Positions 1 to 64,000 of a DNA stretch of 64,000 nucleotides are shown piece by piece. Position numbers and translations under genes: made by a program. The notes under the pieces were generated by a model. That model made no database searches. It saw only the letters and a list, made by a program, of their open reading frames with translations, and was not told the origin of the DNA. The stretch covers positions 94,717-158,716 of IMG/VR virus record IMGVR_UViG_3300027779_000011. One strand, given 5' to 3'. This DNA comes from a virus. The first letter of the stretch is position 1; the number at the start of each line of letters is the position of its first letter.

Positions 1-2
1 CT

Positions 3-3000
3 TGCGAGGATGATGACGGATATGGGAGATCGGAAAGAAGAAAGAAAATGAAAGATTCCGGTTCTAGTTACTTTGGTACTTCATTCAACTCAGTTATAGG
101 TGGTGGAAAGGAAAACACCATTGTCAACGCAGACCAGTCTTTTGTGGGCGGTGGAGATGAAAATATAATATCGGTATCAAGAAGCTCATCTATACTCGGA
201 GGAGAGAATAATTCGATTGAGCCATATATTATCATCACAGGCCCCTTCGGAACTGGTTTTCACAGGTCATTCTCGATATCCCCAAGTTATGTCTCGGCAA
301 TAGTCGGAGGAAGAGATAACTTCATAATGGCAGACGCAAGCGCATCCACGATTGTAGGAGGTGTTGCGAACACCATAGTTGAATCCGAGGTTGGGTTGCT
401 ATTCGGAAAGGATAATGCATCTCGAAAGACTCCGACAACAGAGGTTGTCACAAGGTTTACTCATACAACAGGTTACGCGGCAAAATCTAATTTATACGGG
501 CAGCACGCTCATGCTTCCGGCGGCTTTTATTCTGCAGGAGGAAGCACATCTAAGAGTGGAGCAAAATACGTTAAGCACACTTCTTCTCAAACAAGAAAGC
601 TGATGGGCTATGAGGATCTTAGCAAAACTTCTGGATTCTTGAGAACCAAGGATGCTTCGTCAGATGTTTTATTGCAAAAAGTAATAAACCAGGACGCCAA
701 AGATATATCCGATGAAAGGGAGTTTGCCGAACAGGTTGGCTCTAAAAAGTCAGATATTATTAAAGCGGGACAGGCAAAGTATATAAGCAAAGTAATGGAG
801 TCTGATCCAGACCCAACAACTGAAAGCATTTGGAGCTCTAACTCTGATATGCACATTGGGTCGGCTCAGACATCTGTTCTAACACTTAGGAGAGAGGTTA
901 CCTTTGGAGACTTTCTTACTCAGATTAACCCTCCGATGCTTTTTGGAGAAGAAACCGAAAAGGTCGGATATGGATTTCAGGAGGTAAAGACATTCTCCAC
1001 TTCTAACTCTGGTCCTAAATTTCTTATATTCACAAGAACCTTAGATAGGGATGAGAAGGGGAGCCATGAGAGCAAGACGTTTGATAGCTGGTATCACTCA
1101 CCCTCCAGCTATTTGAGTGATAGCCAGGGAAATGGCCTGCCTCTAACTGCAGATTATAGTTCTCGCGGTTCAGTCAGCGGCCTTCCTAGGCAGTCAGCAG
1201 AATTCCAATGGCTTCAGATATCTGATGTGCATCTTAATAGGGCGTATAAAATTCCAGCAGTTGGATTTTCTTCTTTCACCTGGGATTGGCTAGAACGCCT
1301 TCTATCTTGGACAGAATCTATGTTCCCAGCTCACCATGGCGTCACTGGAGGAGTAAGGAGTAATGGGGGGCTGAACTTCGAAAAAGTGCTCAAGGGCCTG
1401 ATCCCCTCGGCTAGCGACCCGTACGGAAACCCTATTTCGAGCCATACAGGTGTACCTATTAAGAGAATTACTAACGCGTGGAATGGAGGGTTTTCCCCAT
1501 TAACTGGATTACCCGATCTAAGTGAAGACGGATTGTCGGGGATCGTTGATGGCGTTACTCTGACTGACAGAACAATAAGCCTTGGAGATGACCTAATACT
1601 TCACCCGGTTGGCAAGGGAACGATTATCAGCAAGCTATCTGGAGCAGGTGATGAATATGCAACCCCCCTGACTATTATCATCACTGAGGATATGTTCGAT
1701 GCCGCTGCTGCTGGTGAGGATGGATATTTTTATTCTGCCAATTCAGATGGAACTTATACATTTTATTACAGATGCATAGATATGAAATATGACTTAGGTA
1801 AGGGTTACCCCTCGGAAGCAGATTTTGAGGCTATGGATAGAGTGCGGGTTGGAACCGCCCTCCAGGCTCAGTCTGATCAGGTTAGGACTGCAGATACATT
1901 TGAGATAATGGAGATAGGTCAGGGTTACAATATTGATAAGTTTTATATACCTTTTGAAAATGAAGTTGAGGATGAAGAGGATATTACAAACTCTAGTGAG
2001 TTTGAGCTATTTTTGAGTGATCCTGAGTTTGCACAAGTTTTGGAAGTTGAGCCATTTTCTGTTTGGGCGTTTAGTATTACTGCGGTGGTAACTACACACA
2101 ATACATCTTATGATGATGCAACGATGCATACTGCATTTGGTGGAAACAGGGGGATGCTTAGAACTGCAGTAATGAAGGCATGTGGAGGTATATCATATCC
2201 GGGGCTTCATAGTGGAGAATATGGTGACACAATCGACCTAACATCTGCGGTAGTGTTCTCCAATGATGAGAACGGCTTTGATAAGACCACGTATTCAGAT
2301 GGTGCGCCGTCTTCAGGAGTAAATTCTCCAATTATGGTCAGCGGAACATCTGGAAATTATATGGATAACTATATGGATAACGATGATGACGCCGGGTTTT
2401 ATCTAAAAGTTGATGCGGGATCAACCGCAATTCCGTTTGGTGCAATGTCTTTTGCTCCATCTCATAAGGATTATTTGAGGTTGATAATCGGAACAAGGCA
2501 TCCGTGCAGGGTGGTGGCTAGGGTTGAGCTAACTCAGATATCAGGTATAGAGTCTTTTGTTGAAGACTACGAACTAGTATATCTTAAGTCCCAGGAAGAG
2601 AAGGTGGCTGGGGGCAAGACCCCAACATCTGTTATTGAAAAGGCGATTGACGAAATTAATGATAGCACTATTTTGGAAATAGAGGATTTCGATATACAGG
2701 AAGCTTCTGTTATAGCGAAAGGCAAACAGTTTGCTGACCTAACATCTAAAGAGCTTAAGAAGATTGTCACAATCGTTGATGCGACAAAGGGTGCTTTGAT
2801 AACATCAGATATTGAGTATGATGTACTTACTGTTGATTCTGTAAATGATAGCATAGAGCAGTATGGATTAGACACTGTAACACAGAAAGAGTTAGAGACT
2901 GCCTCGCTAGAAAGCGCAACCCTCGGTACAAGTATGGACACTTCAATTGATAAAGTGTCTCAAGATATCTCTGCAGAAATAGACGCCTCAGTAGAGGCTC

Positions 3001-3071
3001 TCGGGGTTGACTTGAAAACAGATGCCAGCCTCAATGCTTATTTGGATAATAAAAATACTAAGCTATATTAA
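3..3071 (+). CDS. Fibre-like virion protein with YadA-head-like repeats (5' end probably outside window)
   Basis: The frame is open with no stop up to the left window edge, so the gene may begin upstream. The first in-window ATG is at 48, with only a purine-rich run before it (1007 aa from there). The first ~130 residues carry repeats such as SVIGGGKENTI, SFVGGGDENII, SAIVGGRDNFI and STIVGGVANTI. These have the short GG-x-x-N spacing of the beta-roll head of trimeric autotransporter adhesins, which also occurs in phage fibres. Near residue 150 a YGQHAHASGGF segment resembles the AHASG/Peptidase_G2-like region of tail proteins. The rest is unrecognised; the last ~150 residues are acidic and helix-rich. 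The likely role is a trimeric tail or fibre component for host contact. It closes a structural module and is followed by a replication cluster. The repeats are seen in the sequence; trimerisation and role are inferred. Confidence 0.7.
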   Translation, partial: CEDDDGYGRSERRKKMKDSGSSYFGTSFNSVIGGGKENTIVNADQSFVGGGDENIISVSRSSSILGGENNSIEPYIIITGPFGTGFHRSFSISPSYVSAIVGGRDNFIMADASASTIVGGVANTIVESEVGLLFGKDNASRKTPTTEVVTRFTHTTGYAAKSNLYGQHAHASGGFYSAGGSTSKSGAKYVKHTSSQTRKLMGYEDLSKTSGFLRTKDASSDVLLQKVINQDAKDISDEREFAEQVGSKKSDIIKAGQAKYISKVMESDPDPTTESIWSSNSDMHIGSAQTSVLTLRREVTFGDFLTQINPPMLFGEETEKVGYGFQEVKTFSTSNSGPKFLIFTRTLDRDEKGSHESKTFDSWYHSPSSYLSDSQGNGLPLTADYSSRGSVSGLPRQSAEFQWLQISDVHLNRAYKIPAVGFSSFTWDWLERLLSWTESMFPAHHGVTGGVRSNGGLNFEKVLKGLIPSASDPYGNPISSHTGVPIKRITNAWNGGFSPLTGLPDLSEDGLSGIVDGVTLTDRTISLGDDLILHPVGKGTIISKLSGAGDEYATPLTIIITEDMFDAAAAGEDGYFYSANSDGTYTFYYRCIDMKYDLGKGYPSEADFEAMDRVRVGTALQAQSDQVRTADTFEIMEIGQGYNIDKFYIPFENEVEDEEDITNSSEFELFLSDPEFAQVLEVEPFSVWAFSITAVVTTHNTSYDDATMHTAFGGNRGMLRTAVMKACGGISYPGLHSGEYGDTIDLTSAVVFSNDENGFDKTTYSDGAPSSGVNSPIMVSGTSGNYMDNYMDNDDDAGFYLKVDAGSTAIPFGAMSFAPSHKDYLRLIIGTRHPCRVVARVELTQISGIESFVEDYELVYLKSQEEKVAGGKTPTSVIEKAIDEINDSTILEIEDFDIQEASVIAKGKQFADLTSKELKKIVTIVDATKGALITSDIEYDVLTVDSVNDSIEQYGLDTVTQKELETASLESATLGTSMDTSIDKVSQDISAEIDASVEALGVDLKTDASLNAYLDNKNTKLY

Positions 3072-3106
3072 ATTATAATTTTACAATTAGCCTTTTTATT
3101 CTATCG

Positions 3107-3112
3107 TATAAT
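3107..3112 (+). promoter_or_regulatory. Candidate -10 element TATAAT
   Basis: A perfect TATAAT inside GTATAATTG lies in the 40-base gap after the fibre gene and directly before the next reading frame. No convincing -35 is seen at 16-18 bases. The first usable start codons (TTG 3112, GTG 3118) overlap or nearly touch it, so any transcript would have almost no leader. A similar GTATAATT context is found at 20021, 26218 and 31193. Confidence 0.35.
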
Positions 3113-3462
3113 TGTGGGTGGCTACTTTGGATGCATACTTGATACTCGGATGTAATGGAAATATTGACCCCGATGGGTTTTTATATTGTTCGGAAACATG
3201 CAACATTGTTATAGACCTGGCGGAGCCAGTATTCATTGGAGATGACAATCTTTTGGATTTTTTAGATGAAACGTGCAGGCTATTTGACAATCCAGAGTAT
3301 AATTATAACGCTTGTATAAATATGATAACGATGCTATATCGAGACTACGAGTGTTTCGATGAGGATTTCTTGCACAAGCTTCAGTTTTATTTCAGAAACC
3401 ATCGAAGTTGCGGTGTATATATAATGTTAATGACAAAGGAGGATTTTGATAATGTCAGATAA
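3112..3462 (+). CDS. Small acidic protein of unknown function
   Basis: About 116 aa, acidic and cysteine-containing, with no recognised family. There is no ATG start: the frame opens at TTG 3112, with GTG 3118 and TTG 3127 as alternatives. No Shine-Dalgarno sequence is visible and TATAAT overlaps the start, so the true start is uncertain. The 3' end overlaps the next gene (ATG 3452) by 11 bases, which suggests translational coupling. It is the first gene of the cluster that leads into FtsK, primase and SbcCD, so a DNA-metabolism or early role is possible but not shown. Confidence 0.5.
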   Translation: MWVATLDAYLILGCNGNIDPDGFLYCSETCNIVIDLAEPVFIGDDNLLDFLDETCRLFDNPEYNYNACINMITMLYRDYECFDEDFLHKLQFYFRNHRSCGVYIMLMTKEDFDNVR

Positions 3463-3802
3463 AGTTTCACTTCCGGGGGGATCTAAGTACTTGGATTCGA
3501 AGAAAAGAACGGCTAAGGATAAGATAACTGACGCGTTTGATGGCTTTAAGTCTTTGCTTTCGGATAAGACTCATCCGGATAACCAGACTACTGCTTATCA
3601 TAATAATGTCGTATCTATCCTAAACCGCCTCCTTGTATCTGCAGATGAGTTGGATGACTCAAACCCAGGCGAGGGTATCTTTGGGCTAATAATTTTAAGC
3701 CTAAGGTCCTCTCTGAAGTTAAAAGATGAAATCATAAAGGTAGAGGTCGAAAATAGGGAGCTCAGGATTGAGATAGAAAAGCTTAAAAAAAGAAATAGTT
3801 AA
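3452..3802 (+). CDS. Unknown 116-aa protein with C-terminal coiled coil
   Basis: The ATG at 3452 is chosen because AAAGGAGG (3435-3442) sits nine bases upstream; an in-frame TTG at 3446 would lie too close to it. The last ~30 residues (KLKDEIIKVEVENRELRIEIEKLKKRNS region) form a leucine-heptad coiled coil, which points to a dimer. The N-terminal half is charged and lacks recognised motifs. The stop overlaps the next start (TAATG), as is common in this cluster. Confidence 0.7.
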   Translation: MSDKVSLPGGSKYLDSKKRTAKDKITDAFDGFKSLLSDKTHPDNQTTAYHNNVVSILNRLLVSADELDDSNPGEGIFGLIILSLRSSLKLKDEIIKVEVENRELRIEIEKLKKRNS

Positions 3803-3981
3803 TGCAGGATAATATAAAAAATAAACTCATAAGGAAGATTTCCGAAATGTCTAAAAAGATTAGGGGCGTTGAGGATTTTTCTAAAAAAGTTGGAGTTAGC
3901 ACAGATAGTGATGTCTACTATGCTTCTTTGAGGTCATATAAGGCAGCCCTTGAGGACATATTGCACAGTATAAAGGAGTAA
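3802..3981 (+). CDS. Small 59-aa protein of unknown function
   Basis: A 59-codon ORF fills the gap exactly between its two neighbours. Its ATG overlaps the previous TAA (TAATG) and its TAA ends one base before the FtsK ATG. Its own 3' end (AAAGGAG) supplies the Shine-Dalgarno for FtsK. The product is basic at the N-terminus and helical (MQDNIKNKLIRKISEMSKKI...), with AT-rich codon use like its neighbours. No family is recognised. It is probably real because of the junctions and fit. Confidence 0.55.
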   Translation: MQDNIKNKLIRKISEMSKKIRGVEDFSKKVGVSTDSDVYYASLRSYKAALEDILHSIKE

Positions 3982-3982
3982 A

Positions 3983-5074
3983 ATGCTTGTTGAAAAAGTA
4001 GTTGATATATTTGAAACTAGAAAAGAAGAAAGGATGTTTCATGTTCTGAGGTCCTTTGGAGTGGCATGTGATGCCATTTCTTTAAACGAAAAGGAATATT
4101 TTGATATTTATGACATAAGGTTGTCCAGGGGTGTGAAACATTCTAAACTAGAAAAGCTATTGGTTGATATCGGACTCTCTATATCCGCCCACTGCACACC
4201 AAAGGGCTCTGCTGTTATGAGGGACGGCATATACAGAATAGAGGTACAGACCAAGGAGATTGACAGCCCTACGTTTTCAGATATATACAGTAGAATGAAT
4301 CGTAATTTGTATATGCCGATTAGTCTTGGTACTACAATTTCTGGTGATTATCTGGTTAAAGATTTAAATAGCCTTCCGAATCTTTTAATCGCGGGGATTC
4401 CAGGCTCTGGAAAGAGTATGATGCTACACTCAATAATATTGAGTTTAATGTCAAAAAATTGTGACATACATCTGGCTGATCCCAAGATGGTTGAATTTGG
4501 AATGTATGAAAGAATGAGTTCCGTATCCTCTGTGGAAAACTCAGTAGAAGACATATCAGAGAGGATCGAGGCTATAAGGCAAGAGATGGATGCGAGGTTT
4601 ATATTATTGAAAAAATATGGATGCAGAAACGTTCATGAGTTTAATGATAGAGGTTCTAAAAAACATATGAAGCCTATTGTTTTGATTATCGATGAGTGGG
4701 CGGATATCTTCCTACAGGATAAAAAGATAGAAAAGCCTCTGTGTTTTATAGCACAAAAAGGTCGCGCTGCTGGTGTATCAATTGTGTTGGCAACACAGAG
4801 GCCATCCTCCAATGTGATATCTGGGCTGATAAAGGCAAACTTTTCTGGTAGGATAGCATTAAAGACCACTTCTGCGATAGACAGCAGGGTTATTTTAGAT
4901 AGAACTGGTGCGGAGAAAATTCTTGATATAGGAACTGGTATATATGTTGATCACACAACTCCATCGCCAGTTATGTTCAGGTCTCCATATATAGAGAGTA
5001 TTCCGCTAGAGATAGAGAGATGTGGGTATGATGACGGATGTAATAAACCATTTTGGAAAAAGTTCTGGACTTGA
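3983..5074 (+). CDS. FtsK/SpoIIIE-family DNA translocase ATPase
   Basis: A 363-aa motor-only FtsK/SpoIIIE homologue. Residues ~48-95 (SRGVKHSKLEKLLVDIGL...) match the FtsK alpha domain. The RecA-fold motor follows, with Walker A GIPGSGKS (138-145), the family-specific ADPKMVEF (165-172), Walker B VLIIDEWAD (233-241), and the signature QKGRAAGVSIVLATQRPSS (258-276) then SRVILD. FtsK pumps double-stranded DNA using ATP. The N-terminal membrane domain and the C-terminal gamma (sequence-reading) domain of cellular FtsK are absent, so this is a soluble, probably hexameric pump. It lies directly upstream of the primase zinc domain and SbcCD. Plausible roles are moving DNA during recombination or replication-fork processing. 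Family membership is firm; the role is inferred. Confidence 0.93.
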   Translation: MLVEKVVDIFETRKEERMFHVLRSFGVACDAISLNEKEYFDIYDIRLSRGVKHSKLEKLLVDIGLSISAHCTPKGSAVMRDGIYRIEVQTKEIDSPTFSDIYSRMNRNLYMPISLGTTISGDYLVKDLNSLPNLLIAGIPGSGKSMMLHSIILSLMSKNCDIHLADPKMVEFGMYERMSSVSSVENSVEDISERIEAIRQEMDARFILLKKYGCRNVHEFNDRGSKKHMKPIVLIIDEWADIFLQDKKIEKPLCFIAQKGRAAGVSIVLATQRPSSNVISGLIKANFSGRIALKTTSAIDSRVILDRTGAEKILDIGTGIYVDHTTPSPVMFRSPYIESIPLEIERCGYDDGCNKPFWKKFWT

Positions 5075-5076
5075 TT

Positions 5077-5616
5077 ATGAAAAGAGCTTCGAAGCAAGAC
5101 ATTTTAGATAACATAAGTATAAAAGACATAGCCCGTGAGAACTCCATTGGTCTTGAGTCTATTCTTAGTGGGAACTTTACGCACCGATGCCGGTGCCCGT
5201 CAAAGGATCATAAGCATGGTCTTGAGAGAACAAGCTCACTATACATTGATTCTGTTAATAATAATTTTTACTGCTTTGGCTGCACTTCATCATCAAACGT
5301 AATAGACTTTCATATGCTATGTAAGGATGTTACTTTTTCGGACGCAATCTTGGAACTTGGGAAAAGGATCGATGTAGAGTTAATAAAGCCAAGAAAGTTT
5401 CACATAGTAAAAAATAACTTTTCTATATTTGTTGAAATTTCAAAAGCAATAAGGGGTTATATAATGTCCAATAAGAAAGACATGCTGTGGGTAGACAAGC
5501 TATGCGAGAGGGTTGATCTGTACTATGAAAAAATTGGCTACGAGGACATACTCTCCGCTAGAAAAATACTATCGAATGTTAAAGATGCAATATCAAAAAG
5601 GGAGGGTCTAAGATGA
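5077..5616 (+). CDS. Primase zinc-binding (CHC2) domain protein; N-terminal part of a split DnaG
   Basis: 179 aa from ATG 5077, three bases after the FtsK stop; an upstream in-frame TTG (5053) lies inside FtsK and is less likely. Residues ~37-75 form the DnaG-type CHC2 zinc ribbon. C38/C40 and H45 in RCRCPSKDH and C66/C69 in YCFGCTSSSNVIDF match the Cys-His...Cys-Cys layout and the YCFGC hallmark. In DnaG this module recognises the template start site. No Toprim domain follows; the catalytic half is encoded separately at 29965-30714. The C-terminal ~100 residues are helical and unrecognised, and may dock to the helicase or the catalytic subunit. The 3' end overlaps sbcD by four bases (ATGA). 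Confidence 0.88.
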   Translation: MKRASKQDILDNISIKDIARENSIGLESILSGNFTHRCRCPSKDHKHGLERTSSLYIDSVNNNFYCFGCTSSSNVIDFHMLCKDVTFSDAILELGKRIDVELIKPRKFHIVKNNFSIFVEISKAIRGYIMSNKKDMLWVDKLCERVDLYYEKIGYEDILSARKILSNVKDAISKREGLR

Positions 5617-6788
5617 GGGTCGTTATTTGCGGAGACAGTCATATAGGCGCAACGTTTGGGCTGGGCAAATCCAATGGGTCTGGTGGAAATACAAGGGTTG
5701 ATGATTATGAAAAAAGTCTTAATTATATTGTAGATTACTGTATATCAGAAGGTGTTGACGCATTTGTTCAAACCGGAGACATGTTCGAGTCAAGGTCACC
5801 CTCTCCAGAGCATATGGATATTGTTGATAGCGCTCTTAAGAAGTTGTCTGATGCAAATATAACAAGCGTAGTTATAATGGGTAATCACGATTATAGAAGG
5901 TCTGGAGATTCGTTCACTAGCGCAATATCTTCATTGCCGGCAAAAAACTATCCAAACGTTAGGCTAGTTCTTGAGCCTCAAAACATTCTAATATCAAATG
6001 ACTTAGGAGAGGGCGTGAATGTAGTTCTTATTCCATATAGGGATAGAAGGATGTATGATGGTGAAAACATAAGAGAGCAGTCTCAAAATTATAATATTCA
6101 CATTAAGTCAATTATTGATTCGATATCGAATAAGCATCCAATAATGTCGGTCGGCCACAATTTCTTTTACGAGGGAAGCTATAACGACTATGGCGGAACT
6201 GAGATATTAGCGGGGGTAAATGTTTTTTCAGACTGCAATCTTGCTGTCATGGGCCACCTGCATACTTTTAGAGAGCTTTCGTGTAAAAGCACAAAGGCTA
6301 TATATATTGGCTCCATGGAGAAGGTCAACTTTGGTGATGAGAATATAGATAAGTTTTTCATAGACTACTGCTCTAAGGGGGATATCGCTAGATATAAAAA
6401 GGTACCAGCACGAGAGCTGCTGTCTATTGACATAGACTTGCGTGACTGTGATGTATCAAATATAAATACCTCTATCGAAGAAAGGCTGAAGTCTTTAAAT
6501 GTGGATAATAAGATAGTAAAAATAAAAACAACAATAAGTGAGCAATTACTGTCATCTATAAACAAAAATTCTATAGAGAAGATGGCGTATTCCTTTGGGG
6601 CGTTTGTAGTATCAAGAGTTGCGATAGAGACCATAGCCTCTAGGATTGTTAGAGATACTTCGATACTTTCCAAAAATGATGATTTTTCAATGTTCAAAGC
6701 CTTTGTTGAGGCTCAGAGTTTAGGTAAAAGGACAAAAGAAAGTATTTTGTCCGAGGCTAAAATAATTATGAATGATAAGGATGGTTAA
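5613..6788 (+). CDS. sbcD: SbcD/Mre11-type exonuclease subunit
   Basis: A 391-aa calcineurin-like phosphoesterase of the SbcD/Mre11/T4 gp47 family. The metal ligands are in order: GDSHIG (D8, H10), QTGDMFE (D56), MGNHDYR (N91, H92), VGHNFF (~residue 177) and MGHLHTF (~212-216), followed by the YIGSMEKVNFGDE capping motif. With SbcC it forms an ATP-dependent nuclease that trims DNA ends and cuts hairpins; in T4 the homologue makes the 3' tails used for recombination-dependent replication. It overlaps the primase zinc-domain gene (ATGA) and sbcC (TAATG), so the subunits are translationally coupled. The length is typical of SbcD. Confidence 0.95.
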   Translation: MRVVICGDSHIGATFGLGKSNGSGGNTRVDDYEKSLNYIVDYCISEGVDAFVQTGDMFESRSPSPEHMDIVDSALKKLSDANITSVVIMGNHDYRRSGDSFTSAISSLPAKNYPNVRLVLEPQNILISNDLGEGVNVVLIPYRDRRMYDGENIREQSQNYNIHIKSIIDSISNKHPIMSVGHNFFYEGSYNDYGGTEILAGVNVFSDCNLAVMGHLHTFRELSCKSTKAIYIGSMEKVNFGDENIDKFFIDYCSKGDIARYKKVPARELLSIDIDLRDCDVSNINTSIEERLKSLNVDNKIVKIKTTISEQLLSSINKNSIEKMAYSFGAFVVSRVAIETIASRIVRDTSILSKNDDFSMFKAFVEAQSLGKRTKESILSEAKIIMNDKDG

Positions 6789-8893
6789 TGCTTCCAATAA
6801 AACTAAAACTAGAAAACTTTTTTTCACATAGAAATTGCTCTGTTGATTTTTCAAAATTCGAATCAGCATTATTATTAGGCAACACTGAAGGTGACTATAC
6901 CAAATCTAATGGATCTGGTAAAAGTGCGGTGTTCGAAGGAATATTGTGGTGTCTGTTTAACAAGTCTAGAGCATCGATGATGGATGATATAGTCCTATGG
7001 GGAGAAACTCACTGTTCTGCTACATTTGATTTTTCAAAGTCTGGGTACTCATACAGGGTAAAGAGATCTAGGAATAAAATAAACTCGACATCTTTGGTTG
7101 AGTTTTATAAATTAAATGAAAAAGATGAATGGCAGAATATATCTGGCTCGACCTCTGGAGATACTTCTAAGAAAATTCAAGATACTATAAAGCTTGATTC
7201 TAAGACTTTTACAAATTCAATATACTTTAGGCAAAACGATATATCTGAATTTGCAGAGTCTGAGCCGTCAAAGCGAAAAGAAATTTTGAAGTCGATAATA
7301 GATATATCCAAATGGGATGAGTATGAAAAAAGCGCTAAAAAAGAAATAAGGAGTATAAGTAGTGAGTGTAAGATTCTGGAGGCAAAGTCAGAGGGCCTTG
7401 CTGAAGATGAAGAGGCCTTATCCTGTCTTGGCGAAGACCTCTTACTCATATCTATGTCTCTGGATGAAAAAAGCAGCAAAGCAGATCAGCTTAGAGAGAC
7501 TATAGAGAATAATAATGTGGAATACTTAGCCATGAAAAAAACTCTAGATACTGATTCTTACGATTCTATAGTCGACAATATTGAAAAGCTGAAGAGCAAT
7601 GGAAGGAATGGCAGTGAAAAGTTATCTCTAGCCTTAGATCAGATATCCAAAATAGAGTTAGACTTAGTGGGTGCGAAAAAAACACTTAACAGGAAGAGCA
7701 ATGAGATTATATCTATAGTTATTTCTGATAAAAATCAAAATTATCTTGATGATATTAATAAAGATATTTTGAAATGCAAAACAGATATATCTTTATCAAA
7801 AGAGATGATTAACAAAATAAACTTAAACGATCTAAATAATGATAATTGTGATTTCTGTGGTCAGGATATATCGAGAGGCCTCCACGATAAAATTTTGCAC
7901 GATAATAGTGTTAAAATAAACAAATATAATGATGCCATAGAGATATCAGAGGGAGAGCTTGTATTGCTAGAATCTGATAAAAAAGACTGTAAAGAGAATA
8001 TATTAAAAATACGAAGACTGGGACAGTTGAATAGTGAATTATCTCCAGCAAAAAAAGAAGTAGAGATATTGAGATCTAGAAAAAATACTCTTGATAATGA
8101 CAAGGAATCTTTAGGACTAGTTTTGAGCAATACGAGAGCGGAACTAAGTGTGCTAAAAGATTCCTTGAATATGCTGAAGGATGATAATTTTAAAGCCCTA
8201 AGGGAAAGGTCGGCTTCGATGAAGCAGCGGTATTCTGATTTGCGTAATATTATAAATCAAGAGCATCAAGAGGTTGGTGCGCTTAAGCAAAAGATATCTA
8301 TAACACAGGATATTTTGGAGCAGAAAAGAAAAAGTAGGGAAGACTTGCTTGAGAGAAAGAAACGAATACAGCTATTTGAAAGACTGTCAAAGTTTTTTGG
8401 AAAAAATGGAATACAGACTATTCTTTTAGACGCAGTAATAGAAGATCTGGAAAAGAGTGCTAATAATATTTTATCATCAATCTGCAATGAGCCCTCGGCT
8501 ATAATGTTAGATACACAAAGAGTCGGATCAGACGGAATATCAATAATAGAAACTTTAGATCTGAGGGTCAGGCGGGATAGCGTTATACAAAATTTTAAGT
8601 CACTCAGCGGAGGTGAGCAGTTTAGGATATCTCTCGCACTAAGAATAGCGCTAAGTGAGATGTCAAGCCTTCATGGTGGCTCAAGCCTCGAAATGTTGCT
8701 TCTTGATGAGATAAACTCCCCATTGGACAAGCATGGAACAGAGACATTATTTTTGAGCGTAATAAAGTCTTTAGAAAAGAAATATAAGATTTTAATAATA
8801 ACTCATGATGACTCTCTAAAAGAAAAGTTTGATAACATATTAAATGTTACAAAAGTTAACGGAGAGAGTATTGTTGAGTTCACAACAAGGTAA
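6788..8893 (+). CDS. sbcC: SbcC/Rad50-type ATPase subunit
   Basis: A 701-aa SMC-like ATPase, the partner of the adjacent SbcD. The N-terminal half-motor has LKLENFFSH and a Walker A ending SNGSGKS (~residues 40-46), with a Q-loop in YFRQNDISEF. Long coiled coils flank the zinc hook at C354-D-F-C357 (CDFCGQ). The C-terminal motor has the ABC signature SLSGGEQ (605-611), Walker B EMLLLDE (D640, E641) and ILIITHDD. At 701 aa the arms are shorter than in bacterial SbcC (~1050 aa) but longer than in T4 gp46 (~560 aa). The known role is gating the nuclease for DNA-end resection. The start ATG overlaps the sbcD stop. Confidence 0.95.
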   Translation: MLPIKLKLENFFSHRNCSVDFSKFESALLLGNTEGDYTKSNGSGKSAVFEGILWCLFNKSRASMMDDIVLWGETHCSATFDFSKSGYSYRVKRSRNKINSTSLVEFYKLNEKDEWQNISGSTSGDTSKKIQDTIKLDSKTFTNSIYFRQNDISEFAESEPSKRKEILKSIIDISKWDEYEKSAKKEIRSISSECKILEAKSEGLAEDEEALSCLGEDLLLISMSLDEKSSKADQLRETIENNNVEYLAMKKTLDTDSYDSIVDNIEKLKSNGRNGSEKLSLALDQISKIELDLVGAKKTLNRKSNEIISIVISDKNQNYLDDINKDILKCKTDISLSKEMINKINLNDLNNDNCDFCGQDISRGLHDKILHDNSVKINKYNDAIEISEGELVLLESDKKDCKENILKIRRLGQLNSELSPAKKEVEILRSRKNTLDNDKESLGLVLSNTRAELSVLKDSLNMLKDDNFKALRERSASMKQRYSDLRNIINQEHQEVGALKQKISITQDILEQKRKSREDLLERKKRIQLFERLSKFFGKNGIQTILLDAVIEDLEKSANNILSSICNEPSAIMLDTQRVGSDGISIIETLDLRVRRDSVIQNFKSLSGGEQFRISLALRIALSEMSSLHGGSSLEMLLLDEINSPLDKHGTETLFLSVIKSLEKKYKILIITHDDSLKEKFDNILNVTKVNGESIVEFTTR

Positions 8894-8935
8894 TAATTAT
8901 ATATTTATTAAAATGATATATTTTTGGAGTGAAAT

Positions 8936-9850
8936 ATGAGTACATTAGCAATTACATTGATCGAAAGCCCTACGGATCTTGTGTCTGGAATCCCAGAGTA
9001 TATAGCATTTAGCACAAGTTCTCCGGCAACTGTTTTTTACACGGTTGATGGCACTGTGCCTACAAGTGGCTCGTTTATGGCGGCAGGAAACATTTACCTA
9101 TCATCACACTGGTCAGAACAGTGGGTTTTAAAAAAGAACGACACTATTACGATTAAGGCTTATGCCGTTTCTGGAGATATGGAGTCTTCGGTTTTAACAC
9201 AAAAATACAATACTGGGCAGCTGGACTTGGACAGAGTCAGGCTATTTAGCGAGGAGGGGATAAGGGTTCTTCCTCACGGTGGAGACGTTGTAGACAACTT
9301 ATCATACACATCATCCGGTGATAACGCACAGGAGACTGCTATACCGTTTAACGATCTAGATATAAAGGCATCTACAACTGATCATAGGGGGATCGCCATA
9401 TCTGGAACTACTGTTGGTTTCATTAACAAGGTTGGTGGAAAGGCTTCGCCAGATTATAATGATATTTCTCATGTAAACAATAATTACAACTTTGATCCAA
9501 AGGCGAAGGTTATCGTTATAGACGGAACCACACAGGCAAAAACTGACGAACAAGTAGTTAGAATTATAAATAGGCCTTACAATACAATGCATCCCTTGGA
9601 TAAGGATAAGGATGATTGGTACAACGACCACTTGAAGCAAAATCCAACCATATCTGGAAATCTAGTTAGGCAGGTTTATGACAAGTCCACTGGATATGTG
9701 ACGTTTTATTATTACGAAAGCAGAGATTCTAGGTGGATTATCTCAAAACAAAAAGTGGATGGAGATAACTTCTCCATACAGACCCCATCCGTTCAGACTC
9801 CATTTGTTTTTAAATGGATAAACGATAGATCAATGACAAAAATATACTGA
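8936..9850 (+). CDS. Structural-type protein with chitobiase C-terminal-like domain
   Basis: 304 aa, preceded by TTTGGAGTG about seven bases before the ATG. Residues ~28-75 (ATVFYTVDGTVPTSG ... IKAYAV) match the chitobiase/beta-hexosaminidase C-terminal fold (YTxDGxxPT followed by a strand ending in the IKA motif). This beta-sandwich is often attached to extracellular or virion proteins. The rest is beta-rich and rich in Asn, Asp and Tyr, and no catalytic motif was noticed. It stands alone between sbcC and the nuclease gene. A virion decoration, baseplate or fibre-associated role is likely but inferred. Confidence 0.6.
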   Translation: MSTLAITLIESPTDLVSGIPEYIAFSTSSPATVFYTVDGTVPTSGSFMAAGNIYLSSHWSEQWVLKKNDTITIKAYAVSGDMESSVLTQKYNTGQLDLDRVRLFSEEGIRVLPHGGDVVDNLSYTSSGDNAQETAIPFNDLDIKASTTDHRGIAISGTTVGFINKVGGKASPDYNDISHVNNNYNFDPKAKVIVIDGTTQAKTDEQVVRIINRPYNTMHPLDKDKDDWYNDHLKQNPTISGNLVRQVYDKSTGYVTFYYYESRDSRWIISKQKVDGDNFSIQTPSVQTPFVFKWINDRSMTKIY

Positions 9851-9859
9851 GGTTAAAAT

Positions 9860-10618
9860 ATGATAAAATTATCGGTGTCTTCAATTGGAACTTATGAGAA
9901 GTGTCCAAAAAACTATCACTATAGATATATAGAAAAACCGGAGATAGAGAGTTCAACTTGGGGCTTTCTAGAGTTTGGTTCTTGCGCCCATGCTGTTTTA
10001 GAAAACTTCCATAATTATATAATGGAAAACGGTTCGAGCGATGGGTATGGAAGCATAATGAAGAGATCTTTTGAGTCTGCTATAAAAGATTTTGATATAA
10101 ATATCTTAAGGGAGCCGGTTTGGACGCCAGAGGGGGAAAAGCATGGTGTAAAGTATCTTAAGGAAATTATGAAAGATTACCTATCTATGATGATAGAAAA
10201 TGGCCACCCAGATGTTGTGGGGGTTGAGACATCTTTTGATAGGGAGATTGACGGATATAGAATAAGGGGCTTCATAGATAGGATAGATAAGGTTGGAGAT
10301 GGACACTATAGGGTTGTCGACTATAAGACATCAAAAAGTCCAAAGTATCTGACACCCTTTCAGCTTTGTGTTTATGCCTTAGTTATAAAGGATATGTTTG
10401 ACGATGCCAAGCTTATATCCGGTTCCTATTCTTTGTTAAAGCATAATTTTAAAACTATTGATTGGGACTTTTCAGAAGACGATATGCAGAGAGCTAGAGA
10501 GAAGATAACTACGGTTGGCGGATATATAGAGAGTGAGGAAAGATGGGTTAAGAAGCCATCCACTCTATGTAATTGGTGTGATTATAAGAGTATTTGCCAA
10601 CCAGATTCATGGATATAG
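9860..10618 (+). CDS. PD-(D/E)XK nuclease of the Cas4/RecB type with Fe-S cysteines
   Basis: 252 aa. The N-terminus KLSVSSIGTYEKCPKNYHYRY is the typical PDDEXK_1 opening. The catalytic core is GFIDRID (D140) and VVDYKTS (D154, K156), followed by the QL..Y helix motif in TPFQLCVYALV. C15 together with C237, C240 and C246 (LCNWCDYKSIC) has the spacing of the 4Fe-4S cluster in Cas4 and AddB nucleases. It probably degrades or trims DNA ends during phage recombination, or breaks down host DNA. It is separated from SbcCD only by the chitobiase-like gene, and its stop lies just ahead of the sigma factor. There are no Cas1/Cas2 genes or arrays, so a CRISPR role is not indicated. Confidence 0.88.
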   Translation: MIKLSVSSIGTYEKCPKNYHYRYIEKPEIESSTWGFLEFGSCAHAVLENFHNYIMENGSSDGYGSIMKRSFESAIKDFDINILREPVWTPEGEKHGVKYLKEIMKDYLSMMIENGHPDVVGVETSFDREIDGYRIRGFIDRIDKVGDGHYRVVDYKTSKSPKYLTPFQLCVYALVIKDMFDDAKLISGSYSLLKHNFKTIDWDFSEDDMQRAREKITTVGGYIESEERWVKKPSTLCNWCDYKSICQPDSWI

Positions 10619-10629
10619 GAGGTTTGTTT

Positions 10630-11421
10630 ATGGATAAAGAATTCGCAGGGAGCGTGGACGTGTATGATGAGAACTTTTATGTTGATACAAGGACCGGAGA
10701 GGGCCTGGATTTGGTTCTTGATAAGATAGATCCGCTATTATGCAAGATGGCCTCTAGGACATATATTCCTGGATATTTTTTCGATGATATAAAGCAAGAG
10801 CTTGTCGAAATTGCAATAAATGGCATAAGATCATACAATCCTGATAAAAAGGTGAAGCTTAGTACTTTTTTGCACATTCATCTTAGGAACAAGATTATAT
10901 CAAAGATTAGATCAAAGAATAAAATGTCAAAGGATGCGTTTGGCCTGGGTGATTTAAGTGCGTACACGTGTAAATGCGGAACTAGCGAAACGCCCATCGA
11001 AGATTCTGTTCTGACAGAAAGTGGCTCATATGAGGTTAAGGTTTCATGCGCCAGTTGCGGGTCTACTTTGTCTAAGAAGACGAGGAGGATAAGGGAGGAA
11101 ATTCTCTTTACTCAGATCAGAACGAATAACTCTGAAAAAAATGATGCAATAAACTTTGAAGATATGATTTCAGATGATGACGCTATGTATAACTCCGGAG
11201 CCTCTCTTTATAGGCATGTTGACTTCATAGACTCCCTTGACAAGTTGTCAGAATCTATAGATGAGAAAACGGCAAAGATAGTTAGATTAATATGCCTTGA
11301 AGATTATTCAATAAAGGATGCTGCTAGCGAAGTTGGTTTATCTGGATGGGCAGCAAGCATGAGGTTAAAAAACTTATCAAAAAACAAAGTAATAAAGGAC
11401 ATGTTCGATAAGAAAGAATAA
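10630..11421 (+). CDS. Phage sigma factor with inserted zinc ribbon
   Basis: 263 aa from ATG 10630, which has a strong AGGAGGT at 10618-10624; the frame stays open upstream to 10594 inside the nuclease gene. Residues ~45-95 (FDDIKQELVEIAING ... YNPDKKVKLSTFLHIHLRN) match sigma-70 region 2, the -10 recognition and core-binding segment. Residues ~205-255 (KTAKIVRLICLEDYSIKDAASEVGLS) are a region-4-like helix-turn-helix. Between them are C114-x-C116 and C140-x-x-C143, a zinc-ribbon-like insert not usual in sigma factors. The likely job is redirecting host RNA polymerase to phage late promoters, as T4 gp55 does. Sigma identity is well supported; lateness is inferred. Confidence 0.82.
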   Translation: MDKEFAGSVDVYDENFYVDTRTGEGLDLVLDKIDPLLCKMASRTYIPGYFFDDIKQELVEIAINGIRSYNPDKKVKLSTFLHIHLRNKIISKIRSKNKMSKDAFGLGDLSAYTCKCGTSETPIEDSVLTESGSYEVKVSCASCGSTLSKKTRRIREEILFTQIRTNNSEKNDAINFEDMISDDDAMYNSGASLYRHVDFIDSLDKLSESIDEKTAKIVRLICLEDYSIKDAASEVGLSGWAASMRLKNLSKNKVIKDMFDKKE

Positions 11422-11428
11422 TAATAAT

Positions 11429-12865
11429 ATGATATCAAAATCTATTGAAAAATATATAGACGAAGAAATAGAGATATCAAGATATAAAATATCTTCTCTA
11501 AGCAGGGTTTCGAACCTAAAGCCATCTCAAAAAAGAATTTTAGAAATAGAGGAAGAGCTTTGTTCGACACCGTTTAAGAGTCTCGGCTTTTCATCTACAT
11601 CGGAAGCCGCAACTGCATTTAGAATTTTCAGAGAGTCTAGAGCGATGTTCTATGATATGTATCTTAATGAGAGTCGGGGCCCCACTCTTTCTGTGGGTAG
11701 TGCGAAAGAGCTTTGTCAATGTATAGATAGGAAGCTTCATTTTTTAAACTCAAAGGCAAAAGAGCTCTCCTCTTTTAGGCCTCAAGAGGTCAACCTAGTA
11801 CAAGATAAAGATAGCAGGGATCTGTTTTTTAGGCATCTGGCAGATAAAAACAGCTCTCCCATTGGGTTGGAGGTTGACAAGTTTCGTAATAAGAAAGTAA
11901 AAGATTATGAAGCATATGAGCCATCTGTTATTTCTAAGTTTAGAGCAAGAAAGCAGGCGTGCATAATGTCTGCAGGAAGACATATGCACGACGAGTGCCA
12001 AAGATTATCTAGTGAATACAGGCATGAGCTGTTGTCAAAAAATATCTCTAAAGAGAGGCTGACCACAATAGAGGGCTCTATTGATAGTGTATTTTTTAAT
12101 TTAAATGATAATATTTATAAAAATTATAATTACGCTATAGACAGCATGCATGGATTGATTGAAAAAACAATGGGTTCTAACAAGAGTTTCCGCAAAATTA
12201 GAAGATTGAAAAACTGCTTAGAGAGCAGTGATGGTATTCCAAATACGATAAACTCTTCAAATGGTAAAACCTCATTTAGGATAGAAAATATTTTTTGTGG
12301 AAGTAAAGAGCCAATAAAGCATTCTTTCTTAAAAGATAAAAATAAAAATATATCAACAAAGGCTTATGGCATTCTGTTTCCAATAAAAAGAATTGGTAAT
12401 GAGAAAATGACTCCATTGTATATAGATATTTGGACAGATTCTGATGTGTGCATGAATAATATAATTTGTAATAAATTATCAAATGTGAAAGCAACAGACC
12501 CCGTGTCCAGTGATGATATTTATTATAAGTGTATTTTTCTACTACCTATGTGGAAAGTTTTAGAAGCTTCTTTCCTGGATGATGGCATAAAGATGTTTTT
12601 ATCTAAAATTTATAATTTAGATATTGAAAAATTTAATGATATAGACTTTAATGATAAAAAAAATATATCGAAAGAATTATCATTCTCTGAAGGTTTTGCG
12701 AATATAAACGATAGCAAGAGCTCTATATTAGTTCCGAGCACGAGATCTGAGGAATTCTTTTTTTCCACAAATCGTGAAAAGATACAAAACCACATAATTA
12801 ATGTGTCTGGGTATAATGAATATGTTGAAAATTATACTATTAATAATCGCGCAGTTAATGTATAA
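11429..12865 (+). CDS. Unknown 478-aa protein
   Basis: Follows the sigma factor by seven bases. The product is basic, rich in Lys, Ser, Asn and Ile, and largely helical in the first half (SISKYIDEEIEISRYKISSL and similar). It has no clear enzymatic motif, signal peptide or membrane segment. Scattered cysteines (KELCQCID, ENIFCGS, NNIICNK) do not form an obvious zinc site. The codon use is very AT-rich toward the 3' end. It precedes the giant gene, so it could be a virion or DNA-binding protein, but no function can be assigned. Confidence 0.65.
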   Translation: MISKSIEKYIDEEIEISRYKISSLSRVSNLKPSQKRILEIEEELCSTPFKSLGFSSTSEAATAFRIFRESRAMFYDMYLNESRGPTLSVGSAKELCQCIDRKLHFLNSKAKELSSFRPQEVNLVQDKDSRDLFFRHLADKNSSPIGLEVDKFRNKKVKDYEAYEPSVISKFRARKQACIMSAGRHMHDECQRLSSEYRHELLSKNISKERLTTIEGSIDSVFFNLNDNIYKNYNYAIDSMHGLIEKTMGSNKSFRKIRRLKNCLESSDGIPNTINSSNGKTSFRIENIFCGSKEPIKHSFLKDKNKNISTKAYGILFPIKRIGNEKMTPLYIDIWTDSDVCMNNIICNKLSNVKATDPVSSDDIYYKCIFLLPMWKVLEASFLDDGIKMFLSKIYNLDIEKFNDIDFNDKKNISKELSFSEGFANINDSKSSILVPSTRSEEFFFSTNREKIQNHIINVSGYNEYVENYTINNRAVNV

Positions 12866-12909
12866 ATCTTCACATTAGTACTTGTCATAACAAACCTGGG
12901 TTTTATTAA

Positions 12910-15900
12910 ATGAAAAAAGAAAAAAGATTAACTTTATTAAGAAAGTATTTTAAAAAGTCTGCAACGGATAAGTCATCTGATGAGCCTAGGGTTTCCCCTG
13001 TTATAGTCAGGCTAATTACAGATCTGCTAGAGCTTCATGAAGAGGGCGCTCTTTCGGAGATTAGCGATGAGGTCTCAGGGTCAGTTATTGAAAACCTATT
13101 GGGGGCATACGAAAGGCTTAGCGCCGGAAGAGATGATTCTGAGGGGTTGCTTGTAGAAGATTACGACGTGCTTGATACAAGTGGAGACCGGATTAGTGAC
13201 GACAGGTATGTGCCGGAAGATGAAGATGACTGGCTTGCGGAGGAGCATGAGCCTGGGGCTACGGTACAGACTACCATGCAGGAGGACTATGAAAACGTTC
13301 TGTCGGACTATGATGAAGTCATCTATACGATAATAGAACAATCATTTGGCGAGGGAGATATAGAGACTGGCATTGAAAATATGATATCAGAGGATAAAGA
13401 CTTTGTCTCATCCTATGTATCAAGTGCTTTCTCAACCCTAAGCAGGGCTCTCGATAGTCTGGATAAACATTTTCCAACGGATTCGTTTTCAGGTAGCAGT
13501 GATAAGGAGCTGGCCAGCAGAATAAAGTACATAGAAACGTACAGGGAAGAGGTAAGGGGTATGTACAAAAACCTTAGTGGCCTTTCCGGACTTGGCAAAA
13601 CCATAGAGAATGCGAATGACGCTATATCAATCCTGAGAGGCTATAGAGAGGGCCGAAGCGGTGGGACAGTTGAGGAGCCCGCTGGTGATCCTGGTGGCGA
13701 AACAATGATATTTGGACCAGACCGGCAGCCGGGGAAGCCCGGTCGGAGAAAGATTCGCCCCCTCGACGACCCTGCGGGGAAGGCCTCCAGGCGTAATAAG
13801 AAGTATTTGTTAACAGAGGAAGTTGCGCCATCCCGTGTTATGAATGATCATTCTAATATCGATCAAGAAGACTTAACGACTGATTGGTCAGTTGTTTCCA
13901 GCCAGCTATCTTCATTTTCTGAAGGATTTTTTACAGATGTTGATTCCGATATTTTAAATGGCGTAGAAGATAGGATGACCATAGAGCAGAAAGAGCTGCT
14001 TATTAGAGATAATTTTGAAAAGTTTGCTACAAATCTTTCTAGTGAGATAACTTTAATAAGGAATAGGCTGATAGATACTTCAATTGGGTTTGGTGGACGC
14101 ATATCTAATGAGGCTAACATCAGCAAGGCAATATCTAGCTTGAATAACCTATATGCATCCTTATGGGTTTGGGATCAGATAAATAAGATAAGAATAAAGA
14201 GTATGGACATAGGGTATGTAAATACGATCAAGATATCTGGAACATACAGTATCATCAGGCACCTTAAGTCTGTCGGAAGATCCACGCTAAGGAATTTCGT
14301 GGAGAGCGCAATTATATGCTCAAGAACAAAGCTTATGTTTAGGAAGGTTAGGAATGACGAGGGAGCTTATGACGAAGACTTAACCGCTAGGTTTATGCAA
14401 GAGGTTGTAAATCAAATTATAAATAAGATGTCTGCCGCCATTAAAGATGGGAGTAATAAAGAAAATATAATTAAGTATATAGGTACGATTCCGATAAACC
14501 AAACCTTGTTGCGAATAAATGCCAAAAATATTATAGATGTAGAATCCGGGGTTGTCGCATCAAAGACTGTTGTTAATAACAAGTATACAAAGTGCCCTGT
14601 GTGTAGCAAACAAATACTTTGGGGATTAAATGGTGGTGGTTCAGATAAGGAGAAAATCGATAGGTTTAAGGAAAAAAATCTTGGTAATTTTAAGTATGTT
14701 CAATATTCCTTTTATAGGGCCGATGGATCTCTAATAGATATAAATGACTTAATCGAACCTTCAAGCACCTTAATTAGTGACGCCGATGCAGACGCCGATG
14801 CCGATCACGGATGGAAGTCTAAGGAGTATTCCGGAACAAAAACGTGGATAGAGATAAGCAATATGATCTACTCTGGAGACAAGAGTGACCACGCAGAGGG
14901 CCTGAGAAGAAGGTCCGAAGTGCTTGCTTACTTTGGCGGAGAGCCGCTGAATAATGGAGAGGAGGTAAGAATAAGGGACTCTAGGTTTGGCTGCCCATAT
15001 GATTCTGAGAATGACCACTGTGGACTTGCGGTTTCTGAAGACGGAGATGAGTTTATGTTCGGATGGAATGGATCCGGCAGGACAGTTATTTCTGGTGATA
15101 AAAGCAAAGGGCCTACTAGACTTGATTTTTATGGCAAGAGAGATGGAGATAATTATTATACAAACTCAATAACCGAAGGCAATGAGCAGAACGCGAACCA
15201 TATGGCTAAAAAATATGGAAATGGTGGATATAAGTTTTCAAAGCATTGCTTCTCATGCCCATGCAGAATTACTCAAGACGTTGCAAAAGATGATGGCAAA
15301 TTTTTATATAAATATAATTATATGGCGATACCGTACTTTGGAGTGCACTCTGCAGATAATATATCTAATTATGAATTATGGAAAGAGAAGTCTCCAATAG
15401 GGCTTCCGACAGCCCCCGATGGTAGTGTTGATGATACAATTGGTGATAATACGGTTGGGTATGTTATTTGCGGTGCATCAACATCTCTGTCATCTTTCTC
15501 CAGAAGTGGACAGCTCTCTATCAGCTCTCTTTTTCAGTCGATATATGAAGCAGAGGGGTCTGGAGACAAACCAAGGGGAACTGCGAAGAGGCTTTCTGAA
15601 TGGCTAATATCAAATGGCGTTGACCCATTTGATATATATGAGTTTGTACATACTGGAAAATACCACTCTGTGGATTTAGAGATTCCTCCAGGGGAAGGGG
15701 AGGCATCGGACCCGATTCCTGCCGCATCTTTGCCAGAGGGTTTTTTCTCATCACCGGCTGACCGAGGATATACAGATCTTTATATGAGTGAGCAAGACCC
15801 TAAGCCGCCCGCCTTGGATGAGAAGGGAACTGTGGTACGAAGAAGGGGCGGTGTCGACAACAAGGAAAGTGCGCTTATACGCAGAAGTAGGAGAAGAAAA

Positions 15901-18900
15901 AACAATCTTAAAATTATAAACATTACATCTTCTTTGGATATAAATAAGTCAAAGAGGTTGCACAAAATATCGGAGCTTTTGTCTACAGCTATGGCCAAGT
16001 CGATTGACTCTGATATATATGACATCATCGGAGGCTTATCCCTATCATGTCCTAATGGACATAAGTTTTCCATATCTCAGAGTATTAACTTTGCGAATAA
16101 TAATATGGCAAGAAAGATAAGGGGGATGACGAGGATAGGTGAATATAGTTCTGAACATAATGCTCTAATGGCAAATGGATCATTTGAAAATTATAAAAAA
16201 TTAGGAATTATAAAGGAGGTTTCTGATTTCGATAACCATCAGCAATATGATAAATGGACGGTATCATCATCGTCAAAAAGAGACCCGTCAAGGCTATCGT
16301 TCCTTGGGCCGGATGGTAGGTATTATAAAATAAGTGAAGTGTGGAACCCTGGAAAGGGTGGCTTTTTGGCTACAGCCTGGAACACTAGATCTACCGCAAG
16401 GGCTCCTTACTCATTTACTGATCCGATAGTTGAATTTAGAATGAACTATGAGCTATCAGACAAAGAGTATGTTAAATCAAAGTCAACCACAAAGGGAGAG
16501 GATGATTCTGGAGAGTCCTCGGCTTTAGAAGGGGAGATGGTAAGATCAGTTGAGGAATCTGTTGGTGGAGAGGAAACAAACGTCACCGATGATGCAAGGA
16601 CAATAGACGAGCAACTTTCAGAGGGCTATCATCTGGTTCAGCCAATACCTCATCCAAGCAGGCTTTCTGCGAACGCAGATACCGTTAGGATCCAGGTAAA
16701 GCAGCTCTCTATATCTGTTGAGTCTATTTTAAATGTAATAGCCCAATGGAGGGATAACGCAGTCGACTCTTCGTTTAACATGGCTTTTGCATATCCAGAA
16801 AACATTTGTTGCACTGAGGATGACTACCGGACTATAAAGACGAGCATTCCGGAGATAATAGACATTGCTGTTGGGCCAGAAGACCTGGAGAAAACCTCCC
16901 TACAGGTATTTGAAGATCTGAAATCAAACTTGTTTGATTCATATCTAGATGGTGTTGATTTGAACAGAATTCATTTAATGATTCCAAATTATACATATGA
17001 GTATGTATCAAATATGATATATGAAAATATATCGAGTTCGTTAAAATCTGTAATTGGGTTAGAATATAATGATGAAATCAGACTAGATACAAAGTCCGAA
17101 GCCTTTTCTGACATAGTCAACATACTCTTTCCGTTAAAAAGATTTAGCCCGGTGTCTCAAAAGGCAAGTTACGGCAAGGAGTTAGTGAGGAAGGAGTTTA
17201 TAGGGAAGTTATACATGGTTGCTTCTGCAATATATTTATCCAGAGCTATGGAGAAATACGCAAATAATTACCATAATCCGGCGTCATCAAATTATGTTGG
17301 ATATAGATTGCCATTAGACTTAGACGCAAACTCTGCTTTTAATGTGTCAAAAGAGCAGATATCTGGATTTCCGTCAGAAGTCATAAGGGATCTGGAACGC
17401 GGAACAGATCAGCTCCTAGACGCAAATGGAGGCATTGTCGGGGAAATACAATATGATGTGGATGAGTCTGGGGCTATTTTGAATGAGGATGAAATATTAA
17501 GAAAGATTAAATCTGCATATCACTTCTCAATAAAAGAAGATTTGGAAAATATAGATAGCATAGTCTTCTCCAGGGATGTTTTAGACGCCGCTAGGGAGTA
17601 TATATCAAACATGGCGATCGACAAGATCATAGAACCCATATCTAATACGGACAGTGTTTTGCAATATATGGATGAAAACGGCTATGTTAAAATAGATGAT
17701 GGAAGTTATTCATATGAAGACAGGATTAGGGCAATATCAGGCATACTAGATCAGGCTAGGGCGATTGAGGATAAGGGGGTTAGGTCTCATAAAGCGGGAG
17801 CTAAGAACAAACAGCTTATGTCATTTTTGACAGAACATGGTATAGACCCGGTTTTCTATAGGAATAAAACAATCTTTGATGCAATGACCTCTTCCTCTCA
17901 GGTTGCAACAGTAAGCTTTAGGCCATACATGGATGAGTGGGAGGGACCTAGCGGTCAGGATTATGTTCAGCCATATAAGCCTCAAATTCCATCTTCTTTA
18001 AAAATTATGTTTGCGTACCCAACAAAAGAAACTGTTGCCGCCCAGAAGGACTTTTTTAACAAAGATACGATGACTATTAGGGCCTTCATGAGATATCCGA
18101 TAATATCTCTGCCATCACACAACAGTGGGTTTTTAGTATCGCAGAAACGAGGAACTGAGGTTGGCCATTTTGTTGTGTCAAGGCTAAGGCCGCTGGGCTC
18201 TAGGACGGCAAAGATAGAGGGCCAAGAGCTTCAGGATTTTATATCTTCAAAAAGGTTGTACGAAGTTGATGCATATACAGAAATGCTGGATAATATGGGC
18301 TTTAATATATGGTTTGTCTCTCAACTAGAATACCCCGCGAAAGGGGTTTCTTCCAAAACATATTCACCATTATTTGGGCATCTTGATAGCGAGGGGAGCC
18401 CCAAAAAAGATCTCAAGGCAAACATTTCAAGCATCTTGGATCATCCAGCAACAGAGGCTGGGGTGGATGAAAATGGAAATGATTTTTACATAAATTCATT
18501 ATTCAATTATGATAGCAGGTTGTGGCAAATTGGAAGGGTTGGGAAATCTAGTGCCACTGGCGCTGTATTTTCGTATCCAATATCTGAAGAAAATCTTATG
18601 AGGTATGATAGTCCAATCGGAGTGATCCTTCCTTTTGATCTATCACCATCGTCATCAAACATGGGTACGAACCAGGAAAGGAATCTGGCCAAAGTGTTTA
18701 GGAATGCGCTTCCTATAGCAGATATAAACTTTATTGTCGAGATTGACAATATGCCAATAGATATAGGGTTTCTTGTCCAAAAAACGAAGGGGGCGTTTCT
18801 GAAAGGCCTTTCTGATATAGATAAAAGTTATAATTCATATAGGGCAGGGGTCAATAAAATAAAGTCTAATAGCTCTACTAGTGCGGAAGAAAAGTCTCAA

Positions 18901-20067
18901 TTGGAAATGGACGAAGCGATGAAGTTAAATGATAGAGCCGCTGGAACTGTAAATTCAATATCTAGGCTTAATTATTCAGTAAGAACATCTGAGTCTGCAT
19001 CCAAAAAGCGTTCGGCGCCAGCAATTCCCGGCAGCGATCCTTACGTGTCTGCTATTTCAAAGCTGGATACTCCAATTTGGAGATCGTCAATTAGGCCGTC
19101 AATACCCCTCGTGGATCCTCAGACTGCGTACAGGTTGGTAAGCGGAGAACAATACAGTATTTCTGGACTAGTGCCAGAGCTAACGTCCGAAGAAAAGAAC
19201 GCCCTTTATAAGTTTATTGTTGATGTATATGGATTAAACGTAATTGGAAAAGTATTTTCGCCGCTAATGGAGCGAGGTGTTGGCTCGACGTTATCACCAG
19301 AAGAGACGCTGGACTTAGAAAATGTTGTGAAGGATTATGCCGAAAATAAACTTGGATTCGAGCTTACCGATGATGAGTATATGGGTCGCAAAAAAGTAAA
19401 GGGCGCCAGGGATAAGGGAACTCCGGCAGAAAGGGTACAGCTTATTTTAGACAAGCTCAATGCGCTAAGGCCGAATGTGGTCGGCATTGGGAAAAAGACA
19501 AGCCTTACAGTTAAGAACAACAACCACCTTGCAAACGTTATGGGAATCGATCCTGGAATGTATTACAACCTATCCCAAGAGTCGGCCATATCTTACGTGC
19601 CTGTTTCTGTTCCGGTTGAGTTATTTGGACAAGAGTGGAAGAAGGGCTGGACCCCTATAGATACGAAGACTGTCTTGCAAACTAGAGATGTGCAAAGAGG
19701 TTATAGGGTAGACGAAGACGGTAGAAAAATTCCAGTCAGGGATTCGCTTCTTGCCGGAAGAATTAGCGCCGCAACATTAGATTATTTCCGTGGAACACAG
19801 ACGGGGGATGTTGCGAGCATAGATCAACATGGCGCAGAGATGTCAAAAGTTGTTCCTGGCACAGCATCCGGTGTAGAGGGCATTGTCGGATTGGCGACGA
19901 AGATGAAGAGGAACTTATTATTACACATGGAAAGAAGACTCAAGGGTTTGAGCATAGAAAAATTAAGTGAAAAAAATGATTTATTAAATAAAATTTCTTA
20001 CAGGCGGAGGAGACTCTTTAGTATAATTAAGACCAATGGGCATGGTGCCGATTACAAACTTAAATAA
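12910..20067 (+). CDS. Giant 2385-aa protein with several cysteine clusters, unknown function
   Basis: The longest gene in the window. The N-terminal ~320 residues are acidic and low in complexity (PEDEDDWLAEEHEPGA). Zinc-type cysteine clusters follow: KCPVC (C562, C565), FGCPYD...DHCGL (C695 and ~703), KHCFSCPC (C780, C783, C785) and LSCPNGH (C1047). A DADADADADH run lies near residue 627. The rest mixes helical and Tyr/Ser-rich segments, with a Lys/Arg-rich tail. No polymerase, protease or lysin motif was recognised. Its size and position suggest a virion-associated or ejected protein, but a nucleic-acid enzyme with zinc domains is equally possible. The start is ATG 12910, preceded by only a weak CCTGGG; a 44-base gap before it may hold a promoter. 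Confidence 0.8.
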   Translation: MKKEKRLTLLRKYFKKSATDKSSDEPRVSPVIVRLITDLLELHEEGALSEISDEVSGSVIENLLGAYERLSAGRDDSEGLLVEDYDVLDTSGDRISDDRYVPEDEDDWLAEEHEPGATVQTTMQEDYENVLSDYDEVIYTIIEQSFGEGDIETGIENMISEDKDFVSSYVSSAFSTLSRALDSLDKHFPTDSFSGSSDKELASRIKYIETYREEVRGMYKNLSGLSGLGKTIENANDAISILRGYREGRSGGTVEEPAGDPGGETMIFGPDRQPGKPGRRKIRPLDDPAGKASRRNKKYLLTEEVAPSRVMNDHSNIDQEDLTTDWSVVSSQLSSFSEGFFTDVDSDILNGVEDRMTIEQKELLIRDNFEKFATNLSSEITLIRNRLIDTSIGFGGRISNEANISKAISSLNNLYASLWVWDQINKIRIKSMDIGYVNTIKISGTYSIIRHLKSVGRSTLRNFVESAIICSRTKLMFRKVRNDEGAYDEDLTARFMQEVVNQIINKMSAAIKDGSNKENIIKYIGTIPINQTLLRINAKNIIDVESGVVASKTVVNNKYTKCPVCSKQILWGLNGGGSDKEKIDRFKEKNLGNFKYVQYSFYRADGSLIDINDLIEPSSTLISDADADADADHGWKSKEYSGTKTWIEISNMIYSGDKSDHAEGLRRRSEVLAYFGGEPLNNGEEVRIRDSRFGCPYDSENDHCGLAVSEDGDEFMFGWNGSGRTVISGDKSKGPTRLDFYGKRDGDNYYTNSITEGNEQNANHMAKKYGNGGYKFSKHCFSCPCRITQDVAKDDGKFLYKYNYMAIPYFGVHSADNISNYELWKEKSPIGLPTAPDGSVDDTIGDNTVGYVICGASTSLSSFSRSGQLSISSLFQSIYEAEGSGDKPRGTAKRLSEWLISNGVDPFDIYEFVHTGKYHSVDLEIPPGEGEASDPIPAASLPEGFFSSPADRGYTDLYMSEQDPKPPALDEKGTVVRRRGGVDNKESALIRRSRRRKNNLKIINITSSLDINKSKRLHKISELLSTAMAKSIDSDIYDIIGGLSLSCPNGHKFSISQSINFANNNMARKIRGMTRIGEYSSEHNALMANGSFENYKKLGIIKEVSDFDNHQQYDKWTVSSSSKRDPSRLSFLGPDGRYYKISEVWNPGKGGFLATAWNTRSTARAPYSFTDPIVEFRMNYELSDKEYVKSKSTTKGEDDSGESSALEGEMVRSVEESVGGEETNVTDDARTIDEQLSEGYHLVQPIPHPSRLSANADTVRIQVKQLSISVESILNVIAQWRDNAVDSSFNMAFAYPENICCTEDDYRTIKTSIPEIIDIAVGPEDLEKTSLQVFEDLKSNLFDSYLDGVDLNRIHLMIPNYTYEYVSNMIYENISSSLKSVIGLEYNDEIRLDTKSEAFSDIVNILFPLKRFSPVSQKASYGKELVRKEFIGKLYMVASAIYLSRAMEKYANNYHNPASSNYVGYRLPLDLDANSAFNVSKEQISGFPSEVIRDLERGTDQLLDANGGIVGEIQYDVDESGAILNEDEILRKIKSAYHFSIKEDLENIDSIVFSRDVLDAAREYISNMAIDKIIEPISNTDSVLQYMDENGYVKIDDGSYSYEDRIRAISGILDQARAIEDKGVRSHKAGAKNKQLMSFLTEHGIDPVFYRNKTIFDAMTSSSQVATVSFRPYMDEWEGPSGQDYVQPYKPQIPSSLKIMFAYPTKETVAAQKDFFNKDTMTIRAFMRYPIISLPSHNSGFLVSQKRGTEVGHFVVSRLRPLGSRTAKIEGQELQDFISSKRLYEVDAYTEMLDNMGFNIWFVSQLEYPAKGVSSKTYSPLFGHLDSEGSPKKDLKANISSILDHPATEAGVDENGNDFYINSLFNYDSRLWQIGRVGKSSATGAVFSYPISEENLMRYDSPIGVILPFDLSPSSSNMGTNQERNLAKVFRNALPIADINFIVEIDNMPIDIGFLVQKTKGAFLKGLSDIDKSYNSYRAGVNKIKSNSSTSAEEKSQLEMDEAMKLNDRAAGTVNSISRLNYSVRTSESASKKRSAPAIPGSDPYVSAISKLDTPIWRSSIRPSIPLVDPQTAYRLVSGEQYSISGLVPELTSEEKNALYKFIVDVYGLNVIGKVFSPLMERGVGSTLSPEETLDLENVVKDYAENKLGFELTDDEYMGRKKVKGARDKGTPAERVQLILDKLNALRPNVVGIGKKTSLTVKNNNHLANVMGIDPGMYYNLSQESAISYVPVSVPVELFGQEWKKGWTPIDTKTVLQTRDVQRGYRVDEDGRKIPVRDSLLAGRISAATLDYFRGTQTGDVASIDQHGAEMSKVVPGTASGVEGIVGLATKMKRNLLLHMERRLKGLSIEKLSEKNDLLNKISYRRRRLFSIIKTNGHGADYKLK
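20021..20032 (+). promoter_or_regulatory. Candidate promoter GTATAATTAAGA (copy 1)
   Basis: This 12-mer, containing TATAAT, lies inside the last 50 bases of the giant gene. A TTACAG about 18 bases upstream is a possible weak -35. An identical 12-mer lies just before ruvC (26218). Both sit immediately upstream of a gene start, which suggests a phage promoter class. It would serve the gene at 20084 and the downstream membrane protein and polymerase genes. Confidence 0.4.
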
Positions 20068-20083
20068 CATGCCTGGAGGCGTT

Positions 20084-20365
20084 ATGGATAACAGCATTAA
20101 TATTTTTGAAGAAGAGGCTAGGCCGAATAATCTAAACGGAATAGACGTAGACATTGTTCGCTCTATGGTGAAGCAGATGAGCGAAATTGATGAGCAGATT
20201 AAAGACCTGAGGGCAGACAAGAAGGAGTTGATTGGTGACTTCATTGATAATCATGACGTTCCTAAGAAGGAGATCATGATTGCAATTAGAATGCTAAAGG
20301 GAGATATAGATCCAGATGTAACCTCATATTTGTATGCAAACTTAGCGGACATAGTTGATATTTAG
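20084..20365 (+). CDS. Small coiled-coil protein of unknown function
   Basis: 93 aa from ATG 20084, which has GGAGG at 20075-20079. An in-frame ATG at 20036 exists but overlaps the giant gene and lacks a ribosome site. The middle (VKQMSEIDEQIKDLRADKKE) is a charged coiled coil, followed by a second helix and a KGDIDPD turn. No family can be named with confidence. It is acidic, soluble and probably oligomeric. A candidate promoter at 20021 lies just upstream. Confidence 0.65.
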   Translation: MDNSINIFEEEARPNNLNGIDVDIVRSMVKQMSEIDEQIKDLRADKKELIGDFIDNHDVPKKEIMIAIRMLKGDIDPDVTSYLYANLADIVDI

Positions 20366-20374
20366 GGCATATTT

Positions 20375-20848
20375 ATGGTAGGATTTGCTCTTGGATGGAT
20401 ATATGGCCACCTTTTTGAGTGGGCTATACACAAATACGTGCTGCACTCTAGCCGTTGTAAAAAAAAGAATAATATTTTATCATTTCATTTTTTAGAACAT
20501 CATTCTAATGCCAGGGCAAATAATTTTACAGACTCATCGTATAGCGGACTTCCAGTTAATCGGGATTCTGCAGGAAAGGAGGCCTTATCCTTGCTCTTAG
20601 TTCTTATCATACACGCTCCCTTGCTGTATATATCAAAAGGATTCTTTTTAGCGCTAATGGTTTCTTTAGCCGAATATTATTACAAGCACAGAAAGGCTCA
20701 TACCAATCCGGAGTGGGCCAGGCATAATCTTTCATGGCACTACGAGCATCACATGTGTAAGGATCAAGATTCTAACTTTGGAGTTAGGTCAGACTGGGTA
20801 GATGTATTCTTGGGAACAAGAAAATATACAATAAACAATCTAAAATAG
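20375..20848 (+). CDS. Fatty-acid-hydroxylase / sterol-desaturase superfamily membrane protein
   Basis: 157 aa with the clustered histidine boxes of the membrane di-iron hydroxylases: EWAIHKYVLH (H19, H24), FHFLEHH (H38, H42, H43), YKHRKAHTN (H105, H109) and WHYEHHM (H122, H125, H126). The family tail pattern NFGV..DW.D.FLGT follows. Hydrophobic segments lie near residues 2-16 and 70-100. Family members hydroxylate or desaturate lipid chains using O2 at an iron pair. In a phage this is an auxiliary gene, perhaps changing host membrane lipids, but the substrate is unknown. It is short for the family (cellular members are often 200-300 aa), although all the histidine boxes are present. Confidence 0.82.
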   Translation: MVGFALGWIYGHLFEWAIHKYVLHSSRCKKKNNILSFHFLEHHSNARANNFTDSSYSGLPVNRDSAGKEALSLLLVLIIHAPLLYISKGFFLALMVSLAEYYYKHRKAHTNPEWARHNLSWHYEHHMCKDQDSNFGVRSDWVDVFLGTRKYTINNLK

Positions 20849-20858
20849 GAGCTTACGT

Positions 20859-23800
20859 ATGGAAAAATCACCATTTGTTTCTTTGCACAACCATACAGAG
20901 CAGGGTTCCCCTCTTGATGGTATGAATAACATAGACGAACTTTTTAACCAAGCAAAGTCATTGGGTCATAAGGCTATTGCTATAACCGATCATGGCACAC
21001 TAACTGCGCATTATGACGCATGGAAGGCCTCTAAAAATACTGGCGTAAAGCTCATTCCGGGAATGGAGGCTTACTTTGCCCCCAGCTTGGAAGACAGAAA
21101 GTCTTATCACCTTGTTCTAATCCCAAAAAATCATAATGGGTATAAGAATATATTGAGATTAAATTATGAATCATATAAAAACCAAGTCTCTGGATATATG
21201 GGAAAAAAGACGCCCAGAATAACATGGGAGCACCTAGAGGAGTTTAATGAAGATGTTATATGCCTAACAGCATGTTCGAACGGCCCAATTGCAAAAGCAT
21301 TAATTGCGGACGAAGAAGAGAATGAGGCGATTTCGAGACTGATTAGGCTAAAGAGTATTTTTGCTGATAGGCTATATCTTGAGCTTCAGCCACACAGTTT
21401 GAAGACTGATGACGGAAAGGTTGATCAAGTAAGGTTAAATAATGCTTTGATAAAATATGCTAAAATACATAATGTAAAATATGTAGTTACGTCTGATGCC
21501 CACTATCTTGATGCCAACCATGCAAAGTATCATGATATGATGCTTGCGATAAAAGACAAGAAGGCTGTTGATGATCCAGATAGATTTCGTTATGGTGTTC
21601 AAGATATGTATCTTAAGAATCATGATGAGATAACTGAATTCTTCGGAGAAGAAATCGCTACAGAGGCTATGAGGAACTCTTCTGATATAGCAGATATGTG
21701 CGATGAGCCAGAGTATCTTGAGCCCAAAGGACCACGCCTGCCAAGATTCCCCATAGAGAGTGAGAGCGACTATGGAGAATTTAAGAAATGGACTGGCAGC
21801 GGAAAAGATGACGTTGATGAGGATAAGGCATTTCTCAGGTTTAGGTGCATGAAGAGCTTCAAAGATAAGTTTTCAGAATTAAATATTTCTGATAAAACTA
21901 AATATTGGAGCAGGGTTAAGTATGAGTTATCTATATTGGAAGCTAGAAGTTTTTCCTCATATATGCTTATTGTGTCTGATTACATAAATTGGGCTAAACA
22001 AAATAATATTCCAGTTGGCCCAGGAAGAGGCTCTGCTGGCGGAAGCCTTGTTTCTTTTTTAATTGGAATAACGTCTGTTAACCCGATGGAGTTTGGATTA
22101 TTATTTGAAAGATTTCACAACAAAGAGAAGGAATCCTTTCCGGATATAGATACGGATTTTGCAGATCCATCAAAAGTTAAGGAATATCTTAAGGGGAAGT
22201 ACGGAGAGGATAGGGTTGCATCTATATCTAACTGGTCGACCCTATCCCCTAAGGTTATAATAAAGGATGTAGCCAGGTCGCTAAGGCTAGGTGGGGATAA
22301 ATCGACTGCGTTTAAAATAGCAAACCATATAACATCTATAATGCCTGATGCGAGAAGCATAGAGGACGCCATGGAGGTTAGCAAAGAATTTAAGTCATAC
22401 ATGCTAAGGTATCCGAAGCTGTATGACTATGCGTCAAAGCTGCAGGGCCTAACAAGAAACTGGTCTGTTCATGCGGCAGGAATTGTTATATCGGATGAAC
22501 CATTATATAACTTTGTTCCGCTAAGAATTGACGAATCAGGACATCTTGTTACACAGTGGGAAAAGACGAGATGCGAAGAAAATGGCTTAATAAAGATGGA
22601 TATATTGGGGCTAAAAACCCTTACTGTTATTGACAATGTATTTAAAAATATAAAAAATACGAAAGATATAGAGATAAGTATAGAGGACATACCTATTGAT
22701 GATAAAGAAACATATGAAATGATATCAAGTGGAAATAACGCTGGAATTTTTCAGCTGGAGGCATCACTGTCTCCACTCTGCCAGAAGATAAAGCCGGTAA
22801 ATGTAAGAATGATTTCTGACATTAATGCAATGGGCAGGCCGAGCTGTTCTGCTCAGGACAGGAAGAATTACATACAGAGAAGATTCGGGATAGAAGATGT
22901 CAGTTATAGGCACTCTACACTGGAGAAGGCCTTGGGTGGTACGTATGGAGTCTCCCTCTATGAAGAGGGAATGATGGCTATAGCGAAAGATTGTGCCGGA
23001 TGGGATCTAAACCAGGCTGATGCTCTTAGAAAAATAACTAAGCAGAAGGGAAAGGACCCGGGCTTGGTCCTCAGGACAGAGGCATCTTTTTTGAAAGATT
23101 GCATGAGTAAGACAGGTATGTCTTATGAGCAGGCCAAGGATATATGGGATAATGAAATAATCCCATTTGGATTGTATGGCTTCAATAAGTCTCACTCTAT
23201 TTTATATTCTCATATATCAGTATATACGGCATGGCTAAAGAGGCACTATCCAACCGAGTTTATGTGCGCACTGCTAAATTCAGAAGATCCTAATTCTGAC
23301 AAAGCTCAGGAATATATAAATGAATGTGGATCGATGAGCATAAGCATATTGGCTCCCGATATAAACCATAGTGATGGAAACTACTCTATAAAAAGTGGCT
23401 CTGAAATCGTAACTGGGCTATCTGCTATCAAAGGACTTGGGGGTGCGGCGATAAAGGAGATGATAGGTAATAAGCCATATGATAGCTTTTCAGAATTTTT
23501 AGTTAAAAATAGCGGAAGAACGGTTGGAAAGACGGCAATACAATCCCTATCTAAGTCTGGTGCGTTTTCAACATTTGGAAGAACCAGAATGGATATTTTT
23601 GAGAATTATCAAAAGTATCGAACAAAGCTTAGGTCTGCTGTGGCAAAGGATAAAGATATTGATGATGTAGTTCTTCCGGAGTATAATGAAGAGTGGGATA
23701 GAAAGAAGCTGCTACTGTTTGAAAAAGAAGTTCTCGGCAGAACTATAAGCGGGTCCCTTCATGAGGTTTTTGATGGGTTTTTTACAAAAAGTTATTCCGT

Positions 23801-24107
23801 GACTCCATTAAAAAATATTTCACTTACCAATACTGGTGATAAAATAAAAATCGAAGTAATAGTTAATTCAAAAATAAAAGAATTTAAAATAAAGAATGGG
23901 AAGAATATAGGTAGGAAGTTTGCAAAGTATCTGGTGGAGGACGTTGATGGAGAAACTTGCGATTTGACATTGTGGGCAGATCAATACGATAGACTTAGAG
24001 CGCGGCTTGTAGACGGTATACCAATAAAGGCAATTTGTAGAATAAATGAGTATATGGGGCAGAAAAGCCTCAGCCTTGTTGAAATAGAAAGGATATATGG
24101 AGGATGA
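20859..24107 (+). CDS. dnaE: DNA polymerase III alpha subunit (DnaE type), replicative polymerase
   Basis: 1082 aa, with AGGAG just before the ATG. The N-terminal PHP domain has LHNHTE (H10, H12) and TDHGT (D44, H45). The C-family polymerase core has GPGRGSAGGSLVSF, FPDIDTDF (D429, D431) and KMDILGLKTL (D581), matching the DnaE catalytic aspartates. WSVHAAGIVIS is the conserved palm/thumb motif. A helix-hairpin-helix (SAIKGLGGAAIKEMI) precedes a C-terminal OB fold (~residues 975-1075). It synthesises phage DNA. It is slightly shorter than bacterial DnaE (~1160 aa) and lacks an obvious clamp-binding tail. No clamp, clamp loader or helicase is in this window. Its end overlaps the Shine-Dalgarno of the next gene. 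Confidence 0.96.
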   Translation: MEKSPFVSLHNHTEQGSPLDGMNNIDELFNQAKSLGHKAIAITDHGTLTAHYDAWKASKNTGVKLIPGMEAYFAPSLEDRKSYHLVLIPKNHNGYKNILRLNYESYKNQVSGYMGKKTPRITWEHLEEFNEDVICLTACSNGPIAKALIADEEENEAISRLIRLKSIFADRLYLELQPHSLKTDDGKVDQVRLNNALIKYAKIHNVKYVVTSDAHYLDANHAKYHDMMLAIKDKKAVDDPDRFRYGVQDMYLKNHDEITEFFGEEIATEAMRNSSDIADMCDEPEYLEPKGPRLPRFPIESESDYGEFKKWTGSGKDDVDEDKAFLRFRCMKSFKDKFSELNISDKTKYWSRVKYELSILEARSFSSYMLIVSDYINWAKQNNIPVGPGRGSAGGSLVSFLIGITSVNPMEFGLLFERFHNKEKESFPDIDTDFADPSKVKEYLKGKYGEDRVASISNWSTLSPKVIIKDVARSLRLGGDKSTAFKIANHITSIMPDARSIEDAMEVSKEFKSYMLRYPKLYDYASKLQGLTRNWSVHAAGIVISDEPLYNFVPLRIDESGHLVTQWEKTRCEENGLIKMDILGLKTLTVIDNVFKNIKNTKDIEISIEDIPIDDKETYEMISSGNNAGIFQLEASLSPLCQKIKPVNVRMISDINAMGRPSCSAQDRKNYIQRRFGIEDVSYRHSTLEKALGGTYGVSLYEEGMMAIAKDCAGWDLNQADALRKITKQKGKDPGLVLRTEASFLKDCMSKTGMSYEQAKDIWDNEIIPFGLYGFNKSHSILYSHISVYTAWLKRHYPTEFMCALLNSEDPNSDKAQEYINECGSMSISILAPDINHSDGNYSIKSGSEIVTGLSAIKGLGGAAIKEMIGNKPYDSFSEFLVKNSGRTVGKTAIQSLSKSGAFSTFGRTRMDIFENYQKYRTKLRSAVAKDKDIDDVVLPEYNEEWDRKKLLLFEKEVLGRTISGSLHEVFDGFFTKSYSVTPLKNISLTNTGDKIKIEVIVNSKIKEFKIKNGKNIGRKFAKYLVEDVDGETCDLTLWADQYDRLRARLVDGIPIKAICRINEYMGQKSLSLVEIERIYGG

Positions 24108-24108
24108 T

Positions 24109-24600
24109 ATGATTATATGCCCAAAGTGTGATTTTGAGGTCTCGTACAAAATGAGGCATTCTATAGAGCTAAATTCATGCCCATCCTGTGGCAAGGTTCT
24201 TTTGAATAATATAGAGATTAGGAGAATATCTTCGATAAGCTCAAGGTTAAATTCTCAAGAATTTTCTGAAAAAATGGGAGACTCGCTGATATCTGATGTA
24301 TCATTTTTTATATATTTTCATATAGTCAAAGCCCTATCTAAAGATAATGGTGAGCAGAGCAATCCGGTCATTAAAGATAGCATAGATGACTCTGAAGGTT
24401 TGGATGACGATGATGATGATGAACTAGATCTTAAGGCAATAAGGGATGAAGTTGAGACGGAAGTGCTAATCAAAGAAGACGCTCACCCACTTGATGATGA
24501 TGAGTTGGAAGCCGACAGAGTCTCTAGGCTCAGAAGTTTGGCCAGAAAACAAAAAATGGCTTCAAAAAACCCTCTAAAGGTAAAGAGAATATCTAGTTAA
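24109..24600 (+). CDS. Zinc-ribbon protein with acidic tail
   Basis: 163 aa from ATG 24109; GGAGG at 24099-24103 supports this over an ATG at 24097 inside dnaE. The N-terminus has ICPKC and SCPSCGK, a four-cysteine zinc ribbon. A helical middle is followed by an acidic stretch (DDSEGLDDDDDDELDL) and a basic C-terminus. It may be a DNA- or RNA-polymerase-associated factor given its position after dnaE, but no specific family is recognised. Confidence 0.7.
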   Translation: MIICPKCDFEVSYKMRHSIELNSCPSCGKVLLNNIEIRRISSISSRLNSQEFSEKMGDSLISDVSFFIYFHIVKALSKDNGEQSNPVIKDSIDDSEGLDDDDDDELDLKAIRDEVETEVLIKEDAHPLDDDELEADRVSRLRSLARKQKMASKNPLKVKRISS

Positions 24601-24601
24601 A

Positions 24602-24907
24602 ATGATTAAGGCTATTGGAAATAAAAAAATAGAACTAAGCAAAGAAGAGTATTCGTATTTTCTATCATTAAAAGATGTATTTGGAGAGAGCTCGTTTATA
24701 GGCCTGTTCGAAACAGATGATAGCGGGAGTATAACATTAATAAAGCCAGGATTGGATAATCCGACCTCTATGGCTGTTATATTTTTTCTTTTAAATGTTA
24801 TGTTAAATCAACGGTTGAGAAGGCTTGATAATAAGATTGCTAAAATTGAAAACATCGAAAGCAGAATAAGAATTCTAGAAGAGGGAACAAAAAATGAAAT
24901 CACTTAG
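24602..24907 (+). CDS. Unknown 101-aa protein, hydrophobic helix plus coiled coil
   Basis: Starts two bases after the preceding stop and overlaps the next gene by 14 bases, so it is part of one translational unit. The C-terminal half has a hydrophobic stretch (MAVIFFLLNVMLN) followed by a heptad coiled coil (RRLDNKIAKIENIESRIRILEE). This could be a membrane anchor or an oligomer core. Its function is unknown; it lies next to the recombination genes. Confidence 0.6.
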   Translation: MIKAIGNKKIELSKEEYSYFLSLKDVFGESSFIGLFETDDSGSITLIKPGLDNPTSMAVIFFLLNVMLNQRLRRLDNKIAKIENIESRIRILEEGTKNEIT

Positions 24908-25430
24908 TGAATTGATATCTATTGATAATTTTTCTATAGAAAATATAGATATAACAGAGATAAATCGCTTGGCTACTTTTTTGCCAAAAAACGGTATAAT
25001 TGATGTGAACATAGCGGAACGATGCTTGGTGTACACAGTAGAGGGCCAGAACCTATGCCAAGAGAAAATAGTTCAATTGGAAAGATGGATTGGTATAAAA
25101 GAATCTGATAAAAATAAGGCATGGTCCACAGCAGCGTTGGAAAGGGCGAAGGCCGGTGGGCTAAAAACCGTAAAGGAAAAGGAATGGTTTGCACAATCTG
25201 ATGAAGATTATATAGCGGCGTACAATAACTTAGCACTTGCTAAGGCGTCGAAGAAATGGTTTGAAAGTAAGGCTGGTTACTTTAGTACATGGCACTATGC
25301 ATTAAAGACATTTTTAAGAAGAGATTATTCTTTAGAGAGGTTGGGAGATAGTTCAAATATTAGTTTTGAGTCATCGCATGAAAATAGTCATGCAGATGAT
25401 GATATGTGTGGAGATATTGGTTGGAAGTAG
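24894..25430 (+). CDS. Possible UvsY-like recombination mediator
   Basis: 178 aa, helix-rich. The central and C-terminal part (AYNNLALAKASKKWFESKAGYFSTWHYALKTFLRRDY region) has the helix layout of phage UvsY-type proteins, and the gene sits directly before the SSB gene and a few genes ahead of RecA. UvsY proteins help load the recombinase on SSB-coated DNA. Sequence similarity read by eye is weak, so this is a tentative call from context. The acidic, His/Ser-rich tail (SSHENSHADDDMCGD) may contact SSB or metals. Confidence 0.45.
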   Translation: MKSLSELISIDNFSIENIDITEINRLATFLPKNGIIDVNIAERCLVYTVEGQNLCQEKIVQLERWIGIKESDKNKAWSTAALERAKAGGLKTVKEKEWFAQSDEDYIAAYNNLALAKASKKWFESKAGYFSTWHYALKTFLRRDYSLERLGDSSNISFESSHENSHADDDMCGDIGWK

Positions 25431-25450
25431 CCAATCTTTAATTAACAAAC

Positions 25451-25465
25451 GTGGTAAGAAACCAC
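25451..25465 (+). promoter_or_regulatory. Small hairpin in SSB leader
   Basis: GTGGT-AAGAA-ACCAC is a perfect 5-bp stem with a 5-base loop. It lies just before the strong ribosome site (AAAAAAGGAGAT) of the SSB gene, in a 54-base untranslated gap. SSB-type genes such as T4 gene 32 are known to regulate their own translation through leader structure, so this could be an operator. That is inference. Confidence 0.35.
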
Positions 25466-25484
25466 AACAAAAAAGGAGATAAAA

Positions 25485-26144
25485 ATGGCGAATGTAACAT
25501 TTGGAGAAGTAGATTGGAATGCTGGAGACTCAGGGGGCTCTTCGTCTTCGGCTAGTGATTTCATGAGACTAGAGCAGGGTGAGAATGTAGTTAGGGTTAT
25601 GGGTAATCCAACTCAGTTTTATGTTCACTGGTTGACATGTTCAGATGGTAGTAAGAAAAAGGTTGTTAGCCCAATCGATAATCCAGAAATGGTAAAAAGG
25701 CTTGAAGATGCCGGATTCAAAAGACAAGCACGCTGGCTTGTTAAGGTGTTGGACCGAACAGACGATAAGTTTAAGGCACTTGAGATTGGAGCGCAAATTT
25801 ATAATGGGATTAGGGCGCTATATAACAACGAGAAGTGGGGCAAGGTGACTTCGTATGACCTAAGTGTGATGAGGGGCTCTCCCGGCCAACAGCCGTTGTA
25901 TAACGTCACTCCAAATCCGAAAGAGGATTTAGATAGCACATTTAAGACGCCATGGGTTGACTTCAATGATCGCATGAACTTTGAAAAGATAATCTCGCCA
26001 ACACCTTCAGAGGATATATGTGAGATGCTTGGATGGGCCATTTCTGATGTGAATAGCGGATCTGATGCGAATAGCGGAAGCTCAGATGAGTCTTCATCTA
26101 GCGATGAGTCTTCATCTAGTGACTTTGAGTTTGATTTTGAATAA
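25485..26144 (+). CDS. Single-stranded DNA-binding protein
   Basis: 219 aa with a very strong Shine-Dalgarno (AAAAAAGGAGATAAAAATG). The core (ENVVRVMGNPTQFYVHW ... RWLVKVLDRTDDKFKALEIG ... LYNNEKWGKVTSYDLSVMR) has the layout of phage gp32-like SSB proteins with an OB fold. The C-terminus is a Ser/Asp-rich linker ending in the acidic aromatic tip FEFDFE, the typical SSB protein-interaction tail. It coats unwound DNA and recruits polymerase and recombination proteins. The linker contains an 18-bp tandem duplication. It is followed by a strong terminator, so it ends this transcription unit and is probably highly expressed. Confidence 0.8.
   Translation: MANVTFGEVDWNAGDSGGSSSSASDFMRLEQGENVVRVMGNPTQFYVHWLTCSDGSKKKVVSPIDNPEMVKRLEDAGFKRQARWLVKVLDRTDDKFKALEIGAQIYNGIRALYNNEKWGKVTSYDLSVMRGSPGQQPLYNVTPNPKEDLDSTFKTPWVDFNDRMNFEKIISPTPSEDICEMLGWAISDVNSGSDANSGSSDESSSSDESSSSDFEFDFE
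26085..26120 (+). repeat. 18-bp tandem repeat in SSB linker
   Basis: Two copies of an 18-base unit beginning GATGAGTCTTCATCTAG (26085-26102 and 26103-26120) encode a repeated Asp-Glu-Ser-Ser-Ser-Ser block in the flexible SSB tail. They differ only at the last base. Length variation here would change only the linker. Confidence 0.8.
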
Positions 26145-26164
26145 TCTAACTTATTAACTCTACC

Positions 26165-26204
26165 AAAATGGGAAGATAGGCACACGCTTATCTTCCCATT
26201 TTTT
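26165..26204 (+). terminator. Strong intrinsic terminator after SSB gene
   Basis: A 14-bp perfect stem (26165-26178 with 26189-26202; core AATGGGAAGATA) with a 10-base loop, ending in a run of T. The A-rich and T-rich flanks make it potentially bidirectional. It separates the dnaE-SSB unit from the ruvC-groEL-recA unit. Confidence 0.9.
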
Positions 26205-26217
26205 ATAATCATATAAA

Positions 26218-26229
26218 GTATAATTAAGA
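26218..26229 (+). promoter_or_regulatory. Candidate promoter GTATAATTAAGA (copy 2)
   Basis: TATAAT at 26219-26224 follows the terminator and lies only seven bases before the ruvC ATG (26232), which would give an almost leaderless message. The 12-mer is identical to that at 20021. No clear -35 is seen, which would suit recognition by a phage sigma factor. Confidence 0.5.
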
Positions 26230-26231
26230 TT

Positions 26232-26774
26232 ATGGTTAGAACTCTCGGGCTAGATATATCTTCAAGTGTTATAGGCTGGTCTGTTCTCTCGAACGAGAAC
26301 AATGTGATGTCACTTGAACAGTATGGACATATAAAGCCACCACCTTCAAAAGCTGGCAGCCTGGCATTCAGAATGAACTCCGCATTCGATAGTATGTCGG
26401 AACTGTTTAATAAAATAAATCCAGATGTAGTTGCAATAGAATCATATGCAAGTAAGTTTTCTGCAGGAAGAAGTAGCGCGAGAACCATTATAGTTTTGTC
26501 ATCATTTAATGAGATGATATCAATGGCCTGCTTAAGGGAGCTTGGCTTCGAAACAGAGAAGTATGCTGTTTCGAAGATTAGATCAATTTTATCTAAAAAA
26601 TATGGTATGAAGTTAGTTACAAAAGATGATGTGTTTGATTTAGTTAGAAATGAATTTTCTAATTTTATTATAAGGAAAAATAGGAATAATAAAGTTGCAA
26701 AAACAGTTTACGATGAGAGCGATTCGATAGCTGTAGCATTAACCAGTATTTTAATTAATAAGGGAGAATTTTAA
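26232..26774 (+). CDS. ruvC: RuvC-like Holliday-junction resolvase
   Basis: 180 aa with the RNase-H-fold resolvase motifs: TLGLDISSSVIGWSV (D8), PDVVAIESYASKF (E70) and YDESDSIAVAL (D161, D164), matching the four acidic metal ligands of RuvC. It should cut four-way junctions and branches so that replicated concatemers can be packaged. It has no conventional ribosome site, since a TATAAT lies at the start. Its TAA abuts the groEL ATG with no gap. Confidence 0.88.
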   Translation: MVRTLGLDISSSVIGWSVLSNENNVMSLEQYGHIKPPPSKAGSLAFRMNSAFDSMSELFNKINPDVVAIESYASKFSAGRSSARTIIVLSSFNEMISMACLRELGFETEKYAVSKIRSILSKKYGMKLVTKDDVFDLVRNEFSNFIIRKNRNNKVAKTVYDESDSIAVALTSILINKGEF

Positions 26775-28424
<1,650 letters not shown>

Positions 28425-28445
28425 AAATAAAATTGGAGTTTATTG

Positions 28446-29597
28446 ATGCCTAAAATTATAACACAGAGTGAAGCAGAGAGAGAGATTATAAAGTTTTTTG
28501 GAGATGACACTGTATTTATGAATGGAGATATATCATCGATAGGAACATATGATGTCATAAGCACTGGAAGTGAAACTCTTGATTTCGCGATTGGAATAGG
28601 GGGAATTCCAAGAGGGAGGGTAACTCAGCTAGCAGGCCAGGAGAGCTCTGGAAAGACGATGCTCGCCCTGTCATGTATAAAAAGTTATCTAGATGAAAAC
28701 CCAGATAACACGGCATTATTTATAGATGCCGAATATACATATGATCCAGAGTGGGCGTCATCTCAGGGGGTTGATGTCTCTAGGGTTATGGTGATAAAGA
28801 CTAATGATGCAAAAAAAATATTCGAAGGGCTGATCGGAAAAGTATCTGTAAATAGCGCTACAAAGAAGGTCTCAAAGAAGATGAAGGGTATATTGGATTA
28901 CATAATAGACGGCGAAGATCCAAGGTTTAAAAATCTTGGAATAATAGTCCTAGATTCAATTGCGGTTTTAAACACCCCGCTTGAGATGGCGGCTGACATT
29001 GGAAAGGCCAATATGGCCCCAATACCGAGATTTTTATCAACAGAGTTAAAAAAATTAACACCAGTTATAGCGGAGGCTAATGTAGCCTTCGTGGGAATAA
29101 ATCAAGTGAGGGTGAATCTCGGCCAGATGTTTGGAGATCCCACAACATCTCCTGGGGGAAAGGCACTCAAGCACGCGTGCAGCCTTATGATTAATATGGC
29201 TCCAATATTTAGATCTGAAACTGTCATAAACGACAGCTCTGGAGATCGGGTTGGACACATGGTTCGCGCAAAGATTGGGAAAAACAAAGTTGGAACCCCA
29301 TTCAGAAAGGCAGAGTATAGCGTGAAGTATTCAGAAGGAATTGTGAATCAAAATATAGAGGCTTTGGATCTGGGAGTTAAGTTTTCCATAGTTGAAAGGC
29401 CAAATAACAGAAATTATATTATATATGGTGAGAAAATACTTGGAAGAGATAATGCCATTAAGTATTTGGATGAAAATACAGAAGTGGCAAATAGAATTTT
29501 CTCTGAAGTAAGGGGGATATACTTGGGTAGGAGCTATATTAGTGCCCCATCACATGAAGAGCCTGATGAAGAAAACCCATTAGTTGCTTCGCTTTAA
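28446..29597 (+). CDS. recA: RecA-family recombinase
   Basis: 383 aa from ATG 28446 with TTGGAG upstream; a TTG one codon earlier is less likely. Motifs: Walker A GQESSGKT (64-71), LFIDAEYTYD with catalytic E96, Walker B IIVLDSIAV, the L2-side GINQVRVN and MFGDPTTSPGG. It catalyses strand exchange on ssDNA for recombination-linked replication and repair, with SSB, the possible UvsY-like protein and SbcCD. The C-terminal tail is acidic (HEEPDEENP), as in bacterial RecA. Confidence 0.95.
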   Translation: MPKIITQSEAEREIIKFFGDDTVFMNGDISSIGTYDVISTGSETLDFAIGIGGIPRGRVTQLAGQESSGKTMLALSCIKSYLDENPDNTALFIDAEYTYDPEWASSQGVDVSRVMVIKTNDAKKIFEGLIGKVSVNSATKKVSKKMKGILDYIIDGEDPRFKNLGIIVLDSIAVLNTPLEMAADIGKANMAPIPRFLSTELKKLTPVIAEANVAFVGINQVRVNLGQMFGDPTTSPGGKALKHACSLMINMAPIFRSETVINDSSGDRVGHMVRAKIGKNKVGTPFRKAEYSVKYSEGIVNQNIEALDLGVKFSIVERPNNRNYIIYGEKILGRDNAIKYLDENTEVANRIFSEVRGIYLGRSYISAPSHEEPDEENPLVASL

Positions 29598-29612
29598 TAA
29601 GGACGATAAGAA

Positions 29613-29972
29613 ATGCTTGTAAATTGTAATGTCGGATGTAAGCTTGGCATAACCACTACTATTGCAAAATTAGATATGGATACCAATCAGGCTATATGCA
29701 TGGAGTGTGGGTATGAGATTTTAAATATGTCTTACTTCTCCAAACAAAATATGAAAAATAGTGGAGACATTATAAGCAAAAGGAAAAATAGGGCTTTTTC
29801 TTTTCAGTGTATTACTTGTGAAACAATCGTCGAAACAATGTATTCAGATGATGGTATAATTGGGGTTGGATGTGATAACGGAGATTGTTCTTTTAAGATT
29901 CCATCGCCAATGATCGAAGCCTTAAAGCATAACAGAAACTATAAAGAAGAGGGCACCCAAGAGGATGAGTAA
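29613..29972 (+). CDS. Cysteine-rich zinc-binding protein of unknown function
   Basis: 119 aa with cysteine pairs CNVGC, CMECG, CITC and CDNGDC, suggesting two zinc ribbons. It lies between recA and the primase catalytic subunit and overlaps the latter by eight bases, so it is translationally coupled to it. A role as a primase or replication accessory zinc protein is plausible, but no family is recognised. Confidence 0.65.
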   Translation: MLVNCNVGCKLGITTTIAKLDMDTNQAICMECGYEILNMSYFSKQNMKNSGDIISKRKNRAFSFQCITCETIVETMYSDDGIIGVGCDNGDCSFKIPSPMIEALKHNRNYKEEGTQEDE

Positions 29973-30714
29973 TTATCTTGAAATTTTGGCTAACATATGT
30001 CATTCAAATTTGAAAAACTCAAAGAAGTCTATGGAATATTTGAGAACCGGCAGGGGTATTAGCGATGATATTATAAAATTATATAGCATCGGGTATTTTC
30101 CTCAGAACCTTGAAAAAATATACGACTATATACCAGAAGAGTTTTTAATAAAACTAAATATATCTAGAAACAGGGCGGGCAGCCAGTTTTCGGATTATTT
30201 CTCTTTGGTCTTCCCAATAACCTCAGAGTACGGCAAAGTTGTCGGAATAAGCGGCAGAACATTAATTGATGAAGAGCAAAGAAGTTTTATAAAAATACCA
30301 AAGTATAAAAATAGTTCATATAAAAAATCAAATTATTTTTTCGGATTAGACAAAGCAAAAGAACATATTGTTAGGGAAAATTCAGTTTATGTAGTCGAAG
30401 GATATTTTGACCAGATATCAATGTTTCAGTATGGTATAAAAAATTGTGTAGCGATATGTGGAACATCTTTTTCAAAAAATCATTTTATAAAGTTATCTAG
30501 ATATTGTGATAAAATAATATTTATTTTAGACAATGATGATGCGGGAATGGATTCTTCATTGAGAATATATGATAAATATATTAATAAAGGAATTAAAATT
30601 AGGTTAAAAAATATTCCTAGTCGGTATAAAGATGTTGATGAGTATTTTGCTAATCATGGTAATTCAAAAGAATCTTTTTTAAAAGATGCAGTAAGTTACG
30701 TTCCAAATTTTTAA
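29965..30714 (+). CDS. dnaG: DnaG-type primase catalytic (Toprim) subunit lacking its zinc domain
   Basis: 249 aa. The N-terminal part (YLRTGRGISDDIIKLYSIGYFP, then LVFPITSEYGKVVGISGRTL) matches the DnaG RNA-polymerase domain. The Toprim fold follows, with VYVVEGYFD (E145, D148), AICGTSFS and ILDNDDAG (D189, D191). It should synthesise RNA primers. The zinc-binding CHC2 module normally fused to its front is encoded at 5077-5616, 24 kb away, and the helicase-binding C-terminal domain is absent. It overlaps the zinc-ribbon gene by eight bases. The N-terminus begins directly at the catalytic domain. Confidence 0.88.
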   Translation: MSNYLEILANICHSNLKNSKKSMEYLRTGRGISDDIIKLYSIGYFPQNLEKIYDYIPEEFLIKLNISRNRAGSQFSDYFSLVFPITSEYGKVVGISGRTLIDEEQRSFIKIPKYKNSSYKKSNYFFGLDKAKEHIVRENSVYVVEGYFDQISMFQYGIKNCVAICGTSFSKNHFIKLSRYCDKIIFILDNDDAGMDSSLRIYDKYINKGIKIRLKNIPSRYKDVDEYFANHGNSKESFLKDAVSYVPNF

Positions 30715-30724
30715 AGATAGTAGT

Positions 30725-31150
30725 ATGGGAAACAGTAAGTCATATCAGTACAAAATCGTAGAAATATCCTTTGATCAATCAAAGTTGAATAATTTTTCAA
30801 CTGAGAGATCCATAGGTAATGTTCTGTCTGATAACCAATTTTCAGAAGAGATTCAGGAATTGCGAGAAGACCTCTTGGATGAGATTTATTCTATTATAAA
30901 CGGAAACTATCTAACGGAACATCAGAAGAAAATATTATTTATGAGGCTTATGGGGAAGACGCAGAATGATATAGCGGAACATCTTGGCATTACACAATCT
31001 GCCGTGCATAAGGCTATGCATGGAAATATAGATTATAAGAATAATAAAAAAAGATATGGTGGAATAGTTAAAAAATTGAAGAAAATATGTACAACTAATC
31101 CTAACATTCAGAGTATTTTAGAAAGAATAGAAGAAGTAAGAAGTATTTAA
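30725..31150 (+). CDS. Sigma-region-4-like helix-turn-helix regulator
   Basis: 141 aa. Residues ~63-100 (LTEHQKKILFMRLMGKTQNDIAEHLGITQSAVHKAMHGN) are a clear helix-turn-helix of the sigma-70 region-4 type. No region 2 is present, so it is not a full sigma factor. It likely binds promoter DNA or acts as a transcription regulator for the phage programme, complementing the sigma factor at 10630. It ends the replication module just before an intergenic promoter. Confidence 0.75.
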   Translation: MGNSKSYQYKIVEISFDQSKLNNFSTERSIGNVLSDNQFSEEIQELREDLLDEIYSIINGNYLTEHQKKILFMRLMGKTQNDIAEHLGITQSAVHKAMHGNIDYKNNKKRYGGIVKKLKKICTTNPNIQSILERIEEVRSI

Positions 31151-31170
31151 ATATACTAATTAAATTATAA

Positions 31171-31199
31171 TTAACTAGAAGTTCAGACTTGTGTATAAT
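31171..31199 (+). promoter_or_regulatory. Sigma-70-like promoter before the head module
   Basis: TTAACT (31171-31176) and TATAAT (31194-31199) are separated by exactly 17 bases within a 98-base noncoding gap. A second TATAATTAA lies at 31166. It precedes the gene at 31249, the first of the head/packaging module, which has a good TAGGAG ribosome site. Confidence 0.55.
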
Positions 31200-31248
31200 T
31201 TATTTTCTATTAATAAATAAAACAAATTTTGTAGGAGTATCATAAGAA

Positions 31249-31722
31249 ATGTCAATAGATAAAGCGCTTATAGATTTTTTTGAAAAAAAGAGTAAGAATT
31301 TAGCATCTAAAAATAGAATTAAATACTCAGAAGACATTCTTATAAAGAAGATTGCCTTTGATTATTTCAAAGTTGATAATGACCCATATGAAGGCCTCTG
31401 GAAGATGGAGGAGCGCGATGGAGAAAAGTATTTAGTAAGAAGTTCCGAGGCGGACAGTCATCAAAAGACAATTGGTGATTGGACCGCAGTTAGCGATCAT
31501 TCGAAATCAAATATTACTTTGGCGTATAAGAGCGTTCCAGTAGCTCTATTATCGTCCAGCGAATATAAATTTGACAAAGAAAGCATAATGACCTTCAAGT
31601 CTGCACTGCTAGATATCATTGGTAAGGATGATGGCGTGGTTAAGGATATACTAGGTCTGCAACCAAGGGCTAAAACCGAAGCTTTGTATAATACGTTTCC
31701 GGAGTTAAAAAAGTTTCTATAA
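31249..31722 (+). CDS. Unknown 157-aa protein at start of head module
   Basis: Has TAGGAG about 14 bases before ATG. The product is charged, with a helical start (FFEKKSKNLASKNRIKYSEDIL) and a C-terminal helix pair ending PELKKFL. No family is recognised. It directly precedes the duplicated-domain protein and probably belongs to the virion module. Confidence 0.6.
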   Translation: MSIDKALIDFFEKKSKNLASKNRIKYSEDILIKKIAFDYFKVDNDPYEGLWKMEERDGEKYLVRSSEADSHQKTIGDWTAVSDHSKSNITLAYKSVPVALLSSSEYKFDKESIMTFKSALLDIIGKDDGVVKDILGLQPRAKTEALYNTFPELKKFL

Positions 31723-31740
31723 AATGGGATGAACTAAAGA

Positions 31741-33297
31741 ATGGATAATATTTTAAAAATTGCGTCTGAGGCCAGCAAGATGCTGGACAGACTTGAAAAC
31801 GGTACAAGGTATAGGATCTCCGAAGTTTTAGGCGAATTTAATAAAATTGCTGATAAAAACTCTTCCGATCTTTTGGTTTGTAATGCCAGAGATGTATTGC
31901 ACAAGGTTTCTAAAAAGCAAGAGTTTATAACTCAGAGAGAAATAACGGAAGTTTACAACAGCCTGTATGGGCTTTCTGGCAACAGAAGTATATTCAAACA
32001 AGCGCTCGGTGGGTTCCTCTTGAGTGGACATGGAGAGCCCCCTAAGAGCTCTGCTAATTACTCGAAAAACAGGGATCGCCACGAAGTTGCGCTAGAGCCA
32101 ATGTATGAAAAACAAGCTTTGGCGGAATCATTTTCAACTATATTTTCTCTAGATGGAACACCATCTATTGGCCAATTTAATAATGGGGTTGAGAAAAAAG
32201 CAGAAAAGTTTGCAAAGGCTCAGCTAAATTCTATGGAACATTATCCATATAGTGTAAAGGCCTTGGATGGAAATGAGCATTATATACTATGCGTTGCATC
32301 TTTTGACACCCCAAGCTTTACCAAGGTTGATGTAAAGATCCCAGTTCAGGTTTCTGGTGGTATTCCAAAGTTTCCAGATAGCTTTATTGACGGGTCTTCT
32401 GTTGAAGGTCTGAATAAGAAAAATCTAACTGTGTATATTAAAAATGCAGTAAATCAGGTTTCTAAAAACTCTGTTCACAAGTTCGCCTCAGAAAGAAGTC
32501 TTGAATTTTTAAGAACAGAGCCTGCGGTTTTGCCAACAAGTTTAAACCAATTGGCAGACCTGGATAGTCATATAGTCACGGCAACATCTAAATTTGAAAA
32601 AAGAGAAGTTGACATGGGCAGAAATGTTGTCGCCGCTGAATTAAAGTCCATGGGGCTTTTTAATCCGCAGGTTAAGGTGTCTCATTGTACAGATTCTGAT
32701 ATCGTATTTGCAGCACATATAAAGACTGCATCTGGCATTCAAGAAATATTAATCCCAGTAGAGGTTCAGAATGGCTCCGCAATCTTGCCTAGTACGTTTG
32801 AGCATAATTCAGAACTATACAGATTTAACTCTAAGAATATTAACAAGATTACAAAAAATAGCAATCATAAATCTGAAAACATAACGGTTAGGGACTCTGG
32901 CTCTATTGGCAATATGTCATACCATGAACTCATGGATAGGGTAATAGACGGAGTTTCTGGTGGTGATTATGGAATGTCAGAAGAGGCGCTCATCACGATA
33001 AGTAACAAATTTGATGGCGAAAAGTATAAAGTTGCATTAAGTACATTTACAGACATATTAAAAGCTTCATCTAAGAATACGAAGCGAGAAGAGATGGTTA
33101 AGAGGGCTATGAATAATGGCGACTTAATAAACATTCCAACGTCAGTTGAGCCTTACTCTCCAAAATTTGGCACGCCATTGAGCAAGCTAGACTTTGACGA
33201 AAAAGGTGATTTGTACCTAAGAAGAAGAACGGCTAAATCAGAGAACTTGAAAGATTCTGGTTCTGGAATATCATCCTATAACATTGTATTAACTTAG
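31741..33297 (+). CDS. Virion-module protein with duplicated domain
   Basis: 518 aa. Two segments, residues ~160-250 and ~300-378, align with each other. Each runs LxSM...VK, then I/V-PVxV..G, P..F, a K-N pair, and ends VSKNSVHK in copy 1 and ITKNSNHK in copy 2. This shows an internal duplication of a ~85-residue domain. The flanks are helical. No known family is recognised; the position suggests a head-completion or internal virion protein. Confidence 0.65.
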   Translation: MDNILKIASEASKMLDRLENGTRYRISEVLGEFNKIADKNSSDLLVCNARDVLHKVSKKQEFITQREITEVYNSLYGLSGNRSIFKQALGGFLLSGHGEPPKSSANYSKNRDRHEVALEPMYEKQALAESFSTIFSLDGTPSIGQFNNGVEKKAEKFAKAQLNSMEHYPYSVKALDGNEHYILCVASFDTPSFTKVDVKIPVQVSGGIPKFPDSFIDGSSVEGLNKKNLTVYIKNAVNQVSKNSVHKFASERSLEFLRTEPAVLPTSLNQLADLDSHIVTATSKFEKREVDMGRNVVAAELKSMGLFNPQVKVSHCTDSDIVFAAHIKTASGIQEILIPVEVQNGSAILPSTFEHNSELYRFNSKNINKITKNSNHKSENITVRDSGSIGNMSYHELMDRVIDGVSGGDYGMSEEALITISNKFDGEKYKVALSTFTDILKASSKNTKREEMVKRAMNNGDLINIPTSVEPYSPKFGTPLSKLDFDEKGDLYLRRRTAKSENLKDSGSGISSYNIVLT

Positions 33298-33306
33298 GAG
33301 AAGGTA

Positions 33307-34431
33307 ATGTCTAGATTTTCAGATATCTTAAAGAATGGGTTTGAGTCAGAAAGCAGAAAGGGCAGAAGGCAGTCTAGGGTGGTATACCTAGACTATTGTA
33401 CCTTTAAAAAGATGGCCCAAGAAGAGCAGCACGGAATACTTCAACACTTCAGATCTGAAAATAGAGGCTATCCGACTAGGGACCAGTACCACACAATGAG
33501 AGGTGTTCCATCCTCTCCATCTCCCGGTCAAACTCCAAGTGATAACTCTGAGATAGCAAGGATGTATGGCGTTAACCCCAGGCAAGAAGACTCTGAAGTT
33601 ATAGAGATGAACAGGCCGAGGTCTCTATCTACAAGGTACTCTCCAGATAGAATTGGGGTTCAGGCACGAAGGGTTTCCGATGGTGTTTGGCAAGATCCAT
33701 ATACAAATAGAGTGTATGATTACAATGATGGGTTTAAAACAGAATCTGGAGAAGAGTTTCCTGGTGGCCATGTTGCGTTGCAGAGTCATATGATAGGGTT
33801 AGCAAGTCATCTTGATTCAGTCGGTCTTTATAAAGAGGCAGACTATCTTGATGCTATAGTAAAAAAAGCTGGCTCCTTTGGGGGTTTTGAATTCTCTTCC
33901 ACCAATAATGAAGAAGATACTTTAAGTCATGAGGAACTTCGCACTTTGCACAAACTATATGCGCAAAAAAATGGCATAGATTACAGTCTATATGACGATA
34001 TTCCGAAAGAAATTACTGATGCGTTTATAGGTCTGGATAAGCAAAGCCCACTCGTAAGGGAGCTTCTTGGGCTGGATAGCGGAGAGGCTATTGTGCATGA
34101 GCCTGCCGACGACCCACCAGCTAAAGGATTACTCGATTGGGACAAACCAGTGGGAACGTCTTACGCAGACCGAATGCTCGCAGGAAAACCAACTCGTTCT
34201 GAAGACCACCCTGAGGAGGGGGCGGATTACAACATAGCTGTTGCTTCCGCAATTCAAATACTTAAAAATATAAGTCGCTCGGCTTCAGCTCGGAGCAATG
34301 CTTATGGTTTCATGGAAATGGTGTTCGAAGAATTGGCCGGAAAAGAGGCAGTCGAGGCGCTAAGTGCAGCAAGATCGGCTATAGACCAGAAATCTGAAGA
34401 GGGTGGAAGCGGAAGGGGCTTTTTGGGGTAA
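33307..34431 (+). CDS. Virion-module protein carrying the EADYLD helix motif
   Basis: 374 aa with GGAGAAGG just before ATG. The N-terminus is basic and Ser/Arg-rich and probably disordered. Residues 165-184 read LASHLDSVGLYKEADYLDAI, followed by VKKA. This is the shared helix-hinge-helix motif also found in the proteins at 35545, 39345, 53614, 55029 and 55431. The C-terminal part is helical and acidic with no enzyme motif. Function unknown. Its stop overlaps the start of a 27-aa ORF (TAATG). Confidence 0.65.
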   Translation: MSRFSDILKNGFESESRKGRRQSRVVYLDYCTFKKMAQEEQHGILQHFRSENRGYPTRDQYHTMRGVPSSPSPGQTPSDNSEIARMYGVNPRQEDSEVIEMNRPRSLSTRYSPDRIGVQARRVSDGVWQDPYTNRVYDYNDGFKTESGEEFPGGHVALQSHMIGLASHLDSVGLYKEADYLDAIVKKAGSFGGFEFSSTNNEEDTLSHEELRTLHKLYAQKNGIDYSLYDDIPKEITDAFIGLDKQSPLVRELLGLDSGEAIVHEPADDPPAKGLLDWDKPVGTSYADRMLAGKPTRSEDHPEEGADYNIAVASAIQILKNISRSASARSNAYGFMEMVFEELAGKEAVEALSAARSAIDQKSEEGGSGRGFLG

Positions 34432-34514
34432 TGAAAGCGAAGGGTCCATGGGGCTCAATTTTGTTTTTTTTATCAATGTATGCTGCAATATTTATAGCTC
34501 ACTGCCAATTATAA
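34431..34514 (+). CDS. Possible 27-aa membrane microprotein
   Basis: ATG overlaps the preceding TAA (TAATG). It encodes a short basic start (MKAKGPWG) and a hydrophobic helix (SILFFLSMYAAIFIAHCQL) that could span a membrane once. The junction resembles those of the real genes here, but the ORF is very short, so it may be chance. Confidence 0.3.
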   Translation: MKAKGPWGSILFFLSMYAAIFIAHCQL

Positions 34515-34536
34515 ATTTTTAAAAATGTATAAAGCT

Positions 34537-34569
34537 CGCTACTATTAAGTAATATTATAGTAGCGTTTT
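34537..34569 (+). terminator. Intrinsic terminator
   Basis: CGCTACTAT (34537-34545) pairs perfectly with ATAGTAGCG (34557-34565) across an 11-base loop and is followed by TTTTG. It lies in the gap before the small-terminase candidate. The loop contains TTAAGTAATATTATA, also found at 60714 just before another gene, so it may double as a promoter. Confidence 0.65.
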
Positions 34570-34587
34570 GTTATTTTTGGAGAAAGT

Positions 34588-35265
34588 ATGAACAACAAAG
34601 TCTTGAGACATCCGGATAAAGAAGAGATAATAAAAATGCTTCTTAATGGCGAGTCTGTAAAGGAAGTAGAGAGATGGATAAAGAAAAAGCATCCAAGGTC
34701 AAAGAGGCTTCAGATATCTTATATGACGCTTCAAAAGTTTAGAGCAGAAAGTTTAAACTTAAAGGGCGATATTCTTGATGATATAAAAAACCGTAGAGCG
34801 GAAGGCCAGAAGCAAGATGAGGTTCTGGAGCAGAAGATGATGATTGAGGCATCTTCTGCATATCAAGAAAAGATAGACGAGATAGCATCTGCAGAATTAG
34901 ATGTGACAAGAAGGCTTCTTGAGATGGACAAACTAGTTACCTCCAGGATTGAGTTCTATTACAACTTGCTGCAACAGGGTGGTTCCATAAAGGAAGATAA
35001 GATCTTTCTTGAATACATAAACACTTTAAAGTCATTGATGCAGGATTGGAAAAAGTACATTGAGGGCGTTGCAGACCAAAAGATTGAACATAATATTAAT
35101 TTTAATGTTATTAATACGCAGGTTTCTGTTCTAAAAGATTCTGTATGTGAGATTCTTCAAGATATACAGCCAGAACTAATACCAGTATTCCTGGATAGAG
35201 TAAATGATAAAATACAAAAAATAGATGCGGATTCAATAGATTATAATGAGGTAATAGATGTCTGA
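34588..35265 (+). CDS. Terminase small subunit candidate (helix-turn-helix)
   Basis: 225 aa with TTTGGAG before ATG. The N-terminal ~60 residues (EEIIKMLLNGESVKEVERWIKKK and LQISYMTLQKFRAE) form a resolvase-like helix-turn-helix. A long charged coiled coil follows, then helical C-terminal segments. This DNA-binding plus oligomerising layout, in a packaging module, fits a small terminase that recognises phage DNA and loads the large subunit. The large terminase is 5.5 kb downstream rather than adjacent, so the assignment is moderate; a regulator is an alternative. Confidence 0.55.
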   Translation: MNNKVLRHPDKEEIIKMLLNGESVKEVERWIKKKHPRSKRLQISYMTLQKFRAESLNLKGDILDDIKNRRAEGQKQDEVLEQKMMIEASSAYQEKIDEIASAELDVTRRLLEMDKLVTSRIEFYYNLLQQGGSIKEDKIFLEYINTLKSLMQDWKKYIEGVADQKIEHNINFNVINTQVSVLKDSVCEILQDIQPELIPVFLDRVNDKIQKIDADSIDYNEVIDV

Positions 35266-35530
35266 TGAGAATTTAATATTAAAGATAGAAAATTTAGATA
35301 AGCTGAGAAATCCAGAAGAGCCTATCGGATTTATAAACTGGATAAAGAAAAACCTAGATCTGTACGGGGATGACGAAGAAGAGGTGCCTATAGAGCACAT
35401 TAGAACGTACTTAAAGTACATTATGGATGAGGTGAAATCCTCTAATTCAAATATAGATGAGTCAAATAAATTATTATGGATTAGAAAAATAAAAAGACTA
35501 AGAAAAGGCCTAAAGGCTATTGAGCAGTAG
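35258..35530 (+). CDS. Small acidic helical protein of unknown function
   Basis: 90 aa; its ATG overlaps the previous gene by eight bases, so it is translationally coupled to the small-terminase candidate. It is acidic in the middle (YGDDEEEVPIEH) and basic at the C-terminus (RKIKRLRKGLKAIEQ). No family is recognised; a packaging accessory is possible. Confidence 0.6.
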   Translation: MSDENLILKIENLDKLRNPEEPIGFINWIKKNLDLYGDDEEEVPIEHIRTYLKYIMDEVKSSNSNIDESNKLLWIRKIKRLRKGLKAIEQ

Positions 35531-35544
35531 ATGGGGAATATGTT

Positions 35545-37002
35545 TTGAAAAAATTTAATAATAAAATAAATAATTTTTTTTTAAAGAATGCGTCATCACT
35601 TCATAATACGTCTGATTATTTTTTAGACCTGTATATAAATGAGGCGGAAAAGATGTCTAAATTTTCTGTAAATAATAAAAAAGATTACATAGTTGCATCA
35701 AATACCATAAAGTTTTTAGAATCTTTAAATATTGAAAAAAATAATAACTACATTGCAGATATTGTAAAAAAATCTAGAAGTGCTAATATTAAAAATAGTA
35801 ATGATTGTTATTACTTTATATTTAAATCTATATTGGAAGATGAAATGATAAATAAAAAATCATATCCGTCAGTTTTTGCTATACCAATTGATGGCATAGT
35901 GGAAGAGTATGATTTAAATAAGTGGGGAGAATTAGTTCATAAAGTTTATGATGCTGTAAATTCCGGAGATATGACATATGCAAACGCTATTGATTACTAT
36001 TCTGGATTTTTGGAATCCGACAACGAGTCTTTTAATTTTAAAAAATGGATTGAATATTACAAATCTGGAGAGCATCTAAAGTACAGCTTAGAAGAGGGAG
36101 ATATGAAGAAAAAAGCAAATATGCCAGTTGAGTTAATTTCTGGATTATACCACGACACTCCGACTATAGATCATGATCATATAGCTGAAAGCTCTGGTAT
36201 GTCCATGGTGTTAAAAGAAAATTATAAAAAATGGAAGGGTCAGTTCAATGCCGCTCTAAGAAGGATTGATAGGCTCTTAAGAGGTAGCGAGGATTACGTT
36301 GACCCAGAAACCTATGATTCTTTAGCTGACGACCTGCATACTTTGAGCAAACATGTGAATAGGGTTAGGATGTCAGTAACTGCATCAGACCTCGCGATAA
36401 GGACTGCTAATAAGTTCGAAAAAAGAGGGTTCTCCGAAGGTGCTAGCATATTGAGAAAGTTCGCACAGGAGGTTCCTCCAGACATGGAGATGACCCCGGG
36501 ACCGGCAGAGCAGGCTCCGGTAGCGCAGGAGCAGGCTCCGGGGGCTCCTGGGGAGTTGGCTGATGTGGTACCTGCTGAAACACCAGAGGAGCCTGAGCCT
36601 GAACCTATAGACATAAAAGATATCAAGCCAATACCCGGCCCATACGCGGGTGAGTACGCACAGCTTGCAGGAGATATAAACCTATCTGATGCGTCAGTAA
36701 AGCTGGAAGAGGTGGCCGGAATGCTTGCAGACAGAAGGGTTATAAGGTTGCTGGCAGAGTTTGATATAATGTTGGATAAGCTTGGTATAGCGTCTATGTT
36801 TCCAGAACTTGCAGAGTCTCAGGCAAAATTAATCGATTCGTATGGATACGCGTTAACAAGGGTTTCTAAAATGCTTGGTATGATTTCAAGTAGCAACAAA
36901 CTTGTAGAGATGTCAGATGATAGTGGCGCTCCGGAGCAACAAGAAGAGGGCGAGTCTACGGTCCAGCAGCCAGAAGTGCAGCCGGATCAGGAGCTGGTCT
37001 GA
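35545..37002 (+). CDS. Large virion-module protein with helix motif and Pro/Glu-rich linker
   Basis: 485 aa from a TTG start at 35545; GATGGGG about eight bases upstream supports it and no in-frame ATG is near. The N-terminal domain is helical and Asn/Lys-rich. Residues 286-305 (RTANKFEKRGFSEGASILRK) are a variant of the shared helix-hinge-helix motif. A linker of ~55 residues rich in Pro, Glu and Ala follows, then a conserved-looking helical C-terminal domain (KLEEVAGMLADRRVIRLL, DIMLDKLGIASMFPELAES). No enzyme motif. Probably an internal or head structural protein. Confidence 0.6.
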   Translation: MKKFNNKINNFFLKNASSLHNTSDYFLDLYINEAEKMSKFSVNNKKDYIVASNTIKFLESLNIEKNNNYIADIVKKSRSANIKNSNDCYYFIFKSILEDEMINKKSYPSVFAIPIDGIVEEYDLNKWGELVHKVYDAVNSGDMTYANAIDYYSGFLESDNESFNFKKWIEYYKSGEHLKYSLEEGDMKKKANMPVELISGLYHDTPTIDHDHIAESSGMSMVLKENYKKWKGQFNAALRRIDRLLRGSEDYVDPETYDSLADDLHTLSKHVNRVRMSVTASDLAIRTANKFEKRGFSEGASILRKFAQEVPPDMEMTPGPAEQAPVAQEQAPGAPGELADVVPAETPEEPEPEPIDIKDIKPIPGPYAGEYAQLAGDINLSDASVKLEEVAGMLADRRVIRLLAEFDIMLDKLGIASMFPELAESQAKLIDSYGYALTRVSKMLGMISSSNKLVEMSDDSGAPEQQEEGESTVQQPEVQPDQELV

Positions 37003-37025
37003 GATTTGCCCGGGAGGTTTAAACA

Positions 37026-37847
37026 ATGGACTCAGATCTAAAAAATATTTTTAGCGAATTATATGCGTTGTCAAAATATTATTTAACGGACACACCATAC
37101 CTTGTCGGGGGTGTTCCAAGGGACCAGATTATTAGTGGTACCGCAACTTTGGGAAAAGTTAATTCTATTGATCTAGATATTACAACAAATAGTTCAGATT
37201 CAATGAGGTTGGCGATATTATTTGCCTCAAGAAATAACTTTAGATTTAGAATTTTTGATGATAGGCACATAACAGTTTTTCTTAAAGATTTTAATATAGA
37301 CTTTTCAAGTAATTATATATCCAATAGGGCTGTCAACTTTTTAAAATCAGAACAGTGCGATGATTACCTGTGTCCTGCATTTCCAGAAATAAAGGATAAG
37401 GTTACTGAGGTTTATAGTAGAGATTTTACTATAAATGCATTGCATCAAAATATCAAAACCGGAGAGATTGTTGATATATTAGGAAGGTCTTTTGACGACA
37501 TAAGTGATAGGGTGATAAAAACTATTCTGCCACCTGAGATAACAATATATGATGATCCAAGGAGGGTGTTCCGAGCTATAAGGTTTTCGACTAAGTTTGG
37601 CTTTGATATTGATAATAATATAAAAGATTATGTTAAAAATAATAAAAATATATTTACCAGCCCATCTGTAAAAGATGGTTATATATCATCACAAATATCA
37701 ACATCCATGGAGCATAATTCTGAAAAAACAATAGAGATTTTAAGAGATATGGACATACTTGGAATCATCCCAATGACAGGCTTGTTTAAAGAGTATATAA
37801 TAGACAATAAGCTGGTTATAGAATATCTTGATAGCTCAAGCGCATAG
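37026..37847 (+). CDS. tRNA nucleotidyltransferase / poly(A) polymerase family enzyme (short)
   Basis: 273 aa with a strong GGGAGGT before ATG. The head domain has YLVGGVPRD and IDLDITTN (the GG...D-x-D catalytic motif), then RDFTINALHQNIKTGEIVDILG and the DDPRRVFRAIRFSTKFGF motif of class II CCA-adding enzymes and poly(A) polymerases. Cellular CCA enzymes are ~400 aa or more, so the C-terminal body/tail is mostly missing. It would add CCA to tRNA 3' ends or A residues to RNA. No tRNA gene is visible in the window. It sits among head genes, which is unusual. Which RNA it acts on is unknown. Confidence 0.85.
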   Translation: MDSDLKNIFSELYALSKYYLTDTPYLVGGVPRDQIISGTATLGKVNSIDLDITTNSSDSMRLAILFASRNNFRFRIFDDRHITVFLKDFNIDFSSNYISNRAVNFLKSEQCDDYLCPAFPEIKDKVTEVYSRDFTINALHQNIKTGEIVDILGRSFDDISDRVIKTILPPEITIYDDPRRVFRAIRFSTKFGFDIDNNIKDYVKNNKNIFTSPSVKDGYISSQISTSMEHNSEKTIEILRDMDILGIIPMTGLFKEYIIDNKLVIEYLDSSSA

Positions 37848-37930
37848 TGGACAAGGTGGAAAGAATTGATGATGTTTTGAGAATTTATCATGATGATTTT
37901 GTGTTATATGAAAATAAAATAATTAAATGA
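37847..37930 (+). CDS. Possible 27-aa ORF after the nucleotidyltransferase
   Basis: GTG overlaps the preceding TAG (TAGTG) and opens a charged 27-codon frame that looks coding (MDKVERIDDVLRIYHDDF). It could be a coupled small protein, a frame-shifted remnant of the missing C-terminal part of the nucleotidyltransferase, or chance. Confidence 0.25.
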   Translation: MDKVERIDDVLRIYHDDFVLYENKIIK

Positions 37931-37987
37931 TTAGTACTAATTACTAATATTTTTATGATAATTGAATACTTTTAGGATTTTTAAATT

Positions 37988-38455
37988 ATGATTAGAGGAA
38001 AAAGCACTTCGAAGCAATGCCCTTTTGGGCTAGATATTCCATTTGGGTGTAAAAACGCAGGCAGTTCTGTGTCTTTGATGATTCCGGTGGAAGACTTAGA
38101 TGATGAAGAAAAAGAAGGTCATATTGAGTATAATAATAAAAGCTTAGTATCTGCCATCATGATTGAGGCTTCAGTCTGCCCATTTGCGAGTCAAATTTTT
38201 GAAGAAAGCCAATGTACAAATTGTTCTTTTAACACAAAGGGCATTCCATTAGCATCTGGACTAGATGGTTTAAATTCCGGCATCGATTATCCGCATGTGT
38301 GGAGGTCGACCACAGAGTCTACTTTTGGCCCAGAGGTAGATGCTTTTGATTATTATTCAGATAATCAAAATAGATTAATCCCGAATTCTATAGCTAGAAG
38401 CAGCTATATAGGTCTAATAAAAAATATGTTGGAGAGTAAACATGAACCAAAATAA
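37988..38455 (+). CDS. Cysteine-containing protein of unknown function
   Basis: 155 aa. Cysteines occur as KQCPFGLDIPFGCKNAG near the start and CPFASQI...CTNCSFN in the middle, suggesting a metal site or disulfides. No family is recognised. It overlaps the next gene by 14 bases, so the two are probably coupled. Confidence 0.6.
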   Translation: MIRGKSTSKQCPFGLDIPFGCKNAGSSVSLMIPVEDLDDEEKEGHIEYNNKSLVSAIMIEASVCPFASQIFEESQCTNCSFNTKGIPLASGLDGLNSGIDYPHVWRSTTESTFGPEVDAFDYYSDNQNRLIPNSIARSSYIGLIKNMLESKHEPK

Positions 38456-39299
38456 TACAAAAGTCGCCTACGAGGAAACTGTCAGCTACCTGGAAGATGT
38501 TAACTATACAGAGGATGGTGACAGAGAGCACGATCAGGAAGAAGGCATGGAGTCTGTATCTGAGTTTCTAGAAGAGTCTGCAGGCGATATAGCGAAAGCC
38601 CTAGAGGACCTTGGATCTGATTTTGATGAAGATGACTTAATATCAATAGAGTTCGACGAAGGTTCATATATTCCAGGAACAAAAAGAAAGTCCGACGAGT
38701 TTCAAGAAGATGAGAAAGAGGGTGACTGGGCAAATGATAATGATGTATCAAAATTCATGGGATGGCTGGGCGATGCATACCCCACCGGAATTCCAGAGCA
38801 TGATGGGACATCTATAACCGGCTGCGAAAGGGCTTCTAATTATTTAGATAGGGTTAATTCTCAAATATCAAAAGCCTTAAAGATGGACACGGAAGACGCA
38901 CTAGACCCGGCCACAATTGAGGGCGTTCGCGTTCAGATTCTAAAAGATATCGTTATATTGAAAAATCATCTCAATAGGCTAAAGAAGATGAAGAAGGATT
39001 CTTCCGCAAATAAGCCCTCTAAAATTAAAAAAGAGGCAACGACGCCGGGCATTCAGGTTGTGGCAACCCCGTTCGAAAGAGCCCTAGCTGGTATTTTGAT
39101 AAACTCAGTTATATCTGCAGGAAGGCCATTTGAAGATGTCTATGACTTTTTAAAGAAGAAGTACAAGCTAGAGGAGAGAGAGGAGCTGGCACTAATGCAA
39201 CTTGTGATGGATATGGGATTTCATGTGTTTAAAGATCGCGGCTCTATGGGTGGCGAAGATAACCTTGAAGTTGATTTTTTAACAAATTATTTCGCATAA
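38442..39299 (+). CDS. Acidic virion-module protein of unknown function
   Basis: 285 aa. The N-terminal ~100 residues are strongly acidic (ESAGDIAKALEDLGSDFDEDDL). A helical domain with paired basic residues follows (NHLNRLKKMKKDSS), then a compact helical C-terminal domain (FERALAGILINSVISAG, FEDVYDFLKKKYKL). An acidic, helix-rich layout is common in scaffold or internal head proteins. No direct family assignment. Confidence 0.55.
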   Translation: MNQNNTKVAYEETVSYLEDVNYTEDGDREHDQEEGMESVSEFLEESAGDIAKALEDLGSDFDEDDLISIEFDEGSYIPGTKRKSDEFQEDEKEGDWANDNDVSKFMGWLGDAYPTGIPEHDGTSITGCERASNYLDRVNSQISKALKMDTEDALDPATIEGVRVQILKDIVILKNHLNRLKKMKKDSSANKPSKIKKEATTPGIQVVATPFERALAGILINSVISAGRPFEDVYDFLKKKYKLEEREELALMQLVMDMGFHVFKDRGSMGGEDNLEVDFLTNYFA

Positions 39300-39344
39300 G
39301 ATTTGAAAATTGAACAAATAAAAAGAAACAAACAGGAGCATTAA

Positions 39345-40100
39345 ATGAATATTTTAAAAGAATTAGTAACCTTGGCAACCCATCTGGATAAGAGGGGCTT
39401 TGTAAAGGAGGCAGATTATTTAGACAAAATTGTAAAAAAATCTCAACAAGCACAGCAGGTTCAGCATGCGTTACCATCCTATGTGAATGACGACTGGATA
39501 AGAACTAGAGTTGCATCCCCGAAGGGGGTGGAGGCCTCAAAAGCCTTGGAGGCCTATAATCAGGCCTATACGCAAAATGGTCAAGCTATACTGCGATCAA
39601 TTAATTCGATTGATGTGAAAGGCGAGCAAGGCCTTCCTAGAGAAGAGAGGCGGAGAATCCGGGCAGAAGGAACTCCGGAGGAGCGAGAAACTCTTCGTGC
39701 GAACCACTATGAAAGGATTCAGAACGCACTTTCTATGTTAGGCGGAAAGGCCTTTGAAGAGATAAAGCAAACGCTTGGAATGGACCCAAGAGAGGCAGAT
39801 ATGGGGCAGGCTCTGCCTACAGCAGCACATCTCTTTGTGAAGTGGGCCCCAATCGTAATGTTCGGAGCAGCCCCTGGCTCTCTCTCCATGGCCGAAGGTT
39901 TATCTTTAGATACCCCAGGTGATATCACCAAGGCAATGAGCGGACTATCAAGGCTAATAGAGGAGGGCTCTAAGATCGCAGGAAGTAATCTTCCTGACGA
40001 TGCTAAGGCTGCGGCTCAATTAACCGTAGATAAGGCGGGTGCCGCATTATCAGCTATAGGCTCATGGGTTTCGGATCCATCACTTGCTCCTAGGGTTTAG
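39345..40100 (+). CDS. Virion-module protein with N-terminal EADYLD motif
   Basis: 251 aa with CAGGAGC before ATG. Residues 10-29 are LATHLDKRGFVKEADYLDKI, followed by VKKS, nearly identical in pattern to residues 165-184 of the 33307 protein. Here the motif is at the extreme N-terminus, as a tag would be. The remainder is Ala/Glu-rich and helical, with a Gly/Ala-rich hydrophobic stretch near residues 163-195. Function unknown. Confidence 0.6.
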   Translation: MNILKELVTLATHLDKRGFVKEADYLDKIVKKSQQAQQVQHALPSYVNDDWIRTRVASPKGVEASKALEAYNQAYTQNGQAILRSINSIDVKGEQGLPREERRRIRAEGTPEERETLRANHYERIQNALSMLGGKAFEEIKQTLGMDPREADMGQALPTAAHLFVKWAPIVMFGAAPGSLSMAEGLSLDTPGDITKAMSGLSRLIEEGSKIAGSNLPDDAKAAAQLTVDKAGAALSAIGSWVSDPSLAPRV

Positions 40101-40101
40101 T

Positions 40102-40749
40102 ATGAAAGTAACAAGGCAGAATATAAATGAAGAATATAACACAACTGTTGGTTGGGTTAATGACTTTGGAAAAGATTTAGAAAAAAATGCCGACTTTCTT
40201 AGTAACTTGAAGTCTATTTTTAAAAGTAGAAGCGAAACATTTTCTACAATAGATGAAAAAATGGCTGATATAAAAACTAGAGTTGGCTTTGATCTTATAA
40301 AAGATGTTGATAATAGTCACAGAATAAAAACATCTTCTGCAAAAAAAGAGGCATCTGGGTGTGGCTCAGAGAAAGATGGTGGCGACAAGTGTGGCCCTTG
40401 CAGCTCAGGCGGCTCATGTGGTGGTCCGAATAATGACCATGGAGTAGAAAGAAAGGGGAAGGTGGATAGCATTGTAGAGCTTTTAAAGTATATACAAGAT
40501 ACGATAAAAAACGAACCACATTTAGACGAACCTGTTATTTTAGATCGATGTAGAAAAGAAAAAAGCTATGGCCTTGAAAATATAAATGATATGTCTAAAT
40601 TAAAAAAGTTTATATCAAATGCAGTATCAACTGGTGAGCCGATGTCTATAAAGCTAGAATATATTCCTCAAGAGCCTATAACTTCTTCTGAATCGATGTT
40701 TGACGATACTGCAGATTATTATGAACACGGACTTGTAGGCTCAGAGTAA
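40102..40749 (+). CDS. Unknown protein with Gly/Cys-rich cluster
   Basis: 215 aa from ATG 40102, just after the previous stop; an in-frame TTG at 40084 is less likely. A Cys/Gly-rich loop lies near residues 90-110 (CGSEKDGGDKCGPC and GGSCGG), which may bind metal. The flanks are helical and acidic. It directly precedes the large terminase. No family is recognised. Confidence 0.55.
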   Translation: MKVTRQNINEEYNTTVGWVNDFGKDLEKNADFLSNLKSIFKSRSETFSTIDEKMADIKTRVGFDLIKDVDNSHRIKTSSAKKEASGCGSEKDGGDKCGPCSSGGSCGGPNNDHGVERKGKVDSIVELLKYIQDTIKNEPHLDEPVILDRCRKEKSYGLENINDMSKLKKFISNAVSTGEPMSIKLEYIPQEPITSSESMFDDTADYYEHGLVGSE

Positions 40750-40758
40750 CGATGGAAA

Positions 40759-42531
40759 ATGAAATCTTCTCAAAAAGAAAGGCAAATATTTGAATCATTA
40801 AAGTTAGATTTTCTAAACTTTGATCCGCCTAATTTTGTTCAAAACAACCTAACGTTAGATGGTTCCACATTTCAAATAAAAGGAAATGGATGGAGCTTTA
40901 TGTCTGATATATATAGATATATCGCCCTGCAAGCTACAAAGAGAAATGGAAAGCCTGTGGTAATAAAGAAGGGTCGACAGGTTGGCGCAACAGTCATGGC
41001 TGGAGCTCTAGATCTTTATTTTACTAACAGCGGGATGTTTAGGTCCCCAGGGCCAAGGGTGTTGCATTTATTTCCAGCCCTAGCTCAGGTCAAAAAGTTT
41101 TCTCAAGACAAACTTGAGGGTCTGATCAGAACTGCAAAAAATGACTCAATAAATAAAAACAAGCTAAAAACCCCAAATGCTGTAGACAACCTAACAATGA
41201 AACAGTTTAATGACGGAACGCTATGGATAGACAGCCTGGGAACTGATGGAGACAGGATAAGAGGTATGTCTGTGGATATAGCCTTCTTTGATGAGGTTCA
41301 GGATATGATGGGGCATGCTATTGGAAATGCAACAAAAACATTAACTGCAGCAAAGTATGGGCCAATTGGACAAGGCGTTCAGGTTTATTTTGGAACGCCA
41401 AAGGAAAGGGGTAGTTATTTTTCCAAACTTTGGGAAATTTCAGATCAGAGGTATTATCATCTGGGTTGTAAAAACTGCAAAGAAACTTATCCATTTTACC
41501 TACCAGATGATAACAGGTGGATGGATATATGGGTAGAGGGCTACACGATAAAGTGTCCACTCTGTGGTCATGAGCAGCACAAGGTTGACTCAATAGAGCT
41601 TGGGAAGTGGGTTCCCTCCAAACCATCAGAGAGCGCAAAAATGACCGGATTTCATGTAAATCAGTTATATATTCCATATTTTTCTAAAGAAAATATATTA
41701 AACTTAATGCCAGAAAACAACCCTTCTCAAACAGAGAGGATATGGCAAAATGAAGTTGTCGGAGAGTTTTATTCTGGTTATGATGTTCCTATAACAAAGG
41801 AAGAGATATACAATAAGTGTAGGGATGCGGATAGGTTCTTTTCTAAGAGGATAAACCCAAGGGATAAGGTTACATATCTTGGTGTCGACTGGGGAGGGAA
41901 GACAGATAGCAAAACAGATTTGGGCGGACAGTCTTTTTCTTGCGCTGTAATATTGTCAGTGGGAAATGATGGGGAGCTGCTTATTGAGCACGCGCACAAA
42001 TTAACTAAAAAAGACTTTAGCTATAAGAAAGAAACTATGCGTGAACTGTATAGAAGGTTTGGAGTCAGCAGGGGAGTATCTGACTGGTTCTTTGGTCAGG
42101 ACGTTGTTCATGATTTGCAACTTGAGTTCGGAGAAAGATTTTTGGGAGCCCAAGGAAGTGGAAGTCTGATAAAGCCAATTAAATATAGAGAGGATGAGCA
42201 AATTATATCGTATAATAAAGACCTAATGGTAGAGGAGATTTTCGATATGATGAAAAAAGGGAAGATAAGGTTTCCATGGAAGAGCTATGAATATATAGAG
42301 TGGCTTATAGATCACTGTGTATCTATGGATGCTAAAATAAGGATATCGGGTGGCCAGCCAATCAAGACCTATACAAAAGGGTCTGTCCCAAATGATGGAT
42401 TGATGGCGCTTATGTACGCATATATGGCTTATAAATTTGACTTAACAAAAGGCTTTTCAATAAGGCCAGGCATGAATACACAGTCTCAATACCCGATAGG
42501 TACTTTGGCTCATGCGCCAAAGATTAGATAA
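40759..42531 (+). CDS. terL: Terminase large subunit (packaging ATPase and nuclease)
   Basis: 590 aa. The ATPase has a degenerate Walker A KKGRQVGATV (GRQVGATV 72-79) and Walker B IAFFDEVQD (175-182, D178/E179), followed by YFGTP as the coupling motif. A zinc ribbon lies at ~235-275 (CKNCKETY ... CPLCGHEQ), as in GpA-like terminases. The RNase-H-fold nuclease starts at YLGVDWGGKTDS (~375) and ends with NDGLMALMYAYMA (~545). It cuts concatemeric DNA and pumps it through the portal. It is followed directly by the portal gene. Confidence 0.93.
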   Translation: MKSSQKERQIFESLKLDFLNFDPPNFVQNNLTLDGSTFQIKGNGWSFMSDIYRYIALQATKRNGKPVVIKKGRQVGATVMAGALDLYFTNSGMFRSPGPRVLHLFPALAQVKKFSQDKLEGLIRTAKNDSINKNKLKTPNAVDNLTMKQFNDGTLWIDSLGTDGDRIRGMSVDIAFFDEVQDMMGHAIGNATKTLTAAKYGPIGQGVQVYFGTPKERGSYFSKLWEISDQRYYHLGCKNCKETYPFYLPDDNRWMDIWVEGYTIKCPLCGHEQHKVDSIELGKWVPSKPSESAKMTGFHVNQLYIPYFSKENILNLMPENNPSQTERIWQNEVVGEFYSGYDVPITKEEIYNKCRDADRFFSKRINPRDKVTYLGVDWGGKTDSKTDLGGQSFSCAVILSVGNDGELLIEHAHKLTKKDFSYKKETMRELYRRFGVSRGVSDWFFGQDVVHDLQLEFGERFLGAQGSGSLIKPIKYREDEQIISYNKDLMVEEIFDMMKKGKIRFPWKSYEYIEWLIDHCVSMDAKIRISGGQPIKTYTKGSVPNDGLMALMYAYMAYKFDLTKGFSIRPGMNTQSQYPIGTLAHAPKIR

Positions 42532-42540
42532 GGAGTTGAA

Positions 42541-44229
42541 ATGAGTAGAAGAGTTTCTAGACCAAGCAATATAAATAAAGTGTCAAAGGCTGCCAGCGAA
42601 AGTGTTTCTGATATGAGAAGATCTGCAATATCTGATGCTTTAGAGAAATCAAATTATGGCTCAGCTACCACTGATCTATCCAAGGCCGCAATAGCTCACA
42701 GCCCAAATTTTGCAAAGAGGGGCTCTATAGTCTCTCCAATGACCGGCCCCTCATCTTCTCAGACTACCGAAAGAATGGCCCCAGACATATACTCTCCATT
42801 GTTTCAGCTGGCGAACCTAAACCTTCCGAGAGACCGTGTGACTATGAATGCGTGGAATAGGATATTCTACGATACGCATCCAATTGTCAGAAACGCCGTA
42901 AATCTTCATGCGTCTTTTCCCATCAGCAAGATAAATATATCATGCAAAAGCAAAAAAGTTCAAAGATTCTTTCAGGAAATGTCGGAAAAGATAGACCTAT
43001 ATTCAATAGTGTATGGTGTTGCGTTGGAATTTTGGAAAATGGGCGAAGCTTTTCCATATGCAGAGCTGGATAAGTCATCTGGCGTATGGAAGCGGGTTAC
43101 GATTTTAAACCCAGATTATGTTCATGTTAAGAAGTCTGTCATAGGGGATGATCACTTGATATCCCTAAGGCCAGATGCGGGACTTAAGAGGATAATAAAC
43201 TCCACATCTCCTGCAGATATGGCCATGAGGAAGAGGATTCCTGGGCATATTATTGATTTCGTCAGAAAGGGGCAGAACATACCTCTTGATAATTTTAACG
43301 CCTCTCATTTAAAGCTTCTGAGCTCTCCATATGATATACGTGGAACATCTGTCATTGTATCTGTATACAAAGATTTGATGTTATATGACAAACTAAGGGA
43401 GTCTAAGTTTGCTCAGGCAGATGGAATGATAAACCCAATGACATTGGTAAAGCTTGGCGCTGATGGCGACTACAGGCCATCTCAGGCCGACCTTGAGTCT
43501 TTCAAAAATATACTTGAAGAGGCTCAGTACGATAAAGACTTTAAGCTAGTTACTCACGCCGGGGTCACCATAGAGAGGGTCGGCTATGGCGGCGGTGTGA
43601 TGGACATATCTAGTGATGTAACTCATATTACGGAAAATTTATATGCCGGGTTAATGGTGCCTAAAGCCCTAATGGATCAGGAGGGGGCAACATATGCCAG
43701 CTCTTCGGTAGGTCTTGAGGTATTGAGACAAAGATATGATATATTTAGAAATATGATAAAAAAATGGCTGGAGATAAAGATATTCGCCCCAATATGTGAA
43801 ATTCAAGATTTTTTCGAATATGAGGATGGGGAAAAAAGGCTTCAGGTCCCATCTATTGACTTTAATCATATGAATTTATACGATATGGCCGATTACGTCC
43901 AGAACCTGTCAACCTTTGTTGGTAATAAGCAAGTGTCAATGCAGACCGTATGTCGAAGCCTTGGGCTTAGCTATGAAGAGGAGCAAAAAAGATTGAGGGA
44001 GGAGGCTATTGATTTTGCAATTATGTCTAAAGAGCAGGCAATATTGCAGGGAATGAGACTTTCCGAGCTGATGACATTGGATCCGGAGAAGGCAATACCA
44101 GAGCCGTTGGGCGAGACTCCTGACGGGGGTGGCGAAGGCGGGATGCCGGAACCAGGTGGAATCCCGGGAGTTCCTCCCGACATGGGAGGGGGACCTCCAG
44201 AAGGTGGAGGCCCAGGGGGCCCGATCTGA
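42541..44229 (+). CDS. Portal protein
   Basis: 562 aa with a strong AAGGAG before ATG. It has the general features of a phage portal: an N-terminal disordered start, a core with DTHPIVRNAVNLHA and GVALEFWKMGEAFPYAEL, and the stem/crown-type segments IRGTSVIVSVYKDLMLYDKLRESKFAQ and TENLYAGLMVPKALM. The C-terminus is Gly/Pro-rich (GGGPPEGGGPGGPI). The 12-mer ring at one head vertex serves as DNA channel and connects to the terminase just upstream. The family is recognised from layout and context; a profile search would confirm it. Confidence 0.85.
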   Translation: MSRRVSRPSNINKVSKAASESVSDMRRSAISDALEKSNYGSATTDLSKAAIAHSPNFAKRGSIVSPMTGPSSSQTTERMAPDIYSPLFQLANLNLPRDRVTMNAWNRIFYDTHPIVRNAVNLHASFPISKINISCKSKKVQRFFQEMSEKIDLYSIVYGVALEFWKMGEAFPYAELDKSSGVWKRVTILNPDYVHVKKSVIGDDHLISLRPDAGLKRIINSTSPADMAMRKRIPGHIIDFVRKGQNIPLDNFNASHLKLLSSPYDIRGTSVIVSVYKDLMLYDKLRESKFAQADGMINPMTLVKLGADGDYRPSQADLESFKNILEEAQYDKDFKLVTHAGVTIERVGYGGGVMDISSDVTHITENLYAGLMVPKALMDQEGATYASSSVGLEVLRQRYDIFRNMIKKWLEIKIFAPICEIQDFFEYEDGEKRLQVPSIDFNHMNLYDMADYVQNLSTFVGNKQVSMQTVCRSLGLSYEEEQKRLREEAIDFAIMSKEQAILQGMRLSELMTLDPEKAIPEPLGETPDGGGEGGMPEPGGIPGVPPDMGGGPPEGGGPGGPI

Positions 44230-44285
44230 TATAACATGGTAATAAATTAATTAATTATATAGTGTATTTTTTATAGGTTTGTTAT

Positions 44286-45707
44286 ATGAGTAACTTTAAT
44301 TTACAGTCTTTTGCAGATAGATCAGAGCAGGGTAGCTCCGATGCAGGCACAGGTGTTGGTGAAGCCACCCATGATGTCACTCCTCCTTCGGAATCAGAAA
44401 ATAATAAGTCATCGCCAGAAGAAGGCACGGCGGCGGCGGCTAGAGTTGCCGTAGGGTTTGCAACTGCAATTAAACAGGGTAACGGCAGTAGATGGACGAT
44501 GTCAGGCAGTGGGCTCGCTGACCCACTCACATATATGATGCCGAGCAGCGTATCTAGCCGGGCCAAGGCTTCCGCCGGTTCCACAGAGAGTAGGGGTGAC
44601 GGAGTAATCAAATTTTTAACAACACTATTAGGAGAAGCTGAGTCTGTTAATAAGAAGTTTAATCCTTTATTTGATTTGGTTAAGTCAATGGGTGATGATA
44701 AAAATGCAAAAAAACTTTTAGTAGCTCCACCTGCCAAATGGATTGAGGAGATTCTATCTGGATGGGAGCTTGTCCATGATTACAAATCTTGGTATGGGGA
44801 AGAATCCGTATATGATTTCGTAGCAGGAAGAAGTGACAGCCTTTTGGATAAGTTTAAGGATTCATGGTCTAATATAAACAGGTTTAGAGAAACAGATCTG
44901 TTTGATGATATATTTGATCTGTTTTCACAATCAAGAGGTTCTCTTGATACTGGGCGCTCCAATGTTGAAGACTTCTTGCAAAGCATTCTGCTATGGAGGG
45001 CGGTCCTTCGCGCCATGAAAATGGTTATAGATGGCTCAATTGTTGTCAAAACAGAAGAACCTGTTGCTACGAATAAGGACCCCGAAGAGAAGCTGGAGGA
45101 GCTGAGGATGTCAAATTTGAACATTCAGTTGTCATCAGTAAGGTCTGCAAATAATGCGGCATCCGTAGATAGAGCTACTAAAAATATAATGATCGACAGG
45201 AGTAGGCTTTCCTCTGGAGAACAGGTAATCCTCGTATTCTACTTCGACGGACCAGATTCTAAAAAACTTTCAAAATCGGATAAAGATTATGCTATGTCAG
45301 TTCTGATGGAATATATAGACATTGCAGACTACCTGGATGGATATAAGATTGGAGAGGTGATTGGATTAGAACATATAGATAAAAAGACAAAACTATATTT
45401 AGAATTAGACAGAACTCTTTTAAAAGACCTTATTGAGAAATTTGATGATATTTATGAGCTTTTTAAAATAAAGTATAGAGAGGGCTATTTAAAAGTTGAG
45501 GCATGCAATTTGGATCTATATAATAAAATAAAAAAGATTGCCAACTCTACTACCACCTCCTACTACACTGTAACAACGCCTTCTGGCAAGAAGACCGATC
45601 TAAGTATTGCGGATATAGTTATGGGCAGAGGCTACTCCTCGGGCCTGGGAAATAAATTTAAGGCAAAATCATTGTCTAAAAAAGTTTTGAAAAAAAATAA
45701 AAAATAA
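44286..45707 (+). CDS. Unknown 473-aa virion-module protein
   Basis: Follows a 56-base AT-rich gap after portal. The N-terminal ~100 residues are Ser/Glu/Gly-rich and probably disordered (RSEQGSSDAGTGVGEATHD). The rest is helical and acidic (LLDKFKDSWSNINRFRETD), with a Lys-rich tail (KSLSKKVLKKNKK). No enzyme motif. Probably structural. Confidence 0.6.
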   Translation: MSNFNLQSFADRSEQGSSDAGTGVGEATHDVTPPSESENNKSSPEEGTAAAARVAVGFATAIKQGNGSRWTMSGSGLADPLTYMMPSSVSSRAKASAGSTESRGDGVIKFLTTLLGEAESVNKKFNPLFDLVKSMGDDKNAKKLLVAPPAKWIEEILSGWELVHDYKSWYGEESVYDFVAGRSDSLLDKFKDSWSNINRFRETDLFDDIFDLFSQSRGSLDTGRSNVEDFLQSILLWRAVLRAMKMVIDGSIVVKTEEPVATNKDPEEKLEELRMSNLNIQLSSVRSANNAASVDRATKNIMIDRSRLSSGEQVILVFYFDGPDSKKLSKSDKDYAMSVLMEYIDIADYLDGYKIGEVIGLEHIDKKTKLYLELDRTLLKDLIEKFDDIYELFKIKYREGYLKVEACNLDLYNKIKKIANSTTTSYYTVTTPSGKKTDLSIADIVMGRGYSSGLGNKFKAKSLSKKVLKKNKK

Positions 45708-45723
45708 TTGGCAGTTTATTGTT

Positions 45724-46281
45724 ATGAAAAAAAAATCTTATAGTTCTAAAGAACAAGTTATCAGTATTAAACCGATATCAAATACGCCGGTGCCATCATC
45801 GCCAGAGGGTCTCACCGAGGAGGGCGCAGGTTCTGCAACTGACAGTGCCGGAAGATCCGGATTTGGGATGACTTTTCAGCAAAGCGCTGTAGATATAGAC
45901 GGAGTCCTTCCATATGATGTAACTGGAGTATATGATGATTTTAAAATAAAGCCACCGGTTGATAACCTAGACGCACTAGTAGAGCTCCTGCTTAGCCTGG
46001 GAGACACAATGGACAAGGAAAATAGAAGTCTTGCAGACTTTTCAGATTTTTTACTAACAAAGTACGCAGAACAGCGTGATGCAGATGTAACCAGAATGTT
46101 TAATGACGTTATAATTAAAATTAAAGATTCGGATTCTTTTAATAAAGATGACATTATAATTAAAATTACAAAAAGATATAGCAGATATATAAAGAATTAT
46201 TTTAATAAATTTAATGATTTGTATAAATCAAAACAATTTGCTTATAACAAAATACTAAATGAAATAGGTAGTGATTTTTAA
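45724..46281 (+). CDS. Unknown 185-aa virion-module protein
   Basis: Begins 16 bases after the previous stop. A basic start, a disordered Ser/Pro segment (NTPVPSSPEGLTEEGAGS), then a helical acidic C-terminal half (DNLDALVELLLSLGDTMDK). No family is recognised. Its TAA is followed two bases later by the next ATG. Confidence 0.55.
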   Translation: MKKKSYSSKEQVISIKPISNTPVPSSPEGLTEEGAGSATDSAGRSGFGMTFQQSAVDIDGVLPYDVTGVYDDFKIKPPVDNLDALVELLLSLGDTMDKENRSLADFSDFLLTKYAEQRDADVTRMFNDVIIKIKDSDSFNKDDIIIKITKRYSRYIKNYFNKFNDLYKSKQFAYNKILNEIGSDF

Positions 46282-46283
46282 AA

Positions 46284-46574
46284 ATGATAAATAAAAAATC
46301 ATATATATTAGAATCAGACCCAAAGTATGTTGCAGAGCAAATACATGGCATTGTAAAGATAATGGTAATGAGAATGCCCATGGATAGGAGGGCGCCTTCT
46401 TTTCAGAATATAAAGGGAAGGCTTGATGACTTTAATACAACAGAAATAGGGTCTAAAAAAACCCCAGGTGGTGCGTCAATAGGCGTTAGTATAGGGCTTA
46501 TAAAAAATATTTTAAATGGAAGAGATCCGTTTTTTATAAGATTGGTCTTAGATGAATTATCTAATATATTGTAG
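46284..46574 (+). CDS. Small basic protein of unknown function
   Basis: 96 aa, two bases after the preceding stop. Helical with a basic middle (RMPMDRRAPSFQNIKGRLDD) and a C-terminal hydrophobic helix (FFIRLVLDELSNIL). No known family; part of the same transcription unit. Confidence 0.55.
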   Translation: MINKKSYILESDPKYVAEQIHGIVKIMVMRMPMDRRAPSFQNIKGRLDDFNTTEIGSKKTPGGASIGVSIGLIKNILNGRDPFFIRLVLDELSNIL

Positions 46575-46582
46575 GGTTTGTT

Positions 46583-47683
46583 ATGGATAGAATAAATAGA
46601 ATTGTTTTAATAAAAGATATGTATTGTGAGATAAAAAAAGAATCCAGCGCAAGTATGTATGATTTTTACGAACCAAGAAGTGGTGGCGCTAATCACAAGC
46701 AATATGCTTTTAGATATCATGAAGGTAGAGATGAGTTTGAAGTTATGGAAACCCCGGGGTGTGAAAACATCGGAAGTCTTTATCAAAGTGGTTCTAATGT
46801 ATACAATTCTTTAATGCTAGTTAGAGAGCACTGGTATAAATTTCCCTTTAGTGGCGGCTCTTGTACTCCAAGCTCTCAGGCGTACCCCATATCTGGAGAA
46901 CAGGTAGATGTTGTGCCTAATTCTAAGGGCACGCCTGTTCCACAGGATGCGTCTCATCTGAGCCCAGATGAGCTTCTTCAACTCTCGCCAGATGAGATGC
47001 TTGGGTCTGCAAAGCCGACGAGCCGCGTGCAAGAGCTGTTCCCATCTGGAGCGATTAGAAATAGGCTGCAGAATATAAGACATTCTGATTCAGATTTTGC
47101 AAGCGTTGAGACCGTTAGGCCGTCTGGAGGCCAGCTTGCTGAGTTTTCGGGGGGGAACTGGAGATATCATCAGCCAAACCTTGGAGAGATGAAGTGGTTT
47201 ATAGAAAATGGAGTCACAGACTTTATAAGGCTCAGTGGAGATGGCTCTGGAGATATTATAAAGGATCCTCAAGTGGGCGTCAATATAACGATAGCTGTTC
47301 AAAAAAGGTTTGTAGAAGGGCTTGGGGCCAAGCTTCACAGGCCTAGCGCTCATAGCGGCTATAGGTTTGGTCAAGGATACACTGGGTCTATAAAGCGCTG
47401 CAACCCCATATTATCTGGTGGGAACTGCCTTGTTCATTGTCGGTGGGGAGCGGATAGAACTGGATATATTGTGGCTGCATTTTTAAAAGAATCTGGAGCT
47501 ATGACAGATTTGGAAGAATTATGGAACTATACGATTGGTTTTAACAGATGGGAGAGTAAGGTCTGCAGAAATGCATCAAATCTTGGATATTCTAAATATT
47601 TAGATGGCTTTTACCCATTAGATCAGTTTTGTAAGCGACATAGTGATTGCGATGTTTGTGATAAGCTAGAACAATTAAGATAA
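46583..47683 (+). CDS. Protein-tyrosine-phosphatase-like protein (CX5R)
   Basis: 366 aa. The signature VHCRWGADRTG holds H285-C286 and R292, the CX5R phosphate-binding loop of tyrosine/dual-specificity phosphatases. It is preceded by an EMKWFIENGVTDFIRLSGDG segment that resembles the beta-strand/helix region before the P-loop. A Ser/Pro-rich region occupies ~residues 90-150. Enzymes of this fold remove phosphate from Tyr/Ser/Thr or from RNA 5' ends. It is placed among head genes, so it may act on a virion protein or be injected; the substrate is unknown. It is larger than a minimal phosphatase (~150 aa), implying an extra N-terminal domain. Confidence 0.75.
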   Translation: MDRINRIVLIKDMYCEIKKESSASMYDFYEPRSGGANHKQYAFRYHEGRDEFEVMETPGCENIGSLYQSGSNVYNSLMLVREHWYKFPFSGGSCTPSSQAYPISGEQVDVVPNSKGTPVPQDASHLSPDELLQLSPDEMLGSAKPTSRVQELFPSGAIRNRLQNIRHSDSDFASVETVRPSGGQLAEFSGGNWRYHQPNLGEMKWFIENGVTDFIRLSGDGSGDIIKDPQVGVNITIAVQKRFVEGLGAKLHRPSAHSGYRFGQGYTGSIKRCNPILSGGNCLVHCRWGADRTGYIVAAFLKESGAMTDLEELWNYTIGFNRWESKVCRNASNLGYSKYLDGFYPLDQFCKRHSDCDVCDKLEQLR

Positions 47684-47734
47684 TTACTAATAGATTTAGT
47701 ATAGTTTGAATATTATATATAAAATGGGTTTTAA

Positions 47735-50173
47735 ATGAAAAAAATATCTTGGCCATACTTCGAGACAGAAGAGGAGCAAAAAGCAAACTTAGGCTCTATG
47801 TCGGAGCCTGATGATTCTGATATGAGCATTGATATGTATTCTAATGTTTATGATACGATGGTTCCAGATAAGTCGGTAATGGAGGAGGGGCAGGAACCCT
47901 CCTATGGGTATGGCGAAGGAATGTTCAGTCCGGTTGCAGATAAGGACTATGATGACGTATATTTAATATCTAATGCGTCAAGATCCTACAAGATGCTAGA
48001 CAGGCTCAAAGAGGGGGCGTCTATTTTAGACATAGAGTCATCACACAATGACTCAGAACTTTTATCCAAATCGGGATTTAATGTTGTATCCATATGTCAA
48101 GACAAAAAAAGGATTGCTCAAAGTACGGATTATGAATTAATAAAAGACGATGCTAGATATTATAATTTTTCTAGAAAGTTTGATGCTTTCAGATGCCTAA
48201 AGATACTTAAGAGTGATATGGATTATGAAATTCTTATTAAAAATATATATAATCACTTGAGGCCGAGATCTTTTGGAGTTATAAGAACCTCTAACTTAGA
48301 TTTAAAAATTTTAAAATTATTGAAAAATAATAATTTTAAAATAAATAAAATATCAAAATTTAAGAATGCGGGTTCGATATTTTCCGACATCTTTGTTGAG
48401 AAAAATGATTTAGATAAATTCGCAAATATAGAAATTTATTCAATAAATGACAAGAACTTATGCCCAGTCACCGGAGGCTCAGTTGAAGATAACTATATAT
48501 CCGCTATGTTCTTTGGAAGCGATTTTAACTTCAGCTCTGCAGAGTCGTTGAAAGAGTTTGAAAAAGATCCATTTAAATACATAGAACCTATTGCGAAATT
48601 TTCATGTGATGTAGCCAAGACGTTTTATGAAAAAGTTGCTGGATTGCAGGTATATCCATCTCTAAACTCCGAGGCCGGGCTTGTATTCGAGTATGAAGAA
48701 CCACAGGATGTTTTGTATCATATGGGCACTGTTCCATACTCGATTGATATAATCTTTATAGATAGCTCAATGAGGATTAAAAAAATATCTAGAAGTATAG
48801 AGCCCGGAAGTCTTGCTACTTTTGGATGCCATAATGTAAAATACGTATTGGAAATATCCGGGGGCCTTTCTAACAGGCTTGGCATAAAAGAGGGCAGCCT
48901 GATAAACATACAAAAAGATGAATCAAATATTATAAATTCAATAAGCAAATTCTCCAATCTGTATAATATTGGGAACAAGAACGTTATATTTAATTCAAAA
49001 AATAAATCTTTTAAATATGGCGATTATAACATAATTACTTTCGATAAGTTCTCCACACCATTGAAGAAGATTGGTGCCGAGAAAAGAACTTCTGATGTGC
49101 ATAACTCTGTAAAAAATCTTCACAGGAAAAACCCAAGGGTAGATGTTTTTGATATAGACAGAGAGTTATTTTCAGACAATTCATTTGTTAGATTGTACAG
49201 GGCGAGGGCTGCTACGAAAGATGATAAGGCTGTACATAGGGGCTTCGATAATAAAGCGTTTTATATAGAAAAGAATGAAGATGGAGATAACATATACATA
49301 GATATTAAACTTTCAAATATCATAGACAACGAAGCTTTGAAAAAAATATCATCTAATTACTGCATACTGTCTAGCCCAGAAAAAAGCTTCAAGGGGTTTG
49401 CAAATATTGATAAGAAGATGCTAAGTAATATAATAAGCTTATCTTCGAAGGAAGGCTCCAAATCAGTGTTTGTCACTAGGGCTTCCGGAAATACAGATAT
49501 ACTTAGAGATATTATATGTAATAAAATCAAAATGCATAGCTCTGCAAATATTTTAAAAAATTGCGATATAATGCAAATTCCAAATAATTTTAGTAGTGAG
49601 GATATTATAAAGTCCGCCTCAAAGAAGTACTTGACTAAGAACATACATTTAAACAATTATAATATTAAAAACGCAGGATTCCCAATTGCAAAAGAAGTGA
49701 GGGGTAAGGCGGCAGATGCTGAGAAAATGCTTGAAAGTGCACAGAAAACATGCCAGAAGCTTAGAGAGTCATTTCAAAAAAATCTCAGCGAGTATGAAAA
49801 AATACAGGCAAAGCCAGATGCAGTTAAGGCTTCGAAGGGAGAGTACAGACTTTCTTCGAAAAGACTTATTAAAAAAGTGAGATCCATGCTTTTAAATATA
49901 AGAGATTCAATACGAGTGTTGAATGATATAAAAGATGTGTCTACAACTGGAGAGATAATAGATGCGCTGATAAGTTCATGCTCTCCGGCATCAGAGTCTG
50001 CTCAGGAAATCTTTAACCTTGTTGATAAAATTGAAAGCCCTGAGTTTTTCGCGGCACTTCAAGAAAATTCTTCAAACTTCGATCAGTCTGCAGAGGATTT
50101 GAGCTCATCCATGGGCCGGGCCAGAGACTATATAAATAACAACATACTAGGTATAGTGTTAATATCTGAATAA
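47735..50173 (+). CDS. Fusion of degenerate methyltransferase-like, YHS-like and DUF192-like domains
   Basis: 812 aa. Residues ~85-235 resemble a class I SAM methyltransferase in strand order (ASILDIESSHNDSELLSKSG, KDDARYYNFSRKFDAFRC, YNHLRPRSFGVIRTSN), but the glycine-rich SAM loop is lost, so it is likely inactive. Residues ~243-284 (LCPVTGGSVEDNYISAMFFG ... EFEKDPFKYI) resemble a YHS metal-binding domain. Residues ~327-395 (YHMGTVPYSIDIIFID ... KYVLEISGGLSNRLGIKEG) match DUF192. The C-terminal ~400 residues are helical, Lys/Ser-rich and unrecognised. A promoter-like TATAGT precedes it. Its role is unknown; it may be a virion or injected multi-domain protein. Confidence 0.65.
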   Translation: MKKISWPYFETEEEQKANLGSMSEPDDSDMSIDMYSNVYDTMVPDKSVMEEGQEPSYGYGEGMFSPVADKDYDDVYLISNASRSYKMLDRLKEGASILDIESSHNDSELLSKSGFNVVSICQDKKRIAQSTDYELIKDDARYYNFSRKFDAFRCLKILKSDMDYEILIKNIYNHLRPRSFGVIRTSNLDLKILKLLKNNNFKINKISKFKNAGSIFSDIFVEKNDLDKFANIEIYSINDKNLCPVTGGSVEDNYISAMFFGSDFNFSSAESLKEFEKDPFKYIEPIAKFSCDVAKTFYEKVAGLQVYPSLNSEAGLVFEYEEPQDVLYHMGTVPYSIDIIFIDSSMRIKKISRSIEPGSLATFGCHNVKYVLEISGGLSNRLGIKEGSLINIQKDESNIINSISKFSNLYNIGNKNVIFNSKNKSFKYGDYNIITFDKFSTPLKKIGAEKRTSDVHNSVKNLHRKNPRVDVFDIDRELFSDNSFVRLYRARAATKDDKAVHRGFDNKAFYIEKNEDGDNIYIDIKLSNIIDNEALKKISSNYCILSSPEKSFKGFANIDKKMLSNIISLSSKEGSKSVFVTRASGNTDILRDIICNKIKMHSSANILKNCDIMQIPNNFSSEDIIKSASKKYLTKNIHLNNYNIKNAGFPIAKEVRGKAADAEKMLESAQKTCQKLRESFQKNLSEYEKIQAKPDAVKASKGEYRLSSKRLIKKVRSMLLNIRDSIRVLNDIKDVSTTGEIIDALISSCSPASESAQEIFNLVDKIESPEFFAALQENSSNFDQSAEDLSSSMGRARDYINNNILGIVLISE

Positions 50174-50242
50174 TTTTTTTACACAAAAATTTAATATGAT
50201 TAATAATAATATATTAGCTGTAATTACGTGGAATTAAAATTT

Positions 50243-53200
50243 ATGTTAAAAAAAATATCATTTTCTCCGAATACTAGCTTAGAGACCGTAGAGCTTAGCG
50301 AGATAAAGGCTAGCCCACACCTCTTAGATAGAATGGATAAACTAGCTAGCAACATAAGAGAAATTGCACCACAGTCTGATGACTTTCTATATTTTAGTAT
50401 TATATTTTTAAAATCAGCAGAGGCGTGCCTTATTAATGAAAGCGGAGACCTTAAGAAGGTATCTGGTGGCGAAACGGCATGGGGATACTTTGATGATGAC
50501 TGGAAGTGGCATGGAAACGTTCAGCCGCACAGAAATAACAATAGAGACATATTCCCGGAGTCCGAACTAAGAAAGGCTGCGAAAGACTGGATTGGAATGC
50601 CATTATGCAGAGACCACGAATCTAGTTCTGTAGATGGAATAAGGGGAATAATATTAGACACTCATTACGATGAAAAGCTAAAGCAGGTCGTTGGGCTCTG
50701 CGCCCTCGATAGAATAAATTATCCAGATTTAGCAAGAAAGGTTCAGACAGGCCTGGTTAGGTATGGCTCAATGGGCACTGCAGTCGAAACATCCGTGTGC
50801 TCTGAGTGTGGAAATAAGGCGCAAACGCAGGAACAGTACTGTGAACATATAAACAATAAGAACGCCTGGGGCGAAATAAACGTTGGGCTAAAGCCAATAG
50901 AGTACAGCCTTGTTGTTCAGCCTGCAGAGCCGGGAGCTGTGCTATTACGGTGTATAGCCTCTCTAAAAGAGTATAAGAGTGAGTTCACCCAGCATGGCGT
51001 CAAAGACTTAAATTATATGTTAAGCTCTTTGAGCGAGCAGCAGGCAGAACATCTTGATAGGATAATGAAGACGGCATGCGGAAAAGACGGATGCTCTATA
51101 GTTGAGCGTAAGAAGATAGTTAGAGGGTTTCTGCTGAATAATGATTTAGTTAAAGATGCAGAAAGAAAAGTTATTTCGCTTGAAGAAGCGGAAAGAGCTG
51201 CTAATATAGTTAGCAGAATTTCTGGAGGGAAGTCATTAGAAGAAATAAGTAATGATACAGACTCTCCAGAGTACTCCTTCCTTAGTAGACTCGAAGTGTC
51301 TATTTTGGGAGGTGGTGGTCGCACCGAGGTTACTGGAGACCAGAGGGCTCTTACCGGAGAGTCTATATTACCCGACGAAGGCTCTCAGATGGATGGTATG
51401 AGTCCAAGAGATCTGACTGGATCTTCGGGTCCTATGGTTGCATCGACTGATGGTGAGTCAAGAGTTGATACTTTCGATACAGGAGGTGTTATCGAAAGAA
51501 ACGTGTATTCAAAACAAAACAAGAATGAACTTGAGAAAAAAGCAATTAATTCCATATTGGAGGATATTATGAATGAGGCAAGATTGAGAAAGAGGGCGGA
51601 GCTCCGCCGTCGAATCGCATACCATCAGGGTGGGTCCGAGGGCGTAGAACCAAGCACTTACAAGGATGAGAAGGCACTAGAGGGTAGGCTGAGGGGCGAA
51701 GATCGCCAGATGAAGCAAGATAAGGGAATGGGCGGTGACTCAGGCATGATGCCCGGTGACGAACAAGTTAAGCAGAAGCTTAGCAGGGCTCAGATAGAAG
51801 AGCGCAGGCTTAAAAGAATGGCGTACCATCAGGGTGGCTCTGATGGTGTTGAGCCGAGCACTTATACTGACGAGAAGGCCCTAGAGGGAAGACTCAGGGG
51901 CGAAGATCGTCATATGAGGCAAGATAAAAGTATGGGTGGAGACTCCGGCATGTTTCCTGGTGATGAGCAGGCCAAGGCGAAGCTCAGCAGGGCGAAATAT
52001 GAAGGGCCGTCTCTACGGACAAAATTTTCTGCAAAGACAAGAAGTGGAAGGCTAGATAGAGCTGGTTCGGTATTTGAGGTTTTTGCAGGTAGTAATAAAG
52101 TCATTACGGCAACTGCTAAAGAAATCTTTGGAACCGAATTATCTGAAAATTGGAACTGGCTATCTAGCAAGGAGTATGGACAAGAAGTTTGTAAGCAGAT
52201 TAGAGCACACGGTTTAGACTATGTGTCGGGACTCCTTAAGGTTGCGCAAGAAGAACTTCCGCCGCCTCCAGCCGGAGGAGATATGCCTCCACTTCCAGGT
52301 GAGGGGGGAGGAGACATGGATCTTCCGCCCATGGATATGGCAGAACCCGCAGAAGAGCTTCCTCTTGCTATGGAAGATGATGCAGAAGGTGAGTCAGAAG
52401 ACCCGAAGGACGCGATCGAGAGCGCCTTGGTTGATATAGAAGAGCGGGTTGATGAAGTTAGAGACTTAGCATCCCAGCTTGGTGGGGGTCAGGACGTTGA
52501 CATAGATATCGCAGTATCCCCAGAGGGTGCAGACATCGGAGATGATGGTCTTGGCGAGCTGCCAGTTCCTTCTTTGGCGTCTGAATTAGTCCAGAACCTA
52601 AAGACGGCAATGTCTGAGTTAAATGAATCTGCAGATGAGCTAGCCTTAATTGCGGAAACATTCGAAGGAGAGAAGCAGCTTACTGCCTCACAGCGTACAG
52701 ATCTTAGAAAAATTGCATTTGATGCACTTAATGATTCCTATGATCTAAATGCCGAAACAAAGGCTCTAGTTAGGGTTACGGCAGGATTGGTAAAGAGTGC
52801 TAACTGGGGTGCTGAAAATACAAGCAGCATGGACGATGGTCCTGCTAATTCTGTTAATTATGCGGAAGACAAAGAAGACAAAATGGATGACAACTATGTA
52901 ATGGAGCACGATCTAGATGAGGGTGACCTGAATAATCCCAGCATGGAAGCAGAGGCTGATGATGCCGAAGACGGGGCGAGTAATGACCTAATGGTAGAAG
53001 CCATGGTCTTAAGAAAAGAGAGAAGGGAAGCTATTCTTAAGCATGCTGAGAAGTCTGAGTTGAAAGATAGAAAGAGCAAAAGAGAGTCTCTTTTTAAGAA
53101 TGCACAAATGCAGGAGCAGGGTGTTGAGGAGTTGGTCTCTGAGGTCGCCAATGATATGCAGAGTCCAGACGAATTGCTTGGGGCAGCTGCTGACGGAGAT

Positions 53201-53605
53201 GACGATAACGATATCAGTGATGCTGACGATGACACTAGCGCAACAGTTGCCCTTGCAGGCTCCTTAAAAGGAAAACTGCAAGATGCTCTTAGCGATAAGC
53301 ATGCGGAGGAAGAACGAGAGACTTATAAGCTCAGGTTAAGAAGAGCTTATGACGTTGCAATGAATATGCAAAGAAAGGGTCTCCTCTCAGAAACAAAGCC
53401 ATCCTTGGATAGGCAGGTTGATGAGATAATGCAGTTTGACTCAAATGCTTTTGAGGCATTCAAGAGAACGATTGCTAACACAAGGCCTCTCTCCTCGGTT
53501 AAGACAGCTTCTGATCTTGGAGGTGTTAATATAGGGGTTGAATCTCCAGAGTCTTCGACAACGGTGAGAAATACGGTAGATGTGCTAACATCAATGTGGA
53601 AGTAG
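50243..53605 (+). CDS. Prohead protease / scaffold-like fusion protein
   Basis: 1120 aa from ATG 50243; an in-frame GTG at 50228 is an alternative. The N-terminal ~240 residues resemble phage prohead serine proteases (XkdF/S78-like). They show NNRDIFPESELRKAAKDW, then GMPLCRDHESS (H125, likely catalytic), LVRYGSMGTAVETS (S176, likely nucleophile) and CSECGNKAQTQEQYCEHI, a Cys/His zinc site. The remaining ~880 residues are acidic, Gly/Asp/Glu-rich and helical, as in scaffold proteins. They include two 68-residue tandem repeats (457-592) and a Pro/Gly/Met segment. A helix-hinge-helix variant (YDVAMNMQRKGLLSETKPSL) lies near the C-terminus. The protease would mature the prohead. The protease call is moderate; the fusion is seen in the frame. 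Confidence 0.75.
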   Translation: MLKKISFSPNTSLETVELSEIKASPHLLDRMDKLASNIREIAPQSDDFLYFSIIFLKSAEACLINESGDLKKVSGGETAWGYFDDDWKWHGNVQPHRNNNRDIFPESELRKAAKDWIGMPLCRDHESSSVDGIRGIILDTHYDEKLKQVVGLCALDRINYPDLARKVQTGLVRYGSMGTAVETSVCSECGNKAQTQEQYCEHINNKNAWGEINVGLKPIEYSLVVQPAEPGAVLLRCIASLKEYKSEFTQHGVKDLNYMLSSLSEQQAEHLDRIMKTACGKDGCSIVERKKIVRGFLLNNDLVKDAERKVISLEEAERAANIVSRISGGKSLEEISNDTDSPEYSFLSRLEVSILGGGGRTEVTGDQRALTGESILPDEGSQMDGMSPRDLTGSSGPMVASTDGESRVDTFDTGGVIERNVYSKQNKNELEKKAINSILEDIMNEARLRKRAELRRRIAYHQGGSEGVEPSTYKDEKALEGRLRGEDRQMKQDKGMGGDSGMMPGDEQVKQKLSRAQIEERRLKRMAYHQGGSDGVEPSTYTDEKALEGRLRGEDRHMRQDKSMGGDSGMFPGDEQAKAKLSRAKYEGPSLRTKFSAKTRSGRLDRAGSVFEVFAGSNKVITATAKEIFGTELSENWNWLSSKEYGQEVCKQIRAHGLDYVSGLLKVAQEELPPPPAGGDMPPLPGEGGGDMDLPPMDMAEPAEELPLAMEDDAEGESEDPKDAIESALVDIEERVDEVRDLASQLGGGQDVDIDIAVSPEGADIGDDGLGELPVPSLASELVQNLKTAMSELNESADELALIAETFEGEKQLTASQRTDLRKIAFDALNDSYDLNAETKALVRVTAGLVKSANWGAENTSSMDDGPANSVNYAEDKEDKMDDNYVMEHDLDEGDLNNPSMEAEADDAEDGASNDLMVEAMVLRKERREAILKHAEKSELKDRKSKRESLFKNAQMQEQGVEELVSEVANDMQSPDELLGAAADGDDDNDISDADDDTSATVALAGSLKGKLQDALSDKHAEEERETYKLRLRRAYDVAMNMQRKGLLSETKPSLDRQVDEIMQFDSNAFEAFKRTIANTRPLSSVKTASDLGGVNIGVESPESSTTVRNTVDVLTSMWK
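51611..52018 (+). repeat. Two tandem 204-bp (68-aa) coding repeats
   Basis: Units 51611-51814 and 51815-52018 encode near-identical peptides beginning with Ile/Met-AYHQGGS and containing VEPSTY, DEKALEGRLRGEDR and GDSGM. About 12 of the first 64 aligned residues differ, so the duplication is old enough to have diverged. Confidence 0.85.
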
Positions 53606-53613
53606 GTGATATT

Positions 53614-54162
53614 ATGATTGGAAATAAATATACAGGAGATAATATTGCTGCTGAATTTATGAAGATTATAAGCTCAAAGTCTTCTCCAGGGAAAACCCTG
53701 GAGAAGGCTGCTTCTGTCGAAAACGATCTAGTTGAAGCGGCAGAGGGGATGCTTATGGAATCTAAAGATGAAAGTCCAGCGAATAACCCGATTGAAAATG
53801 CTTTGGAGGCTGTTGAAAATATGCTCGGAGACGAAGGAGCCCCCTCCGCTGATGCAGATAGCTTGAGTAGTGTCGATCAGGACGGGCTAGATGCCCATGC
53901 TGCATTTAACGCTTCTGAAGCTTACCTTATAAAGGGACTCGGCAAGATAGCTGGAGGGCTGAGGAGAAAGGACGAATCATTTGCGGCGGATATGGTAGAG
54001 GCAACGGCAAGAAGTATTTATGGAGACATAATGAAAGAGGCTGCTCATCGTAACAATATAATGAGCGGCCTTTCCAAGGTTGCTCGCGAGTTGTCAAGCT
54101 CCGGAGATAATTTTGCTTCAGACTTAGTTAAAGCCTCCATGAGGAGAATTAAAAGGGGATAA
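53614..54162 (+). CDS. Small virion-module protein with two copies of the helix motif
   Basis: 182 aa from ATG 53614, with AGGTGAT upstream; an in-frame GTG at 53596 overlaps the previous gene. Residues 109-128 (LGKIAGGLRRKDESFAADMV) and 153-172 (LSKVARELSSSGDNFASDLV) are two copies of the shared helix-hinge-helix pattern. The first half is acidic and disordered. Because half of the protein is this motif, it may show the motif's minimal function. It ends the unit before a terminator. Confidence 0.6.
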   Translation: MIGNKYTGDNIAAEFMKIISSKSSPGKTLEKAASVENDLVEAAEGMLMESKDESPANNPIENALEAVENMLGDEGAPSADADSLSSVDQDGLDAHAAFNASEAYLIKGLGKIAGGLRRKDESFAADMVEATARSIYGDIMKEAAHRNNIMSGLSKVARELSSSGDNFASDLVKASMRRIKRG

Positions 54163-54184
54163 TTTAAATATATTTGGTAGAATA

Positions 54185-54213
54185 AAAAAGAGGGAGAAAT
54201 TCTCCCTCTTTTT
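54185..54213 (+). terminator. Intrinsic terminator
   Basis: A 13-bp perfect stem (54185-54197 with 54201-54213; core GAGGGAGA/TCTCCCTC) with a 3-base loop and flanking A/T runs. It ends the protease/scaffold unit. Confidence 0.9.
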
Positions 54214-54270
54214 GCATTTAATATATTAATTTTATTAATGATATTGAAGTAAGTATATTCGGAGACTGAT

Positions 54271-54963
54271 TTGTTAAAAGTTATACATTCTGGAAACGCA
54301 CTGCCACTGAGTTTAACTGTAGATCCTACAGCTGAGTTTGAGCCTGGCATTTTTGCGCAATTGAAATTAGTAGGTAACGATATAGCGGCAGGCGTTAGTG
54401 ACGGAACGGCCCCATTGGGAATAATAGATGATGTCAGAACTACTGCATTTACCAGTTCAAAAATTGATGAAATAGTTTTAATAGAAGGCGTCTCTTCTGA
54501 AATAGATTCAAATGGGGATAGGGTCAGCTCCGCTGATTTTACCGGAGTCCTAGATAGTCCGCATGTTGTTGAGGCTAGCTTTACCTCCACCATATCTGTT
54601 GTTCTGAACGCTATAAATGGAATAATAACAGTTCCAAAGGGGACAGAGCTAAACCATGATTCTGATGGCGACGGGACTATGGACGGCTTTAGAATGATAA
54701 CCAATTATATTTATAGGATTGCAAACAAGCCGGGAGATGATTCTACTTTGGGGTCGGGAAGAATAACGGTCCATTATCAAAGAGGAATTTATGCTACAGA
54801 TCAATTTGATACAACTCAGACATATCCTCTAAATTCCACCCTCTATGTTAATCTAAGCGGCAAGCTGACTACAAAGCAACCTACTGCTAATCATCCGGGA
54901 GTTGCCTTCGTAACAGGGCCTCCGTCTGCCGCAATGGGTACCCTTGAGTTTCTTTTATTGTAA
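54271..54963 (+). CDS. Decoration- or head-structural-like protein with EF-hand-like Ca loop
   Basis: 230 aa from a TTG start, supported by CGGAG upstream. The product is beta-rich (Thr, Val, Ile, Gly). DSDGDGTMDGF near residues 130-140 is an EF-hand-like Ca-binding loop. C-terminal segments (GSGRITVHYQRG, SANHPGVAFVTGPP-like pattern) resemble phage head-decoration or outer capsid proteins. No enzyme motif. It lies just before the capsid genes and after a terminator. Confidence 0.6.
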   Translation: MLKVIHSGNALPLSLTVDPTAEFEPGIFAQLKLVGNDIAAGVSDGTAPLGIIDDVRTTAFTSSKIDEIVLIEGVSSEIDSNGDRVSSADFTGVLDSPHVVEASFTSTISVVLNAINGIITVPKGTELNHDSDGDGTMDGFRMITNYIYRIANKPGDDSTLGSGRITVHYQRGIYATDQFDTTQTYPLNSTLYVNLSGKLTTKQPTANHPGVAFVTGPPSAAMGTLEFLLL

Positions 54964-55028
54964 TATGGCAATAACTACTAATTAAATAAGTTTGTTGAGT
55001 TCTAAAATATCTTTAGGAGTGGATTAAA

Positions 55029-55418
55029 ATGTCAAATCGTTGGGTAAAAGAAGACAGGGTCGCTTGGACCAGAAGCGAGGTTATGCAAGAGCTTGAAAAG
55101 AAGGTTCTGGATAATATGCGTCGTGTCGAAGCTATGGCTCAAAAAATAGCACAAGATAACACTCAGGCAAAAGTAGACGCTGTAATGAGCTCAAGCGCAC
55201 CTCTACATGAAAGAACAGAGGCAATAAAGAATTTAGCTGATGATGAGCCTAAAGATTCTGATGTCGTAGATGATAATGAAGTCGATGACGAAGTTACAAA
55301 GGAAGCCATGGTTGCGGAGCTGAGGCTGATGGCCCAGGCCGCTATATCTAAGGGAAATATAAAGGTAGCTTATAAAATTGAAAGAACAATTGAAGAAATT
55401 TTAGAAGAAGAAGTCTAG
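55029..55418 (+). CDS. Small helical protein with C-terminal helix motif
   Basis: 129 aa with TAGGAG before ATG. Acidic and helical. Residues 100-119 (LMAQAAISKGNIKVAYKIER) are a variant of the shared helix-hinge-helix motif, at the C-terminus. No family; probable virion-module or scaffold-type protein. Confidence 0.55.
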   Translation: MSNRWVKEDRVAWTRSEVMQELEKKVLDNMRRVEAMAQKIAQDNTQAKVDAVMSSSAPLHERTEAIKNLADDEPKDSDVVDDNEVDDEVTKEAMVAELRLMAQAAISKGNIKVAYKIERTIEEILEEEV

Positions 55419-55430
55419 AGGTTTGTTTTA

Positions 55431-58400
55431 ATGAAGGTCAACACGAGCAGGTCGTCTGAAATATTTGACGAGTTTATAAAAAATTACTCTACATATAAAA
55501 GCGGTGTTGATACCGGAACAAAGTCTAGAATATCAAAGATAGCGGGTAGTTCGAGAATTATAAAAATCGCATCGTTAAGAGCCGGAGTGCAGCTTGCTTC
55601 TGGAGTGGCCGACGCTGGCGGGACGATTGCTATTGCAGGAAAGGTTATAGGTAATCTTGCAGATGTCGTAAAGCACGTAGATGTCCTTCCAATCGGCGTT
55701 TGGGCCAAAGCGGTTGGGGCGGCTGACAATCTTCCCTCTATTATGTCAAGGCTTAGGGCCGGGGCTGTAATAGATGCCTCGTCTGAGGGTGCTGGTGAAT
55801 TGGCCAAGCTTTCATCAATGGTATCAAAATTTGATCAAGTTGCCACTAACGCTATAAAGAATAGTGATGAAATGATTAACTTTAGAAAAACTTCATCGGC
55901 AGCATTTCCCGGTGGAAAAAACACATGGGTAGGTGACTTAGAAACTGCAATTACAAGAGTGTACATTCAGGGAACGATAGATGCGGTTGGAACTGGAAAA
56001 TCCGCTTCAAAGATAATGGAAGATAGCATTACAGAGGTAATAAGAAATGGTGGTGCAAATTTTAGGTACGAACTTCCAGGTAGCATAGCAGGGTGGAAAA
56101 ATATTGCCTCCAGGCAACCAGAGTTTATAGACGCAGTAGAAGGAATGGTTAAGGGAACGGCCAGGGTTGAGCCAGATGAGCTTGCGGGAATGTATAGGCG
56201 TGCTGGAAGTGCTCGAAAAGGCGGCGAAGGTGGCGCAGACCTCAGGCAAGGTGGAGCAAGGGAGCTCACCAGGGGTGAGGGTGGAATAGAAACTGGTGTA
56301 GCGAGGTATACTGACGAAGCAGGAGATGCGGGAGCTGGTGCCGCCAAAGGTACGGATGATGTGGATATACGAGATCCTGGTGTGCCGTCCCGAGTAGATA
56401 ATCCTCAGCAGATAGACCAATTGGGTGCAACTACTGCGAAAAATGCAGAAGATATCGCCGCAATAAGTCGATTCAACGAGACGATGCGGGGCCAGGTTGG
56501 CCAAAGCATGAACCTTGAACAAGTAATGGCGCTATTCCAGGATATGAGCAGGACTCAGCAGGAAACGGTACGCGAAATGGCGCGGTCCATGGGAAGTCAG
56601 AGCGTAACTGTAAAGCAGATTAACCAACAAAGCGTTGATGGGGCAGTGACAGGAGCGGGAAGAAAAGCTTCTGCCCGGGCCAGAGAGACTTCCCGTAAGG
56701 CTTCTGATGGGATACCGAGAAGAAAGCAGAGGCTCAGACAGGCTCAGGCAGGCGGAAATCAAGCTGATATTACAAGACTTCAGGATGAGATAAGGCGTCT
56801 TGAAGAGATAACAAGAAGGTCGAACGCCGGAACGCAGGCGGTCAAAGAGACTGCAGGCTGGAAAGCATTAATTCCTGGATCGGCAGCTACCGCATGGAAG
56901 TGGGGTAAAAGAATTTTAGTTGGCGGTGTTCTCATCGGGGCAGGATATCTTTTATACCAGTGGCTGACCGGACCAGATGGGGATGAGGCATTTCTAAGAG
57001 TTAAGAATGCGACAATTCAGCCACAACTGATAGAAGATCCGGCGGGCAGGCTAGTCCCCGTTGTTGAGGCGGCAATTACAGCGCTTAGGGCTGTGGAGTT
57101 CACTCCTGCCAGCGTTTCAGATGCAAGGACTGGCGCCTATATAGAGTTTTTACAAAATACACTTTTGCCAGCCGTATCTTCAGTTGCTCAGGATGGTAGA
57201 AACTTTGCTCTCCCAGAGGGAAATGAGAACGGCCTTATAATAACAGGTCAGGCAACTTCAAACACTGAAGCTCAACATCTTGCGATGCAGCCGGCAGGTT
57301 CTTTCGAGCCGGATGTTGTCTCTGGGGATGAGGCTGATTTTATTGCCGCAGAAGATGCAGTTGAGAATCTTAAAAATGAGTTGCAAAGATTCAGCGAATC
57401 TGTGTCGAAAACTCTTACTGACGGAATGCAGGCTCAGGCAGGAGATAATGCAAACCTGGGAAACCGCGACTGGAATCCTCGTGGAGGTGGTGGCCAAGTT
57501 GGAAGTGGTGGCGCTAGCGGCGTCGGCGGAGCACCCGGCCAGAGAGGTCAGCAGGGTGGTGGCTCGGGACTGGAAGGCCGAAGAGATCCGGGTGGTCGTG
57601 GTGATTTAAGAAGAAATGAAATTGCTTTAGAAATGGATCTATGGGGAGAAACGTGGAGAGTTGTTCTTCCCGCAAGATCTAGAAGAATTGGCGGACAAAG
57701 AGTTAGTACTCTTAGATCTGATATAGCGGAAAAGCTTGGCGATCCGCCACCAGATGGCACAAGGCCTGGTCCAATATATAGGGCTTTGAATACCGCCATT
57801 GGAAAAGAATATGTTGGGCTTGGTGAAAATAATGATCCACAAATTGGCGGCGGCCATAGTGATTGGTCAAATATAATGCAGTCAGACCAGGTCAGGCTGA
57901 ATGATGCTACTGGAGCTAGAATATCATTAGCGATACAAAGAATGGCCAGATACAATATAGATTCTGTAAAAGAGCTAAGAAAAGATTTACTAGAAGACAG
58001 CAAAGACCGCCTTGGCGAGGGGCTTTTCAATACTTCTCCAGCCTATAGGGATGAGAAGAGGTCTCTTAGGGCTCCAACTAGAGAGAGCCGAAGGCAGGAG
58101 CGGAAAGACAGAAAGAGGCGCAGAAGGGAGTCAAGAAGAAGGGCCGGCCTTGATATAGGCGGTCTTCATAAGGTCTCAAGTAAAAAATCCTTATATGAAT
58201 CTACTAATATAGATGATTTAATCGAAACAAGGATTCAATATAATATGAGTTTCAATAAAAAAGCAGACAAATATTCTAATGAATATTTTAGAGATGCCGT
58301 TAAGGGTCTTAATGACAGTTCTGTAAAGACTTATTATGCAGGGTTTAAAGACATGTATAATGAGAGGCCTGAGAAAAGGCCAAAGGATACAAATTCCTTA

Positions 58401-58700
58401 TATATGATTGGTGATGAAACTGGTTCAGAGTTAGTTCAAAGGGCCCACCCGAAGTCCATTGTTGTCTCAGACGCAATGGGAAATGGTGGCCTGGTAGAAA
58501 ATCTCTTGGAGCAACACCGTCACGGAGAAGAGGTGGCTTTCAGCACTCCAACCGGGAATTATAGATCAAAGCATGCCTATGTTTTAGAAGAGCTCAAGGG
58601 CTTGGCTAAGATGGCAAGATCAGAGAATAATGCGGAAGCGTTTGAAATGATCAAAGGTGCTATGGTTGAAATCGTGTCTTTAAACCCAAAGTTAGTTTAA
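55431..58700 (+). CDS. Large virion-module protein with membrane segment and C-terminal helix motif
   Basis: 1089 aa, Ala/Gly/Arg-rich. A coiled coil (QADITRLQDEIRRLEEITRRS) precedes a likely membrane segment near residues 492-510 (LVGGVLIGAGYLLYQWL). A glycine-rich stretch near ~680-710 is followed by a basic region (RQERKDRKRRRRESRRRAGL). Residues 1058-1077 (LAKMARSENNAEAFEMIKGA) are a variant of the shared motif, 12 residues from the end. It might be an ejected or internal head protein. The membrane-plus-basic layout also fits a tape-measure type, but its place before the capsid genes argues against that. Confidence 0.6.
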   Translation: MKVNTSRSSEIFDEFIKNYSTYKSGVDTGTKSRISKIAGSSRIIKIASLRAGVQLASGVADAGGTIAIAGKVIGNLADVVKHVDVLPIGVWAKAVGAADNLPSIMSRLRAGAVIDASSEGAGELAKLSSMVSKFDQVATNAIKNSDEMINFRKTSSAAFPGGKNTWVGDLETAITRVYIQGTIDAVGTGKSASKIMEDSITEVIRNGGANFRYELPGSIAGWKNIASRQPEFIDAVEGMVKGTARVEPDELAGMYRRAGSARKGGEGGADLRQGGARELTRGEGGIETGVARYTDEAGDAGAGAAKGTDDVDIRDPGVPSRVDNPQQIDQLGATTAKNAEDIAAISRFNETMRGQVGQSMNLEQVMALFQDMSRTQQETVREMARSMGSQSVTVKQINQQSVDGAVTGAGRKASARARETSRKASDGIPRRKQRLRQAQAGGNQADITRLQDEIRRLEEITRRSNAGTQAVKETAGWKALIPGSAATAWKWGKRILVGGVLIGAGYLLYQWLTGPDGDEAFLRVKNATIQPQLIEDPAGRLVPVVEAAITALRAVEFTPASVSDARTGAYIEFLQNTLLPAVSSVAQDGRNFALPEGNENGLIITGQATSNTEAQHLAMQPAGSFEPDVVSGDEADFIAAEDAVENLKNELQRFSESVSKTLTDGMQAQAGDNANLGNRDWNPRGGGGQVGSGGASGVGGAPGQRGQQGGGSGLEGRRDPGGRGDLRRNEIALEMDLWGETWRVVLPARSRRIGGQRVSTLRSDIAEKLGDPPPDGTRPGPIYRALNTAIGKEYVGLGENNDPQIGGGHSDWSNIMQSDQVRLNDATGARISLAIQRMARYNIDSVKELRKDLLEDSKDRLGEGLFNTSPAYRDEKRSLRAPTRESRRQERKDRKRRRRESRRRAGLDIGGLHKVSSKKSLYESTNIDDLIETRIQYNMSFNKKADKYSNEYFRDAVKGLNDSSVKTYYAGFKDMYNERPEKRPKDTNSLYMIGDETGSELVQRAHPKSIVVSDAMGNGGLVENLLEQHRHGEEVAFSTPTGNYRSKHAYVLEELKGLAKMARSENNAEAFEMIKGAMVEIVSLNPKLV

Positions 58701-58778
58701 AATAAGTTTTTGACTTATAAAATATTAATTCAATAGTTGGATTAATATAATTAAATTTTTATTAAGGAGAATAATAAA

Positions 58779-59570
58779 ATGGCTCTCAAAATTTTACAAC
58801 CAGGGTATGTACCCTTGGGCCAGTTTGATCTGAAGGTAAGCTCAACCGTTTTAGGTGGCGAATGTGTGGTTTTATCACAGTCGACTTCTGATGGTGGAGC
58901 AAAGGACACGGAGCAGTATATGAATACTGGTTCTACCGAACGCCCAATGTTTGAACTTGGTGGACCTCATGGCATACCCATTGATTCCGCTGGTGGAAGT
59001 GCCCAACCGGTAGTCCCAGGATCTGCTGCTCAACTATGGAAAAGCCGGTTGCAGGCAAATTCTACAACTGGTGGTGGATATGTTTCGCTTTTCGGCTTGG
59101 CCGATGACGGAACATCTGGGTATGGTACCCTTTTCGGTGAACTAATTGGTGGAAACGTAGGTCGGGCGACCTCAGTTTCTGGCGCTACTGTCATTGGACC
59201 GGCGACACACCTTGCATCTGGAAAGGTGACTGTCTGGACACAGCAAGGTCTTTATGGCGTTGCTGGCGCACCAGCAAACTACATTGATGGTGGTGCTTGT
59301 GTTCCAAACGAGCTCTTGTACGGTGTTGGTGGTGATGAACTCACCCCCGGCTACCTCGTATCGGAAGCCAACGATGCTGCAACTTACGACGCCTATGGGC
59401 AAGGCGGCGGCGTTGCTATCTTTGTAGGATTAATGACAGATTCGTCATTAGTTCGCACTTCAACCCTTTTAGCTACAGGCACAGCGACAACTGACGAAGA
59501 ATATGCTGCAGTATACCTACTCGGACCATCTGCACCAGGTACTATCTTCCCAGCTATCTCTGGCGGCTAA
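58779..59570 (+). CDS. Head decoration-like / capsid-associated protein
   Basis: 263 aa with a strong AAGGAG before ATG. Gly/Ser/Thr/Ala-rich and beta-rich with few Lys/Arg, typical of a capsid surface or decoration protein. It sits directly before the major capsid gene and shares its ribosome-site strength. Arginine codons include CGC, CGG and CGT, unlike most genes here, in line with high expression. No specific family is identified. Confidence 0.6.
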   Translation: MALKILQPGYVPLGQFDLKVSSTVLGGECVVLSQSTSDGGAKDTEQYMNTGSTERPMFELGGPHGIPIDSAGGSAQPVVPGSAAQLWKSRLQANSTTGGGYVSLFGLADDGTSGYGTLFGELIGGNVGRATSVSGATVIGPATHLASGKVTVWTQQGLYGVAGAPANYIDGGACVPNELLYGVGGDELTPGYLVSEANDAATYDAYGQGGGVAIFVGLMTDSSLVRTSTLLATGTATTDEEYAAVYLLGPSAPGTIFPAISGG

Positions 59571-59597
59571 TCTTTAACATTAATAGGAGAAAAAAAA

Positions 59598-60644
59598 ATG
59601 TCTAATATGTTTAATACACATGGTGAACTAAATGCCTCTAATGTAAAAGAGGCGCTAACGCAGATTGTAAAATATGCTGCTGTAATTGAAGATTTAGGTT
59701 CTGCGAATGATTCCGCATCCGCTGCTCCATCATTAACTGATGGTCAGAGAGATGAGATGATTAAGCAGGCTCTAATGACACAGGAAGGTAAGATTGCCCT
59801 CGGTCAGGCCATGGCTAACCCAATTCGTAAGAACTTGGATTACCAGGGTGTTGGTCGTAAGGCTCTAGTTGTCGATCCCCTTCCTCAGGGCGCTCTGCCC
59901 ATCTATGACCGAGATATTGATGTCGGCGCAGTTGTTGTTTCCAGCAACGGTTCCGCCCCAGAATCTCGTGTCTTTGGTGACCGCGTGACCGTTCCTGAGT
60001 TTGAGATTGTTTCCAACCCAACCGTTCGTATTGCTGAAGTTAAGCGTCGTCGATTCAATGTCGTCGATCGTGCTCAGCAAAAGGCTAGGCAGGAAATTCA
60101 GGCTCAAGAGGATGCTAACGTCTTTGCCGCTCTAGATTTTGCTGGTGACAGCTCTTCTGGTGGTGGTACAAACGCCAAGCAGACCAACCTGGACAACTAT
60201 AGCGCAGCAGCCACTGGACCTCACGGACCAGATGGTGAGCTTTCCAAGCATGGAATGCTTACGCTTAAGAGACTCATTGATCGTTGGGACTTAGTAACTT
60301 CTAAGTACTTCCTCAACATTAATGAGTTTACCGACATTCTCAATTGGGAGTCTGCCGGTGCTGGTGGTCACTCTTCAGTAGACCCTGTAACTCAGAGAGA
60401 ACTTCTTCAGACTGGTCTTTATGGTCACATCTTTGGCGCCGACATTGTCGTTTCCAAGGTTGTTCCTGCCGGACAAGCTTTTGCAGTTGCTGATCCTGAG
60501 TTCGTTGGTGTTATGCCCGTAAGGCAGGACATCGAGGTTCTTCCCGCTGATGAGCCCAAGCAGCTTAAGCTTGGTTGGGTTGTTAGTGAGATTGTTGGTA
60601 TTGGTATTGTCAACACCCGTGGTGTTGCTACAGGTACTGTGTAA
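59598..60644 (+). CDS. Major capsid protein (HK97-like)
   Basis: 348 aa with AGGAG before ATG. Features fit an HK97-fold capsid: a helical N-arm, then ANPIRKNLDYQGVGRK, a spine/A-domain region with YDRDIDVGAVVV and VKRRRFNVVDRAQQKARQE, a P-domain helix (MLTLKRLIDRWDLV), and C-terminal beta-rich segments with DIVVSKVV and LGWVVSEIVGIGIVN. Arginine is mostly CGN (12 of 17 by eye, mainly CGT), whereas neighbouring genes use AGA/AGG, consistent with very high expression. It builds the icosahedral shell and is followed by a terminator. Confidence 0.87.
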   Translation: MSNMFNTHGELNASNVKEALTQIVKYAAVIEDLGSANDSASAAPSLTDGQRDEMIKQALMTQEGKIALGQAMANPIRKNLDYQGVGRKALVVDPLPQGALPIYDRDIDVGAVVVSSNGSAPESRVFGDRVTVPEFEIVSNPTVRIAEVKRRRFNVVDRAQQKARQEIQAQEDANVFAALDFAGDSSSGGGTNAKQTNLDNYSAAATGPHGPDGELSKHGMLTLKRLIDRWDLVTSKYFLNINEFTDILNWESAGAGGHSSVDPVTQRELLQTGLYGHIFGADIVVSKVVPAGQAFAVADPEFVGVMPVRQDIEVLPADEPKQLKLGWVVSEIVGIGIVNTRGVATGTV

Positions 60645-60671
60645 TCTTTCTAATAAACTAGAAATAAAACT

Positions 60672-60706
60672 CACCTCGTCAGTTTGTTCTGGCGGGGTGT
60701 TTTTTT
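60672..60706 (+). terminator. Intrinsic terminator after major capsid gene
   Basis: CACCTCGTCAG (60672-60682) pairs with CTGGCGGGGTG (60689-60699) using two G-U pairs, with a 6-base loop and a run of seven T afterwards. It closes the capsid unit. Confidence 0.88.
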
Positions 60707-60731
60707 ATTAATTTTAAGTAATATTATATAT

Positions 60732-61238
60732 ATGACTCCAAATCAATTAAAATCAAGACAAAAGTTCATAAAAGCCACACCTTTGGCGGATAGGGCTAGT
60801 TGTAGAAATACAAGCAGAAGGGAGAAAAACCACATAGAGGAGGAGGAGTCTCATAGTGAAACTTTTGATACATTTTTTGAATATGAGGAAGAGCTGTCTC
60901 AGCTAAAACCATCTAATTTGCAATCTGATTTTGACCCTGATGAGCCAAACTCATACGGGTTTATAGAGATGGAAACTAGTGATGAAGACAGCATAATCAT
61001 AGAAAGCATTGCTATAAAAATGGAAGAATCAGAAGATATAAAAACTAATAAAAACTCATACATGGTTATGGAAGAGGATTCCGGCAAAGCTGATAATTAT
61101 ATGGATGTCAAGGGATTTGACTTTATACAATGTGAGTATATGAAGAAAGATGGAAATAGGTGTAAAAGACAGGCTCCAAATGGTTTTAAAATATGTTCAA
61201 TACACAAAAAGATGATTGAAAAAAGCTCAAATAACTGA
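60732..61238 (+). CDS. Protein with C-terminal CCCH-type zinc finger
   Basis: 168 aa from ATG 60732; an upstream in-frame TTG lies inside the terminator and is rejected. The middle is acidic and Ser-rich. The C-terminus has CEYMKKDGNRCKRQAP, then CSIHKK, a Cys-Cys-Cys-His layout of a small zinc domain (DUF5763-like). An AT-rich region with a possible -10 (TATTAT) precedes it. Confidence 0.6.
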   Translation: MTPNQLKSRQKFIKATPLADRASCRNTSRREKNHIEEEESHSETFDTFFEYEEELSQLKPSNLQSDFDPDEPNSYGFIEMETSDEDSIIIESIAIKMEESEDIKTNKNSYMVMEEDSGKADNYMDVKGFDFIQCEYMKKDGNRCKRQAPNGFKICSIHKKMIEKSSNN

Positions 61239-61241
61239 ATT

Positions 61242-61520
61242 ATGGCAAGAAGAAAAAAGAAAAAAGATAAGGAAGAGGGTGAGCTAAGCCTAAAGTCTAG
61301 GCTGTTTAAAAAAAGAATATGGACGCTAGAGTTTATGCGCATCAAGGCGGAGTCCACTATAAAAGAATGTGAGAGCTTAATTAAAAAGATAGACTCAGAT
61401 GGTATAGACGCATATTATAGCGAAAACAGCGATATACTAAGGCATGCTACAGATATATGGAAGGGGTGCTTGAGGTCTGCCGAATTTAGAAAAATAAGCG
61501 AAGATATGGAAAGAGAGTAG
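61242..61520 (+). CDS. Small basic helical protein of unknown function
   Basis: 92 aa starting a few bases after the previous stop. The N-terminus is very basic (MARRKKKKDKEEGE), possibly nucleic-acid binding; the rest is helical. No family is recognised. Confidence 0.55.
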   Translation: MARRKKKKDKEEGELSLKSRLFKKRIWTLEFMRIKAESTIKECESLIKKIDSDGIDAYYSENSDILRHATDIWKGCLRSAEFRKISEDMERE

Positions 61521-61589
61521 TTCTATTATTATATTTAGATGTAAATAGAAATCGCATATTGTATTAAGAGTTAAGTTCATAACGCAAAA

Positions 61590-61841
61590 ATGAACCAACA
61601 CAGGATAATAAAATTAATGAAAGAATTTAAAACATCGGATTTGGGGCTTGCGGCGTTTATGGTCATGAGAAGTCTTCAGCTGGTAAGTGCCGATAGGCTC
61701 GATAGCGGAAGGTTCGAGTTTGTTTTAAACGATCCTGAAGAAAAGTCAAAAGCCCTATCGATAGAATATGTTAGCAGTGAGTTTTGTCAGTTTGACAACC
61801 AAGTTAGAACATTGAAAAAATTATTATACAGTTCTAAGTAA
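61590..61841 (+). CDS. DUF5659-like small protein
   Basis: 83 aa. The sequence TSDLGLAAFMVMRSLQL ... RFEFVLNDPEEKSKALSIEYVSS ... VRTLKKLLYSS fits the short DUF5659-type layout of phage and bacterial proteins. Its function is unknown. A 69-base gap with no clear ribosome site precedes it. Confidence 0.6.
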   Translation: MNQHRIIKLMKEFKTSDLGLAAFMVMRSLQLVSADRLDSGRFEFVLNDPEEKSKALSIEYVSSEFCQFDNQVRTLKKLLYSSK

Positions 61842-61863
61842 AAATCTACTAATAATTACTTGG

Positions 61864-61958
61864 TAACTTGAATAAGTTATAGTTTTGTTTTTTCTAATTT
61901 AGTTATGTTTGCATAAACTTAAGTTATGTTTATATTTTGTTTCTAGTGAGTTACGTTT
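61864..61958 (+). promoter_or_regulatory. Repeat-rich leader before fibre-like gene
   Basis: A 164-base gap carries four related copies of AGTTAT(A)GTTT at about 61875, 61901, 61922 and 61949, roughly 21-27 bases apart. It also has two palindromes, TAACTT-GAAT-AAGTTA (61864-61879) and AACTTAAGTT (61916-61925). The gap likely holds a promoter with operator-like repeats for the fibre gene. Confidence 0.5.
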
Positions 61959-62005
61959 TAATTTTTCAATATAAATTAAACATTTTTTAAAAAGGAAACA
62001 AGAAA

Positions 62006-63922
62006 ATGGCTACAACAAAAACAGATATACCGTTACATATGTTAGCGGTAACCTCCGGTGCGACATTAGCGTCCAAGACCGGAGCTCCAATGTTCGAATT
62101 TGACGTTCCAGTAGGCGCAACGTCTGCCGGAAATACGGCTCACTTCGAATTTGAACCATCGGCAAGTGCTGCCGCACCAGTTGAGATAGCGGCAAAGGGT
62201 GCTTTCGATAATACTTCAATTGCATTTGCGCCAAAAGGAACTGGCGAAGTTAGAATTATTGGTAACTCCACATCTGCTGGTGGTATCAGGTTTTATGAAG
62301 ATACAGATAACGGTGCCAACTTTACGGGACTTAGAGCTCCAATACTTGCTGGAAACTATACACTGACTCTTCCAAAATCTGCTGGTACTGCTGGATATGC
62401 GCTCACCCTTGGTGCTGACGTTACTGATCCGCTTCAGTGGAAGGAAGCCTTGACCGATGGAGGAGCTTTTGGTAGTCTTACTCTGACTGACTCAGCAGGA
62501 GCCCTTCAGATTGATGTCGCAACTGGTGATGCATCTATTATCTTTGATAATGCAGGTACAGACAGATGGGTCATTGGTGCTGCTAGTTCTGGAAATATCT
62601 TCAGAATCAACAAAGCAAATTCTTCCGGCGTAGCCCTCTCTGCAGCGTTCATGTTCCAGTTGACTACCTCGGGTGCTGCACACGTTCAAAAATCACTTCA
62701 TGTTGGAGGAAACTCATCGGGTTCTGCTCAGGGAACTGCATCGCTAGTCGCAGCAACTGCCGCTTCTGCTGCGTTCTTGCGATTAGCTGAGGACACAGAT
62801 GATGGTTCTCACTTTGGAACCATTAAGCCTATTGCTTTGGGTGCTAATAGATTCTATTCGCTTCCAGATGCAACCGGTACATTCATAGTTGGCTCTGCTG
62901 CTAACAAGCTTCCGAAGGATGCGATTGCTGTAAACTTTACTTTGGATCAAATATCGGCAGCTGGAGATGTCAATATGTTGTTTGCACAAACTGGAAATGT
63001 TAGATTCTCAGTGGGTCTTGATGATTCTGATGGGGATATCTTCAAAATTCACTCTGGTACTACACTAGCTAACGATTCGGACTTCGAAATTGATTTTAGT
63101 GGAAATGTTGAAATTAAAAACGGAAACCTTACGGTTGCTGAAGATATTATCGTAACTAAGAAGATAAGAGCTGCCGGACTTAGTGCTGCTGGAATTACAG
63201 CCACTGCAACCGATTCTACTGCTGGGTTTATCACACTCAATGAAGATACTGATAATGGAGTTCATGTTATGAAGCTAAGTGGTCCAAGATTACTTGGTGC
63301 CGACCAGACGTGTACTCTTCCAAACACAGGTGGAGATGTTCTAACATCCACAAGTATGATTTGGGGCGACTTGACGGCGACTACACCAGATGGACTGAAT
63401 GGTGAAATGATATTCGGTAAACAGGCTAGCATAAATGGTGCCGGAATGTTGTTCAGAAATGGTGCGGTAGCTCTTACGACTCCTGGTGGTCAGCATGTCG
63501 TATCACAGGTTACCTCTGCTGCTGCAGGCTCTGCTACTGGAATTTGCCTTGCTAACTCGGCTGGTCTATGGCTTGCCTATGGCGAAGTAAATGCTCCATC
63601 AACTGTTGATAATTATTATAATGGATGGCAGATCAGAATTGTAGAAGGAACGGGACGTGGTGAACAAACAACAATCTCTGACTATACTGGCGCAACGCTT
63701 CAGGCTTCAGTTAGCCCAGTCTGGACTAGCGCCGGAGTTATTCCTGACGCAACCTCTGTATACGTTCTGATTCAGAATGATTACACCTTTATTGCCAAGC
63801 ATAATGGATCAACTACCGGTACGGCAGTTGCATACTTTGCGAAGGATAATCAAGGAGATCTTCCTCAGGCTGGAGACGTAATCTATGCTTGCTATTCAAG
63901 GCTTGCTTCGTCTGTAGCATAG
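62006..63922 (+). CDS. Tail-fibre/receptor-like structural protein with EDTDNG repeats
   Basis: 638 aa with AAAAGGAAACAAG before ATG. Ala/Gly/Thr/Ser-rich and beta-structured. Three modules carry EDTDNG or EDTDDG followed by a leucine-rich strand and a proline turn: IRFYEDTDNGAN...LTLPKSAG, FLRLAEDTDDGSH...SLPDATG and ITLNEDTDNGVH...TLPNTGG. This repeat is common in phage fibre proteins. The C-terminal ~200 residues are a different beta domain, perhaps receptor-binding. A terminator follows. Confidence 0.72.
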   Translation: MATTKTDIPLHMLAVTSGATLASKTGAPMFEFDVPVGATSAGNTAHFEFEPSASAAAPVEIAAKGAFDNTSIAFAPKGTGEVRIIGNSTSAGGIRFYEDTDNGANFTGLRAPILAGNYTLTLPKSAGTAGYALTLGADVTDPLQWKEALTDGGAFGSLTLTDSAGALQIDVATGDASIIFDNAGTDRWVIGAASSGNIFRINKANSSGVALSAAFMFQLTTSGAAHVQKSLHVGGNSSGSAQGTASLVAATAASAAFLRLAEDTDDGSHFGTIKPIALGANRFYSLPDATGTFIVGSAANKLPKDAIAVNFTLDQISAAGDVNMLFAQTGNVRFSVGLDDSDGDIFKIHSGTTLANDSDFEIDFSGNVEIKNGNLTVAEDIIVTKKIRAAGLSAAGITATATDSTAGFITLNEDTDNGVHVMKLSGPRLLGADQTCTLPNTGGDVLTSTSMIWGDLTATTPDGLNGEMIFGKQASINGAGMLFRNGAVALTTPGGQHVVSQVTSAAAGSATGICLANSAGLWLAYGEVNAPSTVDNYYNGWQIRIVEGTGRGEQTTISDYTGATLQASVSPVWTSAGVIPDATSVYVLIQNDYTFIAKHNGSTTGTAVAYFAKDNQGDLPQAGDVIYACYSRLASSVA

Positions 63923-63963
63923 TGTTGCTTAGAGCTGTATTTAAAGTTTAGTGGTGTATTATT

Positions 63964-63987
63964 GGGGGGAGGGATTTCCCTCCCCCC
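63964..63987 (+). terminator. Intrinsic terminator-like hairpin
   Basis: GGGGGGAGGGA (63964-63974) pairs perfectly with TCCCTCCCCCC (63977-63987) with a 2-base loop. The following ATGTTTCTGTT is only moderately T-rich, so termination strength is uncertain. It follows the fibre-like gene. Confidence 0.7.
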
Positions 63988-64000
63988 ATGTTTCTGTTAA

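Follow-up and report, generated by a model that had tools for sequence, protein, structure and literature searches.

The window, a stretch of 64,000 nucleotides, comprises bases 94,717-158,716 of the 158,716-base IMG/VR virus record IMGVR_UViG_3300027779_000011. It contains a run of genes for a DNA translocase, a primase zinc ribbon, and the two subunits of an Mre11/Rad50-type nuclease, followed downstream by genes for replication and recombination proteins. The genes that matter for the following analysis are:

3112-3462, + strand: conserved small protein, function unassigned (TTG start set mechanically; ortholog in almost all of 32 lineages; no family match)
3446-3802, + strand: conserved small protein, 118 aa, possible C-terminal coiled coil
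3802-3981, + strand: 59-aa open reading frame after the small protein and before FtsK (tblastn found its ortholog in two relatives)
3983-5074, + strand: FtsK alpha-beta dsDNA translocase motor, 363 aa (Pfam FtsK_SpoIIIE 1.3e-28; PHROG FtsK-like 3e-67)
5077-5616, + strand: stand-alone DnaG-type CHC2 zinc ribbon (Pfam 3.7e-11)
5613-6788, + strand: SbcD/Mre11 nuclease (PHROG SbcD-like 4e-30; PDB Mre11 2.9e-18)
6788-8893, + strand: SbcC/Rad50 ATPase, 701 aa, zinc hook C354-x-x-C357 (PHROG SbcC-like 4e-73; PDB Rad50 2e-24)
8936-9850, + strand: Ig-like (Fn3_assoc/CHB_HEX_C) protein (Pfam 3e-8; present wherever the contig reaches)
9860-10618, + strand: PD-(D/E)XK nuclease of the Cas4/RecB kind (Pfam PDDEXK_1 1.2e-30)
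10630-11421, + strand: sigma-70-like factor, regions 2 and 4 with a zinc ribbon between
11429-12865, + strand: conserved protein of unassigned function (no Pfam or PHROG match)
20859-24107, + strand: DNA polymerase III alpha with PHP domain (Pfam 2.4e-74; PHP 1.5e-35)
28443-29597, + strand: RecA-type recombinase (Pfam RecA 2.5e-53)
29965-30714, + strand: DnaG catalytic core (DNAG_N and TOPRIM) without zinc ribbon, adjoining RecA

The record is probably a fragment of a larger phage genome, because relatives reach 395 kb. In subgroup 3.2 of Iyer et al. (PMC7824862), the polymerase is likewise III alpha with a PHP domain. The source is a large uncultured phage, which probably belongs to a lineage of large PolIII-alpha-type phages. 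No close cultured relative was found, with no match at the DNA level and distant matches only at the protein level, and the host search, one scan of genome contigs, gave a single weak match that is probably unrelated. The text describing the Moraphage lineage does not mention FtsK, SbcC, or polymerase III (PMC12619734). Relatives were collected by scans with SbcC, FtsK, and SbcD queries, which resulted in 44 SbcD-bearing loci including the window, representing 32 lineages at 90% SbcD identity. All of the relatives' records are fragments, and "absent" below refers to a gene missing from its usual place and from the sequenced part of the record.

All four identities that a preliminary description had assigned to positions 3983-8893 (FtsK, zinc ribbon, SbcD, and SbcC) were borne out. 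The FtsK gene has a good ribosome-binding site (aaaggag), and its product is a member of the FtsK/SpoIIIE family with a RecA-like motor and intact Walker A and B motifs, matching FtsK in sequence over residues 16-225 and 229-335. In the lineage alignment, Walker A (G138, G141, G143, K144, S145), Walker B (D237, E238), and R273 were invariant in 27/27 sequences. The AlphaFold2 model (pLDDT 88.9) gave the FtsK motor as the best Foldseek match (TM 0.74-0.81), and this match covered the whole length, showing that an alpha domain lies ahead of the motor. Against known structures, the model matched FtsK with 1e-29 and HerA with 1e-9 to 1e-8 or weaker. As sequence and fold both favor FtsK, a HerA identity of the pump was ruled out. 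No membrane part was found in the window FtsK, and there was no match to the FtsK_gamma domain in 10 records, whereas the controls were positive in 8/14 cases. Xer-type tyrosine recombinases were likewise not found in 10 records, all fragments (controls 14/14), which leaves room for a host Xer. The previous view of a motor-only protein that is truly FtsK and not HerA (TM 0.80 versus about 0.45) therefore holds. The protein shares the alpha and beta domains, Walker A/B, the TQRPS motif, and its best fold match (TM about 0.8) with the alpha-beta part of E. coli and P. aeruginosa FtsK, but it differs from bacterial FtsK/SpoIIIE in being phage encoded, in its length of only 363 aa, and in having neither a membrane domain nor a gamma (KOPS/Xer) domain.

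SbcD contains the phosphoesterase motif residues (D8/H10, D56, N91-H92-D93, H182, H215/H217), and all nine checked were invariant in 32/32 sequences. With SbcC, the checked residues of Walker A, Q loop, signature, Walker B, H loop, and the hook CxxC were invariant in 30/30 sequences, except for one gap at S46, in agreement with an SbcC/Rad50 ATPase. SbcCD is near-universal in jumbo phages and has been called a core recombination apparatus (PMC7824862). As with T4 gp46/gp47 and jumbo-phage SbcCD, the Rad50/Mre11 pair here belongs to the core genes for recombination, and a phage sigma factor is encoded close by, but identities are very low, and FtsK and the zinc ribbon are positioned directly upstream. 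Bacillus phage G was among the best cultured matches for the window SbcD (3e-18), but a search of the 27 kb around its SbcD for five further cluster proteins found none of them.

The zinc ribbon protein has DnaG-type Zn ligands (C40, H45, C66, C69) that were invariant in 31/31 sequences, and its model matches the primase zinc-binding domains 1d0q and 2au3. In the model, residues 115-178 form an additional three-helix bundle at the C-terminus, for which the structure search gave no clear structural relative. The zinc ribbon protein of the window has no TOPRIM domain and is thus not fused to the catalytic core as in DnaG; the two are encoded by separate genes about 25 kb apart. Each of 18 records had one zinc ribbon gene and 17 of them had the TOPRIM core, always as separate genes where both were present; in the records compared for distance, they were ~24-31 kb apart. 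The zinc ribbon and the downstream TOPRIM core are the two halves of a split primase, and we infer that the ribbon works in trans on the core. This layout is not new, since group 2 (T4-type) jumbo phages are known to have stand-alone zinc ribbons whose gene is separate from that of the DnaG TOPRIM core (PMC7824862), but here it occurs instead in phages with PolIII-alpha and PHP, and with the zinc ribbon fixed upstream of SbcD.

Intein-like insertions were seen in two of these proteins. Three lineages have one in the SbcC Walker A motif, between GK and S (L008:4075-7602, L011:8447-11971, L010:8741-11968), and L010 has another in the primase zinc ribbon, at one of the zinc-binding cysteines (L010:4729-6405).

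Among the neighboring genes, the 3446-3802 protein just upstream of FtsK was the slowest-changing of nine compared (mean distance 0.42). The Ig-like protein is probably a virion or surface part within the cluster; in one relative it is enlarged to 1345 aa (L068:13306-17343). In the PD-(D/E)XK nuclease, the cysteines C15, C237, C240, and C246 were invariant in 30/30 sequences, and this pattern makes it likely that the enzyme carries an Fe-S cluster. For the sigma factor, the start ATG 10630 behind AGGAGGT is more likely than TTG 10594. Further downstream, at 12910-20067, a 2385-aa protein without PHROG match is fast-evolving yet present in relatives. Between 2900 and 13000 of the window, terminator-like hairpins were in excess (11 versus a shuffle mean of 4.3). 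A promoter scan showed no excess over shuffles.

The preliminary description had also viewed the four genes as one overlapping and translationally coupled cluster. The overlaps of zinc ribbon and SbcD (4 nt, ATGA) and of SbcD and SbcC (1 nt) are real, but that of FtsK and the zinc ribbon needs the mechanically set start TTG 5053, and N-terminal conservation in the alignment favors ATG 5077, which results in a 2-nt gap. Coupling itself had been described as seen, but only overlap is visible, and overlap is ordinary here, because with mechanical starts, overlaps occur in 14 of the window's 51 neighboring + strand pairs, and 29 pairs are within -30 to +15 nt. We therefore dropped coupling as evidence for a joint function.

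The suggested survey of relatives did recover a conserved FtsK-SbcCD adjacency. The order CHC2-SbcD-SbcC-Ig-PD-(D/E)XK-sigma was kept wherever the contig reached among the 32 lineages, FtsK was directly upstream of that run in 27/32, and FtsK, where present, was always in exactly that slot. However, the extent of the cluster had been set too narrowly, as the conserved run reaches from 3112 to at least 12865 and the collinear block to about 60.6 kb. In four divergent relatives, 137/137 steps were in unbroken order over up to 57 kb: 39/39 in G008, 42/42 in G014, whose block reaches window position 60.6 kb, 21/21 in G012, which was followed only to the primase core, and 35/35 in G001, which has no FtsK. 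The block takes in polymerase, chaperonin, RecA, primase core, terminase, and portal. Within 3112-60644, gene order was perfect at roughly 25-80% protein identity, which is unusual for mosaic phages. The FtsK-SbcCD adjacency is a by-product of this colinearity and is uninformative about a common machine, because any two neighbors in a collinear block look conserved.

The pump was not kept whenever Mre11/Rad50 was kept. FtsK was missing at its place with intact neighbors in five of the 32 lineages (L071, L079, L080, L081, and L083), and no FtsK was found elsewhere on their contigs, which are fragments of 48-178 kb. In FtsK-less loci, reading frames resembling the 59-aa frame at 3802-3981 were seen. 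On the SbcD tree, the presence or absence of FtsK needs three changes, two of which are forced by well-supported branches; FtsK has thus been lost at least twice, if it was ancestral, with SbcCD and the rest kept. Outside the lineage, no SbcC or SbcD match was detected up to 10 kb on each side of 16 FtsK loci with our profiles, which are lineage-specific and could miss diverged SbcCD. In named phages, FtsK is instead near ParM-like, peptidase, or RDF genes, and in phiAGATE about 48 kb separate FtsK from SbcC. We set aside "phage" FtsK matches in records from gut, wastewater, and Staphylococcus; their open frames measure 880-1282 aa, and the records are unverified and possibly bacterial DNA.

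The joint pumping and end-processing machine that had been proposed from the adjacency would consist of FtsK bound to SbcCD and pumping duplex ends in, as a phage counterpart of archaeal HerA-Mre11-Rad50. The archaeal precedent itself stands, as the HerA-Mre11-Rad50 interaction has been shown in Sulfolobus (PMC2288612), and both the slot conserved in most lineages and an FtsK-SbcD partial distance correlation of 0.43 are in line with such a machine. Distance correlations, which with 24 taxa are only suggestive, nevertheless speak against it: SbcD-SbcC, the known complex that served as yardstick, gave the highest value (0.91), whereas FtsK-SbcC reached only 0.62, with a partial correlation of -0.30. 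In the FtsK-less lineages, both SbcD and SbcC are intact, and SbcD showed no changes beyond control. Together with the colinearity, the losses, and the location of FtsK away from SbcCD in the other phages examined, this does not support the machine, which we consider unlikely.

FtsK distances tracked best with those of the zinc ribbon (0.80), PD-(D/E)XK (0.79), and SbcD (0.75), and its largest partial correlation was with PD-(D/E)XK (0.46; 0.26-0.53 in subsamples). In addition, seven PD-(D/E)XK columns that are conserved in the presence of FtsK were altered in most FtsK-less lineages, which was equalled in 0.3% of tree-aware controls. These data could point to the Fe-S PD-(D/E)XK nuclease as the partner of FtsK, in a HerA-NurA-like pair with a true FtsK motor in place of HerA. 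However, the nuclease is retained in every FtsK-less lineage, and L071, L079, and L080, which make up three of the five FtsK-less rows, form a single clade that holds most of the seven changes. The small protein at 3446-3802 gave a similar signal (1.7%), with six conserved columns altered in most FtsK-less lineages, and the tests covered eight proteins and few sequences. The co-variation is suggestive but confounded by clade, and we regard such a pair as very doubtful.

Like archaeal HerA-NurA-Mre11-Rad50, the phage locus combines Mre11 and Rad50 with an adjacent pump of the superfamily that HerA and FtsK share and with an additional nuclease, but the pump is FtsK and is dispensable, and the nuclease is PD-(D/E)XK and not NurA. 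It is unlikely that the soluble, gamma-less FtsK is an optional partner of Mre11-Rad50, of the Fe-S PD-(D/E)XK nuclease, or of both, in a counterpart of the archaeal system that arose independently.

FtsK could also merely sit in the block and act on host or phage chromosome segregation, be it in dimer resolution, in partition, or by poisoning host FtsK hexamers. Bastillevirinae phages have FtsK near a ParM-like partition gene, and PHROGs places such proteins under host takeover. Against Xer-type resolution, neither a gamma domain nor a tyrosine recombinase was found in the 10 records, and the intact ATPase residues speak against a dead poison, so that a role in segregation seems quite unlikely.

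We consider it moderately probable that the locus is a replication-recombination module whose core is made up of SbcCD, RecA, the split primase, the Fe-S nuclease, and sigma, and in which FtsK is an optional dsDNA translocase acting on the same DNA and not a fixed subunit. SbcD-SbcC, the counterpart of T4 gp47/gp46, would trim DNA ends, and RecA, encoded about 20 kb downstream, would take up the 3' tails produced. The stand-alone zinc ribbon would complete the split DnaG primase, whose catalytic core adjoins RecA, and the Fe-S PD-(D/E)XK nuclease and the sigma factor may round off the set; together, these genes would start recombination-dependent replication. FtsK, soluble, presumably hexameric, and without the KOPS-reading gamma domain, most likely travels along replicating or concatemeric phage DNA, where it could strip off proteins or move the duplex. 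It would then be an accessory in the same process and not an obligatory SbcCD subunit. Some functional tie of FtsK may exist, because its slot is fixed and its distances correlate with those of the zinc ribbon, PD-(D/E)XK, and SbcD.

More generally, adjacency that is conserved within a collinear core of tens of kilobases can mislead; here, gene loss and co-variation are informative, and the neighborhood is not. The lineage is useful for two questions, namely, the job of soluble FtsK motors in phages and the action of a primase with a separate zinc ribbon protein.

Two chaperonin (Cpn60/GroEL-type) genes are present in one phage record (window 26775-28424 and L005:14252-15877), and the window copy belongs to the collinear core. 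In addition, there are genes for DnaK, SAM synthetase, adenylosuccinate synthetase, IMP dehydrogenase, peptide deformylase, and an M16 peptidase.
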